From contig JAGRKS010000098.1 of assembly GCA_020442185.1 (NCBI GenBank), forward strand, positions 1 through 49,535: a stretch of 49,535 nt of DNA, written 5' to 3'. Below the pieces are notes generated by a model. It was not told where the DNA came from, searched no databases, and saw nothing but the letters and a program-made list of their open reading frames with translations. The position numbers were made by a program, and so were the translations under genes. This stretch comes from Hyphomicrobiaceae bacterium (GTDB lineage: Bacteria; Pseudomonadota; Alphaproteobacteria; Rhizobiales; Hyphomicrobiaceae). Shown one piece after another: positions 1 to 49,535 of this stretch. Position 1 is the stretch's first letter. The number at the start of each line of letters is the position of its first letter.

Positions 1-69
1 AGGGCGCCCGGCGCAGGCGCCGCCCCCGCGGAGGCCCGCGCGGAGCGCGGAATGGCCGCGAGCGAAAAG
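1..69. repeat. Copy 1 of a 69-bp imperfect direct repeat (window left end)
   Basis: Positions 1-69 align without gaps to 49385-49453 with nine mismatches by eye; the first 44 positions differ at only two places. The block holds G+C-rich inverted repeats (GGCGC...GCGCC) and ends five bases before the stop codon of the DUF447 gene, so it could also serve as that gene's downstream hairpin. In the right-hand copy the same block carries the Shine-Dalgarno and GTG start of an open frame, whereas here the equivalent of that GTG is GCG. Confidence 0.7.
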
Positions 70-73
70 AAGA

Positions 74-658
74 TCAAGCCTTGGCCGCTGCGTTTGGATC
101 GCCGGCCCGCCATGCGTCGAACTTCTCCATCAACCAGCCCCAGGCTTCCTCTTCGCGCGGGCCAGCCGTCTTCGAGATCGCGATCTGATGATAGGCGAGT
201 TCCGTCTCGACCTTCTCGGGCGGCAGCATTTTGAGGCGTGTCGCGAGAACAGCGGCCTCGATGACGGCCGCCTGCGCGCGGTTGTACCCGGCCCAGACAC
301 GGTGGTTCGCCTCATGAACCACGCGACAGCGGAAACGCGGCCTCATGTCGTCGTCCTCGACGGAATCAACCTTCAGTTCCCAATGTGATGCGGCCGCCTC
401 CAGCACGGCGCCATCGCCGCGTTCGGCGCGTTTCAGCGGCCAGTCGCGCCGGCCCGTCACACAGCCGGCGAACAGGCGGACGTCGTCGGTGTGGTTGGCG
501 ATCGCGACACCGCTGACGAGCAGGTTGTCGAGCGTGCGCGACGGCTTGAACGGCGCGATGATCCACGATTGCCCGTCCTGGATCAGCCCCAACGGCGCGA
601 TGTGGACGTCCCCATCGAGGCTCCGGGTCGTCACGATGGTCTCGACGATGAAAGGCAT
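74..658 (-). CDS. DUF447 family protein, C1-cofactor gene cluster
   Basis: 194 residues, starting MPFIVETIV. It matches the DUF447 family, a flavin-reductase-like split-barrel family known mostly from methanogenic archaea and from bacteria that use tetrahydromethanopterin; the exact reaction is not established. Visible features are the early segment with a conserved 'APLGL' run and an Asn-rich motif near residue 55 (ANHTDD). No signal peptide or membrane segment is seen, so it should be cytoplasmic. It is the last gene of the minus-strand operon, 42 bp behind the dihydropteroate-synthase-like gene, which supports a role in making or handling methylofuran or dephospho-H4MPT. Family assignment is good; function is inferred from context only. 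Confidence 0.8.
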   Translation of the reverse strand: MPFIVETIVTTRSLDGDVHIAPLGLIQDGQSWIIAPFKPSRTLDNLLVSGVAIANHTDDVRLFAGCVTGRRDWPLKRAERGDGAVLEAAASHWELKVDSVEDDDMRPRFRCRVVHEANHRVWAGYNRAQAAVIEAAVLATRLKMLPPEKVETELAYHQIAISKTAGPREEEAWGWLMEKFDAWRAGDPNAAAKA

Positions 659-700
659 TGGGTTTTCCCTGGTTCGTTGATTGGCGGCGGACGCGAAAGC

Positions 701-2278
701 CTAGGCCGGCTTCGGCTTGCCGTCCTGGCGCTTGCGACCGATGCGCTTGACGCCATCCGGCTTGTCGCCCAGGCGATCGCCGACGCCCGCTGCGTCGCTC
801 GCGCGCTCAGGCGTATCGGCCTGCGTGCCGCGCGCCACATGTCGCTCGTCGGCGGCTGCCCGGCGTACTTCTCGCTCCAACGCCTGCGACTTCGCTTTGG
901 CCTTCAGCGTCTCGCCCTCGAGAGCGTGGCGCGTCAGATCCTCGGCTGCCTTGTCCGCCGCCACGCCCCAATCGAGCGGTTGATCTTGAACGTAGCGCTT
1001 GCCCAGCCGCCAGGCCACCTCCGCCTTGGCCAATTCATAGCCAAGATAGAACGCGTGCGAAGCGTCGTCGTCGACCGCCAGCCGCGGATAGAGGTCGAGC
1101 GGCGAGACGGATGTGTGATGACCGTCGCGATTGTAGATGTGGACGCCATCCGTCGATGCTTCGATGCGGAAATTGAGATCGCGCACCGCGGCGGCGCTCT
1201 GGGCGATGGCGGCGGGGTCTTGCGGAAACGGCGTCAGCTCGTGCAACGACAACAGTCCGCCGCCGTAACCCTTGGGCAGCGCACCGTCGTCATGCGCGCG
1301 GTACATCAGGCGGCGCGCGGCATCGTGCTCCTCGATCGTGCGGCGGGTGTGCGGCGACACCTGCACGATAAGGACGTTGCGGATGCGCAATTCGGAGCAA
1401 ATGCCGGCGAGCATGGCCGTCACGCCCTGGCTGTCGGCATCCGTTAGTTCGGTCAGGTTGCCGGTGCCCATCAAGATTTCGACATCGGGACGCAAACGGC
1501 GCAGCTCCGCATACCGCTCGAGGGATGCCGTGAATCCGAAGTGGATCGGATCGAGTACGGGATCGGCAATGTGGGCGATGCCCTTCGCCGCCGCCATGTC
1601 GATGGCGCGCAACAACGATGCGAGATCGCCATGCGGTCTCGGCACGAGGATCGGCACTGAGGCGGTTCCGGCAATGGCCCCTATGGTCGCTTCGTCGAGG
1701 CTCAAAACGAAATCGGCGCCGGCCTTGGCACCACGCTCGAGTTCGGCCGGGTCGCCGCTGTCGACACTGACGGTCAGACCTTCGCGTTTCAGGGCAGTGA
1801 TCGTCTGCTCGAGGTGGGGGAACGGCGTATCGGGCTGGCAGCCAATATCGACGACATCGGCACCGGCCGCCTGGTCACGCAGCGCCCGCGCCACGAGCTG
1901 ATCGACAGTGAAGTTCGGGGCTTCGACGATTTCCGCGAAGATCCTGAGGTCGTGGCGCGAAAAATCAGGTGGCTTGCCGCCGCGTCCGAGATACTGCGGA
2001 ATATCGATGATCTCATCGGGTCCGCGCACGAAGGGCACGCCGAAATGCTCGGTGAGCGACGCCAAATCCATGCGCGAACGCCCAGGCACGATCACGCGGT
2101 CGGCGCCTTCGAGCGACGAAAGGCGGTTCTTGACGATCGCTTCCGTCATCAGGGCGGCAACCTTGATGCCGATGTTCGCGACCGACCAGGCCCCGTCGGC
2201 GAGCCCCGCATCATGAAGCGTTTTCGCGAGCCGCTCCTCGGCGAGCCGGCCGGTCAGAAACAGCAACTTCTCGGCCAT
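701..2278 (-). CDS. Dihydropteroate synthase-like protein (DUF6513 plus TIM barrel), H4MPT biosynthesis candidate
   Basis: 525 residues from the ATG at 2278 (MAEKLLFLTG). The open frame continues upstream but that extension is Arg/Pro-rich and overlaps the preceding gene, so I reject it. Residues 1-130 form the small N-terminal domain typical of the archaeal/methylotroph dihydropteroate-synthase-related family. A TIM-barrel part follows with VDIGCQPDTP (near 150), VSVDSGDP (near 180) and MGTGNLTELTDAD (near 290), echoing the pterin-binding motifs of DHPS. The C-terminal ~60 residues are charged and low in complexity. Such proteins are found with H4MPT genes and are thought to build the pterin-arylamine unit of (dephospho)H4MPT; this is inferred here, not proven. 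It lies 67 bp after mfnE. Confidence 0.82.
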   Translation of the reverse strand: MAEKLLFLTGRLAEERLAKTLHDAGLADGAWSVANIGIKVAALMTEAIVKNRLSSLEGADRVIVPGRSRMDLASLTEHFGVPFVRGPDEIIDIPQYLGRGGKPPDFSRHDLRIFAEIVEAPNFTVDQLVARALRDQAAGADVVDIGCQPDTPFPHLEQTITALKREGLTVSVDSGDPAELERGAKAGADFVLSLDEATIGAIAGTASVPILVPRPHGDLASLLRAIDMAAAKGIAHIADPVLDPIHFGFTASLERYAELRRLRPDVEILMGTGNLTELTDADSQGVTAMLAGICSELRIRNVLIVQVSPHTRRTIEEHDAARRLMYRAHDDGALPKGYGGGLLSLHELTPFPQDPAAIAQSAAAVRDLNFRIEASTDGVHIYNRDGHHTSVSPLDLYPRLAVDDDASHAFYLGYELAKAEVAWRLGKRYVQDQPLDWGVAADKAAEDLTRHALEGETLKAKAKSQALEREVRRAAADERHVARGTQADTPERASDAAGVGDRLGDKPDGVKRIGRKRQDGKPKPA

Positions 2279-2345
2279 GACCTCGGTCCTCGGACGGCCG
2301 CGCCTGGTCCGTGGCAGCCGCGTCAGTATTGAGCCTGCGTGACGG

Positions 2346-3080
2346 TCAGCCGCGCGGCGACGGCATGTTGCCGGTGCCGGCGGCAAGGCGGCGGGCGCCG
2401 CGGCGCGCGCGTTCTGCACGCCCGCCCGTGCGGCGCAGTGCCGACGGGTGCGGTGCCACTGGCGACGCCAGGCAGGCGCGCGCCAGATCGGCCTCCTCGC
2501 CCGGGCCGAAGATGCGGAAGGAAAGCCGTGCGCGCTCGACCACGTCGGCGAACGTCCGATCGACGATGCCGTCGGCCGCAAGTTCCGCCGCCGAGGGTCC
2601 GTCGATGACGCAGCGCGACTTGACGAGATAGACGGCCTGAAGCCGCAGCCGCTCGGCAAGACGAGCGGCCAGACCATCGGATGTAACCGACCAGTCGGCT
2701 GGTATCTTGGTGTCGGCCACGCTCAGACGCAACGGCAGCCAGACCGGAATGCGGTTTGCCGCCAGCGCCTGACGGATCTCGGCCAGCGTCTCGACGGCGA
2801 CGAAACGCACTTGCATGTCCTGCAGCATTACGCCCATCTGGTGCATGGCGAGGATGGCCATCGTGTGCGCCGCCCGATCCGACACGTCGTGGTGTGCCTG
2901 GACATGACGCACCTCGTCGGCGAAGCCGCCGCCTCCCGGCACAACGACAACCGGGCGGCGCGCCCGGGCAATCGTCGCGACGATGCCCTGCAGTCGCTTT
3001 CCACTGATCAACGATCCGCCGATCTTCACGACGACAGGCGACACCTTGCGACGCTCGCGGCTATCAGCGATGGCAGTCAC
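2346..3080 (-). CDS. mfnE: Amino-acid-kinase family protein, MfnE-like (aminomethylfuran phosphate kinase)
   Basis: 244 residues. The N-terminal KIGGSL (19-24) and VVPGGGGFADEVR (47-59) are the phosphate-binding glycine loops of the amino acid kinase fold, and VTSDGLAARLAERL (near 130) is the usual nucleotide-site helix. In methanogens MfnE phosphorylates 5-(aminomethyl)-3-furanmethanol phosphate on the way to methanofuran; methylotroph homologues sit, as here, with mfnB. The start overlaps the folB stop by 4 bp (ATGA). The last ~35 residues are Arg/Ala/Gly-rich, unlike the family core, and may be a disordered tail. Alternative: another small-molecule kinase of the same fold; the mfnB linkage favours MfnE. 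Confidence 0.8.
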   Translation of the reverse strand: MTAIADSRERRKVSPVVVKIGGSLISGKRLQGIVATIARARRPVVVVPGGGGFADEVRHVQAHHDVSDRAAHTMAILAMHQMGVMLQDMQVRFVAVETLAEIRQALAANRIPVWLPLRLSVADTKIPADWSVTSDGLAARLAERLRLQAVYLVKSRCVIDGPSAAELAADGIVDRTFADVVERARLSFRIFGPGEEADLARACLASPVAPHPSALRRTGGRAERARRGARRLAAGTGNMPSPRG

Positions 3081-3499
3081 TCTCTCTCACGTCTCAATGG
3101 GCGGACGATCTCGACACCGACGGCCGCCGGACCACGCTCCAGCTTTTCAATGCGCACCCTGACGCTTGCGATGCGCGCGTCCGCGAGGCAATGGGCGGCG
3201 ATCTTCTCCGCCAGCGTCTCGACCAGATTGATGTGTCCGGCATCGACGATTGCTCGGATGCCTTTCAGGATATCATCATAAGAGGGGACTTCCGCAATCT
3301 CGTCGTGTAGCGCCAGACCCGATTGACCGAGTTCGGCCTCGACGGTGAAGCCAACCTTCTGGGTCACCCCCTGTTCCTCGTCGTAGACGCCGATGTGGAT
3401 CGGCAGGACGAGATCGCGCACGAAGATGCGGTCGCGCGGCGTGTCGGGATCGCGCTGGCGTTGCACGGCGCGGCTTGCAAGTATCGTCATGTCCGTCAT
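3077..3499 (-). CDS. folB: Dihydroneopterin aldolase family protein
   Basis: 140 residues. After a ~22-residue N-terminal extension the FolB fold is clear: RIFVRDLVLPIHIGVYDEE (24-42), with the conserved glycine-tyrosine turn and acidic residue, a central YDDILKGIRAIV segment, and the NLVETLAEKIA helix that supplies the catalytic Glu. FolB releases glycolaldehyde from dihydroneopterin to give 6-hydroxymethyl-dihydropterin, the pterin needed for both folate and H4MPT. Placement between mfnB (24 bp upstream) and mfnE (4-bp overlap) suggests a copy devoted to the C1 carrier, but it could be the only folB of the cell. Confidence 0.88.
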   Translation of the reverse strand: MTDMTILASRAVQRQRDPDTPRDRIFVRDLVLPIHIGVYDEEQGVTQKVGFTVEAELGQSGLALHDEIAEVPSYDDILKGIRAIVDAGHINLVETLAEKIAAHCLADARIASVRVRIEKLERGPAAVGVEIVRPLRRERE

Positions 3500-3523
3500 G
3501 ACCGGTGGTCCTCCCAGCCGGTT

Positions 3524-4336
3524 TCACCGGCCTGTCATCTTGTCCCGAGCGCCTATCGTCTTGTCCCGAGCAAACCTGTCGCCCGAAACTGCGCCGATCG
3601 CGCGGCGCACGGCGAGCACGCTATCCCGATCGATCCCACGCTCGCGTTCGTTGCCCGAGCATAACGCGCCGCGAAACCCGATGATATCGGGATCGAGCTC
3701 TGCGATCTCAGGGATATGCCGGAGGCGAAGCGCGCCTGCAAGCCCCACGAACATGTGCGCGGCTCTCGCTGCCGCAACGAACGACTGGAGTTGGGCCCGC
3801 GTTGCGACATCCGTGAGTGCACCCGAGCGCTTGTCGGCGGTGTCCAGCATGACGCCCACAAAGCCCGCCGCAGGCAGCCGCGCGATCAGCGAAACGTCCG
3901 GATCGCGATCGGCGAGCAGGACGGCGACGCGCCGCCCGGATGCCACTGGGGACCGCGTCAGGTGCGCCAAGAATTCGAGGCCATCGCCCGGAGGAAAGAA
4001 GCCGACCTTTACGAGATCCGCTCCCGCGGCCGACATCGCGGCAACCTGAGCCAGGATCGCGTCCGGCTGATCGATGGTCAAATTGCCCGTGGTCGCGCTG
4101 AGCGTCAGGCCGGGCGGCAACACGCGCCGGATGTCCCGGACGGCGGCGACGGGTAGAGCGCCCAGCGCGCCATCGGCGGCGTTCTTTGCGTCGATCACGT
4201 CCGCGCCGGCTGCCGCGGCGATATCCGCCTCGGCGGCGGACGTCACACTGGCGAGAAATCGGGGACGGGCGGCCCGTGACCAGCTGAAACCTGGGCTCAC
4301 GGCTTCCATCGAGGTCACTGTTTCAATCGCTGTCAC
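3524..4336 (-). CDS. mfnB: (5-formylfuran-3-yl)methyl phosphate synthase (methylofuran biosynthesis)
   Basis: 270 residues. The protein has the MfnB (former DUF556) signature: VIDAKNAADGALGALP at 48-62, where the Lys of DAKN corresponds to the Schiff-base region of the methanogen enzyme, ADLVKVGFF at 107-114, a GVMLDTADK segment near 160, and a C-terminal IIGFRGALCSG phosphate-binding turn. MfnB condenses two glyceraldehyde-3-phosphates into the furan precursor of methanofuran. It is ~30 residues longer than methanogen homologues, with the extra at the N terminus and C-terminal tail. Its ATG overlaps the stop of the ABC ATPase by 4 bp, so it is translationally coupled to the transporter genes, which is unusual. 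Confidence 0.88.
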   Translation of the reverse strand: MTAIETVTSMEAVSPGFSWSRAARPRFLASVTSAAEADIAAAAGADVIDAKNAADGALGALPVAAVRDIRRVLPPGLTLSATTGNLTIDQPDAILAQVAAMSAAGADLVKVGFFPPGDGLEFLAHLTRSPVASGRRVAVLLADRDPDVSLIARLPAAGFVGVMLDTADKRSGALTDVATRAQLQSFVAAARAAHMFVGLAGALRLRHIPEIAELDPDIIGFRGALCSGNERERGIDRDSVLAVRRAIGAVSGDRFARDKTIGARDKMTGR

Positions 4337-5052
4337 GTCGCGCCGAAAATCCGCTGCTGCTCGTTGCGCACCAGGTTGCGATCGGCGCGGTCACTCGGCG
4401 CCAGTCCAACTTGGGCATCCTCGAGGACTGTCGCAGGCGTGCCGCCCATGCGCAAGATTCGCGTACCGAGCGTCACGGCTTCTGTTCTATCGTGGGTCAC
4501 GAACAGGACAGTCGTCGGCCGTCGCGACCACAAGTCGATCAGCAATGCACGCAGATCACGTGCTGTCGGATCGTCGAGCGAAACGAACGGCTCGTCCATC
4601 AGCAGCAGATCGGGCTCGCCAACGAAACCACGGGCCAGCGCCACCCGCCGCTGCATGCCGAGCGAAAGCCGCTCGGGATAGACGTCGGCTGCTCCGTCGA
4701 GCCCGACGCGCGTCAAAAGATCCGGGATCGAGGCGACACGTGGATCGCCATCGGGAAGCGCCAGCGCAACATTCTCGAATACGGTGCGCCATGGCAGCAG
4801 GCGCGGGCTCTGGAATATGTAGGTTACGGCCTGCTCCGGGGGATCGAAGACGACACGGCCGGCATAGTCGCGATCGAGGCCAGCGATGATGTTGAGCAAG
4901 GTCGATTTTCCGCAGCCGGACGGGCCTGTCAGGATCACGAACGATCCGGCCTGGACAGCGAGATCGATCGGCCCGAGCACCGGTTGCGGTGCACGGCCGG
5001 CGACGGCCGGCCAGGTCTTGCCGCCGAGATTGACTTTCACCACCGTCGTCAT
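4333..5052 (-). CDS. NitT/TauT-family ABC transporter ATP-binding protein
   Basis: 239 residues from the ATG at 5052 (MTTVVKVNL), which overlaps the permease stop by 4 bp; the longer open frame upstream is only a shadow of the permease. The Walker A GPSGCGKST is near residues 40-48, the Q-loop YIFQSPRLLPW near 80, the signature is the variant LSLGMQRR rather than LSGGQ, Walker B LLLMDEPFVSLD follows, and the switch is THDRTEA. The 'SPRLLPW' Q-loop is typical of nitrate/sulfonate/taurine-type importers. It powers the importer formed with the permease at 5049-5846 and the binding protein at 5827-6819. Substrate unknown. Confidence 0.9.
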   Translation of the reverse strand: MTTVVKVNLGGKTWPAVAGRAPQPVLGPIDLAVQAGSFVILTGPSGCGKSTLLNIIAGLDRDYAGRVVFDPPEQAVTYIFQSPRLLPWRTVFENVALALPDGDPRVASIPDLLTRVGLDGAADVYPERLSLGMQRRVALARGFVGEPDLLLMDEPFVSLDDPTARDLRALLIDLWSRRPTTVLFVTHDRTEAVTLGTRILRMGGTPATVLEDAQVGLAPSDRADRNLVRNEQQRIFGAT

Positions 5053-5846
5053 CGACGCCACCTGTTGGCGCGCGCCTCGAGCGGCTGAAGGATACCGACC
5101 TCGATGATCTGGACGACGACGATGAAGGCAACCGCATAGGCCAGGATCATCGGCACGTCGAAGAGCTGGAAGGCGACGTGGAGTTGATGGCCGACGCCGT
5201 TGGAGCGGCCGAGCAGCTCGACGACAAGCACGATCTTCCACACGAGTGACAGCCCCGAACGGGCCGCCGCCGCAAAGAACGGCGCGAGTTGCGGCAGCGT
5301 GACGTGGCGCAGCGTCCGCCACCATCCGAACCGGTACATGACCGCCATCTCCGAGAGGTCGCGCGACAGACTGCGCGCACCCTCGCGGACCGTGACCGCG
5401 ACGTTCGGAATCTTGTTGATCGCAACCGCCGTGATCGCGGCAACTTCCGTCAGACCGAACCAGACGTAGCACAAGATGATGATGACCAAAGCCGGCAGGT
5501 TGAGGAAGAAGATCAGCCAGCTGTCGAAGAAGCGGTCCGCCACCTTCAGCCGGCCAAGCGCCAGTCCGATCGCGGAACCGATCAGCATCGCGAGCACGAA
5601 GCTGACGACGACGCGCGCCAGCGTTGCCCCGACATGGAGAAGCAGCTGTCCGCTCTCGAACTCGATATGCACGGCCTCGAGGACGACCAGCGGCGATGGA
5701 AAGACACGGCTCGCGATGACGAGTGCCGCGATCTGCCAGACGCCAAGCAATGCCAGGAGCGATCCGAGCGACCACACCAGCCGGGAGCGGCGCGCCAGGT
5801 CGACGAAGCCTGGTTTGAGCAATGCCTTATTGCTTTCGAGCGCCAT
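5049..5846 (-). CDS. NitT/TauT-family ABC transporter permease
   Basis: 265 residues from the ATG at 5846; an ATG five codons earlier (5861) is also possible, and neither has a strong Shine-Dalgarno. About six hydrophobic segments can be read, the first at LVWSLGSLLALLGVWQIAALV. The cytoplasmic EAA-type loop is visible as EMAVMYRFGWWRTLRHVTLPQLAPFF (inner part near 165-190). It forms the membrane channel of an importer with the flanking ATPase (4-bp overlap) and binding protein (~20-bp overlap). Being inside a cofactor-synthesis operon it may import a precursor or a metal/cofactor-related compound, but the sequence does not show the substrate. Confidence 0.9.
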   Translation of the reverse strand: MALESNKALLKPGFVDLARRSRLVWSLGSLLALLGVWQIAALVIASRVFPSPLVVLEAVHIEFESGQLLLHVGATLARVVVSFVLAMLIGSAIGLALGRLKVADRFFDSWLIFFLNLPALVIIILCYVWFGLTEVAAITAVAINKIPNVAVTVREGARSLSRDLSEMAVMYRFGWWRTLRHVTLPQLAPFFAAAARSGLSLVWKIVLVVELLGRSNGVGHQLHVAFQLFDVPMILAYAVAFIVVVQIIEVGILQPLEARANRWRR

Positions 5847-6819
5847 CGAACAGCTTTGCATCGAATGTGGTGCTGCCGATCAGCTCCTTGCCGCCCTGCT
5901 CGACGAGAAGATCGAACAGTCTCTTGGCGGCGGCGGTGTGCGCATCGCTCCAGGGCTTCGGTATGCCGGCGCGATAATAGGCCTTGAGGGCGAAGAACTC
6001 GGGATCCGTCTTCGCCCGCATCAACGGCCGGATCCGGTCGAATGCCTCCTCCGACGTCGCGAGCACGGTGTTGCCGGCGTCGACCGCCTCGAACAGCGCC
6101 TTAAGTTCGGCAGCCTTCTTGACCGACGTCTCTTCCCGCCAGACAAAGCCGACGAGCGGCGGCGCCGGTTCGATCCCGAGCTTCTGGAACATGTCGTCGA
6201 CCGCCAGCAGCGGCTTGAAGCCGGCACCCTCGAGGCGCGCGGCGAAGGTCCAGAAATTCAAACACGCATCGAGCCGGCCGTTGCGCAATTCCTCGGCGAC
6301 GAGCGGCGCGGCGCCGAAGACAGGCTCGACCATCTCCGCGATGTCGCGGCCGAGAACACTGCGCGAATAGGCGCGCAGCACGATCCAGCTCTTGTCGATT
6401 GCCGACCCGGCCACACCCAACCGCTTGCCCTCGAGGTCCTTGAGCGACGTGATCGGCCCGTCCTTCTTCACCATGATCGAGCCGAGCGAGGACGAATAGG
6501 GACGGAACAGCAATTTCTGGCCAAGGCTGCGCTGGCGCATCGCCCACGTCCAATCGCTGACGATGACATCGGCATCACCCGACAGCAGCGCGATCGGCCC
6601 AGCCTGGTTGGTCGCGACCTCGATTGTCTCGATGCCGACGCCGGCCCGCTCCGCCAGCTTCTCGGCCTTGATCGTCTCGAGCAGCCAGTTCAGCGATCCG
6701 AACTTCAGCGATGCGAGCCTGAGCGAGCCGGCTGCGGCGTGCGCGTCGGCGAACGGTCGCAGCATCGCGGCCGTCACCGCGGCTCCCGAAATGGAGACGA
6801 ATTTTCGTCGGTCGATCAT
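5827..6819 (-). CDS. ABC transporter substrate-binding protein (NMT1/TauA type), probable Tat substrate
   Basis: 330 residues. The N terminus MIDRRKFVSISGAAVTAAM has a twin-arginine motif (RRKFV), a short hydrophobic stretch and an Ala-rich cleavage region (ADAHAAA), so export as a folded protein by Tat is likely. The mature part has the two-lobe pattern of NitT/TauT binding proteins: KFGSLNWLLETIKAEKL, a SGDADVIVSDW segment near 85, and LEGKRLGVAGSAIDKSWIVLRAY near 130. Its ATG overlaps the stop of the DUF2380 gene by 4 bp. Substrate unknown; relatives of this sequence occur beside PQQ-alcohol-dehydrogenase genes in methylotrophs, which is inference from context. Confidence 0.88.
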   Translation of the reverse strand: MIDRRKFVSISGAAVTAAMLRPFADAHAAAGSLRLASLKFGSLNWLLETIKAEKLAERAGVGIETIEVATNQAGPIALLSGDADVIVSDWTWAMRQRSLGQKLLFRPYSSSLGSIMVKKDGPITSLKDLEGKRLGVAGSAIDKSWIVLRAYSRSVLGRDIAEMVEPVFGAAPLVAEELRNGRLDACLNFWTFAARLEGAGFKPLLAVDDMFQKLGIEPAPPLVGFVWREETSVKKAAELKALFEAVDAGNTVLATSEEAFDRIRPLMRAKTDPEFFALKAYYRAGIPKPWSDAHTAAAKRLFDLLVEQGGKELIGSTTFDAKLFDGARKQ

Positions 6820-7490
6820 TTAGCGTCTCCGGCGGTCAGCAGTTTGCGCTCGGCGAGGTAGCGTATGCCGCGCAGCCATGCCTCGTCCGTGCTGCCCTGG
6901 ATTGTGGTCGACATCACGGATGTCAGTTTTTGTGCCTTAACATCGCGCAGGTAAAGGTTGAAGTTGAAAAGCAGATCGGAAAGCTTCTCGACGGTGGCGA
7001 TCAGGGCAAACTCAGCGCCTGCTTTCGTGGCGATGTCGTCCTCGCAGCCATTGCATTTGCTGATCGGTGCTTTTTCCGCGAGATCCGCCGCGAACATCGC
7101 TTGCGGTACCAGTTCGTAGCGCCCATCCGCGGCGATCCGCTTGGCAAGTGCCGCAGAGATCGTCGCAAGGCGCTCGGTCTCGACGTCCGACGGGCCGGTC
7201 GGCAGCCCCATCGGCCCGCCCATTCCGTACATCGAAGCATTCTGCGTCGCATCGATCATCTCGAACGGAAAGAAGATCAACCGCGGCGCGGCCCCGGCTG
7301 CTGACGCAAATGTGATCGATGAGACCAGGATGGCCGCGGCGGCAAGGGCAGCCAGGCCGCGGTGACTGGCAAGCGCCCGCGCGCTGCCTTCCCTGCCATC
7401 CCGAAGGCCCGCACAACTACGACGCGCCGCCGGGTCCGCCTTGTCCATAATGTCTGTCTCAAGCGTCATTGCGGCGTCCTTCATTCGCAT
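6816..7490 (-). CDS. DUF2380 domain secreted protein, first gene of the operon
   Basis: 224 residues; ATG codons also exist at 7484 and 7469, so the start is uncertain by a few residues (a GGAG precedes 7490/7484). A basic N-terminal region is followed by a hydrophobic segment AALAAAAILVSSITFASAA ending near residue 67 in an AxA-type signal cleavage site. The mature part begins PRLIFFPFEMIDATQNASM and matches DUF2380; it has a CNGCEDD motif (CxxC) near residue 142 and a C-terminal DEAWLRGIRYLAERKLL helix. Function is not known; it appears next to PQQ/methylotrophy transport genes. It heads the nine-gene minus operon and is coupled to the binding protein by ATGA. Confidence 0.8.
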   Translation of the reverse strand: MRMKDAAMTLETDIMDKADPAARRSCAGLRDGREGSARALASHRGLAALAAAAILVSSITFASAAGAAPRLIFFPFEMIDATQNASMYGMGGPMGLPTGPSDVETERLATISAALAKRIAADGRYELVPQAMFAADLAEKAPISKCNGCEDDIATKAGAEFALIATVEKLSDLLFNFNLYLRDVKAQKLTSVMSTTIQGSTDEAWLRGIRYLAERKLLTAGDAK

Positions 7491-7924
7491 CTACTCCGAC
7501 TTCATCCGGTGACCGGAGGCGCCCGAGTTCTGCGGCGTCGACCTTTTCGCTTTCACTGGCGACGACGCCCGCATCCGCCTCGTTCCGGTGTCGCGAACGA
7601 TTTCGCCCAAGCATTGGATCGCTCGAGACTGAAGGCGTTCTGGCACCCTGTCTCTGCGCGGCCATTCGTTGACCCTCGGGGGCGTTCCCGGCGGTATACA
7701 CCTTCGTTTTGCGCTTGTCCCCCGGCGTATTGTAACTATGTTACACACAAAATGAAGCCACTGGGAGATGTGAACGCATGCCGGGAGTAACCTCGCCGTA
7801 CGGTCACCAGCCGAGACATCGCTCACCGGGAGATGTCCGGGCGCGACATCGCGCGACCGGCAAGGGCGCATGGGACGCCGGGCGGGCACCGGGATCGGGG
7901 ACGGCGTCTCGGGGAGAAGCAGTC
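7491..7924. other. 434-bp divergent control region between the mfn operon and the lut-like cluster
   Basis: No convincing gene. It separates the minus operon (start 7490) from the plus cluster (start 7925), so it should hold both promoters. The clearest structure is a perfect 15-bp palindrome at 7731-7745 inside an A+T-richer stretch (about 7705-7760). Confidence 0.6.
7731..7745. promoter_or_regulatory. Perfect palindrome TGTAAC-TAT-GTTACA, candidate operator
   Basis: Six-base arms with a three-base spacer, in the A+T-rich part of the divergent region, 180 bp upstream of the plus-strand start at 7925 and 241 bp upstream of 7490. The shape suits a dimeric regulator. No regulator gene is in the window. 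Confidence 0.45.
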
Positions 7925-9220
7925 ATGACAGACGGAAGTCTCACCCGAACAGAGCGCACCGCGTCTGCCCTTTACCGGTTGTTGCTCGCTTTCGCGGCGA
8001 CGGCCGCGGTCGCGTTCGCTTCAATGCCTCTCGCATCCGCCGGTGGTGCTGCGCCCGCGGCCCCCGAAGCATCCGCGACGGCAAAGCCTGGTGTCGTGAC
8101 CATCCCGATCATCCTGGCGCGCGAGCGTATCGACCGGCTGCCGCCATTGTCGCTCCTCGATCAGCGCCCCGCCGACGACGGCCTTGGCGGCGCCAAGCTC
8201 GCGATCGACGACAACAACACCACGGGCCGCTTCATGAAGCAGGCGTTCGTGCTCGACGTTGTGGAGAATGCGGACCCGGCAGCCCTCATCGCCGCGGTCA
8301 CCGCGAAGGTGAGTGCCGGCGCCGGGTTCGTCGTCGCCGACGTCGCACCTGACACGTTGCTCAAACTGGCGGACGCCCTCGCCGGCAAGCCGGCCGTCAT
8401 CTTCAACGCCGGAGCACCCGACGACCGGTTGCGCGAAGAGGACTGCCGCGCAAACGTCAAGCACAGCGCACCCTCACGCTCGATGCTCTCGGATGCGCTG
8501 GCGCAATACATGGCCGTCAAGCGGTGGCGGCGATGGTATCTGATTGTCGGCGAACGCCCCGAGGACAAGCTCTATGCCGAAGCGATGAGACGCTCGGCCA
8601 AGCGCTTCGGAATGAAGATCGTCGAGGAGCGCGAATTCAAATATGAAGTCGGCAGCCGCCGCGCCGATGGCGGCTTCGAGCAGATCCAGCAGCAAATCCC
8701 CTCCTTCCTGCAGAACGCAGCCGAGCACGATGTCGTCGTGGTTTCCGACGAAGCCGAAGTGTTCGGCGACTATTTCCCCTATCGCACCTGGGAACCGCGG
8801 CCGGTGATCGGCACGGCGGGACTTTATGCGACGTCCTGGCATCCGGCAGTGGAACTTTGGGGCGGCACGCAGTTCCAGAACCGCTTCAAGCGGCTCAACA
8901 ACCGCAACATGACGGCGCTCGACTACGATGTCTGGACGGCGGTGCGCTCCGTCGGCGAGGCGGCGACGCGCAAGCGCTCGGGCGACCCTCTTACACTCAT
9001 TTCCTACATGCTCACGCCCGAATTCGAAATCGCGGCATTCAAGGGCCGCAAACTCACCTATCGCGATTGGAACGGCCAGTTGCGCCAGCCGCTGCTGGTC
9101 ACCACCGCCAAGTTGCATGTCACCGTGTCGCCGCAGCCGGAATTCCTGCACCAGTATTCCGAACTCGATACGCTCGGCATCGACAAGCCCGAAACTAAAT
9201 GCACCGCGTACAAAAAATGA
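7925..9220 (+). CDS. ABC transporter substrate-binding protein, PQQ-dependent alcohol dehydrogenase system (LutA-like)
   Basis: 431 residues from the ATG at 7925, preceded by GGAGAAG; the open frame extends 49 codons upstream without a ribosome site. A signal peptide spans about residues 15-40 (LLLAFAATAAVAFAS...ASAGG). The mature protein looks like the TIGR03863 family of periplasmic binding proteins tied to PQQ-alcohol dehydrogenases: VVTIPIILARERIDRLPPLS, LDQRPADDGLGGAKLAIDDN, and an EDCRANVKHSAPSRSMLSDAL segment. In Methylorubrum extorquens a protein of this kind (LutA) serves lanthanide uptake. The beta-propeller, ATPase and permease downstream form one transport set. Metal specificity is inferred. 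Confidence 0.85.
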   Translation: MTDGSLTRTERTASALYRLLLAFAATAAVAFASMPLASAGGAAPAAPEASATAKPGVVTIPIILARERIDRLPPLSLLDQRPADDGLGGAKLAIDDNNTTGRFMKQAFVLDVVENADPAALIAAVTAKVSAGAGFVVADVAPDTLLKLADALAGKPAVIFNAGAPDDRLREEDCRANVKHSAPSRSMLSDALAQYMAVKRWRRWYLIVGERPEDKLYAEAMRRSAKRFGMKIVEEREFKYEVGSRRADGGFEQIQQQIPSFLQNAAEHDVVVVSDEAEVFGDYFPYRTWEPRPVIGTAGLYATSWHPAVELWGGTQFQNRFKRLNNRNMTALDYDVWTAVRSVGEAATRKRSGDPLTLISYMLTPEFEIAAFKGRKLTYRDWNGQLRQPLLVTTAKLHVTVSPQPEFLHQYSELDTLGIDKPETKCTAYKK

Positions 9221-9345
9221 CGGTGCGGGTGAAAAGGCGGATCGTCCCGGCGCCGTCGTTCTTGTGAACCGCTCGATCATCCGTGCTCGGCGAGCACCAT
9301 CCGCGACACCGATTGAGCGATACGAAAAGATTCTGGAGAGCAAGC

Positions 9346-10338
9346 GTGAGACAGACGAAAAACGTGGGAATATTCGCGGCCCTGCTGGCCGGCCTCGCCA
9401 TGATGGCGGCTGCGGCCACACCGGCAGCTGCCTATAAGGTGTTCGTGTCGAACGAGAAGGAGAACACCGTCTCCGTCATCGACAGCGAGACACTCGCCGT
9501 CGTCCACACGATCAAGACCGGTGCCCGGCCGCGCGGCATCACGCTGACAAAGGACACCAAGTGGCTTCTCGTATGCACCAGCGACGACAACCGGATCGAA
9601 GTGTTCGATTCCAAGACCTACGAGCATGTCAAGAATTTGCCGTCAGGCCCTGACCCCGAACTCTTCGCCTTCCACCCTTCCGGCAACCCGCTCTACATCG
9701 CCAACGAGGACGACAATCTCGTCACCGTCGTCGACATTCATAGCGACAAGATCCTCGTCGAGATCCCGGTTGGCGTCGAACCCGAGGGCATGGGCATGAG
9801 CCCCGACGGAAAGGTGCTGGTCAACACCTCCGAGACGACCAACATGGCGCATTTCATCAACACCGAGACGAACGAGATCTTCGACAACGTGCTGGTCGAC
9901 ACCCGCCCCCGCGTCGCCGAGTTCACCGCCGACGGGTCCCAGGTCTGGGTCAGCTCCGAGATCGGCGGAACCGTCACCGTGCTCGAGGCCGCCACCCGCA
10001 AGCAGCTCGCCAAGATCAAGTTCGAAATCCAGGGCATCACGCCGGACGCGATCCAGCCTGTCGGCGTGCGCATGACGAAGGACGGCAAGTGGGCATTCGT
10101 AGCACTCGGCCCATCGAACCGCGTCGCCATCGTCGATGCCAAGACATTCGAGGTCGTCAAGTACGTCCTCGTCGGCCAGCGCGTCTGGCAGCTTGCGCTA
10201 ACGCCTGACGATAAACTGCTGTTCACAACGAATGGCACCTCGAACGACGTGACGGTGATCGATGTCAATCGCCAGCGCGCGGTCAAGTCGATCAAGGTCG
10301 GCCGCTATCCCTGGGGTGTCGTCGCTGCACCCTTCTGA
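9346..10338 (+). CDS. PQQ-dependent catabolism-associated YVTN beta-propeller protein (LutD-like)
   Basis: 330 residues from the GTG at 9346, chosen because CTGGAGAG lies just upstream and a signal peptide (VGIFAALLAGLAMMAAAATPAAA) then begins at once. The mature part is a string of ~42-residue blades: YKVFVSNEKENTVSVID, HTIKTGARPRGITLTKD, LYIANEDDNLVTVVDI, VEIPVGVEPEGMGMSPD and so on, matching the TIGR03866 propeller. It is a periplasmic non-enzymatic propeller consistently found with this ABC system; in M. extorquens the equivalent is an exported YVTN protein of the lanthanide-uptake cluster. It sits 125 bp after the binding protein and 120 bp before the ATPase. Confidence 0.85.
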   Translation: MRQTKNVGIFAALLAGLAMMAAAATPAAAYKVFVSNEKENTVSVIDSETLAVVHTIKTGARPRGITLTKDTKWLLVCTSDDNRIEVFDSKTYEHVKNLPSGPDPELFAFHPSGNPLYIANEDDNLVTVVDIHSDKILVEIPVGVEPEGMGMSPDGKVLVNTSETTNMAHFINTETNEIFDNVLVDTRPRVAEFTADGSQVWVSSEIGGTVTVLEAATRKQLAKIKFEIQGITPDAIQPVGVRMTKDGKWAFVALGPSNRVAIVDAKTFEVVKYVLVGQRVWQLALTPDDKLLFTTNGTSNDVTVIDVNRQRAVKSIKVGRYPWGVVAAPF

Positions 10339-10458
10339 TGCCGACCCCATCCAGGACAGGCGCTCCGCCAGCAAGGGCGTCGCATCAAAGAGCCGTGGTT
10401 GGTGCTCCGACCGACCGCTGCTATGAAAATCGCCACGAGGCAACAATGAAGGCCTGCG

Positions 10459-11238
10459 ATGCCCACGCGTGAACATTCAGCCGGACACGACGTCACGCCG
10501 GCCCTCGTCGTCGACGGCGTCAGCCATGCCTTCGGCGACAAGACCGTCCTCGACAACGTGTCGCTGACGGTTCCGCATGCCAGCTTCTCGGTGCTTCTCG
10601 GCCTCAACGGCGCCGGCAAGTCGACCTTGTTTTCCCTTGTTACCCGCCTCTACGACAACGTCAGCGGCGATATCCGCATTCAGGGGCACGATGTCCGCCG
10701 CAGCCCATCGCTCGCCTTGCAGCAGCTCGGCGTCGTCTTCCAAAGCCGCACGCTCGACAGCGACCTGACGCTTTCCCAGAACCTGCTCTACCATGCGGCG
10801 CTGCACGGCATCCCCCCGCGCGAGGCGCGTCGCCGCGCGATCGAAGCGCTGGAAACGGTGCAGCTCACCGAACGTGGCGGCGACCGGGTTCGCAACCTCT
10901 CAGGTGGGCAGGCGCGTCGCGTCGAGATCGCGCGGTCGCTGCTCCACCGGCCCAATCTGCTATTGCTCGACGAACCGACGGTCGGTCTCGACATCGGCTC
11001 GCGCGAGAGCGTGCTCGAGATCGTCCGCTCGCTCGTCACGCAACGGGGACTTGGCGTACTCTGGGCCACCCACCTGATCGATGAAATCTCATCGAGCGAC
11101 AATATCGTACTGCTGCACAAGGGGCGGATCCTCTACACCGGATCGGTGGCGGGCATGCTCGAAGCCGCCGAGGTAAGCGACCTCAGATCCGCATTCCGCC
11201 GTTTGACCGGCACCGACGAGGAGATGGCAGCGGCATGA
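10459..11238 (+). CDS. ABC transporter ATP-binding protein, PQQ-alcohol dehydrogenase system (LutE-like)
   Basis: 259 residues. Walker A GLNGAGKST is at 50-58, the Q-loop VVFQSRTLDSDLT near 92, the signature LSGGQARRVEIARS near 143, Walker B LLLLDEPTVGLD near 163, and the switch His in WATHLIDE near 200. It belongs to the exporter-like ABC-2 group (TIGR03864) paired with the permease immediately downstream, whose start overlaps this stop by 4 bp. Together with the binding protein at 7925 this resembles LutE/LutF of the lanthanide-uptake system; the direction of transport is not obvious from sequence since ABC-2 systems are usually exporters. A tiny frame (10446-10472) overlaps the start and may aid coupling. 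Confidence 0.9.
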   Translation: MPTREHSAGHDVTPALVVDGVSHAFGDKTVLDNVSLTVPHASFSVLLGLNGAGKSTLFSLVTRLYDNVSGDIRIQGHDVRRSPSLALQQLGVVFQSRTLDSDLTLSQNLLYHAALHGIPPREARRRAIEALETVQLTERGGDRVRNLSGGQARRVEIARSLLHRPNLLLLDEPTVGLDIGSRESVLEIVRSLVTQRGLGVLWATHLIDEISSSDNIVLLHKGRILYTGSVAGMLEAAEVSDLRSAFRRLTGTDEEMAAA

Positions 11239-12107
11239 GTGTCGATAGTCTTGGCACCGCGAGACCGTCAGCCGCCCCCGTCGAGGCGACGCAACGGCTC
11301 GGGCTCGGCGCCTACATCGTCTGCTTCCGTGGCATCGTCTGGCGCGAGGTGTTGCGCTTCCTGCATCAGCGCGAGCGGTTCCTTTCAGCGCTCGTCCGGC
11401 CACTCGTCTGGCTGTTCATCTTCGCGGCCGGCTTCCGGCAGGTCCTCGGCATCTCCATCATCCCGCCCTACGAATCCTACGTTCTCTACGAGGTCTTCGT
11501 AACGCCCGGCCTCGTCGGCATGATCCAGTTGTTCAATGCGATGCAGTCGTCGCTATCGATGGTCTACGACCGCGAAACCGGCGCCATGCGTACCCTGCTC
11601 GTCAGCCCGTTCCCGCGATCGTATCTGCTGATTTCCAAGCTCGTCGGCGGTGTCGCGGTTTCGCTTCTGCAGGTCTACGTCTTCCTCGGGATTGCCTACT
11701 TCTGGGAAATCGAGCCGCCGCTGATCGGCTATGTCACCGTGCTGCCGGCGCTCATTCTCGCGGGGCTGATGCTCGGTTCGCTCGCCTTGTTCATGTCGTC
11801 GGTCATCCGCCAGCTCGAGAATTTCGCCGGCGTCATGAATTTCGTCATCTTCCCGATGTTCTTCGCCTCGTCCGCGCTCTACCCCCTTTGGCGCGTTAAG
11901 GAATCGAGTCCGCTGCTTTATGAGATCTGCCGCATCAACCCGTTCACGCACGCCGTAGAGTTGATCCGCTTCGCGCTCTACGGACAGATCGACTGGTCCT
12001 CGCTCGCGGTCGTCGTCGGCTGCACGATCGTGTTCCTCGGTGCGGCGATCTTCGCCTATAACCCGTCGAAGGGCCTGATTGCCCGGCGCGGCGGCCCGGG
12101 CGGTTAG
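11235..12107 (+). CDS. ABC-2 type permease, PQQ-alcohol dehydrogenase system (LutF-like)
   Basis: 290 residues with about six membrane segments, for instance LVWLFIFAAGFRQVLGI near 55, LISKLVGGVAVSLLQVYVFLGIAYF near 130-155, VLPALILAGLMLGSLALFM near 170-190, and a final LAVVVGCTIVFLGAAIFAY. The ABC-2 signature region YDRETGAMRTLLVSPFPRSYLL is near residue 112-133, and the LENFAGVMNFVIFPMFFASSALYPL stretch is typical of TIGR03861 permeases of PQQ-alcohol systems. It forms the channel with the ATPase upstream (ATGA overlap). The exported-protein gene follows after 26 bp. Confidence 0.9.
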   Translation: MSVDSLGTARPSAAPVEATQRLGLGAYIVCFRGIVWREVLRFLHQRERFLSALVRPLVWLFIFAAGFRQVLGISIIPPYESYVLYEVFVTPGLVGMIQLFNAMQSSLSMVYDRETGAMRTLLVSPFPRSYLLISKLVGGVAVSLLQVYVFLGIAYFWEIEPPLIGYVTVLPALILAGLMLGSLALFMSSVIRQLENFAGVMNFVIFPMFFASSALYPLWRVKESSPLLYEICRINPFTHAVELIRFALYGQIDWSSLAVVVGCTIVFLGAAIFAYNPSKGLIARRGGPGG

Positions 12108-12133
12108 GTCGCAAATCGCAGGAGCCAAGTTGC

Positions 12134-12901
12134 ATGAGATCGAACGACATTTCCGCAATCGGATGGCAGCTCCGTTACCCCCGGACCTCTGCTTCGAGAA
12201 CGAACGGACAGCGGCCGCGCGCCACGGCATTCATCGTCGCGGCGTTGCTCGCAGCCGGCGCTCCGTTCTCGGCAAGCGCCGCCGATGCGCCAAGCCAGTC
12301 AAGCCAGTCGAACCAGGCAGCAACCGCCGACGGTAACGGTCTCCATCACAGCTACGCAGAGTGGCCCTGCGTCCAGCACAAGCAGCCTGTCTTGACCGCA
12401 GCGCAAGTGTGGGACGGCCCGCCCGTCGCCGCGGAAGGTGCCCCATCGAACGACGACGCGATCCGCAAAATGGTCCAGGTCGTCATCACACGCCGCATAC
12501 CGATGGAAGATGTCGAGAAGGCGCTCAAATCTTTTTCCGAGAGCTATCCGGAGACGAAACGCGACGCGAAGCTGACAGAGCTGTTCGCGGCGGTCCTCGA
12601 TGCCATCAACAAGCGTCGGTCCGTCATCCTCGACGGCATCGAGCGCTTCCAGGAGCGGCAGGTCGCGCGCTCCAAGAAGCTCGAGGAAGAGAGCACCGCG
12701 CTCGCCGCGCTCCAGAAGAAGGCCGAGGCGGATCCATCGCTGACCTCCGATCTGCTCGATGCGCAACAGCGATATGATTGGGACGCGCGCGTCTTCCAGG
12801 AGCGGCAGCAGAACATTCCCGTCGCCTGCGAGGTGCCTGTATTGATCGAGCAGCGGCTGTTTGCAGCGTCCCAGGCCATACGCAATCTCATGAGCAACTG
12901 A
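12134..12901 (+). CDS. Exported helical protein of the lut-like cluster, function unknown
   Basis: 255 residues. A long basic N terminus (Arg-rich, residues 1-30) leads into AFIVAALLAAGAPFSASAAD, a signal peptide cleaved near residue 50. The mature part has HHSYAEWPCVQHKQPVLTAAQVWDGPP with one Cys near 78, and then a mostly helical charged region (SVILDGIERFQERQ... LEEESTALAALQKKAEAD, about 160-205) that looks coiled-coil; a second Cys (VACEVP) is near residue 234, so a disulphide is possible. It is placed like the exported protein LutG of the M. extorquens uptake cluster, but I cannot show homology. It is the last gene of the set, 26 bp after the permease. Confidence 0.75.
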   Translation: MRSNDISAIGWQLRYPRTSASRTNGQRPRATAFIVAALLAAGAPFSASAADAPSQSSQSNQAATADGNGLHHSYAEWPCVQHKQPVLTAAQVWDGPPVAAEGAPSNDDAIRKMVQVVITRRIPMEDVEKALKSFSESYPETKRDAKLTELFAAVLDAINKRRSVILDGIERFQERQVARSKKLEEESTALAALQKKAEADPSLTSDLLDAQQRYDWDARVFQERQQNIPVACEVPVLIEQRLFAASQAIRNLMSN

Positions 12902-12995
12902 CGAAGCCTCGGCATGTCTCGCTGCGGCAAGTCCCCCTCTGCAGCGGCCGCGCCATGTGCCGGCATGCGCGAGCCGACCCGATGCTGCAGGAGCG

Positions 12996-13958
12996 TCAGC
13001 CCGCGGCGGCGGTCAGCGGGTTGATATGGGGCTCGGGCCACATCACCCCGCACATTTCCGACATCCCCTCGCGCATCGCCGCGCGTCCCCTCGCCCGCTG
13101 ATGTCGCCACTTGACGACACCCTCCGTAAGGAATTGGCCCTGGCGACATGCGTCTCCCGCCGGCAGCACGTCGCAGTTGGGCCAGATGCCGGTCGACAAC
13201 GCGATACGATATGGATCAGGCAGCCCGGCCGCCAGCATCGCCGCGCCCGCGGCTGCGTGATCGTAGGAGAGCGCCCTGTGCTCGATCCGCAATCCGTCCG
13301 GCTCGGGATCGAGTACGCTGAACCATACGCGCGGCGTACCGTCGTTCGCCGGCATGCCGACGACGCCTGCGTTGTGCCATAGCCTGCCATCGACGATCTC
13401 GGTGAACGGCAGACCTGAATGTCCACCGATGACGCCGTCCGCTTCACCCGCCAACGCCAGCTCGCCGCGCTTCAAGTCTCGCGGCGTCGCAGCGAACACG
13501 AATGCGTTGATCGTCGAAACGCTGCCGTGAATGACACGGAGGCGGGCGTCTCCGATCAGAAGCTCGATCGTGCGGGGACGCCCGGAAAGCCAAAGCCGGG
13601 CTAGCCTGTCGATACGCGCCGAGGCATACGCAAACCACGCTGCCGACAGAAGATCGCACTGACCGCCAGCGGGAAACCCACAACCGCAATCGTCGGCGCC
13701 ATTGCCCACTTGTTCGTCGCAGTTGCCCATCAGGACGTGAATTCCACTCGCGCGGACGAGATCGATCGTTTCGACGGGAGAACCGCAATAAGCGACGATA
13801 TCGCCGGTGCAAATGACGCGATCCGGTGGAATCGCGAGGTGCGCCGCTTCGGCCAGGACGGCTCGTGTCGCCTCAAGATTGCTGTAGGGTCCACCGAAGA
13901 CGAGCACCGGACCGCTGGCCTCGATACAATATGGGAAGTTCGGCGCGGAGGCTGTCAT
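12996..13958 (-). CDS. Metallophosphoesterase-fold protein with altered first metal motif
   Basis: 320 residues from the ATG at 13958; the frame runs farther upstream but without a credible start. The calcineurin-like pattern is visible: CTGDIVAYCGSP near 50-60 (the GD metal motif), LMGNCDEQ near 76-83 (the GNHD/E motif), VIHGS near 150 and GGHSGLPF near 180. However, the usual first motif D-x-H-(G/S)-N-L reads FGGPYSNLEA (21-30), so the Asp and His metal ligands are replaced by Gly and Tyr. Either a subfamily with a changed metal site or a non-catalytic relative. A Cys-rich insertion (DDCGCGFPAGG, near 90) is also present. The gene is divergent from phnD. Substrate unknown. Confidence 0.78.
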   Translation of the reverse strand: MTASAPNFPYCIEASGPVLVFGGPYSNLEATRAVLAEAAHLAIPPDRVICTGDIVAYCGSPVETIDLVRASGIHVLMGNCDEQVGNGADDCGCGFPAGGQCDLLSAAWFAYASARIDRLARLWLSGRPRTIELLIGDARLRVIHGSVSTINAFVFAATPRDLKRGELALAGEADGVIGGHSGLPFTEIVDGRLWHNAGVVGMPANDGTPRVWFSVLDPEPDGLRIEHRALSYDHAAAGAAMLAAGLPDPYRIALSTGIWPNCDVLPAGDACRQGQFLTEGVVKWRHQRARGRAAMREGMSEMCGVMWPEPHINPLTAAAG

Positions 13959-14174
13959 TGAAACGCTTTCATTGCGACGTTGACGTAATGGTCGGCAATT
14001 GCACGAAGCAATTGCACGAACAAGAACGCTGGACGCACGCGCGATCGCCGGAAAATAAAAATGACGTGATCGAAACGCGGCAGCACATCGAAAACACGTG
14101 ATAAGACAAGGCGCCGCGGTTGCCATACTACTGACGACCCGAGGCGCTCACTCGATGCAATCCAAGGATCACTC

Positions 14175-15101
14175 ATGCTCCACGATTACCGCTCCCCCCG
14201 CCAATCGAGGCGACGTGCATCGCTGACACGCCGCTCAGTCGTCGCGGGCTTCGGTGCCATCATGGTCGCAACTGTGTCACTCTTCGCTTCACCCGTGCCT
14301 GCCGAGGCCGAGGAGAAGCTGCGGTTCGCGGTCGGACCGTTCCAGCCGACACCGAGCGATACGCGCAAGGCCTACGAACCGTTCTTCAAGCATCTCGCCG
14401 ACGCGCTCGGGCGACCCTATGAGCTTGTCGTCACCAACGATTGGGCCGGCATCTCGATCGCGCTGGCCAACGGTCTCGCCGATGTCGCGTGGATGGGACC
14501 CTGGGGTTACGTACTGGCGCATCACGAAGGCGGCGCCGAGGCCATCGCCACCGTCAAGTACGACGGCAAGCCGTCTTACCATGCCATCATCCTCGCCCGT
14601 CCGGGGCTCGCAATCGCGAAATGGCCTGACGATGCGAAGGGCATGAGGCTGTCGCTTGCCGATGTCGGCTCGACGTCGGGTTGGCTGATACCGACGCACG
14701 ACCTCATGATGCGCGGCATCGATCCGAAAACGTTCTTCAAATATCGCGACGGCGCATCCCATGCAGCCAACGTGACGGCCGTGACCAGCGGACAGGTCGA
14801 TCTCGCCTCAGACTACGATCGCAACTTCAATGCCATGATCGAGCGCGGCGTCGTCAAGCGCGGCGACGCCGACATCGTCTGGACGTCCAACCCGCTGCCC
14901 AACGACCCGCTCGTCGTGCGCCGCGGCTTCGATGCCGAACTCAAGAAGAAGCTGCAGGATGCCGTGCTCGCAATCACCGAGGAGCAGGCAAAAACCCTGA
15001 TGCCGCGCCACTATACCGGCTGGGTGAAGGCAGACCATGCAAGCTACAAGCTCGTCGAGGATGCCGGCATCGCCGTCGGCCGCGTCAAGCCGAAGCCGTA
15101 A
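14175..15101 (+). CDS. phnD: PhnD-type ABC transporter substrate-binding protein
   Basis: 308 residues. The N terminus contains LTRRSVVAGFGAIMVATVSLFASPVPAEAEE, a Tat-like signal (RRSVV) followed by an Ala-rich cleavage site. The mature protein follows the phosphate/phosphite/phosphonate binding family: LRFAVGPFQPTPSDTRKAYEPFFKHLADALG, a WAGISIALANGLADVAWMGPWGYVLAH segment near 95-120, SLADVGSTSGWLIPTHDLM near 165-180, and VTSGQVDLASDY near 205. No C-P lyase or phosphonatase genes are nearby, so the ligand may differ from phosphonate. It is the first of three plus-strand genes (phnD-phnE gap 6 bp). Confidence 0.85.
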   Translation: MLHDYRSPRQSRRRASLTRRSVVAGFGAIMVATVSLFASPVPAEAEEKLRFAVGPFQPTPSDTRKAYEPFFKHLADALGRPYELVVTNDWAGISIALANGLADVAWMGPWGYVLAHHEGGAEAIATVKYDGKPSYHAIILARPGLAIAKWPDDAKGMRLSLADVGSTSGWLIPTHDLMMRGIDPKTFFKYRDGASHAANVTAVTSGQVDLASDYDRNFNAMIERGVVKRGDADIVWTSNPLPNDPLVVRRGFDAELKKKLQDAVLAITEEQAKTLMPRHYTGWVKADHASYKLVEDAGIAVGRVKPKP

Positions 15102-15107
15102 ACAGGC

Positions 15108-15986
15108 ATGGGTGACCTCGCCACACCCGAACCATCGACCGGCGCGACGGCTCGCCCGGCGTCGGGGCAAATACCCCGGCGCGCGGCAGCCGGCCGGCCC
15201 CTTCCTGCCATTCCCTTGCGGCGCAGCTTCAAAGAGCGACTGGGCTTCTGGGCCTTGCTCGTTGTCGGCGCTGTCGTCTATGCGGCAGCCCTCGACGTCG
15301 CGGACGTCAGCCTTGCGCGGCTGTGGGACGGGCTGCCGCGCCTCGCGGCCTGGGCAGCCCGCGCCTGGCCTCCCGATCTGAGCGAACTCGACACGTTGCT
15401 CTACCGCGCCGCCGAGACGCTGGCGATGGCGACGGTCGGTGTCTCGTTCGGCGCAGTCATTGCCGTGCCGCTGTGCCTGCTCGCGGCACGCAACGTCTCG
15501 CCCGCGCCATGGCTCTATTATCCGGCCCGCTTCTTTCTCAACACGCTGCGGGGCATCGACGCCTTCGTCTTCGCGCTCATCTTCGTCGCAGCCGTGGGGC
15601 TCGGTCCCTTCGCCGGCGTTCTCGGCATCGCCCTGCATACCGCCGGCTCGATCGCAAAGCTGTGGTCCGAGGCGATCGAGGCCGTCGAGCCCGGACCGAG
15701 TGAGGCCGCGCTGATGACGGGGGCGAGCCGATTGAAGGTCGTCGTGCACGCACTGCTGCCCGACGTCATGCCGTCGCTAACGTCGATCCTGCTCTACATG
15801 TGGGAGTTCAACGTGCGCGCCTCGACGGTGCTCGGAATCGTCGGTGCCGGCGGCATCGGCCAGGAGCTCAAGAACAGTGTCGATCTGCTGCTGTTCGATC
15901 GCGTCTTCACGATCCTGCTCATCATTCTGGCGATGGTCACCGCCATCGACAGTCTCAGCGCATGGCTCAGGCGGAGACTGACATGA
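15108..15986 (+). CDS. phnE: PhnE-type ABC transporter permease
   Basis: 292 residues. After a Pro/Ala-rich cytoplasmic leader of ~40 residues comes ERLGFWALLVVGAVVYAAALDV (first membrane helix); further helices include LAMATVGVSFGAVIAVPLCLLAA, AFVFALIFVAAVGLGPFAGVLGIAL and the final IILAMVTAIDSLSAWL. The EAA loop is EAIEAVEPGPSEAALMTGASRLKVVVHALLPDV near 183-215, as in PhnE permeases. It forms the channel with the PhnC-type ATPase, whose ATG overlaps this stop by 4 bp. Confidence 0.88.
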   Translation: MGDLATPEPSTGATARPASGQIPRRAAAGRPLPAIPLRRSFKERLGFWALLVVGAVVYAAALDVADVSLARLWDGLPRLAAWAARAWPPDLSELDTLLYRAAETLAMATVGVSFGAVIAVPLCLLAARNVSPAPWLYYPARFFLNTLRGIDAFVFALIFVAAVGLGPFAGVLGIALHTAGSIAKLWSEAIEAVEPGPSEAALMTGASRLKVVVHALLPDVMPSLTSILLYMWEFNVRASTVLGIVGAGGIGQELKNSVDLLLFDRVFTILLIILAMVTAIDSLSAWLRRRLT

Positions 15987-16693
15987 CACGCCCACTCCTC
16001 GCCACCGCAGGCCTTTCGAAACGGTACGGCACAGTCCAAGCCCTCGTCGACGCCAAGATCGAGGTTGCAGCCGGCGAGTTCGTCGCCGTTCTAGGGCCAA
16101 GCGGATCGGGAAAATCGACGTTGTTTCGCTGCCTGACGCGGCTGACGGAACCCGACGCCGGCGAGATCCATCTTGCCGGCCGCCCCTTCCATCACCTGCG
16201 CGGCCGCAAGCTGGCAGCGGCGCGGCGCGACATCGGCGTCGTCTTCCAGCAGTTCAATCTCATAAGGCGGCGCTCAGCGCTCGAAAACGTACTGTCGGGA
16301 CGGCTTGGGCCGACGCCGCTCTGGCGCGTCGCGGCAGGCCGTTTCGCACCTCGCGACATCGCCCGCGGCCGAGACGCGCTGGCAGCCGTCGGGCTCGCGG
16401 ACCAGTTTCATCAACGCGCCGACACCTTGTCGGGCGGACAGCAGCAGCGCGTCGCCATCGCACGGGCCATTGCCCAGGAAAGCCGGATACTGCTTGCCGA
16501 CGAGCCGGTCGCGAGCCTCGATCCGGCAACGGCCAATTCGGTTCTCGAGTTGATCCACGGATTGACACGCTCGGCGGGGCTTGGCGTGGTGTGCACGCTG
16601 CATCAGCCCGAACTCGCCATGCGCTACGCCGATCGCGTGCTGACGATGGACGCTGGCCGTCTGGGGGTGAGACCCGGTGCGAGCCGCGGCTGA
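15983..16693 (+). CDS. phnC: PhnC-type ABC transporter ATP-binding protein
   Basis: 236 residues from the ATG at 15983 (overlapping the permease stop); the longer frame upstream is a shadow of phnE. Walker A GPSGSGKST near 36-44, Q-loop VVFQQFNLIRRRSALENVLSGRLG near 82-105 (the NLI.R.S..ENVL.GRLG run is a PhnC hallmark), signature LSGGQQQRVAIARAIAQ near 150, Walker B ILLADEPVASLDP near 173, and switch CTLHQPELA. The phnDEC trio makes a complete importer. Substrate not determinable here. Confidence 0.88.
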   Translation: MTRPLLATAGLSKRYGTVQALVDAKIEVAAGEFVAVLGPSGSGKSTLFRCLTRLTEPDAGEIHLAGRPFHHLRGRKLAAARRDIGVVFQQFNLIRRRSALENVLSGRLGPTPLWRVAAGRFAPRDIARGRDALAAVGLADQFHQRADTLSGGQQQRVAIARAIAQESRILLADEPVASLDPATANSVLELIHGLTRSAGLGVVCTLHQPELAMRYADRVLTMDAGRLGVRPGASRG

Positions 16694-16791
16694 AACATGC
16701 GACTGGCGAAATTGACAACGGGAGATGGCGCGCTTGCGACACCGAGAATCCGTTGCCGCTTTGCGCGGATCGATCTTCCAACGCTGATAAA

Positions 16792-16821
16792 CGTCTTGGC
16801 GGAGGGCGAAGTCCGCCGACG
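16792..16821. terminator. Stem-loop between convergent phnC and the CxxxCW gene
   Basis: GGCGGA (16798-16803) pairs with TCCGCC (16812-16817), extended by CGTC/GACG after a small bulge. It lies between two convergent genes and has no U-run, so it is a weak, possibly bidirectional terminator. Confidence 0.35.
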
Positions 16822-16887
16822 TCGTGGCGTCGGACATGCGAACACCGATGCGGCGCGCATGTGAAACGACGATCGGGTGCGCCCCCG

Positions 16888-17820
16888 CTATTCGGGACGC
16901 TTGCCGTCGGAGCCCGGCTCGGGTTCGACATTGGCGATGTCGTTGCCGATCTCCTGCCAGCCGTCGGTGCCGTCGGGGAACCAGGTGACGTTGGCATAGC
17001 CCCATTCGAGCGCCCGCTTCGCCGCGTTCCAGCTCATCCAGCAATCGCGCAGGCAGAAGAACACCAATGGCTTGCTTGTGTCGCCGTCCGTCAGCCGCAT
17101 GAGATTGGAGCGGAAATAGCTTTCCGGTGCGTCGGCGAGCTTTCCGTAGCCCACATTCGGCAGCCATACCGCGCCCTGGATGCTCTGGTGCTTGGGACTG
17201 CGCCAGACAGTCTTCGGCGGTAAGCCGGGCGGCTTCGGCGGTCGCGGGTAGACGTCGATGAAGACGGCGCCCTTGGCAAGCAGGGCCTCCGCGTCGCGAG
17301 CGTCGACGACGTGGGCACGCGCAAGTGTCTTCGGCACCGGCGCGCGATAATCGGTCATGCGGTAGCCATCCGGCTCCGGAACGTCACGCGGACGCGGATC
17401 GAGATGAGCTGCAACGGCCGGAGCAGGCTGCGCGTTCGCAGCGCTGGACCCTGGGGCGGCCGATGCCGGAGTTTGAGACGGGTTTTGAGATGGAGCAGAC
17501 GAAGCGGGGGCCGCTTGCGATGATTGGCCGCTCGCTCGATCGTCAGCGGCCCCAGCGGATGTCGGCAGGTGGGCGCCCGCCACAATGAAGACGCCCGCGA
17601 ACAGCAGAACGCCTGCCATCCGTACGCCTGTGATCAAGCCGATTGCGTGGGCTGCGGCGCGCCAAGCTGGACGTGACGTCGACGCAAACAGTCCCGCTGG
17701 CGAACCTCCTGTGGAGTAAGATTGGTCCACAGGCATATCAGGGAGCGCGATTGCGGATGACGTCGAAAGACGACCGCGCCATGCCCGCATCCTCGATTGT
17801 TCGCCCGAGCGCGCGATCAT
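16888..17820 (-). CDS. PQQ-dependent catabolism-associated CXXCW-type rhodanese-like protein
   Basis: 310 residues for the full open frame. The true start is uncertain: ATGs at 17820, 17790, 17736 and 17619 are possible, and the last one leads directly into a signal peptide (MAGVLLFAGVFIVAGAHL). A Pro/Ser/Ala/Gln-rich linker (about 90-140) precedes a rhodanese-like domain with AVFIDVYPRPPKP near 185-198 and FFCLRDCWMSWNAAKRALEWG at 255-274. The Cys-x3-Cys-Trp motif (256, 260, 261) is the mark of TIGR03865, found with PQQ alcohol dehydrogenases. It follows xoxJ on the same strand by 27 bp if the longest start is used, so it is probably in the xoxGJ operon. Role unknown; thiol transfer or metal handling in the periplasm is a guess. 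Confidence 0.82.
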   Translation of the reverse strand: MIARSGEQSRMRAWRGRLSTSSAIALPDMPVDQSYSTGGSPAGLFASTSRPAWRAAAHAIGLITGVRMAGVLLFAGVFIVAGAHLPTSAGAADDRASGQSSQAAPASSAPSQNPSQTPASAAPGSSAANAQPAPAVAAHLDPRPRDVPEPDGYRMTDYRAPVPKTLARAHVVDARDAEALLAKGAVFIDVYPRPPKPPGLPPKTVWRSPKHQSIQGAVWLPNVGYGKLADAPESYFRSNLMRLTDGDTSKPLVFFCLRDCWMSWNAAKRALEWGYANVTWFPDGTDGWQEIGNDIANVEPEPGSDGKRPE

Positions 17821-17847
17821 GCAGCAAACCGCCTTCTCTATCCCGCG

Positions 17848-18693
17848 CTAAAGCCGTGGTGCGGTAATTTCGTTGTTGTTCTCGTCCAGCAGCGGCACGC
17901 CGTAGTCGATCAGCACCTTGTCGATATCGCCCTGGCGTTTCGCGATGATCGCGTTGAGCTGACGCTTCCAGACGTCATCACCCTGGCGAACGCCCATGGT
18001 GATGCGATAGGCCATGCGCGGGCCGACGGACTCCTTGACGAGCGGTCTGACGATGAGGTCTTCGCCGCCACGTTCGGCGAAATAGCCGGCGATCGGCCCC
18101 CATAGTATTCCGGCCGCCACGTCGCCCGAGCGTATGTCCTCGATCATTCGCTCGGCGGGCGATTCGTACCGACGGTCGACCATCAGCGAATAGGGCTTGG
18201 CGTGGCCCATCAGGCCGAGCCGCGCCATGATGTCTCCGGGCGGCGTGCCGGCGATGATTCCGATCCGCTTACCCTTGATGCGTTCGTCATCGAGACTGTC
18301 GACACCGTCGAGCCCTTGCCCCTTGCGGTAGACGATCGCGTACGTCGAACGGTAGTAGTGGTTGGTATTGAGAACGAGTTCATCGCCCTGTGCGTAGCCG
18401 ATGACCACGTCGCAGGCCTTGGCGAACAAGGTTCGGCGGATGAAACCCGTGGCCTGCGGGAACCACGTGTACTCGACCTTCACCTTCATCTCGTCGGCGA
18501 CGATATCGGCGATCTTGTTTTCGAAGCCCTCACCCTTCTGGTTCGAGAAGGGCATGTTGGCGGGATCGGAACAGACGCGCAGAACACGCCGGTTGACGAG
18601 ATCGGCACGCTGCCCCTCGGCGGCTTCGGCGACTGTCACAGCACCGAAACCGGCCAAGGCTGCAAGCAGCAACAGAAATGACGACTTACTCAC
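17848..18693 (-). CDS. xoxJ: XoxJ, periplasmic binding-protein-like partner of XoxF
   Basis: 281 residues from the GTG at 18693, which overlaps the xoxG stop (GGTGAGTAA arrangement). This start puts a signal peptide (VSKSSFLLLLAALAGFGAVTVAEA) exactly at the N terminus; the upstream frame is inside xoxG. The mature part has LRVCSDPANMPFSNQKGEGFENKIADIVA (near 38-66) and CDVVIGYAQGDELVLNTNHYYRSTYAIVYRKGQ (near 93-125), matching the quinoprotein-dehydrogenase-associated solute-binding family that includes MxaJ/XoxJ. XoxJ is thought to help activate XoxF rather than to serve transport. Operon order xoxG-xoxJ. Confidence 0.9.
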   Translation of the reverse strand: MSKSSFLLLLAALAGFGAVTVAEAAEGQRADLVNRRVLRVCSDPANMPFSNQKGEGFENKIADIVADEMKVKVEYTWFPQATGFIRRTLFAKACDVVIGYAQGDELVLNTNHYYRSTYAIVYRKGQGLDGVDSLDDERIKGKRIGIIAGTPPGDIMARLGLMGHAKPYSLMVDRRYESPAERMIEDIRSGDVAAGILWGPIAGYFAERGGEDLIVRPLVKESVGPRMAYRITMGVRQGDDVWKRQLNAIIAKRQGDIDKVLIDYGVPLLDENNNEITAPRL

Positions 18694-19261
18694 CGAAGCA
18701 CGCCTTGTCGTATTCCTTGGCGGCCGCCGGCTTCTCGTCACGTCCAGCTGGGCGACCGCGTCCGATGGCGCCGTCCGCGCGGCCCTTCAGGTACACGTAG
18801 ATATCGTCGATGTAGCACATGACGTTCTTGTTATCGCCAAGCGCAGGCATGACGCTCTCGCCGCCACCCGGCATATGGACGATCCGGCCAGAGGCGACCA
18901 CGCCGACGAAATCGCCATAGCTCATCGTCTTCAGCGACTCCTTCAGAGCCGGAGCATACGTCGAACCCTCGCCCTCGGGGCCATGACAGACATGGCATTC
19001 CGAGTGATAGCGCCGGAAGCCCGAGTAGGCATACCAATCGATGATGCCGTCAGGCTTGACGTGATATGTCGGATCGCCGTCGGGCGTCATCCATTTGCCG
19101 TCTTCCGGCTTGGCGCCTTTCTGTGTCTTCGAGCCATCTTCCAACGTAACCATTTCAGGCCCGTTGGCCTGAGCCGGAACGGCTGCGAGCAGCCCCATGC
19201 CCGCCAACAGTGCGGCTGCCGAAATCGCAAGGGTATCTAGTCTCGTCACGCGCTTCCTCAT
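18686..19261 (-). CDS. xoxG: XoxG, cytochrome c electron acceptor for XoxF
   Basis: 191 residues. A signal peptide covers residues 1-32 (LAISAAALLAGMGLLAAVPAQA). The single haem-binding motif CHVCH is at 89-93, and Met138 in SVMPALGDN is the likely distal ligand. A CYIDDIYVYLKGR helix follows and Cys149 and Cys188 in the tail could form a disulphide. This is the layout of the XoxG (cytochrome cL-type) family that takes electrons from the PQQ of XoxF. It is on the same strand as xoxF but 665 bp downstream, behind a strong stem-loop, so it probably has its own promoter. It overlaps xoxJ. Confidence 0.93.
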   Translation of the reverse strand: MRKRVTRLDTLAISAAALLAGMGLLAAVPAQANGPEMVTLEDGSKTQKGAKPEDGKWMTPDGDPTYHVKPDGIIDWYAYSGFRRYHSECHVCHGPEGEGSTYAPALKESLKTMSYGDFVGVVASGRIVHMPGGGESVMPALGDNKNVMCYIDDIYVYLKGRADGAIGRGRPAGRDEKPAAAKEYDKACFGE

Positions 19262-19557
19262 TCGTTTCTGCTTTTGTTATGCTCAAACCGAAGCTGATGG
19301 AACTTCATGCCGACATTACGGCACTTGGATACGCGCGGTTCCATGTTCACGCGCATGGTTCATCACACTGTGGTGAATGCCAATATTGTCGACGTCACGT
19401 TCATCCCTTGGCCTTGGTAAACGAACCCTCGCATGCCTGACGGGTGAAGCCCGACGCTCTTGGCCGGCACACCCGCGCTCGCCTGTCTCGACCGGCACAT
19501 CGGCACCGGATCGCCTTCTCCCGCATCACACCGATCGTTGCACACACCGACCGCAGA

Positions 19558-19632
19558 ACTGGCGACGACCATACTGGCCACCGCAGGACTGGCCACCGCA
19601 GGACTGGCCACCGCAGGACAGGCGACCTCTGG
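19558..19632. repeat. Five 15-bp tandem units (three perfect) between xoxF and xoxG
   Basis: Perfect units of ACTGGCCACCGCAGG at 19573-19587, 19588-19602 and 19603-19617, flanked by degenerate units at 19558-19572 and 19618-19632. Fifteen bases is a multiple of three, so all frames through it give five-residue repeats. Confidence 0.85.
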
Positions 19633-19874
19633 TCGGGCGGCACCGATTGCGCAGGCCGGCGTCGCTGCCTCGTCGCCGTGAGCGCCAACTCCGCTCGGAC
19701 GGCCAGGCCCGGTGCTCTGCCCCGCGGCTCGGACCAACTCAATTCTGTCGCGCTTCATTTGCCTGCCGAGCGCGGATTGTCGCCATCAGCCGATTGCTTC
19801 CAATGCCCGTTGCCCATCGCCACACTTTGGCGGTCCAACCGTATCGGAAACCATCGACCTCATCACAATGGAAA

Positions 19875-19899
19875 CCGGCGCGGGGGGACCCCGCGCCGG
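19875..19899 (-). terminator. xoxF terminator-like stem-loop
   Basis: CCGGCGCGGGG (19875-19885) pairs perfectly with CCCCGCGCCGG (19889-19899), a 3-nt loop between; on the minus strand it is followed by TTTCC. It lies 27 bp beyond the xoxF stop and should end or attenuate the xoxF transcript before xoxG. Confidence 0.75.
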
Positions 19900-19926
19900 C
19901 ATTGTCGGGTCAGACGACCGAAGCCA

Positions 19927-21729
19927 TTAGGGCAGCGAGAAGACCGTCAGAACGCCACCGAGAGCGGTGTAGTTCTTGAGGCCAGCGTAGCCGCCGACTG
20001 CGCCCAGACCATCGTTCGGGTTCGTCAGGCCAGCTGCGAGACCGATGCCGGCCCAGCCACCGATGCCAGACAGGATCGCAATGTACTGCTTACCCTTGTG
20101 GGAGTAGGTCATGACATTGCCGATGATGCCCGAAGCGGTCTTGAACTTGAACAATTCCTTGCCGTCAGCCGGATCGACTGCCTTCAGGTAGCCCTCGAGG
20201 GTACCGTAGAAGACGACGTCGCCAGCGGTCGAGAGAGCACCCGACCAGACGGAGAACGGCTCAGGCTTCGACCAGACGATCTTGCCCTTGCCAGCGTCCC
20301 AGGCAATGAAGTTGCCCATGCCGCCATGGCTGTTCGGAGCCGGATACATGGACAGCGTGGCGCCAACGTAGGGCTGACCAGCCGTGTACGAGACCTTGAA
20401 GGGTTCGTAGTCCATGCAGACGTGGTTCGTCGGGACAAAGAAGAGGCCTGCCTTCGGCGAGAAGGTCGCCGGCTGCTGGTCTTTCGTGCCGAGAGCCGCA
20501 GGGCAAACGCCCTTCGTGTTCACGTCCGGACCGTTCTTCGCCGTCGAGTACTTGTCGACGACATAGGGGCGACCGTAGTTCGGCTTCGCCGGATCCATCT
20601 CGACGCCCGTCGTCCAGTTCACGACCGGGTCGTACTTCTCGGCAACGAGAAGTTCGCCGGTGTGGCGGTCGAGGGTGTAGGCGAGACCGTTACGGTCGAA
20701 GTGAACGGCGACCTTGCGGGCCTTACCCTTCACGTCGATATCAGCGAGGATGACCTCGTTGATGCCGTCATAGTCCCACTCGTCGAACGGCGTCATCTGG
20801 TAGGCCCACTTGGCCACACCGGTGTCGACGTCACGACCGAACAGGGTCATCGACCACTTGTTGTCGCCCGGGCGCTGTGCCGGGTTCCAGGTCGAGGGGT
20901 TGCCCGATCCGTAGTACATCAGGTTGACTTCGGGATCGTACGAGTACCAGCCCCAGGTGCAGCCGCCACCGATCTTCCACTGATCGCCCTGCCAGGTCTT
21001 GAGCGAGGAGTCCTTGCCGACCGGCTTGCCGAGCGACATGGTCTTCGCAGGATCGAACAGGATTTGATCGTCCGGACCGACCGAGTATGCGCGCCAGACC
21101 TTCTTGCCGGTGTTCATGTCGTAGGCTGTGACATGGCACTGCACACCGAACTCGCCGCCCGAGATGCCGACGATGACCTTGTCCTTGACCGGTAGAACGG
21201 TCGCGGTGTTGGTCTCGCCCTTCTTCGGGTCGCCGTTGACGGCCTTCCAGATCTCCTTGCCCGACTTTGCGTCGAGCGCGACGACCGTGGTGTCGGCCTG
21301 ATGCAGGAAGATCTTACCGTCGGCGTAGGCGAGGCCACGGTTCACCGTGTCACAGCACATCACCGGGATAACGGACGGATCCTGCTTGGGCTCGTACTTC
21401 CAGATGATCTTGCCTTCGGAGTTGAGGTCGAGGGCATAGACGATGTTCGGGAAGGGGGTATGCACCCACATCGTGTCACCGATCACGAGGGGAGACCCTT
21501 CGTGACCACGGAGAACGCCAGTCGAGAAGGTCCACGCGACCTTCAGATCCTTGACGTTGCTCTTGTTGATCTGGTCGAGTTTCGAATAACGCTGGTTAAA
21601 GTAGTCGCCCGTCTGCAGCACCCACTGGTTCGGGTTGCTGATCTGCTTCGCGACGTCATCGTTCGCCATGGCTGGCGAAGCGATGAAAGTCGTGACGAGC
21701 AATGCACTGGTGAGTGCACTTTTGCGCAT
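19927..21729 (-). CDS. xoxF: XoxF, lanthanide- and PQQ-dependent methanol dehydrogenase
   Basis: 600 residues, the usual length. A signal peptide covers ~22 residues ([18 protein letters not shown]). The vicinal Cys125-Cys126 disulphide ([10 protein letters not shown]) covers PQQ. Metal ligands are Glu193 (GGEFGVQC), Asn277 ([10 protein letters not shown]) and Asp319 with the extra Asp321 in EWDYDGINE; this D-x-D pair marks lanthanide enzymes, whereas calcium MxaF has Ala at the second place. Repeated W-docking segments ([20 protein letters not shown]) build the eight-blade propeller. It oxidises methanol (and probably formaldehyde) in the periplasm and gives electrons to XoxG. The sequence looks like clade XoxF5. 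A near-ideal Shine-Dalgarno at 21736-21743 suggests high expression. Confidence 0.97.
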
Positions 21730-21735
21730 CGCGCT

Positions 21736-21743
21736 TCCTCCTT
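21736..21743 (-). promoter_or_regulatory. Strong ribosome binding site of xoxF
   Basis: Minus-strand AAGGAGGA, six bases before the xoxF ATG; close to the perfect anti-16S complement and the strongest such site I see in the window. Confidence 0.85.
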
Positions 21744-21990
21744 AAGGTTCTTGCCACGCTTGCAAGCGGCAGCTGTCGTCAGCGTGTCACGGGCCGCGGA
21801 GAGGACTTGGAGAACCGTCCTTTTCGTTATCCTCCGACGGACCTACGAAACGAACCCGGGGCGCAAAGTCGCGGTGGGTCCTGAAGTCGCAGCTACCGGA
21901 CGCATCTAGGCACTTTTTGTCACACGACGCAAGACTAACGTCCTAGTTCGATCTACCGGAGACACTCAGGAATAAGTCCCGAAAAACAAT

Positions 21991-22004
21991 AGGACAATTA
22001 TCCT
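21991..22004. promoter_or_regulatory. Palindrome AGGA-n-AATT-n-TCCT upstream of xoxF
   Basis: Fourteen bases with one mismatched pair, lying in A+T-rich DNA 262 bp upstream of xoxF. Candidate operator only. Confidence 0.3.
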
Positions 22005-22038
22005 GACCCATTTTCGCGACCAATTCATTGGCATATGC

Positions 22039-22067
22039 TGCGCCGCACGCAGATTTTGTGCGCCGCA
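22039..22067. promoter_or_regulatory. Two palindromic TGCGCCGCA boxes 20 bp apart, candidate regulator site
   Basis: TGCG-C-CGCA occurs at 22039-22047 and 22059-22067; the surrounding 11 bases (TGCGCCGCACG) are repeated exactly. The spacing is close to two helical turns, which suits two dimers on one DNA face. They lie 310-338 bp upstream of xoxF and 237-265 bp upstream of the gene at 22304. Confidence 0.45.
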
Positions 22068-22303
22068 CGACATTTCTGGAAAACAATTCTGACTTAGCGC
22101 GGTGGCGTGTGCTTTCTTGGCGGGAAGCGTCTTCGCAAATCTGTGATTGGCATTCACAACAGCGATCAGCGACCGTCCAATCGAGAAGATGGCGGCCCCT
22201 GTTCGGCTTCCGCGTCATCCTCCGCCGCGCTATCGATCGGCGAACGCGGTAAAGCCATTGGGCGGTTGGGTTGACGTCCTGCAGCACGGATGCGACGAGA
22301 AGA

Positions 22304-23308
22304 ATGATTGCGTCGAAAAGTTTGTACCCCGCCAGCGATGTCTCCCTCAGGACGTTACCGATCAGCCGCCAGCAGTTCCTGGTCGGGGCAGCCGCGATGG
22401 CAGCGGCGGCGTTCGCCGGCGCCCCTGCGGCCGCCACGAGCGCACAAGGGACCGACATTCATCCGGTCGAAATCGCACCCGGCGTCTTCGTCGCAACGGG
22501 CGCTCATGGCGTTTATGCTCCGGCGAACGGCGGCGACATATCGAACAAGGGCTTCATCATCGGTGATACCGCGGTCGCTGTCGTTGACACGGGCGGCACA
22601 GCGCGCGTCGGCCTTGAGCTGCTGCGCGCGATCCGCGCGCTGACCGATCGCCCGGTCGGCTATGTCATCAACACGCACATGCACCCCGATCACGTGCTCG
22701 GCAACGCCGCATTCAGGGGCGAAGGCGTCCAATTCGTCGGTCATCACAAGCTCGCGGCGGCCCTTTCGGCGCGGGCGGAACGATATCTCTCCTACAACCG
22801 GGATGCTCTGGGTGCCGAGGCCTTCGAAAGTACGGAAATTGTGCTTCCGACGCAGCCGATCGAAACAGTGACCACGATCGATCTCGGCGGCCGGCAATTG
22901 CGCCTCGAACCGCACCGGACCGCGCACACCGACAACGATCTCACCATCCGCGACAGCAAGACCGATGTCGCATTCCTGGGGGATCTGATCTTCGCCGGGC
23001 ATGTCCCGACGCTCGACGGATCGATCCGCGGTTGGCTCACCGTGCTCGGCGAAATGGGGGCCAAGCCCGCGCGCAAGATTGTGCCCGGGCATGGCCCCGC
23101 GGCTATGGATTGGCAGCCCGCAGCCACACCCGTGATCCGCTATCTCGATGCCGTCGCATCGGACGTCCGGCAAGCGATCAAGGCCGGGCGCACGATGCGT
23201 GAGACGATTGCCACGGCGGCACAGTCGGAACGCGGCGCCTGGGAGCTTTTCGACGAGTTCCACGGCCGCAACGTCTCGGCCGCGTTCGCGGAACTCGAAT
23301 GGGAGTGA
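22304..23308 (+). CDS. Quinoprotein relay system zinc metallohydrolase (SoxH-like, type 2)
   Basis: 334 residues from the ATG at 22304, preceded by GAGAAG; the frame extends 11 codons further without a ribosome site. A signal-like segment is at 20-48 (FLVGAAAMAAAAFAGAPAAA). The metallo-beta-lactamase motif THMHPDH is at 124-130 (His125, His127, Asp129, His130), followed by TAHTDND, GDLIFAGHVPTLDGS and VPGHGPA, which supply the remaining metal ligands. This is the family paired with the SoxYZ-like carrier next to PQQ dehydrogenases; by analogy to SoxH/SoxB it may act on a carrier-bound intermediate. It is followed 271 bp later by that carrier. Confidence 0.88.
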   Translation: MIASKSLYPASDVSLRTLPISRQQFLVGAAAMAAAAFAGAPAAATSAQGTDIHPVEIAPGVFVATGAHGVYAPANGGDISNKGFIIGDTAVAVVDTGGTARVGLELLRAIRALTDRPVGYVINTHMHPDHVLGNAAFRGEGVQFVGHHKLAAALSARAERYLSYNRDALGAEAFESTEIVLPTQPIETVTTIDLGGRQLRLEPHRTAHTDNDLTIRDSKTDVAFLGDLIFAGHVPTLDGSIRGWLTVLGEMGAKPARKIVPGHGPAAMDWQPAATPVIRYLDAVASDVRQAIKAGRTMRETIATAAQSERGAWELFDEFHGRNVSAAFAELEWE

Positions 23309-23579
23309 ACGCCGGCCGGTGGCAGCCGAAGCGCTTGGTCGCTCGCTCGTCCGGGCTGTCATATTCAGCGAAACGGATATAGGATCGCTGCTCACCGCCG
23401 GGCTTCGAACCGCGAAAGGCGGGCGCGCAATTTCGACGCGGCATGCCTACATTGTGGGAGATGCCGAGACCAAAACCGAAGTGGGACGCGCCAAAACCGC
23501 GGCCGCAAAAACAACGTTCGTCGTCGAGGTGTGCGTGCCGCCGCGCCGCCCCCGAGGACGACGATAGGAGGACGAGGAC

Positions 23580-24410
23580 GTGAGCCGCTCCATACCGACG
23601 ATGAATACGTTGAAACGTATCGGCGCCGCGGCACTGGTTGCCGGGCTGATGGCTGTCGCGAATGCGGTTCCGTCTGTGGCAGACGAGGACGATCTTTGGC
23701 CTGGGTTGCGCAAGGAGCTGTACGGCGCCAAGCCGATCCTCGAGGCTGACGGCGCCGTCACGCTCGATGCGCCCTATCGTGCCGACGATGCTGCCGTCGT
23801 GCCGATCACGCTGCGCATTCCGGCATCGATCGGCGCGCGTGCCAAATCGCTGTCGCTCATCATCGAGAAGAACCCGATGCCGCTCGCCGCGACCTTCACC
23901 TTCGGTCCCGCAGCCGGCAACGGCGAGCACGTCATCTCGACGCGAGTGCGCATCGACATGTATTCGAACGTCCGCGCCGTGCTCGAAACGGACGATGGCG
24001 CGCTGCATATGGACACCAAATTCGTGAAAGCTGCCGGTGGCTGCTCGGCTCCCGCGCTCAAGGATGCGGCGGAGGCACTCGCAGGCCTCGGCAAGATGAA
24101 GCTGAGGACACTCGAGACGAACCAGACGCCGCTGACGCAAGAAGCCCAGGTCATGATCCGCCACCCGAATTATTCGGGGATGCAGATGAACCAGGTCACG
24201 GGCCTCTACATTCCGGCGAAGTACGTCGAGAGCATGGAAGTGCGGCGTGGCGACGAGATCGTGTTCACCATGACAGGCGGCATATCGCTGTCCGAGAACC
24301 CGAACATTCGCTTCACGTATGCAGCCGCAGGCGATAATACGCTGTCCGTGGTCGCCAAAGATACCGACGGCAAGACGTTCACGACGCGCCAGGCGGGCTC
24401 TGGATCCTGA
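23580..24410 (+). CDS. Quinoprotein dehydrogenase-associated SoxYZ-like carrier
   Basis: 276 residues from a GTG at 23580 with AGGAGG eight bases upstream; an ATG at 23601 is a weaker alternative. A signal peptide covers residues 10-34. The protein is a fusion of SoxY-like (about 40-160) and SoxZ-like (about 175-275) domains. SoxY normally ends in a GGCGG swinging arm; here the equivalent Cys155 lies in GGCSAP between the two halves. The SoxZ part has EAQVMIRHPNYSGMQMNQVTGLYIPAKYVE. The family is tied to PQQ alcohol dehydrogenases and to the zinc hydrolase just upstream. The carried group is not known. Confidence 0.9.
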   Translation: MSRSIPTMNTLKRIGAAALVAGLMAVANAVPSVADEDDLWPGLRKELYGAKPILEADGAVTLDAPYRADDAAVVPITLRIPASIGARAKSLSLIIEKNPMPLAATFTFGPAAGNGEHVISTRVRIDMYSNVRAVLETDDGALHMDTKFVKAAGGCSAPALKDAAEALAGLGKMKLRTLETNQTPLTQEAQVMIRHPNYSGMQMNQVTGLYIPAKYVESMEVRRGDEIVFTMTGGISLSENPNIRFTYAAAGDNTLSVVAKDTDGKTFTTRQAGSGS

Positions 24411-24515
24411 GCGCTCGCGAGCGATCGTCTCCGCAACGAGGGGCGCGCGATCTGAGGGCCTGGATGGACCATCTTTGACGCCCAGACAGTACGACAACAC
24501 GCAGGCAGAACACGA

Positions 24516-24539
24516 AAGGGCGTCCGTGAGGGCGCCCTT
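24516..24539. terminator. Stem-loop between convergent genes
   Basis: AAGGGCG (24516-24522) pairs with CGCCCTT (24533-24539). It lies between the SoxYZ-like gene (ending 24410) and the minus-strand gene ending at 24650, and could serve both strands. No U-run on the plus side. Confidence 0.5.
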
Positions 24540-24649
24540 ACTGCGTTGCGTCTGTTGTTCGGCCCATACCGTTCGGTGTCACATTGTCCAGATGCTGACC
24601 AGCGCATAAGAAGGAGATCACGCTCGCGGTACGTCATCCACGAACGGCA

Positions 24650-25081
24650 TCAAAAACAACGCAACTCGCCTTCGACCTGCGCGCGTTTCAGGTTCGTAAC
24701 CTTCTCCTGCAACATCGGCGCACGCAGCACGGCCACGTTCTCACCTCCGCGCTGGATCACGGACATGATCGTCTCGGCCTCTTCGTATTCGGCGTAGGGG
24801 AGAATTTCCGCGATCACATCGATCGAGCACGAGCATTTGAGAAGCGTGTCGCGATCCTGGCCGTTGACCTGCAGACAGGCGAACACGTAGTCGGCCCGAG
24901 CCGCGGTCGGATAATCGTTTTCAGGAACCTCGATCGCGGTCGCCCGCCCCGCCGAAATGGCGAAAGATGCAAGGATCGCCACCGCCACCAAGGTCGAGCG
25001 CGCAATAAGGCGCGCTATTCCGCCGTCGCCTTGCAACGGCCCATTGCGACGCATCGCGTATGCCGGTTGCCAGCCCATCAC
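24650..25081 (-). CDS. Secreted Cys-containing protein of unknown function
   Basis: 143 residues. The N-terminal half is basic followed by a hydrophobic segment (LVAVAILASFAISAGRATA, about 30-49) with an AxA-like cleavage site, so it should be periplasmic. The mature ~95 residues contain YVFACLQVNGQDRDTLLKCSCSIDVIAEIL (near 65-94) with three Cys residues, and end in Cys-Phe; four cysteines would allow two disulphides. I do not recognise the family by name. Its start overlaps the stop of the gene at 25078-25800 by 4 bp, so the two are translated together. The position beside the SoxYZ-like carrier and xox genes suggests a role in periplasmic methanol oxidation. Confidence 0.72.
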   Translation of the reverse strand: MMGWQPAYAMRRNGPLQGDGGIARLIARSTLVAVAILASFAISAGRATAIEVPENDYPTAARADYVFACLQVNGQDRDTLLKCSCSIDVIAEILPYAEYEEAETIMSVIQRGGENVAVLRAPMLQEKVTNLKRAQVEGELRCF

Positions 25082-25800
25082 TTCACTCCTTCCACGCCAT
25101 CCAGCACGATCCGCTCCTCGAGGCGCGGGTTGTCTTTCACCGGACTTTCGTAGACCGAGGAGAACTGTACGAAATGCCCTGGCACCTTCTCACTGACGAC
25201 GATCTCGAAAGAGGCGCCGTCGTATCCCATCATCTTGAGCGCATTGGCATCGCCGACATAGGGACTGACACGGATCCTGTAGCCGTCGTGGCTGGCGCCC
25301 TTGTACGATACGACCACGGGATCGATCTTGGCCCCTGAATCGAGCGCCATCTTCATCTTCTGCTTGAGATACGGGCGGTTGCCACCGGCCAGTTGGCTGA
25401 AGTTGTTGACCGCCCGATCGAGAAAGACGACGAGCACCGGATTACCGGTCATGCCGTTGATATGCTGTTCACGCCGGGCGCGTTCGCCGGAAAACACCTG
25501 CACCGAAACTTCGCGTGTCTCGTCGGGAGCTGTATTGAGCACATCGACGCTGATGTCGTCGGAGAACGGTTCGCCGAGCAGCTTCGGATTTGAAACCGTG
25601 CGCTGGAATCGGTAGCGCAGCGCTTCGCCCTTGCCGACATTCAACAGATGCTTTGCATCAAAAAGGATCGCGGTGGCGGCCGGTGGCGTCACAGCGGCAA
25701 GCGTCGCGATCGGCGTGAGTGCAAGAGAAAGCACCGCCAAGCCGATCGTCGCCAGACCGATCACTGCCAGATCGAGCGCGCGCCCGTGGTTAACCGTCAT
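25078..25800 (-). CDS. Secreted protein of unknown function, coupled to the Cys protein
   Basis: 240 residues. A hydrophobic leader (LAVIGLATIGLAVLSLALTPIATLAAVTPPAA, about 11-43) is a long signal peptide or anchor. The mature part is beta-rich and repetitive in style: GEALRYRFQRTVSNPKLLGEPFSDDISVDV, REVSVQVFSGERARREQ, FVQFSSVYESPVKDNPRLEERIVLDGVEGVK. It has no Cys and no motif I can name. A GAGGAGG ribosome site lies 11 bases upstream of the ATG at 25800. It is the first gene of a two-gene unit with 24650-25081. Two 19-bp repeats lie 79-127 bp upstream. Confidence 0.75.
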   Translation of the reverse strand: MTVNHGRALDLAVIGLATIGLAVLSLALTPIATLAAVTPPAATAILFDAKHLLNVGKGEALRYRFQRTVSNPKLLGEPFSDDISVDVLNTAPDETREVSVQVFSGERARREQHINGMTGNPVLVVFLDRAVNNFSQLAGGNRPYLKQKMKMALDSGAKIDPVVVSYKGASHDGYRIRVSPYVGDANALKMMGYDGASFEIVVSEKVPGHFVQFSSVYESPVKDNPRLEERIVLDGVEGVK

Positions 25801-26269
25801 GATCTCGTCTTCCTCCTCGTTCCAATCCCGGGATCGTGCTCGCCCGGGAACCTTCGTGCCCGGGTAGGTCCCGGCTCATTTTATCGGCCCTGAACGGGCC
25901 GGCGCTTGTTTTATCGGCCCTGAACGGCCCCGGGTTGGCGGACCCGAAAGGGCACGAGGTGCGCCAAACCGGCCGGACTCGCGGCCTACATAAACGGAAA
26001 CCGCCACGTCTGCCAACAAAGCTGCGGCCGTCCTGGTGCGCCGACTATACGCCGGGAGCGTGGCGACTGGACCTCGAGCATCGCAATTCTGCGTGACGTG
26101 GTTGACGCGCAATCTCTCGCCTTAGGGCGCGTCCAACACGACCGCCGACACCACCTAAGGGATATAGGACGCGACCTGCATGCACGGATATTCGCAGAAC
26201 TGGAGTTGCATGCGGCATCACCAACCGGCGGGCGGCCGTGGCAGTCGCGGCGGCGAAGCGACTAAACCC
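25801..26269. other. 469-bp spacer upstream of the secreted pair
   Basis: No convincing gene. It contains three CCCGGG palindromes spaced 16 bp (25827, 25843, 25859) and a 19-bp direct repeat pair (25879-25927), all upstream of the minus-strand gene at 25800. The 26100-26269 part shows nothing I can identify. Confidence 0.55.
25879..25927. repeat. Two exact 19-bp direct repeats 30 bp apart
   Basis: TTTTATCGGCCCTGAACGG at 25879-25897 and 25909-25927. The period of 30 bp is near three helical turns. Placed 79-127 bp upstream of the secreted-protein operon, a typical position for activator or repressor sites. Confidence 0.7.
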
Positions 26270-27334
26270 TCATCGCTCCACGATGAAGGCTCCGAACGCC
26301 CGCGGGCCGTCGCCGACCTCGACCTTTCCGGTCACTGCAAGTGTCGCGGCGTCGATACGCTCGAGCGTATTCTCGAACCAGCATGCGACCAACACGTCCC
26401 GCCCGCCATTGGCGACCGCGATGCCCTCGGGATGGTCGCCGACGGCGATCGTTTTGACACGCACGCCCCGCTCGAGATCGATGACACTGACCGTGCCGGC
26501 ATACTGATCGGACACGAAGGCATGGACCGGCGTCAACGCCACCGCATAGGGCCGCCGGCCGACCGCGTAGGTCGCGATGCGTGTCGCGGACGCGATGTCG
26601 ACGACGCTGACGTCGTCGCTCCCGACGTTGGCGGTATAGGCGCGGCGTCCCTCCGCATCGATGGTGACGCCGAACGGACGCGTGCCGACCTTGACCGTCG
26701 CAATTCGCTTCCCGGCGGCTGCATCGATGATCGACACCTGGTCGCTGTCGCGATCGGCCGATATGATGAAGCGGCCATCGGGTGTCACGGCAACGCCCGA
26801 TGGTGATTGGCCGACCGCGATCTCGGCCCTCGTTTCGAGCGTCACGGGATCGACGACGAAAATCACGTGCGCGTACCAGTCGGCAACCAGCACGGCGCCA
26901 CTGACGGGATTGACCGCGATGCCGAGCGGGCCGAGGCCGATAGCGCGGCGGGCCCGTACGACGTGGCTTGCCGTATCGACCGCCACCAGTTCCTTGCTTT
27001 CCGGTGCCGTCACGAACACCGATGCGCGGTCGGCGGAGACGGCGACCCCGGCAGGCTTGCCGCCAATTGCAATCGTCGCGATCACACGCATCGTGTCGAG
27101 GTCGACGACTGAGAGATCCTGGCTGCCTTGGTTCGTCACATAGGCGCGCCGGACCGATCCGCTGGCGGCCGCATCGGGTCGCCCCTTTGCATGCTCGCCA
27201 GCAAGCGAACTCTCTGAGGCACCCAGTACGGCTGCCAAGGCGACCGCCGACAGGACGGCCGCCAGAAGTCCCTTGCCGGCCTGCCGGCCGACCAGCAGCC
27301 AGTTCCTCCGCGTGGCGGCGAAGCCCGCCTGCAT
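26270..27334 (-). CDS. Secreted YVTN-family beta-propeller protein
   Basis: 354 residues. An N-terminal region with a hydrophobic stretch (GLLAAVLSAVALAAVLGASESSLAG, about 21-45) is an export signal. From residue ~62 there are about seven ~42-residue blades: RRAYVTNQGSQDLSVVDLDT, IATIAIGGKPAGVAVSAD, VFVTAPESKELVAVDT, VLVADWYAHVIFVVDP, YTANVGSDDVSVVDI and so on. It is a different gene from the propeller at 9346, though of the same superfamily. The start is two bases after the stop of the MxaD-like gene, so the two form an operon. Probable periplasmic scaffold or binding protein; no enzyme motif seen. Confidence 0.85.
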   Translation of the reverse strand: MQAGFAATRRNWLLVGRQAGKGLLAAVLSAVALAAVLGASESSLAGEHAKGRPDAAASGSVRRAYVTNQGSQDLSVVDLDTMRVIATIAIGGKPAGVAVSADRASVFVTAPESKELVAVDTASHVVRARRAIGLGPLGIAVNPVSGAVLVADWYAHVIFVVDPVTLETRAEIAVGQSPSGVAVTPDGRFIISADRDSDQVSIIDAAAGKRIATVKVGTRPFGVTIDAEGRRAYTANVGSDDVSVVDIASATRIATYAVGRRPYAVALTPVHAFVSDQYAGTVSVIDLERGVRVKTIAVGDHPEGIAVANGGRDVLVACWFENTLERIDAATLAVTGKVEVGDGPRAFGAFIVER

Positions 27335-27336
27335 GG

Positions 27337-27867
27337 TCAGCCGCCGGCCTCGAGTTTCGCCTTGATCGCGTCGAGACCGCCTTTGTAGACCCCCGTGATC
27401 GCTTTGACGGCGGCTTCATCGCTCAGTTCCGGCGGAGGATCATTGTTCATATAGCCGCGATAGAACGCACCGCGCCACGTTACCAGCGACTTGCCGCCCT
27501 GGTCCTCGACTTTCAACGTCGAGGAATAGTTCGACACCGGCAGAACTTTCACGTCGACTTCGGTGATCTCGTAAGACAGCGAATGACCGGCGGTGTCGCT
27601 CTTGGTCAGTGTCTCGTGGATCTTGCCGCCGCCCTTCAAGGTCAGCGTGCGCTTGGCACCGGGCTCATTGCCGCCACTGCCTTCCGTCTTTTCGATGGCT
27701 GGATGCCAGCCCATGTTCTGGAAATCGCCGATCACCGCCCAAACCTTGTCGACCGGCGCATTGATCTCGATCGTTTCCGTCACCTTCTGCCGCGTCGGTC
27801 CATGGGCCAGGGCCGCCGTCATCGAAGCAGCGAAGAAGGCCAGCGTAACGGCCAGAACACGCATCAT
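27337..27867 (-). CDS. MxaD-like SRPBCC periplasmic protein
   Basis: 176 residues, close to the 177 of M. extorquens MxaD. A signal peptide covers residues 1-21 (MMRVLAVTLAFFAASMTAALA). The SRPBCC (START-like) fold is shown by VTETIEINAPVDKVWAVIGDFQNMGWHPAIEKTEG (29-63), TLTLKGGGKIHETLTKSD and VTWRGAFYRGYMNNDPPPELSDEAAVKAITGVYKGGLDAIK. MxaD helps the interaction of methanol dehydrogenase with its cytochrome. It is the first gene of the pair with the propeller, and divergent from fhcB (201 bp between starts). Confidence 0.86.
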   Translation of the reverse strand: MMRVLAVTLAFFAASMTAALAHGPTRQKVTETIEINAPVDKVWAVIGDFQNMGWHPAIEKTEGSGGNEPGAKRTLTLKGGGKIHETLTKSDTAGHSLSYEITEVDVKVLPVSNYSSTLKVEDQGGKSLVTWRGAFYRGYMNNDPPPELSDEAAVKAITGVYKGGLDAIKAKLEAGG

Positions 27868-28068
27868 CAGTCGATCCTCCAGTCAGTTTTTTCGGCGCTG
27901 ACGCCTCGCGGCGCGGAGCGGACATTAGCCAGCCGAAGCCCAGTGCGCAATCTTGCGGCCATGCTTCTGCTTCCATCGACACTTCTCTCAGAGGGCGCCG
28001 CCGAAGCAGTTGTACTCTCCGGCATCCCGTGCTTTTGTCGCCCTCCTCGGATCGGGAGAACAAAAAGA

Positions 28069-29388
28069 ATGCCAACGGCTAGCCAAGGCATCGAGTCGCA
28101 AGCGTCGAACGGGAGCGGCCTCGACACATTCACATCGGTCACGTGTCCATTCTGCGGACTGCACTGCGACGACCTCGAGGTGCGTAATAGCAGTGGCGCG
28201 GATGCCGGCCATCTCACGATCGCGCGCAATGGTTGCGAGCGCGCGGCACGCGGCTTCGAACGGCGTCCACCACCTTCCTCGCCGCAGATCGGCGGTCGCG
28301 ACACGGACCTTGCAACCGCCCTTGCCACCGCCGCTCGTCTCATCGGCGGCGCACGCCTCCCGCTCTACGGCGGGCTTGGAACGGATGTCGAAGGCGTTCG
28401 CGCCATCATGGCGCTGGCGGACCGCAGCGGCGGTGTCGTCGATCATCATTTGAGCGCCGCGATCCAACGCAACATGGGCGTGTTGCAGACCCAAGGCTGG
28501 ATCATGTCGACGCTGACAGAGACGCGCAATCGCGCCGATCTCGTCATTGTCGTTGCAAGCGACCTCATGACCCTGCATCCACGGTTCTTCGAACGAATCG
28601 TTGCGCCGGCCGAGGCGATGTTCGGTGGCGTCCCCTCCGATCGCACTGTGGTGCTCGTCGGCGATTGCGGGCATGCAGACGCGATTACCAGAACCGGCGT
28701 CAAGCATGTCGTTGAGATCCCCTCGGCTAACGACGATATCCCTGTCGTGCTCGGCGTGCTGCGTTCGATGTTGAAAGGAACGCAGCTGCCAGCACGCGAC
28801 GACCAGCGCGTTCCGTTCAACGAACTTGCCGATCTGGCCCTGCGCTGCAAGCGTGCCGAATACGGCGTCTTCGTCTGGGCACCTCAGGCACTGGCCTTCC
28901 GCGATGGCGATCTCGCCGTCCAGATCGTGACCGACATCGTCCGCGACATCAACAAGACGACACGGTTCGCAGGCCTTTCGCTCGGCGGCAACGACGGGGC
29001 CGCGAGTGCGGCGTCCGTCTGCTCCTGGCAGAGCGGATACCCGTTGCGCGTATCGTTCGCGAGCGGAGCGCCAGACTACGACCCCTACCGCTACGATATC
29101 CGGCGCATGCTGGAAGCTGGCGAAGGCGATCTGCTTGTTTGGACGGCGTCGTTCGACCCCGAGGCGGCACCACCCGCGACCGGACTTCCCCTGATCGCGC
29201 TTGCGACGCCAGGCATGCGCTTTTCTCGCGAACCGGACGTGCTCATTCCCGTCGGCACACCGGGGCTCGATCATTCGGGCCGGCTGGTGCGTTGCGACAG
29301 CGTCGTTTCGCTGCCGCTGCGCCAGCTGCGGCCTTCGCGCCTCGCCTCCGTGACCGAGATCGCCAACGCCATCGCGGCGTCGCTCTAG
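28069..29388 (+). CDS. fhcB: FhcB, formyltransferase/hydrolase complex subunit B
   Basis: 439 residues from the ATG at 28069, preceded by GGGAGAA; the long upstream frame is a shadow of the mxaD-like and propeller genes. The N-terminal TCPFCGLHCDDLEV (near 24-37) is conserved with FmdB/FwdB of archaeal formylmethanofuran dehydrogenase. Later motifs are LPLYGGLGTDVEGVRAIMALADRSGGVVDH and SLGGNDGAASAASVCSWQSGYPLRV. In bacteria the subunit has lost redox function; the complex transfers and hydrolyses the formyl group of formyl-H4MPT to give formate. First gene of fhcBADC; 29 bp to fhcA. Confidence 0.93.
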   Translation: MPTASQGIESQASNGSGLDTFTSVTCPFCGLHCDDLEVRNSSGADAGHLTIARNGCERAARGFERRPPPSSPQIGGRDTDLATALATAARLIGGARLPLYGGLGTDVEGVRAIMALADRSGGVVDHHLSAAIQRNMGVLQTQGWIMSTLTETRNRADLVIVVASDLMTLHPRFFERIVAPAEAMFGGVPSDRTVVLVGDCGHADAITRTGVKHVVEIPSANDDIPVVLGVLRSMLKGTQLPARDDQRVPFNELADLALRCKRAEYGVFVWAPQALAFRDGDLAVQIVTDIVRDINKTTRFAGLSLGGNDGAASAASVCSWQSGYPLRVSFASGAPDYDPYRYDIRRMLEAGEGDLLVWTASFDPEAAPPATGLPLIALATPGMRFSREPDVLIPVGTPGLDHSGRLVRCDSVVSLPLRQLRPSRLASVTEIANAIAASL

Positions 29389-29417
29389 ACCCGACATTCA
29401 CGATCGGAATACTCGAT

Positions 29418-31079
29418 ATGCTGATCAGGCTCAAAGGCGGACGCATCTACGACCCGGCGAACGGCGTCGATGGTGTCGTGCGCGATATTCTCATCCACGA
29501 CGGTCGCATCGCAGCCGACGATCCGACGGCGCGCATCGATGCCGAATACGATATTTCCGGGCGCGTGGTGATGGCGGGCGCCATCGACCCGCATACCCAT
29601 ATCGGCGGCGGCAAGATGACGATCGGGCGCATGATGTTGCCCGAGGATCATCGCGGGCAGGAACGCGCACGCACCGACCTGACGCGTTCGGGAACCGGCT
29701 TCGCCGTGCCCTCCACGCTGGCCGCCGGATACCGCTATGCCGAGATGGGCTACACCGCCTGCTTCGAGCCAGCCATGCTGCCGGCCAACGCGCGCCAGGC
29801 GCACATGGAGATGGGCGACACGCCGATGGTGGACAAGGGCGCGTTCGCCATGCTCGGCTCGGACGATTTCCTCCTCCGTCAGCTCGCCGCCAAGGAGGAT
29901 TTCAACGCCGTCAAGGACTACATCGCCTGGACGATGCACGCCGCGCAGGCGATCGCCGTCAAGGTCGTCAATCCAGGCGGCATCTCGGCATTCAAGTTCA
30001 ATCAGCGCAAACTCGATCTCGACGAGAGCCACGTCCACTACGGCGTCACACCGCGTCAGATCCTGCGCACGCTGTCTCAGGGTCTCGTCGAACTCGGCGT
30101 CACCCATCCCCTGCATGTGCATGGCTGCAACCTCGGCGTTCCTGGGAACTTCGCGACGACGCTCGATACAATCCGCGCCATGGACGGGTTGCCGATCCAT
30201 CTGACGCACATCCAGTTCCATAGCTACGGCACCGAAGGCGACATGAAGTTCTCGTCGGCCGCCGCGCCGATTTCCGAACTCGTCAACGCCCACAAGAACG
30301 TGTCGATCGATGTCGGCCAGATCCTGTTCGGCCAGACTTGCACGGCGTCCGGCGACAGCATGCGCCAGTACGGCAACACGAAGTCCGCCAACCCGAAGAA
30401 GTGGGTGGTGATGGACATCGAATGCGATGCCGGCTGCGGCGTCGTGCCGATGAAGTACAAGGACAAGAGCTTCGTCAACGCATTGCAGTGGGCGATCGGC
30501 CTCGAGATCTTCCTGCTGGTCGACGATCCGTGGCGCGTATTCCTGACGACCGATCATCCGAACGGCGCGCCCTTCACCACCTACCCGCACTTGATCCGCC
30601 TGCTCATGGACAAGGGCTTCCGCCGCGACATGCTCCAGAAGATCCACCCCGATGCGCAGAAGGCCTCGATCGTCGGCTCGCTCGACCGCGAGTATTCACT
30701 CTACGAGATCGCGATCATGACGCGCGCGGGCCCCGCCCGCAGTCTCGGTCTCAAGGACCGCGGCCATCTCGCGCCCGGCGCCAATGCCGATGTCACGGTC
30801 TATCGCGACAATGAAGACCGCGAGGCGATGTTCACGACCCCGGAGTACGTCTTCAAGAACGGCGAGTTGATCGTACGCGACGGCCGCATCGTGAAGGTCG
30901 TGCAGGGCGCAACGCACGTCGCCCGGCCCGAATACGACGCGGGCATCGAGAAATCGCTCGCGGACTACTTCACGCGCTACCACACGGTCAGCCTCTCCAA
31001 TTTCAAGGTCTCGGACGAGGAGATCATTCGCCACGACAGGGGCAGTATCGTGGTGCAGCCGACGGGAGCGCGCGTGTAA
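29418..31079 (+). CDS. fhcA: FhcA, formylmethylofuran hydrolase subunit
   Basis: 553 residues from the ATG at 29418; the frame upstream is a shadow of fhcB, and the ribosome site is weak. Amidohydrolase metal motif DPHTHIGGGK at 58-66 (His59, His61), then KVVNPGGISAFKFNQ near 185, LHVHGCNLGVPGNF near 235, LTHIQFHSYGTEGD near 260 and TTDHPNGAPFTTYPHL near 380 supply the other zinc and catalytic residues. The subunit releases formate from formyl-methylofuran. The stop overlaps the fhcD start (TAATG). Confidence 0.95.
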   Translation: MLIRLKGGRIYDPANGVDGVVRDILIHDGRIAADDPTARIDAEYDISGRVVMAGAIDPHTHIGGGKMTIGRMMLPEDHRGQERARTDLTRSGTGFAVPSTLAAGYRYAEMGYTACFEPAMLPANARQAHMEMGDTPMVDKGAFAMLGSDDFLLRQLAAKEDFNAVKDYIAWTMHAAQAIAVKVVNPGGISAFKFNQRKLDLDESHVHYGVTPRQILRTLSQGLVELGVTHPLHVHGCNLGVPGNFATTLDTIRAMDGLPIHLTHIQFHSYGTEGDMKFSSAAAPISELVNAHKNVSIDVGQILFGQTCTASGDSMRQYGNTKSANPKKWVVMDIECDAGCGVVPMKYKDKSFVNALQWAIGLEIFLLVDDPWRVFLTTDHPNGAPFTTYPHLIRLLMDKGFRRDMLQKIHPDAQKASIVGSLDREYSLYEIAIMTRAGPARSLGLKDRGHLAPGANADVTVYRDNEDREAMFTTPEYVFKNGELIVRDGRIVKVVQGATHVARPEYDAGIEKSLADYFTRYHTVSLSNFKVSDEEIIRHDRGSIVVQPTGARV

Positions 31080-31993
31080 TGGGCGGGCAAAACATCGAGA
31101 TCAACGGCGTCACCATCGACGACACCTTCGCCGAGGCGTTCGGCATGACGGGCACTGGCGTCGTCATCACCGCCGACAGCGCGAAATGGGCGATGCAGGC
31201 CGCCGTGACGATGACCGGCTTCGGAACTTCGGTGATCGGCTGCGGCGCGGAATGCGGCATCGACCGCGTGCTCTCGCCGGACGAAACACCCGACGGGCGA
31301 CCGGGCGTCCGCTGCCTGGTCTTCTCGTTCTCTCCCGACATGGTCGCAGGCCAGCTCAAGAACCGCGTCGGCCAGTGCGTTCTGACGAGCCCGGGATCGG
31401 CCTGCTACAACGGTCTCGAGGCGCCGCAAACTATCAAGCTTTCGACCGGCATCCGCTATTTTGGCGACGGCTGGCAGACGGCGAAGAAGCTCGGCCCCCG
31501 CCGCTTCTGGCGCGTACCTGTCATGGACGGCGAATTCATCGTCGAGGACAGCGTCGGCATCACGACCGAAGCCGTCGGCGGTGGCAATCTGCTGATGCTC
31601 GGGACCGATCGCGTGGGCTTGCTCGAGACCTGCGAGGCTGCGGTTGCCGCCATGGCCGAAGTGCCGGATGTCATCACGCCGTTTCCCGGAGGAATCGTCC
31701 GCTCGGGCTCCAAGGTCGGCTCGAAATACAAGGGCGTGGTCGCGTCGACCAACGACGCCTTCTGCCCGACGCTGCGCGGCGCCGTCCAATCGGAACTTTC
31801 AGCCGATACGCTTGCCGTCCTCGAAATCGTCATCGACGGGCTAACCGCTGCCGCGGTTGCCGACGCCATGAAGGCCGGCATCCGCGCCGTGACAGAGACC
31901 GGCCCGGCGAAAGGCGTGACGCGCATCAGCGCCGGCAACTACGGCGGCAATCTCGGTCAGCATCACTACCACCTGAAGGACCTCCTGCCATGA
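31079..31993 (+). CDS. fhcD: FhcD, formylmethanofuran--tetrahydromethanopterin N-formyltransferase
   Basis: 304 residues, typical of the Ftr family. Motifs include NGVTIDDTFAEAFGMTGTGVVITA at the N terminus, TGFGTSVIGCGAECGIDR near 47-64, RPGVRCLVFSF, and VGSKYKGVVASTNDAFCPTLRG near 215-237. It moves the formyl group between H4MPT and methylofuran. Start and stop overlap the flanking genes (TAATG with fhcA, ATGA with fhcC), so stoichiometric translation is likely. Confidence 0.95.
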   Translation: MGGQNIEINGVTIDDTFAEAFGMTGTGVVITADSAKWAMQAAVTMTGFGTSVIGCGAECGIDRVLSPDETPDGRPGVRCLVFSFSPDMVAGQLKNRVGQCVLTSPGSACYNGLEAPQTIKLSTGIRYFGDGWQTAKKLGPRRFWRVPVMDGEFIVEDSVGITTEAVGGGNLLMLGTDRVGLLETCEAAVAAMAEVPDVITPFPGGIVRSGSKVGSKYKGVVASTNDAFCPTLRGAVQSELSADTLAVLEIVIDGLTAAAVADAMKAGIRAVTETGPAKGVTRISAGNYGGNLGQHHYHLKDLLP

Positions 31994-32799
31994 GTGGCCT
32001 GACGCTCACCCTCAAATCGGCGCCCGACCGGCGCCTCGATCTCTCGGGCCTCACGCCGAAGACGCTGGCAACGCTTTCTCCCGCGGATATCGCGCGGCTG
32101 CCGCTGCAGTGCGTCGCGGGAGCGCCGACCGTCGGTGATCTGTTCGCGCTTACCGGCAGCACGGGCGAGCGCCTCGTGATCGCAGGCGGCTCGGACCGCT
32201 TCGATTTCGTCGGCGCCACCCTTTCCGAAGGGACGATCGTCGTCGAGGGTGCCGTCGGGGCATTTTCTGCCGCATCTATGACCGGCGGCCGTCTCGAGAT
32301 CGCGGGCGATACCGGCCCAGGCCTCGGCAGCGGCATGCGCGGCGGGATCGTGCACGTCGAGGGATCGACGGCCGAATCGACCGGCGGCGTCCGTGCCGGC
32401 GAGCGCTACGGCATGCGGGGCGGCATCATCGTCGTCGAGGGCGACATCGGGCCGCGTGCCGGCGACAGGATGCGGCGCGGTACGATCATCGCGCGCAAGA
32501 GCTTTGGCGACCATGCCGGCGCGCGCATGATGGGCGGCACGTTATGGGCCGGTGAGCGGTTCGGCGACGAGCCAGGCATCCAGATGCGCCGCGGCACGCT
32601 GATATCCCCCCGCATCGGCCGGATGTTGCCGACCTTCGGCGATGGCGGCGTTCACGACCTTGTGATACTGCGGATCTTGTCGCGCGACGTCGCCGCTCGC
32701 CTCGGTCCACTGGCTCCGCATGCTTTACCCACAAAAGTGCGCAAGTTCTCTGGCGACCTCGCAATTTTTGGCAAGGGCGAGTTGCTGCTCACGGGCTGA
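31990..32799 (+). CDS. fhcC: FhcC, formyltransferase/hydrolase complex subunit C
   Basis: 269 residues from the ATG at 31990. The C-terminal half is a right-handed beta-helix built of GxxxGxxMxxG repeats: GDTGPGLGSGMRGG, GERYGMRGG, GDIGPRAGDRMRRG, GDHAGARMMGG and GDEPGIQMRRG (about 95-205), as in FwdC/FmdC and glutamate synthase alpha. It is the structural subunit of the Fhc complex. Last gene of fhcBADC. In M. extorquens the order is fhcCDAB, so the order here differs. Confidence 0.94.
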   Translation: MSGLTLTLKSAPDRRLDLSGLTPKTLATLSPADIARLPLQCVAGAPTVGDLFALTGSTGERLVIAGGSDRFDFVGATLSEGTIVVEGAVGAFSAASMTGGRLEIAGDTGPGLGSGMRGGIVHVEGSTAESTGGVRAGERYGMRGGIIVVEGDIGPRAGDRMRRGTIIARKSFGDHAGARMMGGTLWAGERFGDEPGIQMRRGTLISPRIGRMLPTFGDGGVHDLVILRILSRDVAARLGPLAPHALPTKVRKFSGDLAIFGKGELLLTG

Positions 32800-33001
32800 G
32801 GCCGCGCGGCCGGCTGCATCGGACCGCGATTGCGCGCGAGAAAATTCGCGACGGCGACGGCATCGGCGTCGATCCAATACGCCATTCATTACGTTGGATA
32901 CCATTGGTCGAATTTCGCGGCCCGTGCGCGGCACTGAATCTTTTGCCCGGCCAATCGTCGCGAAACCGTAAGTCCGAGACGCGATGCGCCAGGAGCCGCT
33001 C

Positions 33002-33202
33002 ATGATCGCCATCATCATTTCCGCCTGCCTGATCAGCGACCCGACGGTGTGTCGCGACCACAAGATTCCGCTGATGAGTGATATCTCGACCGACATGTGT
33101 GCGCTCCACGCACCACCCCATTTCGGCAAGTGGGCCGATGAGCACCCGGGCTGGCAGATCAAGCGCTGGCGCTGTGCACCGGTGAGTGCTCAGGACATCT
33201 AG
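33002..33202 (+). CDS. Small conserved Cys/Trp-rich protein, function unknown
   Basis: 66 residues from the ATG at 33002 with CAGGAG just upstream; an ATG six codons earlier is possible. The sequence begins MIAIIISACLISDPTVCRDHKIPL and ends with a motif around FGKWADEHPGWQIKRWRC. I know similar short 'hypothetical' proteins from alphaproteobacteria with the same CRD...PL and HPGWQIKRWRC landmarks, so this is a real gene although its role is unknown. A single N-terminal hydrophobic stretch could be a weak signal, and four cysteines are present. It stands alone, 202 bp after fhcC. Confidence 0.7.
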   Translation: MIAIIISACLISDPTVCRDHKIPLMSDISTDMCALHAPPHFGKWADEHPGWQIKRWRCAPVSAQDI

Positions 33203-33522
33203 CCCGCCTCCCAGACGATGGGCACCACACGGCGACAACGAGGGCCGGAAGGCGCTGACAGGCCCCTGGCTCACGCTCATCATGGTGCCGCCGTCGACGA
33301 TTTGCAGGCGTTTCGGAAATCATTTGGTTTCGAGCGGTCGCGCTTCTGCTTATCGCGCAGACTTGAACGTGCGAGGGCAGGTGTTGACCGCACGTGACGG
33401 CCTCGCCGTGCAAACCTACCTATGCAGAGGTCTTCGGCCGGACGGAGCCCAGGCGCGTCTGTACTGGGCAGGCATGTGACAGGATGTGCGTCCTGTTCGG
33501 CCTCCTGCAACGGGAGAGTGCC
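33203..33522. other. 320-bp spacer before the pentapeptide-repeat gene
   Basis: No credible gene. A short hairpin (ACAGGA/TCCTGT at about 33479-33496) lies shortly before the gene start; otherwise I see nothing in it. Confidence 0.4.
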
Positions 33523-34413
33523 ATGACCAATGCCACGACGCGACACGACTTCACCGCGCAACGGCGCATTGCAGCCGCTAGCACGGATCCGCGCCGCCCT
33601 CGGCTCGGAGGCTTGCTAGCGGCATCGCTGGTGCTCGTGACGGCTTTCGGCACGGTTGGCCCGACGGCGCCTGCCGCCGCGCAGGACATGCTGCAATATC
33701 TCGACCTGAAATCGGACGAGTTCACGAAAGCAGATGTCACCCGATCCGAAATCGAGGCGATGATCGCCGCCAGATCGGCGAACGCACCGATCGATCTTTC
33801 GGCACGCCGCCTCAACGGCCTCGATCTATCGGGCCTCGACCTCAGCGGCGCGAACCTGCAATCGGCGCGGCTCAATGACGCCAAGCTGACCGGCGCAAAT
33901 CTCGATCGCGCCGTGCTCGATCAAGCCTGGGCGCTCGGCTCCGATTTCACGGGCGCATCGTTCAAGGGCGCAAGTCTGTTCTCGACACAGCTTATGGGCG
34001 CCAAGCTCGATGGCGCGGACTTCACTGGCGCACGTGTCGCGGCGGACTTCTCGCGCGCCTCGCTCGAACGGGCGACATTCACCGGCGCCGATCTCTCCGC
34101 CGACATGCGCAACCAGTCGATGGGGCTGATGCGCGGCGTATTCCGCTCGTCGAACCTCACGGGCGCGACGTTCCGCGGCGCCAATCTGGCGCGCGTCGTT
34201 CTCGAATACGCTCGGCTCAACGGCGCCGACCTGACGGATGCCAACCTCAAGGGCGCGGAACTCGGCGGCGCCGATCTGACGGGCGCCACGGTCAAGGGCG
34301 CGGACTTCGAGGAGACCGACGTCAACTCCGCGAAGCTGCTGCGGCTCGATGGAAAGGCGGAAGCCCGCAATCTGTCGGCGGCTGTCAACCTCGACCGGGC
34401 CTTTACGGACTGA
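33523..34413 (+). CDS. Secreted pentapeptide-repeat protein
   Basis: 296 residues from the ATG at 33523, preceded by GGGAGAG. A hydrophobic segment (LLAASLVLVTAFGTVGPTAPAAAQ, about 30-54) is a signal peptide. From about residue 95 the A(D/N)Lxx pentapeptide pattern runs nearly to the end: LNGLDLSGLDLSGANLQSARL, GASFKGASLFST, ATFRGANLARVV, ADLTDANLKGAELGGADLTG. It should form a right-handed quadrilateral beta-helix in the periplasm. A break at 195-215 (ADMRNQSMGLMRG) interrupts the coil. Function unknown. Its 3' end overlaps the convergent DUF1194 gene by 11 bp. Confidence 0.85.
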   Translation: MTNATTRHDFTAQRRIAAASTDPRRPRLGGLLAASLVLVTAFGTVGPTAPAAAQDMLQYLDLKSDEFTKADVTRSEIEAMIAARSANAPIDLSARRLNGLDLSGLDLSGANLQSARLNDAKLTGANLDRAVLDQAWALGSDFTGASFKGASLFSTQLMGAKLDGADFTGARVAADFSRASLERATFTGADLSADMRNQSMGLMRGVFRSSNLTGATFRGANLARVVLEYARLNGADLTDANLKGAELGGADLTGATVKGADFEETDVNSAKLLRLDGKAEARNLSAAVNLDRAFTD

Positions 34414-35341
34414 TCCGCAGACCGCCAACCGGTTCGCGCCGCAGCGTGGCGGCGGGAAGCGTTTGCGTTGGACGTTCGGCGTCGGTCTTCAAAGGCATTC
34501 CGGTCTCGCTGGCAAAATCGGCCGCACTGGCCGTCGTCGAGCGCAGGGGCGCACCGCTGATCTCGATAACGAATTTCTGGCGGATGGCACGGCCGAAATC
34601 TTCGAACCCCTGCGCCGGCAGGATGAACGCTCCCGGCCCTCCCATCACGTTGGCCTTGTACCAGCCTTCGAGCGTCGCTGCTTCGCGCCCCTCGAGGATT
34701 GGCAATCCGTTGATCGTCGTGCCGCGCGATGCCATCTCGTCGCGCACCTCTCGCGGCGGCTGTTCCGCATTGCAGTTGTCACTGCCGTCACCTGATACAT
34801 CGACCACGATCTTGAGCGCCGGCTCCGGCACTTGGGGAATAAGCTTGTCCGTGACGAACCGCAGCATGCCCGACAAGCATGTGAAATCTCCCGGCTCACG
34901 GGGCAGCGCGCGGATTTTCAGTGCGGCAACGGCTGCGTCCTCCCGGCTTGCAATGCGCATCCACGGCAACGCCAGTTTCGGACGGTCCGCCCATGTCACG
35001 AGCGAGAGCAGGATGCCACCGCGTACGCCGCCGACAATGGCGCTGACCACGGCCGGGTCCTCGAGTGCCGCCGCAATGCCCTCGAGCTGCAGTCGGTAGC
35101 GGCGCTCATCGACTGAACTCGACACGTCGACCGAGACCACGAGCGCGGTATCGACGCCGCCCGCGGTGGCCGTCGGCGATGGCGCCCCGTAGGTCGGGAG
35201 CCGATCGGCCATGGCCGGTGCGTCGGCGAACACCGCCAGGATCATGCCGACGATGGCCGTGGCTAAAGCGCGCCGGCCGAAGAGCGATGTGTACCTTGCA
35301 CGCTGTTCTGCCACGATCTCAGCCCTTTCAGTTCCGTCCAT
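34403..35341 (-). CDS. DUF1194 (von Willebrand A-like) secreted protein
   Basis: 312 residues from the ATG at 35341; the frame is open farther upstream but without support. A signal-like segment (ALATAIVGMILAVFADAPAMA) ends near residue 45. The VWA-like core starts VDTALVVSVDVSSSVDERRYRLQLEGIAAAL, with the MIDAS-type DVSSS near 70-74, and contains VVDVSGDGSDNC and GTTINGLPIL. DUF1194 proteins are common in alphaproteobacteria; their role is unknown, perhaps protein interaction in the periplasm. The 3' end overlaps the pentapeptide gene by 11 bp on the opposite strand. Confidence 0.85.
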   Translation of the reverse strand: MDGTERAEIVAEQRARYTSLFGRRALATAIVGMILAVFADAPAMADRLPTYGAPSPTATAGGVDTALVVSVDVSSSVDERRYRLQLEGIAAALEDPAVVSAIVGGVRGGILLSLVTWADRPKLALPWMRIASREDAAVAALKIRALPREPGDFTCLSGMLRFVTDKLIPQVPEPALKIVVDVSGDGSDNCNAEQPPREVRDEMASRGTTINGLPILEGREAATLEGWYKANVMGGPGAFILPAQGFEDFGRAIRQKFVIEISGAPLRSTTASAADFASETGMPLKTDAERPTQTLPAATLRREPVGGLRISP

Positions 35342-35647
35342 GAGCCGCAACGCGTTGGAGCGCTTGCAGCCGCCACGTATGGAAACACGGTCGAAGCGGA
35401 TATCGCCGCTGAACCAAACGCACAAATGCAAGCGCGATTGACGGATCATTTCGCGACAGGTGGACGGCCCGAACCGGTTCTACCCGGTCCGATCACGCCC
35501 TGTTTTGACAGGCACGCTCAGGGGCACCGCGAAGCACACGAGACGCACACTAGCAGGGTCTCGAGCCCACCGCGCGCGCATTGCCCTCAGCCGCGCATAC
35601 GAGCATGGCGATACGTCGGATCGACGCCGCGGCACGATACGGCAACG

Positions 35648-36334
35648 TCAACGCACGCCCCGCCACGTCAACCAGAGCGTGACGGCGATGCCGTAGAGCG
35701 CACAACCGACAAGCACCGCGTCGACCATCGATCCTCCCGGGAACCCGTGGGCGATCGTCCAGGCGGCTGCCGCGAACCAAAGGGCAGTTACGGCGAGCGT
35801 AACGGGCCTCAACGGCACGACGCGCACCGGGTGCACCCAATGCAGGGGAACGAACGTCATCGCACTGCACACCACGATCAGCACGGCTGCGGAAAGCGCG
35901 CCGAGATCGAGAGCGAAGACGTAGAACGCGACGATATTCCAGATAGCCGGAAAGCCAACGAACGCCAGTTCACGCGCCTTGCTCTCGGTATCGGAAAAAT
36001 GGAACAGCGATGTCAGCAGCATCATCGCCGCAAGGCCATAGGCCCACGGCGCATCACCGAGCCGGACGGCGGCCAGCAGCGCCAGCACCGGCACGAAAAC
36101 ATAGGTGAGATAGTCGATCACCAGATCGATACGCTCGCCCGAAAAGCGCGGCAGCCGCCGCTCGACGCCGACGGCGCGCGCAATGGGTCCGTCGATACCG
36201 TCGACGATGAAGGCAACGCCAAGCCAGAAGAACGTCCGCTCGAAGGCTCCAGCCGAAACCGCCTCCGCCGCCAGCAGCGCACATAGCGCACCAAGACCCG
36301 TCAGAAGATGCACCGCTATCGCAGCCAGTTTCAA
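35648..36334 (-). CDS. pcs: Phosphatidylcholine synthase
   Basis: 228 residues with about seven hydrophobic helices. The CDP-alcohol phosphotransferase signature is complete: DGIDGPIAR near 44-52 and GERIDLVIDY near 66-75, giving D-G-x2-A-R...G-x3-D-x3-D. The Pcs subfamily is supported by LHWVHPVRV near 166-174 and the family length. It condenses CDP-diacylglycerol with choline in the inner membrane, giving the phosphatidylcholine usual in Hyphomicrobiales. AGGGG precedes the ATG by nine bases. It stands alone on the minus strand. Confidence 0.92.
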   Translation of the reverse strand: MKLAAIAVHLLTGLGALCALLAAEAVSAGAFERTFFWLGVAFIVDGIDGPIARAVGVERRLPRFSGERIDLVIDYLTYVFVPVLALLAAVRLGDAPWAYGLAAMMLLTSLFHFSDTESKARELAFVGFPAIWNIVAFYVFALDLGALSAAVLIVVCSAMTFVPLHWVHPVRVVPLRPVTLAVTALWFAAAAWTIAHGFPGGSMVDAVLVGCALYGIAVTLWLTWRGVR

Positions 36335-36891
36335 CGTTGTCGCCCCTTTTTGTTGCCCATTCAGGCGCCCGGCTCACGTGTCGCCACGATCAAGCGCCGA
36401 TCGAACGCAAAACGCCACGCGCAGTTGCCGCCTCATGTTCAAGCTCTGGCGTCAACTTGCCTGCGCGGCGCTGTTCCGGCCGAATGTCTGACCACCATGG
36501 CCACGGGCAGCTCGATGCTACTTATCCCGCTCGACGCCCAGTTGTATCACCTGCCGAACCCGCGCGACCCGCTCGAACAAGGCCTGATGCGTCGCGGACA
36601 AACACCTCACGTGGCCAAGCACAACCGATTGGCAAAAAACCGCAGGGCCAAGACCGAGGTAAGATTCAACTCCAGTTGCTGATGCAGATTTCGTAGTGCG
36701 CATGCCGGTGCCGCCGCGAGGGAACCAACCGGCTCCCGACCGACCGGCCGCCACCGCCGCCCGACAATGCCGACGATTCGCGGACGCGCAAAAGGGGGCC
36801 TTGGCCCCCTCGCAATACCGCCGTCGCATGGTTGGCGCACCGATCGTTCGAGTCTCGAACTTTCAATCGCACGTCCGGTAGAATCGGCTCC
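36335..36891. other. 557-bp spacer between pcs and a small secreted-protein gene
   Basis: No convincing gene on either strand. It contains the terminator at 36793-36810 for the gene at 36892 and presumably the pcs promoter near 36350-36450. Confidence 0.5.
36793..36810 (-). terminator. Intrinsic terminator of the small secreted-protein gene
   Basis: AGGGGGCC pairs with GGCCCCCT around a two-base loop, and on the minus strand it runs directly into TTTTGC. It lies 82 bp after the stop at 36892. Confidence 0.75.
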
Positions 36892-37248
36892 TCAGAACCG
36901 GTGCTTGACCGTTCCACGGATCCGCAGCGCGTCATCGTCCGACGCGTCGGGGCGCACATCGGCCTTCGGCTCGGACGCCGCGCCGTAGAGCAGTTCCAAA
37001 CCGAAGTCCATCTTCGGCAACACGCCAAGCCGGCCGAGACCGGGAATGCGGACTTCGGTGCCGCCGGACGACGAAGACGTCGCACCAGGAACGGAGAAGT
37101 CGAGATTTCCTGTGGCCTGCGCGGCGTCTGCCGGCGCGCGCGGCGCCGTTGCGGCGCCACTCGCACCCTGTTGCTCCTGAAACGCAGCGGCGGCCGTGGA
37201 CATGGCCATCAGCGCTACGCCGAGCATGATTGCTCTACTCAATTTCAT
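36892..37248 (-). CDS. Small secreted protein of unknown function
   Basis: 118 residues from the ATG at 37248; the upstream frame is non-coding in character. A signal peptide covers about 1-24 (MKLSRAIMLGVALMAMSTAAAAFQ). The mature part has an Ala/Gln/Ser-rich linker, then GTEVRIPGLGRLGVLPKMDFGLELLYG (near 65-92), DASDDDALRIRGTVKHRF at the end. The alternating C-terminal pattern ending in Phe (VKHRF) is like an outer-membrane strand, so surface association is possible. Not recognised. Confidence 0.68.
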   Translation of the reverse strand: MKLSRAIMLGVALMAMSTAAAAFQEQQGASGAATAPRAPADAAQATGNLDFSVPGATSSSSGGTEVRIPGLGRLGVLPKMDFGLELLYGAASEPKADVRPDASDDDALRIRGTVKHRF

Positions 37249-37536
37249 CTTGACTACCCCGCGGTCGGAACGCCGCACTAGCTTGAGGTGACAATGCTGC
37301 TTTGCATTCCGCTCCACAAGCATCAATCGGTCTTGGTTAAGGGCGCTTGAACAATTGTCCAATCGAGTGTGGTTTGAACGCCATGTGTCTCTAGGCACAC
37401 ATCAAAACGTCATCTTTCCTTCGCCCTCGATACTCCCCAAGTTCTCCACAATGTCATTGACCCGAATGACTGAGTGGGGCAACACGAGACCTTCGCCCAA
37501 CCCACCAAACTCAAGCAACGCAATCACAAAATGCAG

Positions 37537-37562
37537 AAGGCCGCGCCATGTGGCGCGGCCTT
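37537..37562 (-). terminator. Terminator of porin copy 1
   Basis: AAGGCCGCGCCA (37537-37548) pairs perfectly with TGGCGCGGCCTT (37551-37562), a 12-bp stem with two-base loop, 25 bp after the porin stop; minus-strand downstream sequence reads CTGCATTTTG. Confidence 0.8.
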
Positions 37563-37587
37563 CCGAAGTGTCGTCGTGCGTCGTGGA

Positions 37588-38853
37588 TCAGAACTTGATC
37601 ACAGCGCCCGTGTAGACGATGTCGATGTCGTCGGTCGGGATGGTGCCGAGAGCGTCGACAACGTCGGCCTCCATGTGGCGCCAGCCGAGGTAGAGCTGCA
37701 TGGCAGCGGCATCGATGTTCTGCGAGATGCCGAGACCGTAGGACGTCAGGTCAGACTGCGTGATCACGCCAGCGACAACCACACCACCGCCGAACGGAGC
37801 GGCCACGAGGCCGTCGAGGGCACCAGTTGCCTCAGAGTACTCGGCGTAAAGCGAGGTTTTGCCGAGCGCAACGAACTTCCGGTAGATACCACCGCGCAGG
37901 TACCAGTAGTTGAAGTCACCCTTTGCGGCGACATCGAACTCACGATGGATACCAGCGAAGTCAACGAACAGGCCCGTCGGCTCGTGCAGCACGCTGATAG
38001 ACCCGCGGATTTCGTCGAAGTCAGACGGAATACCGGCGATGTAAGACCCAGCGAAGCCGTTCTCGTTGTTCTCGTAGTAGCCGATGCCAGCAGCGATCTT
38101 GACGCCGTTGAACTCACCCGCATAGCGGAGAGCAACGTCCCAGACATCGTCTTCACCCCAAGCGGCCGAGATCACGAAACCGGCGATCGACGGCGAGTCG
38201 TAGCGGATGATGTTGCCACGGTCGGTGTCGAGGAACTGCCAGAGGTCACCCAGCTGGATGTTGGTGTAGATGCCGCCGCCAGAGTGCAGCGAGAAGTTCG
38301 TGCCCGGCGACGAGTTCAGGTTCGAAGCCGTTGCGGGGCTGGTGCCACCGTTGGCGTAGAGCACGATGTCGTCCGTTGCGTGGCTGTACTGGCCCATCCA
38401 CAACGTGCCGAGGCGGCTCGACTTCAAGTACCAGGCCGAGTGACGCAGACGCGGCTGCCGAGCCGGATCGTCGTTGGCCTGGGTCTGCGACGCAGCGATG
38501 GCGCCTTCGAAGTCGATTTCGATGTAGTAACCCGCCGACCACTCGGAGTTGATCTTGGCGTTACCCTTGAACCGGAAGCGGCTCGAGGAGAACGAGTTCG
38601 ACGCCTGATAGACGTTCGACTCGAAGCCGTCGTCCCAGAAGTACACGAGCTCGTTGACCTGGCCGGAAATCTCCAGGCTCACTTTGCGGTTGCCCTTACG
38701 GGCGGTGGTGGCTTCAAGTTCTGCAATGCGCTCCTCGAGGTCAGCGCAGCAGTCGCCGCCAAGGTCCGCGGCAGACGCGTTCGTCGAGAAGACGGCAGCG
38801 GCAGCGGCGGCGATGGCGATCAGGCTGGTCCGTTTCATCAGTCCCCCAATCAT
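37588..38853 (-). CDS. Alphaproteobacterial porin, copy 1
   Basis: 421 residues from the ATG at 38853 (MIGGLMKRTS), with GTGGAG six bases upstream; an ATG two codons earlier is possible. A signal peptide covers about 30 residues. The mature N terminus ADLGGDCCADLEERIAELEA has two vicinal Cys and a short coiled coil, then KVSLEISGQVNELVYFWDDG begins the 16-stranded barrel. The last strand ends in IDIVYTGAVIKF with the terminal Phe needed for outer-membrane assembly. General diffusion porin. About nine residues in ten are identical to copy 2, and long stretches are identical at DNA level. Confidence 0.92.
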   Translation of the reverse strand: MIGGLMKRTSLIAIAAAAAAVFSTNASAADLGGDCCADLEERIAELEATTARKGNRKVSLEISGQVNELVYFWDDGFESNVYQASNSFSSSRFRFKGNAKINSEWSAGYYIEIDFEGAIAASQTQANDDPARQPRLRHSAWYLKSSRLGTLWMGQYSHATDDIVLYANGGTSPATASNLNSSPGTNFSLHSGGGIYTNIQLGDLWQFLDTDRGNIIRYDSPSIAGFVISAAWGEDDVWDVALRYAGEFNGVKIAAGIGYYENNENGFAGSYIAGIPSDFDEIRGSISVLHEPTGLFVDFAGIHREFDVAAKGDFNYWYLRGGIYRKFVALGKTSLYAEYSEATGALDGLVAAPFGGGVVVAGVITQSDLTSYGLGISQNIDAAAMQLYLGWRHMEADVVDALGTIPTDDIDIVYTGAVIKF

Positions 38854-39366
38854 AGTCATCTCCACTTCGGATTTCGTCCGGCAATGCGGGAAGCGCACGC
38901 GCGGCCCGGCTACGTGATCGTGTTCTAACCGAGCAGCACGCACGCGCGTGAACGCACGCGGCTCGGACAGAACGCGCTACGCAAGAAGACGCTACAGAAC
39001 TGACGCGGATACACTGTCTAGAGGCGGTGGCTGCCGGGCAAGCTTCCCGCGGAGGACATGCTCAGAACGACTGGCCTAAAAATCCGGCGCAATTGCCTTG
39101 GCATGCCAACCTGTAGGCCGTTTTGGCCCACCACACGACTCGCGAACATGAGTCTGGTCTAGTCGAGCCGGGCGGCCTCGGCAATTGACGCATGCTTTGT
39201 GACGCTGCTTTGGCCTCTAAATGTTGCCGACAGGACACGAATTACGGGCGCTAAAGCAACGGAGTGCGCCAGACGTCGCAATTATTAACAGAAGCGGGCG
39301 ACCTGGGACGCTGCCACGCGACCTTCGCCGAAGCCATGGCGATCGAAGCCTACAGTGTAGAAGGGC

Positions 39367-39425
39367 GGGCCAACCTGCCCCTTGAACGCATCATTAGGAC
39401 CCCGGGCCAACATCCCCCTTGAACG
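39367..39425. repeat. Pair of 22-bp near-identical direct repeats
   Basis: GGGCCAACcTgCCCCTTGAACG at 39367-39388 recurs at 39404-39425 with two changes. The repeats lie directly downstream (minus-strand sense) of the copy 2 terminator. Confidence 0.6.
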
Positions 39426-39430
39426 ACCGA

Positions 39431-39458
39431 AAGGGCCGCACGTTTCCGCGCGGCCCTT
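39431..39458 (-). terminator. Terminator of porin copy 2
   Basis: AAGGGCCGC (39431-39439) pairs with GCGGCCCTT (39450-39458), 29 bp after the porin stop. It is a variant of the stem after copy 1, with a larger loop and only a short T-run. Confidence 0.65.
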
Positions 39459-39487
39459 CCGAACTTGAGTCTGACGATCGGCAGCGA

Positions 39488-40759
39488 TCAGAACTTGATC
39501 ACGGCGCCCGTGTAGACGATGTCGATGTCGTCGGTCGGGATGGTGCCGAGAGCGTCGACAACGTCGGCCTCCATGTGGCGCCAGCCGAGGTAGAGCTGCA
39601 TGGCAGCCGCGTCGATGTTCTGCGAGATGCCGACACCGTAGGACGTCAGGTCGGACTGCGTGATCACGCCAGCGACAACCACGCCACCGCCGAACGGAGC
39701 AGCCGCGAGACCGTCGAGAGCACCGGTCGCCTCGGAGTACTCACCGTAGATCGACGTCTTACCGAGCGCGATGAACTTCTGGTAGATACCACCGCGGACG
39801 TACCAGTAGTCGAAGTCACCCTTGGTGGCGACATCGAACTCACGATGGATACCAGCGAAGTCGACGAACAGGCCGGTCGGCGAGTGAAGGATGCTGATAG
39901 ACCCGCGGATTTCGTCGAAGTCGGACGGAACACCGCCGATGTAGGACCCAGCGAAACCGTTCTCGTTGTTCTCGTAGTAGCCGATGCCAGCAGCGATCTT
40001 GACGCCGTTGAACTCACCCGCATAGCGCAGAGCAACGTCCCAGACATCGTCCTCACCCCAAGCGGCCGAGATCACGAAACCGGCGATCGACGGCGAGTCG
40101 TAGCGGATGATGTTGCCACGGTCGGTGTCGAGGAACTGCCAGAGGTCGTTCAGCTGGATGTTGGTGTAGATGCCGCCGCCGGAGTGCAGCGAGAAGCCGG
40201 CAGCCGGTGCCGAGTTCAGGTTCGCAGCTGTCGCCGGGCTGGTGCCGCCGTTGGCGTAGAGCACGATGTCGTCCGTTGCGTGGCTGTACTGGCCCATCCA
40301 CAACGTACCGAGGGTCTTGCTCTTGACGTACCAGGCCGAGTGACGCAGACGCGGCTGGCGAGCCGGGTCGTCGTTGGCCTGGGTCTGCGACGCAGCGATG
40401 GCGCCTTCGAAGTCGATTTCGATGTAGTAACCGGCCGACCAGTCAGCGGTGATGGCCGCGCTGCCCTTGAACCGGAAGCGGCTCGAGGAGAACGTGTTCG
40501 TACCCTGATAGACGTTCGACTCGAAGCCGTCGTCCCAGAAGTACACGAGTTCGTTGACCTGGCCCGAAATCTCCAGGCTGACTTTGCGATTACCCTTGCG
40601 GGCCGTGGTGGCCTCGAGCTCTGCGATGCGCTCCTCGAGGTCGGCGCAGCAGTCGCCACCCAGATCGGCGGCCTGAGCCGACGAAATACCACCGATAACA
40701 AGACCAGCCGCAGCAACAATCGCTGCAAGGCTCGTCTTCCTGATCAGTCCCCCAGTCAT
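39488..40759 (-). CDS. Alphaproteobacterial porin, copy 2
   Basis: 423 residues from the ATG at 40759 (MTGGLIRKTS), with GGAG eight bases upstream. The signal peptide (SLAAIVAAAGLVIGGISSAQA) differs from that of copy 1, but from ADLGGDCCADLEERIAEL onward the proteins are almost the same. Differences cluster in a few places: GTNTF versus ASNSF, the SSPGTNF/SAPAAGF loop, and the DFNYWYL/DFDYWYV strand. The C terminus is again ...VYTGAVIKF. Highly expressed-type codon use. The promoter is in the region above 40760. Confidence 0.92.
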   Translation of the reverse strand: MTGGLIRKTSLAAIVAAAGLVIGGISSAQAADLGGDCCADLEERIAELEATTARKGNRKVSLEISGQVNELVYFWDDGFESNVYQGTNTFSSSRFRFKGSAAITADWSAGYYIEIDFEGAIAASQTQANDDPARQPRLRHSAWYVKSKTLGTLWMGQYSHATDDIVLYANGGTSPATAANLNSAPAAGFSLHSGGGIYTNIQLNDLWQFLDTDRGNIIRYDSPSIAGFVISAAWGEDDVWDVALRYAGEFNGVKIAAGIGYYENNENGFAGSYIGGVPSDFDEIRGSISILHSPTGLFVDFAGIHREFDVATKGDFDYWYVRGGIYQKFIALGKTSIYGEYSEATGALDGLAAAPFGGGVVVAGVITQSDLTSYGVGISQNIDAAAMQLYLGWRHMEADVVDALGTIPTDDIDIVYTGAVIKF

Positions 40760-41426
40760 ATTTACTCTCCGATCAACTGACGCTACTGGCACGCACAATT
40801 CGCACAATGAACTGCCGCACCTGATCCCGACGTGCAGGCTGAAACCGAATGCCGGGCACCCATGTGCCTGAACTTTTCAGCCAGCTTGGGGAGAGTTAAC
40901 CGCTGGCCGGGCCCTGCGTAAACACAGAATGCTGTCACAACTCGATATGCCGACTTCCGCGTGGCGAATCTGCCACTAGCCATCGCGTTGCCATTGGAAA
41001 TTATTGTTTGTTTTCAATGTTTTTAGCAAGTGTGTCACAGTCCGCCCCCTTGCCCCGGAAAGGCCGCGGCAGTGCCCGAGGGGGGGTGGTACGCGATGCC
41101 GAGGATGGGCGTGTTGACGCTCCCCCGATCCAACGCGGGCATTTCGGACGTTTTGTGATGGCTCAATGACGCCGATGGGCCGACCCTGTGCGATGTTCGG
41201 CACGTGACGGCGGGCCGCGCGATGCGGAAGGGGTCGAACCACCCTCGCTTTGGAGTGGGATTGGGTCTTGGGGAGCAAGCATCTTGGGGAGCAAGCAACA
41301 AAGGCCCTCGCATCGAAGGGGTTTTCTTGGAGGCTCGCTCCGTCTCGGTTACACATGCAGCCGAATGCGACCCAATACCTTCCGTCGATGAACCAGGACG
41401 CCAGCACTTCACCGAGGAGCCCAAGC
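40760..41426. other. 667-bp divergent region between porin copy 2 and the hydroxylase gene
   Basis: No convincing gene. An A+T-rich stretch at about 40990-41035 is the best place for the porin promoter. A perfect 16-bp tandem duplication is at 41266-41297. Confidence 0.5.
41266..41297. repeat. Perfect 16-bp tandem duplication
   Basis: TCTTGGGGAGCAAGCA occurs at 41266-41281 and again immediately at 41282-41297. It lies 130 bp upstream of the hydroxylase start. Confidence 0.8.
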
Positions 41427-42704
41427 GTGACCGCAGACACTGATCTCCAAAGATCTGGCAAGGCTCTGCCGGAAGATCACTTCGACGTCGTCGTGGTTGG
41501 CGGTGGTCCGGCCGGTCTCGCCGCGGCGCTGGCGCTTGCCGCCACGGGCGTCCGCACCGCCGTCGCCGCACCGCCGCACCGCCCGACCGGCGCGCGGCCC
41601 GACACACGGACGGCGGCTCTCTTTCCCGGGTCGATCACCATGCTCGGCAACCTCGGCGTGTGGGAAGGTGTCCGCGAGATGTCGGCCCCGCTTGCCGGCA
41701 TTCGCCTGATCGATGATCGCGACGCCATCCTCAAGGCGCCGGAAGTCACCTTCGAAGCGCGCGAGATCGGCCGGGACTCGTTTGGCTACAACGTACCCAA
41801 TGCGCCCCTCGTCGAACACCTCACGCGCCGCTGCCACGCACCGCGATCGGGCGTTACCGTAGTTGAAACCGAAGGCGTGACCCACATCGACATCGACGCG
41901 GATGGTGCGCGTCTCAAATTGGCTGAGGGGCGAAAACTCCACGCCCGCCTCGTCGTCGGCGCCGACGGCCGCCGCTCGCTTGCACGTGATGCGGCCGGAA
42001 TCGGCACCGATGCCTGGACCTACGACCAGAGCGCGCTGGCGATGACGTTCGCGCACAGCCGGCCACATCATGGCATTTCGACGGAATTTCACCGCCCCGC
42101 CGGTCCCTTCACCACCGTACCGATGCCAGGCCTCGTCTCCAGCCTCGTATGGGTCGAGCGCCCCGCGATTGCCGAACGGCTCGCCAGCCTTGACGACTCG
42201 GGCATCCGCGCCGCCCTCAAGGAAAGGTTGCATGGGCTTCTCGGCGCCGTCGGTGACGTTGGGCCCCGCGCGCTCTTTCCGTTATCGGGCCTGACCGCGC
42301 GCACCTACGGGAAAAATCGCGTCGCACTCGTCGGCGAGGCCGCCCACGTCATCCCGCCGATCGGCGCCCAGGGGCTCAACCTCGGAATGCGCGACGCGGC
42401 ATCCCTCGCCGATTGCGTACGCGACGCCCTGGAAAGTGGCCGCGACATCGGCGCACCGGAAACCCTTGCCGCCTACGATCGCTCGCGGCGCGCCGACGTC
42501 GCATCCCGCGTTTGGAGCATCGATCTCCTCAACAAGTCGCTGCTCTCGCCGCTGCTGCCGGTTCATCTGATGCGCGGCATGGGCTTGTTTGCGCTCAAGA
42601 CGGTCGGGCCGCTGCGGCGGATGGTCGTTCGCGAGGGCCTGCACCCGTCCTTCGCGTTGCCGGCCCTGATGCGCGAGGCTTCACCGACGCGAGCGCCGAC
42701 GTGA
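41427..42704 (+). CDS. UbiH/UbiF-family FAD-dependent hydroxylase
   Basis: 425 residues from the GTG at 41427, chosen because GAGGAG lies eight bases upstream and the FAD fold starts soon after; ATGs at 41355 and 41388 lack ribosome sites. The dinucleotide motif is FDVVVVGGGPAGLAAALALA (19-38), DG motif ARLVVGADGRRSLAR (near 175-190), and the second FAD motif RVALVGEAAHVIPPIGAQGLNLGMRDAASL (near 300-330). The last matches ubiquinone-ring hydroxylases (GEAAH..PPIGAQGLN). It probably hydroxylates the ubiquinone precursor ring; which carbon is not clear. The acyltransferase gene follows 106 bp later. Confidence 0.88.
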   Translation: MTADTDLQRSGKALPEDHFDVVVVGGGPAGLAAALALAATGVRTAVAAPPHRPTGARPDTRTAALFPGSITMLGNLGVWEGVREMSAPLAGIRLIDDRDAILKAPEVTFEAREIGRDSFGYNVPNAPLVEHLTRRCHAPRSGVTVVETEGVTHIDIDADGARLKLAEGRKLHARLVVGADGRRSLARDAAGIGTDAWTYDQSALAMTFAHSRPHHGISTEFHRPAGPFTTVPMPGLVSSLVWVERPAIAERLASLDDSGIRAALKERLHGLLGAVGDVGPRALFPLSGLTARTYGKNRVALVGEAAHVIPPIGAQGLNLGMRDAASLADCVRDALESGRDIGAPETLAAYDRSRRADVASRVWSIDLLNKSLLSPLLPVHLMRGMGLFALKTVGPLRRMVVREGLHPSFALPALMREASPTRAPT

Positions 42705-42810
42705 TGCCAATCGACCGGCCGACATACGAATCCGCCAGAATTCACCGTCCGGCTGATGGGTATCACGTCGGTCGCGTTCATCGCATTTGCCGACTCCCGG
42801 CGGATGTGCG

Positions 42811-43791
42811 ATGCGTCCGCGACCCCGTTTGCCCCCACCGAATAGCGATCCGCAATATTTCAGCAATGCCCTCATGATCACCGAGCCTCGCCTTCGCGAT
42901 CTGCAGTTTCGCCTCGAATACGTGCTGCTCAGGATCGTCGTCGGTCTGTTCCGCGCGCCCCCGCTCGAGTTGGCGACACGCTTCTCGGCATTCGCCTGGC
43001 GTAAGCTTGCACCCGTCGTCAATCCGAAGCGCCACAAGAGAGCGCTCGCGAACCTCGCGGTCGCGTTCCCGGAAAAGTCCCCCGCTGAACGGCAGGCATT
43101 GGCCCTCCAGCACTGGGAGAACCTCGGCCGGGTGATGGTCGAGACGATGCGCCTCGACGAGATCCTGAAGGACGACGGGCGCATCGAGATCAAGAGCCAC
43201 ACCGTTTTCAATCGCTATCGCAACAAGCTCGGCCCGGTCGTCGGCATTTCGCTGCACATGGGCAACTGGGAGCTTGCGATATGGCCCTTGACGATCGCCG
43301 GCGCGAGGCCGGGTGCCGTCTACCGCTCGGTCAACAACCCTTACGTCGACGCCTACCTGAGAGGTCAGCGCCGCGACCTCTATCCGGGCGGTCTCTTCGG
43401 CCGGGGCGGCGTCGAGGGCGAGCACGGCGAGGCACAGAAAACCGCTCGCATCATCATGGATTACGTACGCCGCGGCGGCCGGCTCGGAATGGTCTGCGAC
43501 CTCTACGACCGCACCGGCATCGCCGTTCCCTTCTTCGGCCAGGACGCGCGCACCCAGGCGATCGGCGTCATGATTGCGCGACGTGTCGGCGCGCGCATCT
43601 GGCTGGCGCGCTGTGTGCGGAAGGGAACGACGAGCACGTTCTGGATCGAGCTCAAGGAGCTGCGGATACCGCGGACGGCCGACCAGTCTGCCGACATCCG
43701 CAACGCGATGGTCGACATGCAAAAGGTCTTCGAGCAGTGGGTGCGCGAGCATCCCGAACAGTGGATGTGGTCGAACCGCCGCTGGAGCTGA
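42811..43791 (+). CDS. Lysophospholipid/lipid A-type acyltransferase (LpxL/HtrB-like)
   Basis: 326 residues from the ATG at 42811; an ATG at 42874 is the main alternative. The family motif is GISLHMGNWELAIWPL (145-160), with His149 and Glu154 as the catalytic HX4E pair. LRIVVGLFRAPPLELA near 40-55 is a membrane-anchoring helix. Later, RRGGRLGMVCDLYDRTGIAVPFFGQ near 225-250 and the C-terminal EQWVREHPEQWMWSNRRW are typical of LpxL-type secondary acyltransferases. It probably adds a fatty acid to lipid A or a related lipid at the inner membrane. Confidence 0.88.
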   Translation: MRPRPRLPPPNSDPQYFSNALMITEPRLRDLQFRLEYVLLRIVVGLFRAPPLELATRFSAFAWRKLAPVVNPKRHKRALANLAVAFPEKSPAERQALALQHWENLGRVMVETMRLDEILKDDGRIEIKSHTVFNRYRNKLGPVVGISLHMGNWELAIWPLTIAGARPGAVYRSVNNPYVDAYLRGQRRDLYPGGLFGRGGVEGEHGEAQKTARIIMDYVRRGGRLGMVCDLYDRTGIAVPFFGQDARTQAIGVMIARRVGARIWLARCVRKGTTSTFWIELKELRIPRTADQSADIRNAMVDMQKVFEQWVREHPEQWMWSNRRWS

Positions 43792-43826
43792 AGCCGGCTC
43801 GCGGGTAGCGGAACAAGGGAGATCAA

Positions 43827-43844
43827 CGGTCGCGCGCTCGACCG
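43827..43844. terminator. Short stem-loop between convergent genes
   Basis: CGGTCG (43827-43832) pairs with CGACCG (43839-43844) in the 64-bp gap between the acyltransferase and the minus-strand nucleotide-binding gene. No U-run. Confidence 0.35.
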
Positions 43845-43855
43845 CTCGCGCCCCC

Positions 43856-44230
43856 TCAAAGGCTCTCGTTCATCCCGCGAATGCGTTTGACGAGCACGCG
43901 CATCACTTGCAATGCGAAATCCGGATTGCGTTGCACCAGATAGATGAAGGCTTCGCGATTGACGGGCGCAACGATGCTCGGCTCGGCAGCAACCGCCGTC
44001 GCACTTCTGACACCACCGTCGATCAGCGACATTTCGCCGAAGATGTCATGCGGCCCGACGCTGTCGAGCACGGTTCCATAGGACACGATCTCGATGCGGC
44101 CGGACTTGACGACGTAGAGACACGCCGCCGGGTCCTCGGCAACGAAAATCTTCTGCCCCGTCTCGTAGGTCTCGAGCGGAAATCCCGCATCGGCGAGGAT
44201 GCCGAAATCGATTGGCTCCGGATCGCCCAT
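43856..44230 (-). CDS. Stand-alone cyclic-nucleotide-binding domain protein
   Basis: 124 residues from the ATG at 44230 with GGAG upstream; the open frame runs to 44431 but that part lacks domain character. One cNMP-binding fold fills the protein: YETGQKIFVAEDPAACLYVVKSGRIEIV (near 25-52), the phosphate-cassette region DIFGEMSLIDGGVRSATAVAAEPS (near 64-87) with FGEMSLIDG and R-S-A, and a C-terminal helix FALQVMRVLVKRIRGMNESL. There is no DNA-binding domain, so it probably works by binding a partner. A c-AMP- or c-di-nucleotide signal is likely. Role unknown. Confidence 0.85.
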   Translation of the reverse strand: MGDPEPIDFGILADAGFPLETYETGQKIFVAEDPAACLYVVKSGRIEIVSYGTVLDSVGPHDIFGEMSLIDGGVRSATAVAAEPSIVAPVNREAFIYLVQRNPDFALQVMRVLVKRIRGMNESL

Positions 44231-44390
44231 CTCAACTCCATCGGCAGGTGTGCAAACGGTCTCGTGTGGCGTCGCTTCATAGTCGGCCGACGGTGCGGCG
44301 ACGTTGGTCTCAACTATGGCGCGATGGGCCACTCGCCGGAAACGGTAGCCGCGCCACCTCATTCCGGCAAGACCGCAATCGCCTGTCGCA

Positions 44391-47300
44391 TCAGCCGCTG
44401 GCGCCCACGCTGGCGTTCCCTTGTGGCTCACCGGCCCCTTCGTCCTCGAAGCCGATGCCGTCGTCGCGCAGCACGATATAGATCGCCGGGATGACGAGCA
44501 CCGTCAGCAGCGTCGATGAGACGAGGCCGAACAAGAGGGAGATGGCAAGGCCCTGGAAGATCGGATCGGTGAGGATCACCGCCGCGCCGATCATCGCCGC
44601 GACCGCCGTCAGCATGATCGGCTTGAAGCGGATTGCGCCTGCTTCGAGCAGCGTCGATCTCAGGCTCTGACCCGGCCGGCTGCCGTGCCGTATGAAGTCG
44701 ACCAGCAGGATCGAGTTGCGGACGATGATACCGGCGAGCGCGATGAATCCAATCATCGAGGTCGCAGAGAACGGCGCACCGAACAGCCAGTGGCCGATCA
44801 TGATGCCGATCAGCGTCAGCGGCACGGGCGTCAGAATGACGAGCGGCAACTTGAACGAACCGAACTGGCCGACGACGAGAAAGTAGATGCCGAGGATCGC
44901 GACCGCGAACGCGCCGCCCATGTCACGGAAGGTCACATAGGTCACCTCCCATTCCCCATCCCAGAGGAGCACGGGAGCGGAATCGTCGATCGGCTGGCCG
45001 TGATACTTGATCTGCGGCTTCGGCAACCCACCCCAGTCGGCCGCTTCGATCGCATCGGCAACGGCGAACATGCCGTAGACCGGCGCCTCGAAGGCGCCCG
45101 CGAGCTCGCCGAGAACCATTTCGGCCGGTCGGCCGTTGTGCCGGAAGATCGGATAGGACGCCCGCTCCCGCGTGATGCTGACGACATCGCCCAATTCGAC
45201 GATCGACCGGTTGCCCGGTAGCGCGTTGGCCGGCACCGGCGTCGACAGCGTGTGTTCACCGATCGTGCGCGACGACTTCGGCAACGCGACCGCGATCTCG
45301 ATCGGGTGGCGCTGCCCGCCGCGATGCGAATAGCCGACGCGCAGCCCGCTCAGATAGGCCTGTATCGTGTTGTAGACATCGCTTTCCTCGACATGATGGA
45401 ACTCGAGATTGTCCTGATCGATCGCAATGCGGACCCGCTCCGACGGCACGCCGTAGCTGTCGTCGACATCGACGATATAGGGCACCGACTTGAAGGCCGC
45501 TTTCACCTTCTCGGCGACGGCGCGTCGCGTTTCCGGATCGGGGCCGTAGATCTCCGCGAGCAGGGTCGAGAGCACGGGTGGCCCCGGCGGCACTTCAACC
45601 ACCTTGACCGACGTCCCCTCCGGCAACGCAACCTTTTTCAGTCGCTCACGCACGTCGAGGGCGATCTGATGGCTCGTCCGGTCGCGCGCGTCCTTGTTCT
45701 TGAGGTTGACCTGAAGGTCGCCGAGCTCGGGCGAGGCGCGCAGATAGTAGTGGCGCACGAGACCATTGAAGTTGAAGGGGGCGGCCGTGCCGGCGTAAGC
45801 CTCGATGCTCTCCAGCTCATCGAGGTCGGCAAGCTGCTCGGCAGCATCCCTCAGAATGCGATCGGTCTCCTCGAGCGAAGACCCCTCGGGCAGATCAACG
45901 ACCACCTGGAGCTCCGACTTGTTGTCGAACGGCAAGAGCTTCACAGTCACCGACTTCGTCGCGAACAGCACCAACGACAGGAGCGTCGCGGCACCGACAG
46001 CCAGCAGAAATTTCCAGGCGCTCCTGCGGGTCGCCAGGATCGGCCGTGCCGCGGTGACATAGAGCCGGCCGAGCACGCCGCCCGCCTCGATTCCGTGACC
46101 ATCACCGTGGCCGCCCGCGTGCACCTTTCCGATCCGGACCATCAGCCACGGCGTCAGCATCACCGCAACGAAGAACGAGAAGATCATGGCAGCGGAAGCA
46201 TTGGCCGGGATCGGGCTCATGTAGGGACCCATGAGGCCCGACACGAACAGCATCGGCAGGAGTGCGGCAACCACTGTCAGCGTCGCGATGATCGTCGGAT
46301 TGCCGACCTCGGCCACCGCCTCGATCGCCGCTTGTGACTTCGACCGGCCATCGCCCATGCCCCAGTGTCGCGCAATGTTCTCGATCACGACGATTGCGTC
46401 ATCGACGAGGATGCCGATCGCGAAAATCAACGCGAAGAGACTGACGCGGTTGATCGTGTAGCCCATGATGTAGGAGGCAAACAGCGTCAGCAGGATCGTC
46501 GTCGGGATGACGATGGCGACGACGATGCCTTCGCGCCAGCCGATGACGAACCCGATCAGCAACACGATCGAGACGGTCGCAAGACCGAGATGGTAGAGCA
46601 GTTCGTCCGCCTTCTCATCCGCCGTGTGACCGTAGTTGCGCGTTACCGAAATCTCGATATCGCTCGGAACCAGCTTGCCCTCGAGCTGTTTGAGGCGGGT
46701 CGTGACGTCGTGCGATATCAGCACCGCATTGGCACCGGCGCGCTTTGCGATCGCCACCGAAACCATCGGCACCTGCGTCAGCTGCCGCTGCGCGCCGGCG
46801 ACGCTCTCGCCGCGAGGTTCCATGCGCCACGCCCGGCTTTCGACCGGCCTGGCATCGACGACAACCTTGGCGACGTCGCGCACATAGACAGGCCGGCCGT
46901 CGCGCGTCGTCAGCAGCAAGAGGCCGATGTCGGGAATGCCCTTGAGGGTTTGCCCCGCGACGACGGGGATCGACCGGTTGGCCTCGCGGATGTTGCCGGC
47001 GAGGAAAGCGCGGTTCGCCTCCTTCACCTTGCCGATCAGCTGCGCCAGCGTAACGCCGTAGAGCGATAGTCGCTCTGGATCGGGCTCGACACGGATCTGC
47101 TCTGGCCGGCCGCCAGCCAGGTACGTCAAGCCGATGTTGTCGAGCTTCGCCAGCTCGACGCGCACGTCGTCGGCAAGATGATACAGCTGGCTATCGTTCC
47201 AGTTCGCCGCGAACTCGGGCTTCGGCGAAAGCGTCGCGACGACGATCGCAACGTCGTCGATGCCGCGACCGACGATCAGCGGCTCGGGAATGCCGACCGG

Positions 47301-47735
47301 GATGCGATCCAAATTGGCGCGGACCTTGTCGTGCACGCGCAGGATGGCGTTATCGGCCTCCGTACCGACGAGAAAGCGCGCGGTGACGACGACGCGATCA
47401 TCGAGGCTCTGGCTATAGACGTGCTCGACGCCGTTGATCGACTTGACGATCGTTTCGAGCGGCTCGGTTACGAGGCGGACGGCATCCTCGGCCTTGAGAC
47501 CGTCGGCCGCCACCATGATGTCGACGAGCGGCACCGATATCTGCGGCTCTTCTTCGCGCGGCAAGCTGACGAGAGCGATGAGCCCCAGCGCCAATGATGC
47601 GAGCAGCAGCAGCGGTGTCAGCGGCGAGCCGATGAAGGCGCGCGTCAGCCGGCCTGAAATTCCGAGCGCTCCGTCCGAGTGCGACTGAGACGAAGCGTTG
47701 TTCGACGGTTCCTGGCTCATGTTTCCGGCGCTCAT
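44391..47735 (-). CDS. RND-family efflux transporter permease
   Basis: 1114 residues. The start (47735) overlaps the adaptor stop by 4 bp. The first helix is near 39-57 (LTPLLLLASLALGLIALVSLP), followed by a periplasmic porter domain to ~380 and the second membrane block, with LIFAIGILVDDAIVVIENIARH at 436-457. The Asp445-Asp446 pair in helix 4 is the proton-relay signature of the HAE-type, drug/hydrophobe, RND group rather than heavy-metal CzcA types. A second periplasmic domain (~630-880) and helices to ~1090 complete the usual duplicated layout. It works as a trimer with the adaptor at 47732; no outer-membrane channel gene is in the window. Substrate unknown. Confidence 0.92.
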   Translation of the reverse strand: MSAGNMSQEPSNNASSQSHSDGALGISGRLTRAFIGSPLTPLLLLASLALGLIALVSLPREEEPQISVPLVDIMVAADGLKAEDAVRLVTEPLETIVKSINGVEHVYSQSLDDRVVVTARFLVGTEADNAILRVHDKVRANLDRIPVGIPEPLIVGRGIDDVAIVVATLSPKPEFAANWNDSQLYHLADDVRVELAKLDNIGLTYLAGGRPEQIRVEPDPERLSLYGVTLAQLIGKVKEANRAFLAGNIREANRSIPVVAGQTLKGIPDIGLLLLTTRDGRPVYVRDVAKVVVDARPVESRAWRMEPRGESVAGAQRQLTQVPMVSVAIAKRAGANAVLISHDVTTRLKQLEGKLVPSDIEISVTRNYGHTADEKADELLYHLGLATVSIVLLIGFVIGWREGIVVAIVIPTTILLTLFASYIMGYTINRVSLFALIFAIGILVDDAIVVIENIARHWGMGDGRSKSQAAIEAVAEVGNPTIIATLTVVAALLPMLFVSGLMGPYMSPIPANASAAMIFSFFVAVMLTPWLMVRIGKVHAGGHGDGHGIEAGGVLGRLYVTAARPILATRRSAWKFLLAVGAATLLSLVLFATKSVTVKLLPFDNKSELQVVVDLPEGSSLEETDRILRDAAEQLADLDELESIEAYAGTAAPFNFNGLVRHYYLRASPELGDLQVNLKNKDARDRTSHQIALDVRERLKKVALPEGTSVKVVEVPPGPPVLSTLLAEIYGPDPETRRAVAEKVKAAFKSVPYIVDVDDSYGVPSERVRIAIDQDNLEFHHVEESDVYNTIQAYLSGLRVGYSHRGGQRHPIEIAVALPKSSRTIGEHTLSTPVPANALPGNRSIVELGDVVSITRERASYPIFRHNGRPAEMVLGELAGAFEAPVYGMFAVADAIEAADWGGLPKPQIKYHGQPIDDSAPVLLWDGEWEVTYVTFRDMGGAFAVAILGIYFLVVGQFGSFKLPLVILTPVPLTLIGIMIGHWLFGAPFSATSMIGFIALAGIIVRNSILLVDFIRHGSRPGQSLRSTLLEAGAIRFKPIMLTAVAAMIGAAVILTDPIFQGLAISLLFGLVSSTLLTVLVIPAIYIVLRDDGIGFEDEGAGEPQGNASVGASG

Positions 47736-48760
47736 TGGGTCACGATCTCATCGCCGGCGTTGAGCCCACCGAGCACCTCGACACCATCGTCGTGCCCTTT
47801 CACATCGGCCGGCAAACCGAGTTGCACGACGACACTGGAGAGGCGTCCGCCCGTGCGCGCGACCTGCACGAAATCGTAGCCGTATCGCGTCGTGACATAG
47901 GACCTGGGGATCACGAGACCCTTGCGGCTTCCAGCTGACAGATAGACCAGCACACGCTCACCAACAAAAAAGTCACCGAGCCCTTCGACAGTTGCGTCCG
48001 CAATGACGCGGCCCGCCTGGAGTTCCGGATAGACCTGGGTGATGCGGCCCTTCAGAAGGTTCTGATCGCCGGCATTGAGGCCGCGTGCGCCGAGCTTGAT
48101 GGTGTCGCCGTTCCTGACGAAACGTGCGTGGCGCTCCGGCAGCTCGAGCCGCAGCACGTAGCGGTTGGCGGCGATGGTCGCGATGCTTTCACCCGGCATG
48201 ATCACGGATCCCACCGTCACCGGCACCAGCAGCACACGCCCGATCGCCGGGGCCAGAACTTCGCCCTCCTCGACCTGTCGCCTGACGACCCCCTGCTCGG
48301 CTTCGGCGGACTTCAACTGGTTTTCCAGAACTTCGACATTGGTCGTGAGTTCGTCGACCTTGGCCTTCGGCGTGAAGCCGCGCTTGATCAGTTCTTCCTG
48401 ACGGCCGAGTTCGCGGCGCGTATTGGCGAGCTGCGACTTGAGACCGGCGATCTGGGCGGCGAGCGACTGCAGCTTCAACGCGAGCTTCTGATCGGCGACC
48501 GTCGCGATCACCTGCCCGGTCTGCACTTCGCTTCCCTCGTCGACCTCGAGCGAGGCAATCGTCCCACCGATGCGGGCGCGCGCCTCGATGCGGTCCGTCG
48601 ACCTGACAGTTGCATAGACCGACTTCTGGTCCACAATGTCCCCCAGCGTGACCTTGAACATGGGCGCGTCCGGCTCTTCTGCGTGAACAGCCGGCACGGT
48701 TGACCCCGCCAGGATGGCGAAGAAACTGGAAGCTGCGATGATTGTCAGGTGTCTAGACAT
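47732..48760 (-). CDS. RND efflux periplasmic adaptor (membrane fusion protein)
   Basis: 342 residues. A signal peptide covers ~27 residues (MSRHLTIIAASSFFAILAGSTVPAVHA); there is no lipobox Cys, so it is probably soluble periplasmic. The lipoyl-like half is ARIGGTIASLEVDEGSEVQTGQVIATV (near 64-90), then a coiled-coil hairpin (LKLQSLAAQIAGLKSQLANTRRELGRQEELIKRG..., about 95-165), then the second lipoyl half and beta-barrel domains. It links the RND pump to an outer-membrane factor. First gene of the pair, coupled to the permease by ATGA. Confidence 0.92.
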   Translation of the reverse strand: MSRHLTIIAASSFFAILAGSTVPAVHAEEPDAPMFKVTLGDIVDQKSVYATVRSTDRIEARARIGGTIASLEVDEGSEVQTGQVIATVADQKLALKLQSLAAQIAGLKSQLANTRRELGRQEELIKRGFTPKAKVDELTTNVEVLENQLKSAEAEQGVVRRQVEEGEVLAPAIGRVLLVPVTVGSVIMPGESIATIAANRYVLRLELPERHARFVRNGDTIKLGARGLNAGDQNLLKGRITQVYPELQAGRVIADATVEGLGDFFVGERVLVYLSAGSRKGLVIPRSYVTTRYGYDFVQVARTGGRLSSVVVQLGLPADVKGHDDGVEVLGGLNAGDEIVTQ

Positions 48761-49441
48761 CTGTGCTCATGTGTTGCGATAGCGGCCTCGGCGGGTTTCG
48801 GGTCGATGCGGAAATGCTGATCGTTGCATGGCCGGCAATGCATCGAACCGACCACGCGTAAGGACGCAAGTCCGATTCTCTCGTTTCTGTCTGGTGATCT
48901 ACCATCACCCGACTTCGCCGGTCCGTGATCCCCGTCACCAAGGATTTCGCACCTGCGAAATGACCGTTGGCGCCCCAACACTCGACCCGGCAGGACCGGC
49001 ATTCATGCATGCGTGAACTGCCCGCCGTGCGGTGAGCCATTGCGCGCACAGAAGCACCAACCTACTCCCCTCCGGCCTGCCGGTGCTCTCTTTGTTGCGC
49101 CATCCGAATTGTACCCCCGGAAAACCCGAGCCTTGTTGACTGCCCCCAGCTCCCCCCTTCTTTCAAGGAGCCGGCCGGATGGGCTCTTCTCGGCTGCGCC
49201 ATCCGACTCCCCTTCCGGGGAGCCGGCCGGATGGGCTCTTCTCGGCTGCGCCATCCGACTCCCCTTCCGGGGAGCCGGCCGGATGGCGCCGGTCATGCAG
49301 CTGACGATTGTGTTTCAGGCAATCCAGCCACACAGGCACCGATTGAGATGCGGGCACTCCAGCGGCGACGCCGCTCAGGCGCCAAGGGCGCCCGGCGCAA
49401 GCGCCGCCCCCGCGGAGGCCCGAGCGGACGGAGGATCAGCC
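48761..49441. other. 681-bp spacer with repeats at the right end
   Basis: No convincing gene in 48761-49080. From 49088 on there is a degenerate and then two perfect copies of a 52-bp unit (see the repeat entry), and from 49385 the second copy of the window-end repeat. Confidence 0.5.
49167..49286. repeat. 52-bp tandem repeat, 2.3 copies
   Basis: Two identical 52-bp units at 49167-49218 and 49219-49270, followed by a 16-base partial third (GGAGCCGGCCGGATGG). A degenerate relative is visible at about 49088-49115 (GCGCCATCCGA shared). Each unit contains the hairpin TCCCCTTCCGGGGA. Fifty-two is not a multiple of three, so it is not a peptide repeat. Confidence 0.9.
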
Positions 49442-49453
49442 GTGAGCGAAAAG
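49385..49453. repeat. Copy 2 of the 69-bp window-end direct repeat
   Basis: Aligns without gaps to positions 1-69 (nine mismatches by eye). It contains the inverted repeat CGGCGC-AA-GCGCCG and, at its right end, the GGAGG ribosome site and GTG start of the partial gene at 49442. Confidence 0.7.
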
Positions 49454-49535
49454 TCCCGACCCAAGAGATCACTCAACGCTGCAGCGAGCGGCGCACCAGA
49501 TCGCCCGGCGTTTGTCGCCGCGCGTTTGATGCCGG
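49442..49535 (+). CDS. Start of an unidentified gene, cut by the window end
   Basis: A GTG at 49442 with GGAGG eight bases upstream opens a frame that stays open to the last base (31 codons). The peptide begins MSEKSRPKRSLNAAASGAPD and continues RPAFVAARLMP. It is too short to identify; it is basic and Ala-rich with no clear signal peptide. The start lies within the 69-bp repeat shared with the window's left end. Confidence 0.5.
   Translation, partial: MSEKSRPKRSLNAAASGAPDRPAFVAARLMP

Follow-up and report, generated by a model that had tools for sequence, protein, structure and literature searches.

Gene content of the locus

The 49,535-nucleotide stretch of DNA analyzed here (hereafter the window) starts with a run of nine minus-strand genes at 74–7490, which lie about where the initial annotation had placed them and belong to the families it named, each with a Pfam match above the curated cut-off. 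The run faces a divergent lut/ped locus, and a xox gene group follows further along. The features are, by coordinates and strand:

74..658, minus, DUF447 protein (PF04289 and PF20766)
701..2278, minus, dihydropteroate-synthase-like (DHPS) protein (DUF6513; PF20123, 84 bits; TIGR00284, 190 bits, under the cut-off of 257)
2346..3080, minus, mfnE-like gene for an amino-acid-kinase-family protein (PF00696; NF040622, 83 bits, under the cut-off of 300)
3077..3499, minus, folB-like gene (PF02152, 80 bits)
3524..4336, minus, mfnB, 4-HFC-P synthase (PF04476, 195 bits), start at GTG 4336 or ATG 4309
4333..5052, minus, ABC importer ATPase (PF00005, 94 bits)
5049..5846, minus, ABC importer permease, SsuC/TauC-like (PF00528, 86 bits), alternative start at 5861
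5827..6819, minus, substrate-binding protein (SBP), PqqT-like by phmmer, Foldseek and invariant residues
6816..7490, minus, DUF2380 protein (PF11684, named DUF3280; 119 bits)
7491..7924, no strand, divergent intergenic region, by gene layout the likely site of the operon promoter(s)
7925..12107, plus, divergent lut/ped lanthanide-type ABC locus, all members above curated cut-offs
17848..21729, minus, xoxJ, xoxG and xoxF (TIGR03871, TIGR03874 and TIGR03075, all above cut-offs)

The SBP, permease and ATPase are encoded together, as is characteristic of type I ABC importers (assigned by Pfam), and mfnB and mfnE are close together in a single run, as in bacterial methylofuran operons. The window MfnE appears to be a divergent form, given its score under the NCBIfam cut-off. 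The order mfnB-mfnE-DHPS-DUF447 is the same as in the archaeal-like H4MPT/methylofuran cluster of M. extorquens, where orf22 is mfnB and orf21 is mfnE. FhcD (FTR), the partner of methylofuran, is encoded at 31079–31993 of the window, and pqqC is present in the same genome, on contig C133.

The initial annotation counted five ATGA overlaps within the run; we find four 4-bp overlaps (two ATGA and two GTGA), one overlap of 20 bp and three gaps. In the order of the genes from DUF2380, these are ATGA between DUF2380 and the SBP (6816–6819), 20 bp between the SBP and the permease (5827–5846, or 35 bp if the permease starts at ATG 5861), ATGA between the permease and the ATPase (5049–5052), GTGA between the ATPase and mfnB (4333–4336), a gap of 24 bp between mfnB and folB, GTGA between folB and mfnE (3077–3080), and gaps of ~67 bp between mfnE and DHPS and of 42 bp between DHPS and DUF447. 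The overlap that had been taken to tie the transporter to furan-ring synthesis, i.e., that of the ATPase with mfnB, thus lies at the claimed position if the GTG start at 4336 is used, and its letters are GTGA, not ATGA. An alternative in-frame start of mfnB, ATG 4309, leaves a 23-bp gap after the ATPase, and conservation among relatives mostly begins around residue 26. A start that yields the 4-bp overlap is available in 8 of 28 related loci; in the rest, the possible starts are 0 to ~200 bp beyond the ATPase stop codon. What the family conserves is the adjacency of the ATPase and mfnB, not the 4-bp overlap. Scanning for promoters yielded one candidate, against 1.0 expected from shuffled sequence, i.e., nothing above expectation.

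The substrate-binding protein is a predicted homolog of PqqT

The best match of the SBP among PDB sequences is PqqT of Methylorubrum extorquens AM1 (PDB 9B1U, 9B1V and 9OOZ), with 37–41% identity and phmmer E-values of 7.6e-57 to 9b1u and 2.4e-56 to 9ooz. The match spans residues 32–315, i.e., the full mature protein, which is preceded by a Tat-like N-terminus (MIDRRKFV). The AlphaFold model (pLDDT 93.6) retrieves the same three entries, 9ooz, 9b1v and 9b1u, as the best Foldseek matches (E ~1e-32; TM 0.81–0.82 by query and 0.89–0.91 by target), clearly above every other PDB entry. The next ones, Thi5 and SsuA, have a TM of ~0.65; this is the level of likeness to the SsuA/TauA/NMT1-Thi5 binding proteins, which share the overall fold and the Pfam family NMT1 with the SBP but match it far more weakly than PqqT does. 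An importer for sulfonates, taurine or thiamine precursors was rejected, both fold and sequence being much closer to PqqT.

Four residues, D142, K143, W145 and W190, are invariant across 103 homologs of the SBP. K143 is the sole invariant lysine and aligns with Lys115 of the PqqT chain, which we take to be the published metal/PQQ-site lysine K142, assuming an offset of 27 residues for the signal peptide. Further points of likeness to PqqT are the essentially single copy (82 of 83 genomes have one match each, the exception being one gene split into two matches), the permease and ATPase partners in relatives, with the SBP-permease-ATPase order retained in most families carrying the SBP, and the company of XoxF. 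Sequence and modeled structure alike point to the SBP being a homolog of PqqT of M. extorquens.

PqqT is described as binding PQQ with a Kd of 50 nM and as aiding the recapture or uptake of exogenous PQQ (PMC12828617; PMC12124388); the primary sources cited in PMC12828617 are Ho and Cotruvo (Biochemistry, 2019) and Thompson et al. (PNAS, 2024). The metal affinities given there for the wild-type protein are micromolar (La, 6 uM; Ca, 64 uM), and the title of PDB entry 9B1V names PqqT with PQQ and Gd.

The identity to PqqT is only 37–41%, and in the SBP tree the window protein and PqqT fall in different clades; both facts count against PQQ as the ligand. Together with three changes at otherwise conserved sites that characterize the clade of the window protein (S42, A171 and G198), they could signify that this clade has shifted to another ligand, e.g., a metabolite resembling PQQ or a lanthanophore. 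The fully invariant residues, the four named above among them, are nevertheless all retained and the genomic company is unchanged, and we consider such a shift quite unlikely.

The importer follows quinoproteins rather than methylofuran synthesis

Across 249 genomes of the order that were scanned for the SBP, mfnB (PF04476), XoxF and PqqC, matches were found in 83, 57, 69 and 91 genomes, respectively. The SBP is present in 64 of the 69 XoxF genomes (odds ratio 108), and 72 of the 83 SBP genomes carry pqqC. Conversely, mfnB is missing from 34 of the 83 SBP genomes, including 23 that have XoxF, so that the importer is not restricted to methylofuran-making genomes, and 8 genomes have mfnB without the importer. 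Among genomes from outside the Hyphomicrobiaceae, 29 from 13 families encode the SBP no more than 15 kb from xoxF, whereas a distance of 3.5 kb or less to mfnB was seen in a single one. The importer tracks quinoproteins, not methylofuran synthesis. The SBP also extends beyond the order, with 17 further genomes in a class-wide sample of 190.

Two observations weigh against the link to PQQ. The overall co-occurrence of mfnB and the SBP is strong as well (odds ratio 28), and this association persists in genomes without a strong XoxF match. Furthermore, 20 of 78 SBP flanks contain no quinoprotein, lut or relay neighbor within ~10 kb, although 3 of these 20 carry a glucose/sorbosone-dehydrogenase (GSDH) family gene.

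One reading in the initial annotation was that the importer supplies a precursor or a metal needed for the C1 carriers; a precursor of methylofuran or H4MPT could be, e.g., tyrosine or tyramine, a furan or a pterin. Small aromatics are common ligands of NMT1-type binding proteins, which is compatible with such a role, and in all sampled genomes of the Hyphomicrobiaceae the importer and mfnB form a run that resembles an operon. Nevertheless, the PqqT-like SBP, the XoxF genomes with the importer and without mfnB, the mfnB genomes without the importer, and the separation of the two in most other families all contradict this reading, which we regard as extremely improbable and reject on the grounds of distribution and homology.

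Importers in genomes without a pqqC match

The genomes G040, G080 and G115, all three from the same genus, have the importer and, directly behind its ATPase gene, a GSDH-family gene (PF07995); no match to pqqC or to a PQQ alcohol dehydrogenase was found in these genomes. The respective loci are L109:6644-10419, L115 and L119. The glucose/sorbosone-dehydrogenase family includes PQQ-dependent members, and these runs could possibly be PQQ-scavenging operons. Three other genomes without a pqqC match (G096, G161 and G183) encode a quinoprotein alcohol dehydrogenase ~3 kb or less from the SBP. The absence of pqqC carries less weight in some of these assemblies, which are fragmented, G040 and G080 being single-contig. 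Such genomes are compatible with PQQ scavenging that is unrelated to methylofuran.

The same loci bear on the idea that the cassette transports a lanthanide or a PQQ-lanthanide complex and thus provides a second lanthanide route beside lut. The cassette co-occurs with XoxF and adjoins the lut locus, and PqqT was crystallized, to go by the PDB title, with Gd in addition to PQQ. By the affinities given in PMC12828617, however, wild-type PqqT prefers PQQ to La and Ca by a wide margin, the cassette accompanies a GSDH gene in genomes that lack XoxF, and a dedicated lut locus is already there; we therefore view a lanthanide cargo as unlikely. Lanthanide ABC systems of the LutAEF and PedA1A2BC kind are represented in the same locus by the divergent neighbor at 7925–12107 (a binding protein matching TIGR03863, a propeller matching TIGR03866, an ATPase matching TIGR03864 and a permease matching TIGR03861), but the importer subunits themselves are not lut/ped homologs: TIGR03863, TIGR03864 and TIGR03861 are not among the matches listed for them, and a lut-type lanthanide importer was dismissed on this mismatch of families.

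Gene order among relatives

Three arrangements can be distinguished. In the first, lut, DUF2380, the importer and mfnB follow one another; the importer is immediately followed by mfnB in 10 of 10 sampled Hyphomicrobiaceae genomes and in a single genome from outside the family (G120), and the further Hyphomicrobiaceae loci compared all show the same arrangement. In one member of the family (G124, locus L061), the importer-mfnB adjacency is retained without the lut SBP, propeller or DUF2380 nearby; this genome encodes a diverged PQQ dehydrogenase, 49% identical to the window XoxF. In the second arrangement, which is that of 14 genomes from families f4, f23, f27, f42 and f50, lut and/or DUF2380 directly precede mfnB without the importer, which is encoded elsewhere in 13 of the 14, mostly beside xoxF. 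This group includes the genus closest to PqqT (f42/g85, 64–76% identity), and in Methylobacterium-like genomes, unlike the window with its importer genes between DUF2380 and mfnB, mfnB directly follows DUF2380 and the PqqT cassette is located elsewhere. In the third (Methylopila and relatives, Microvirga and others), lut is followed by the importer and mfnB is not behind it: in Methylopila and relatives, mfnB is on the other side of xoxF or more distant, and in Microvirga no mfn gene is present in the fetched flanks.

The 28 Hyphomicrobiaceae proteins form one clade of the SBP tree (SH-aLRT 99), with the G120 protein separate. The importer might accordingly have been inserted between DUF2380 and mfnB in this lineage alone, or the junction might be an older order that other lineages have lost. 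With either origin, the importer and the mfn genes become separated, each tending to stay near lut/xoxF. It had been proposed that the functional link would weaken if relatives kept the transporter and the mfn genes in unrelated places; this is what we observe outside the Hyphomicrobiaceae, whereas inside the family the adjacency is universal in our sample. Given this conservation, which extends to G124, some selection for co-expression of the importer and mfnB in Hyphomicrobiaceae is likely.

Proposed function of the importer

With the homology, fold, invariant residues, co-occurrence and gene order described above, we propose that the SBP-permease-ATPase cassette probably imports PQQ, the redox cofactor of XoxF, as an ABC transporter of the PqqT type, and belongs to the quinoprotein/lanthanide module. 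The exported SBP would capture PQQ in the periplasm, whether leaked, freed by enzyme turnover or external, and the permease and ATPase would move it into the cytoplasm, where it could supplement the cell's own synthesis (via pqqC). We infer that co-transcription with mfnB would pair PQQ recapture with the synthesis of cofactors for the formaldehyde made by XoxF, such that no transport of methylofuran or H4MPT precursors would be needed. These results favor the second reading in the initial annotation, a periplasmic methylotrophy function that is simply co-expressed, the function being PQQ/lanthanide-dependent methanol oxidation.

The universal adjacency with mfnB in the 10 sampled Hyphomicrobiaceae genomes sits less well with import of PQQ for XoxF, and so does an import route that leads to the cytoplasm when the known PQQ enzymes are periplasmic. 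Conceivably, PQQ import in Hyphomicrobiaceae might have become firmly tied to the synthesis of C1 cofactors, with imported cytoplasmic PQQ serving as a signal or as a resource through which the capacity for methylofuran/H4MPT is matched to how methanol oxidation in the periplasm stands, a scenario to which we give a slim chance.

Under the proposal of a PQQ importer, what could be supposed to be a methylofuran importer is recast as a PqqT homolog, i.e., a known kind of importer at a family-specific operon position. Almost every XoxF genome of the order carries an importer of the PqqT type, some without detectable pqqC among them. Adjacency in an operon at the level of one family can mislead on function if neighboring families go unchecked. 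The question is thereby sharpened to why PQQ that is used in the periplasm would be imported into the cytoplasm.

DUF2380 and other genes of the window

In many families, DUF2380 (PF11684) is encoded next to the lut binding protein, and a CxxC motif is conserved in its alignment. A profile search of PDB sequences gave no match; the predicted model (pLDDT 80) matches LpoB, GNA1162 and TolB in Foldseek (E 2e-6 to 1e-5). From this model of moderate confidence, DUF2380 is probably an exported protein with an LpoB/TolB-N/PelC-like fold.

Between the lut locus and xoxFGJ, a phosphonate-type (PhnD/PhnE/PhnC-like) ABC importer is encoded at 14175–16690; no such set is found beside xoxF in the compared loci. 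On the other side, xoxF is adjoined by quinoprotein relay metallohydrolase 2 (TIGR04559) and a SoxY-SoxZ fusion (22271–24410), both of which recur near xoxF in other families. In the segment 26270–31993, the genes for a PF10604 (MxaD-like) protein and for a YNCE propeller are followed by those for an amidohydrolase, FhcA-like to judge from its position, and for FhcD; homologs of the PF10604 protein and the propeller lie directly behind DUF447 in Methylobacterium-like genomes.
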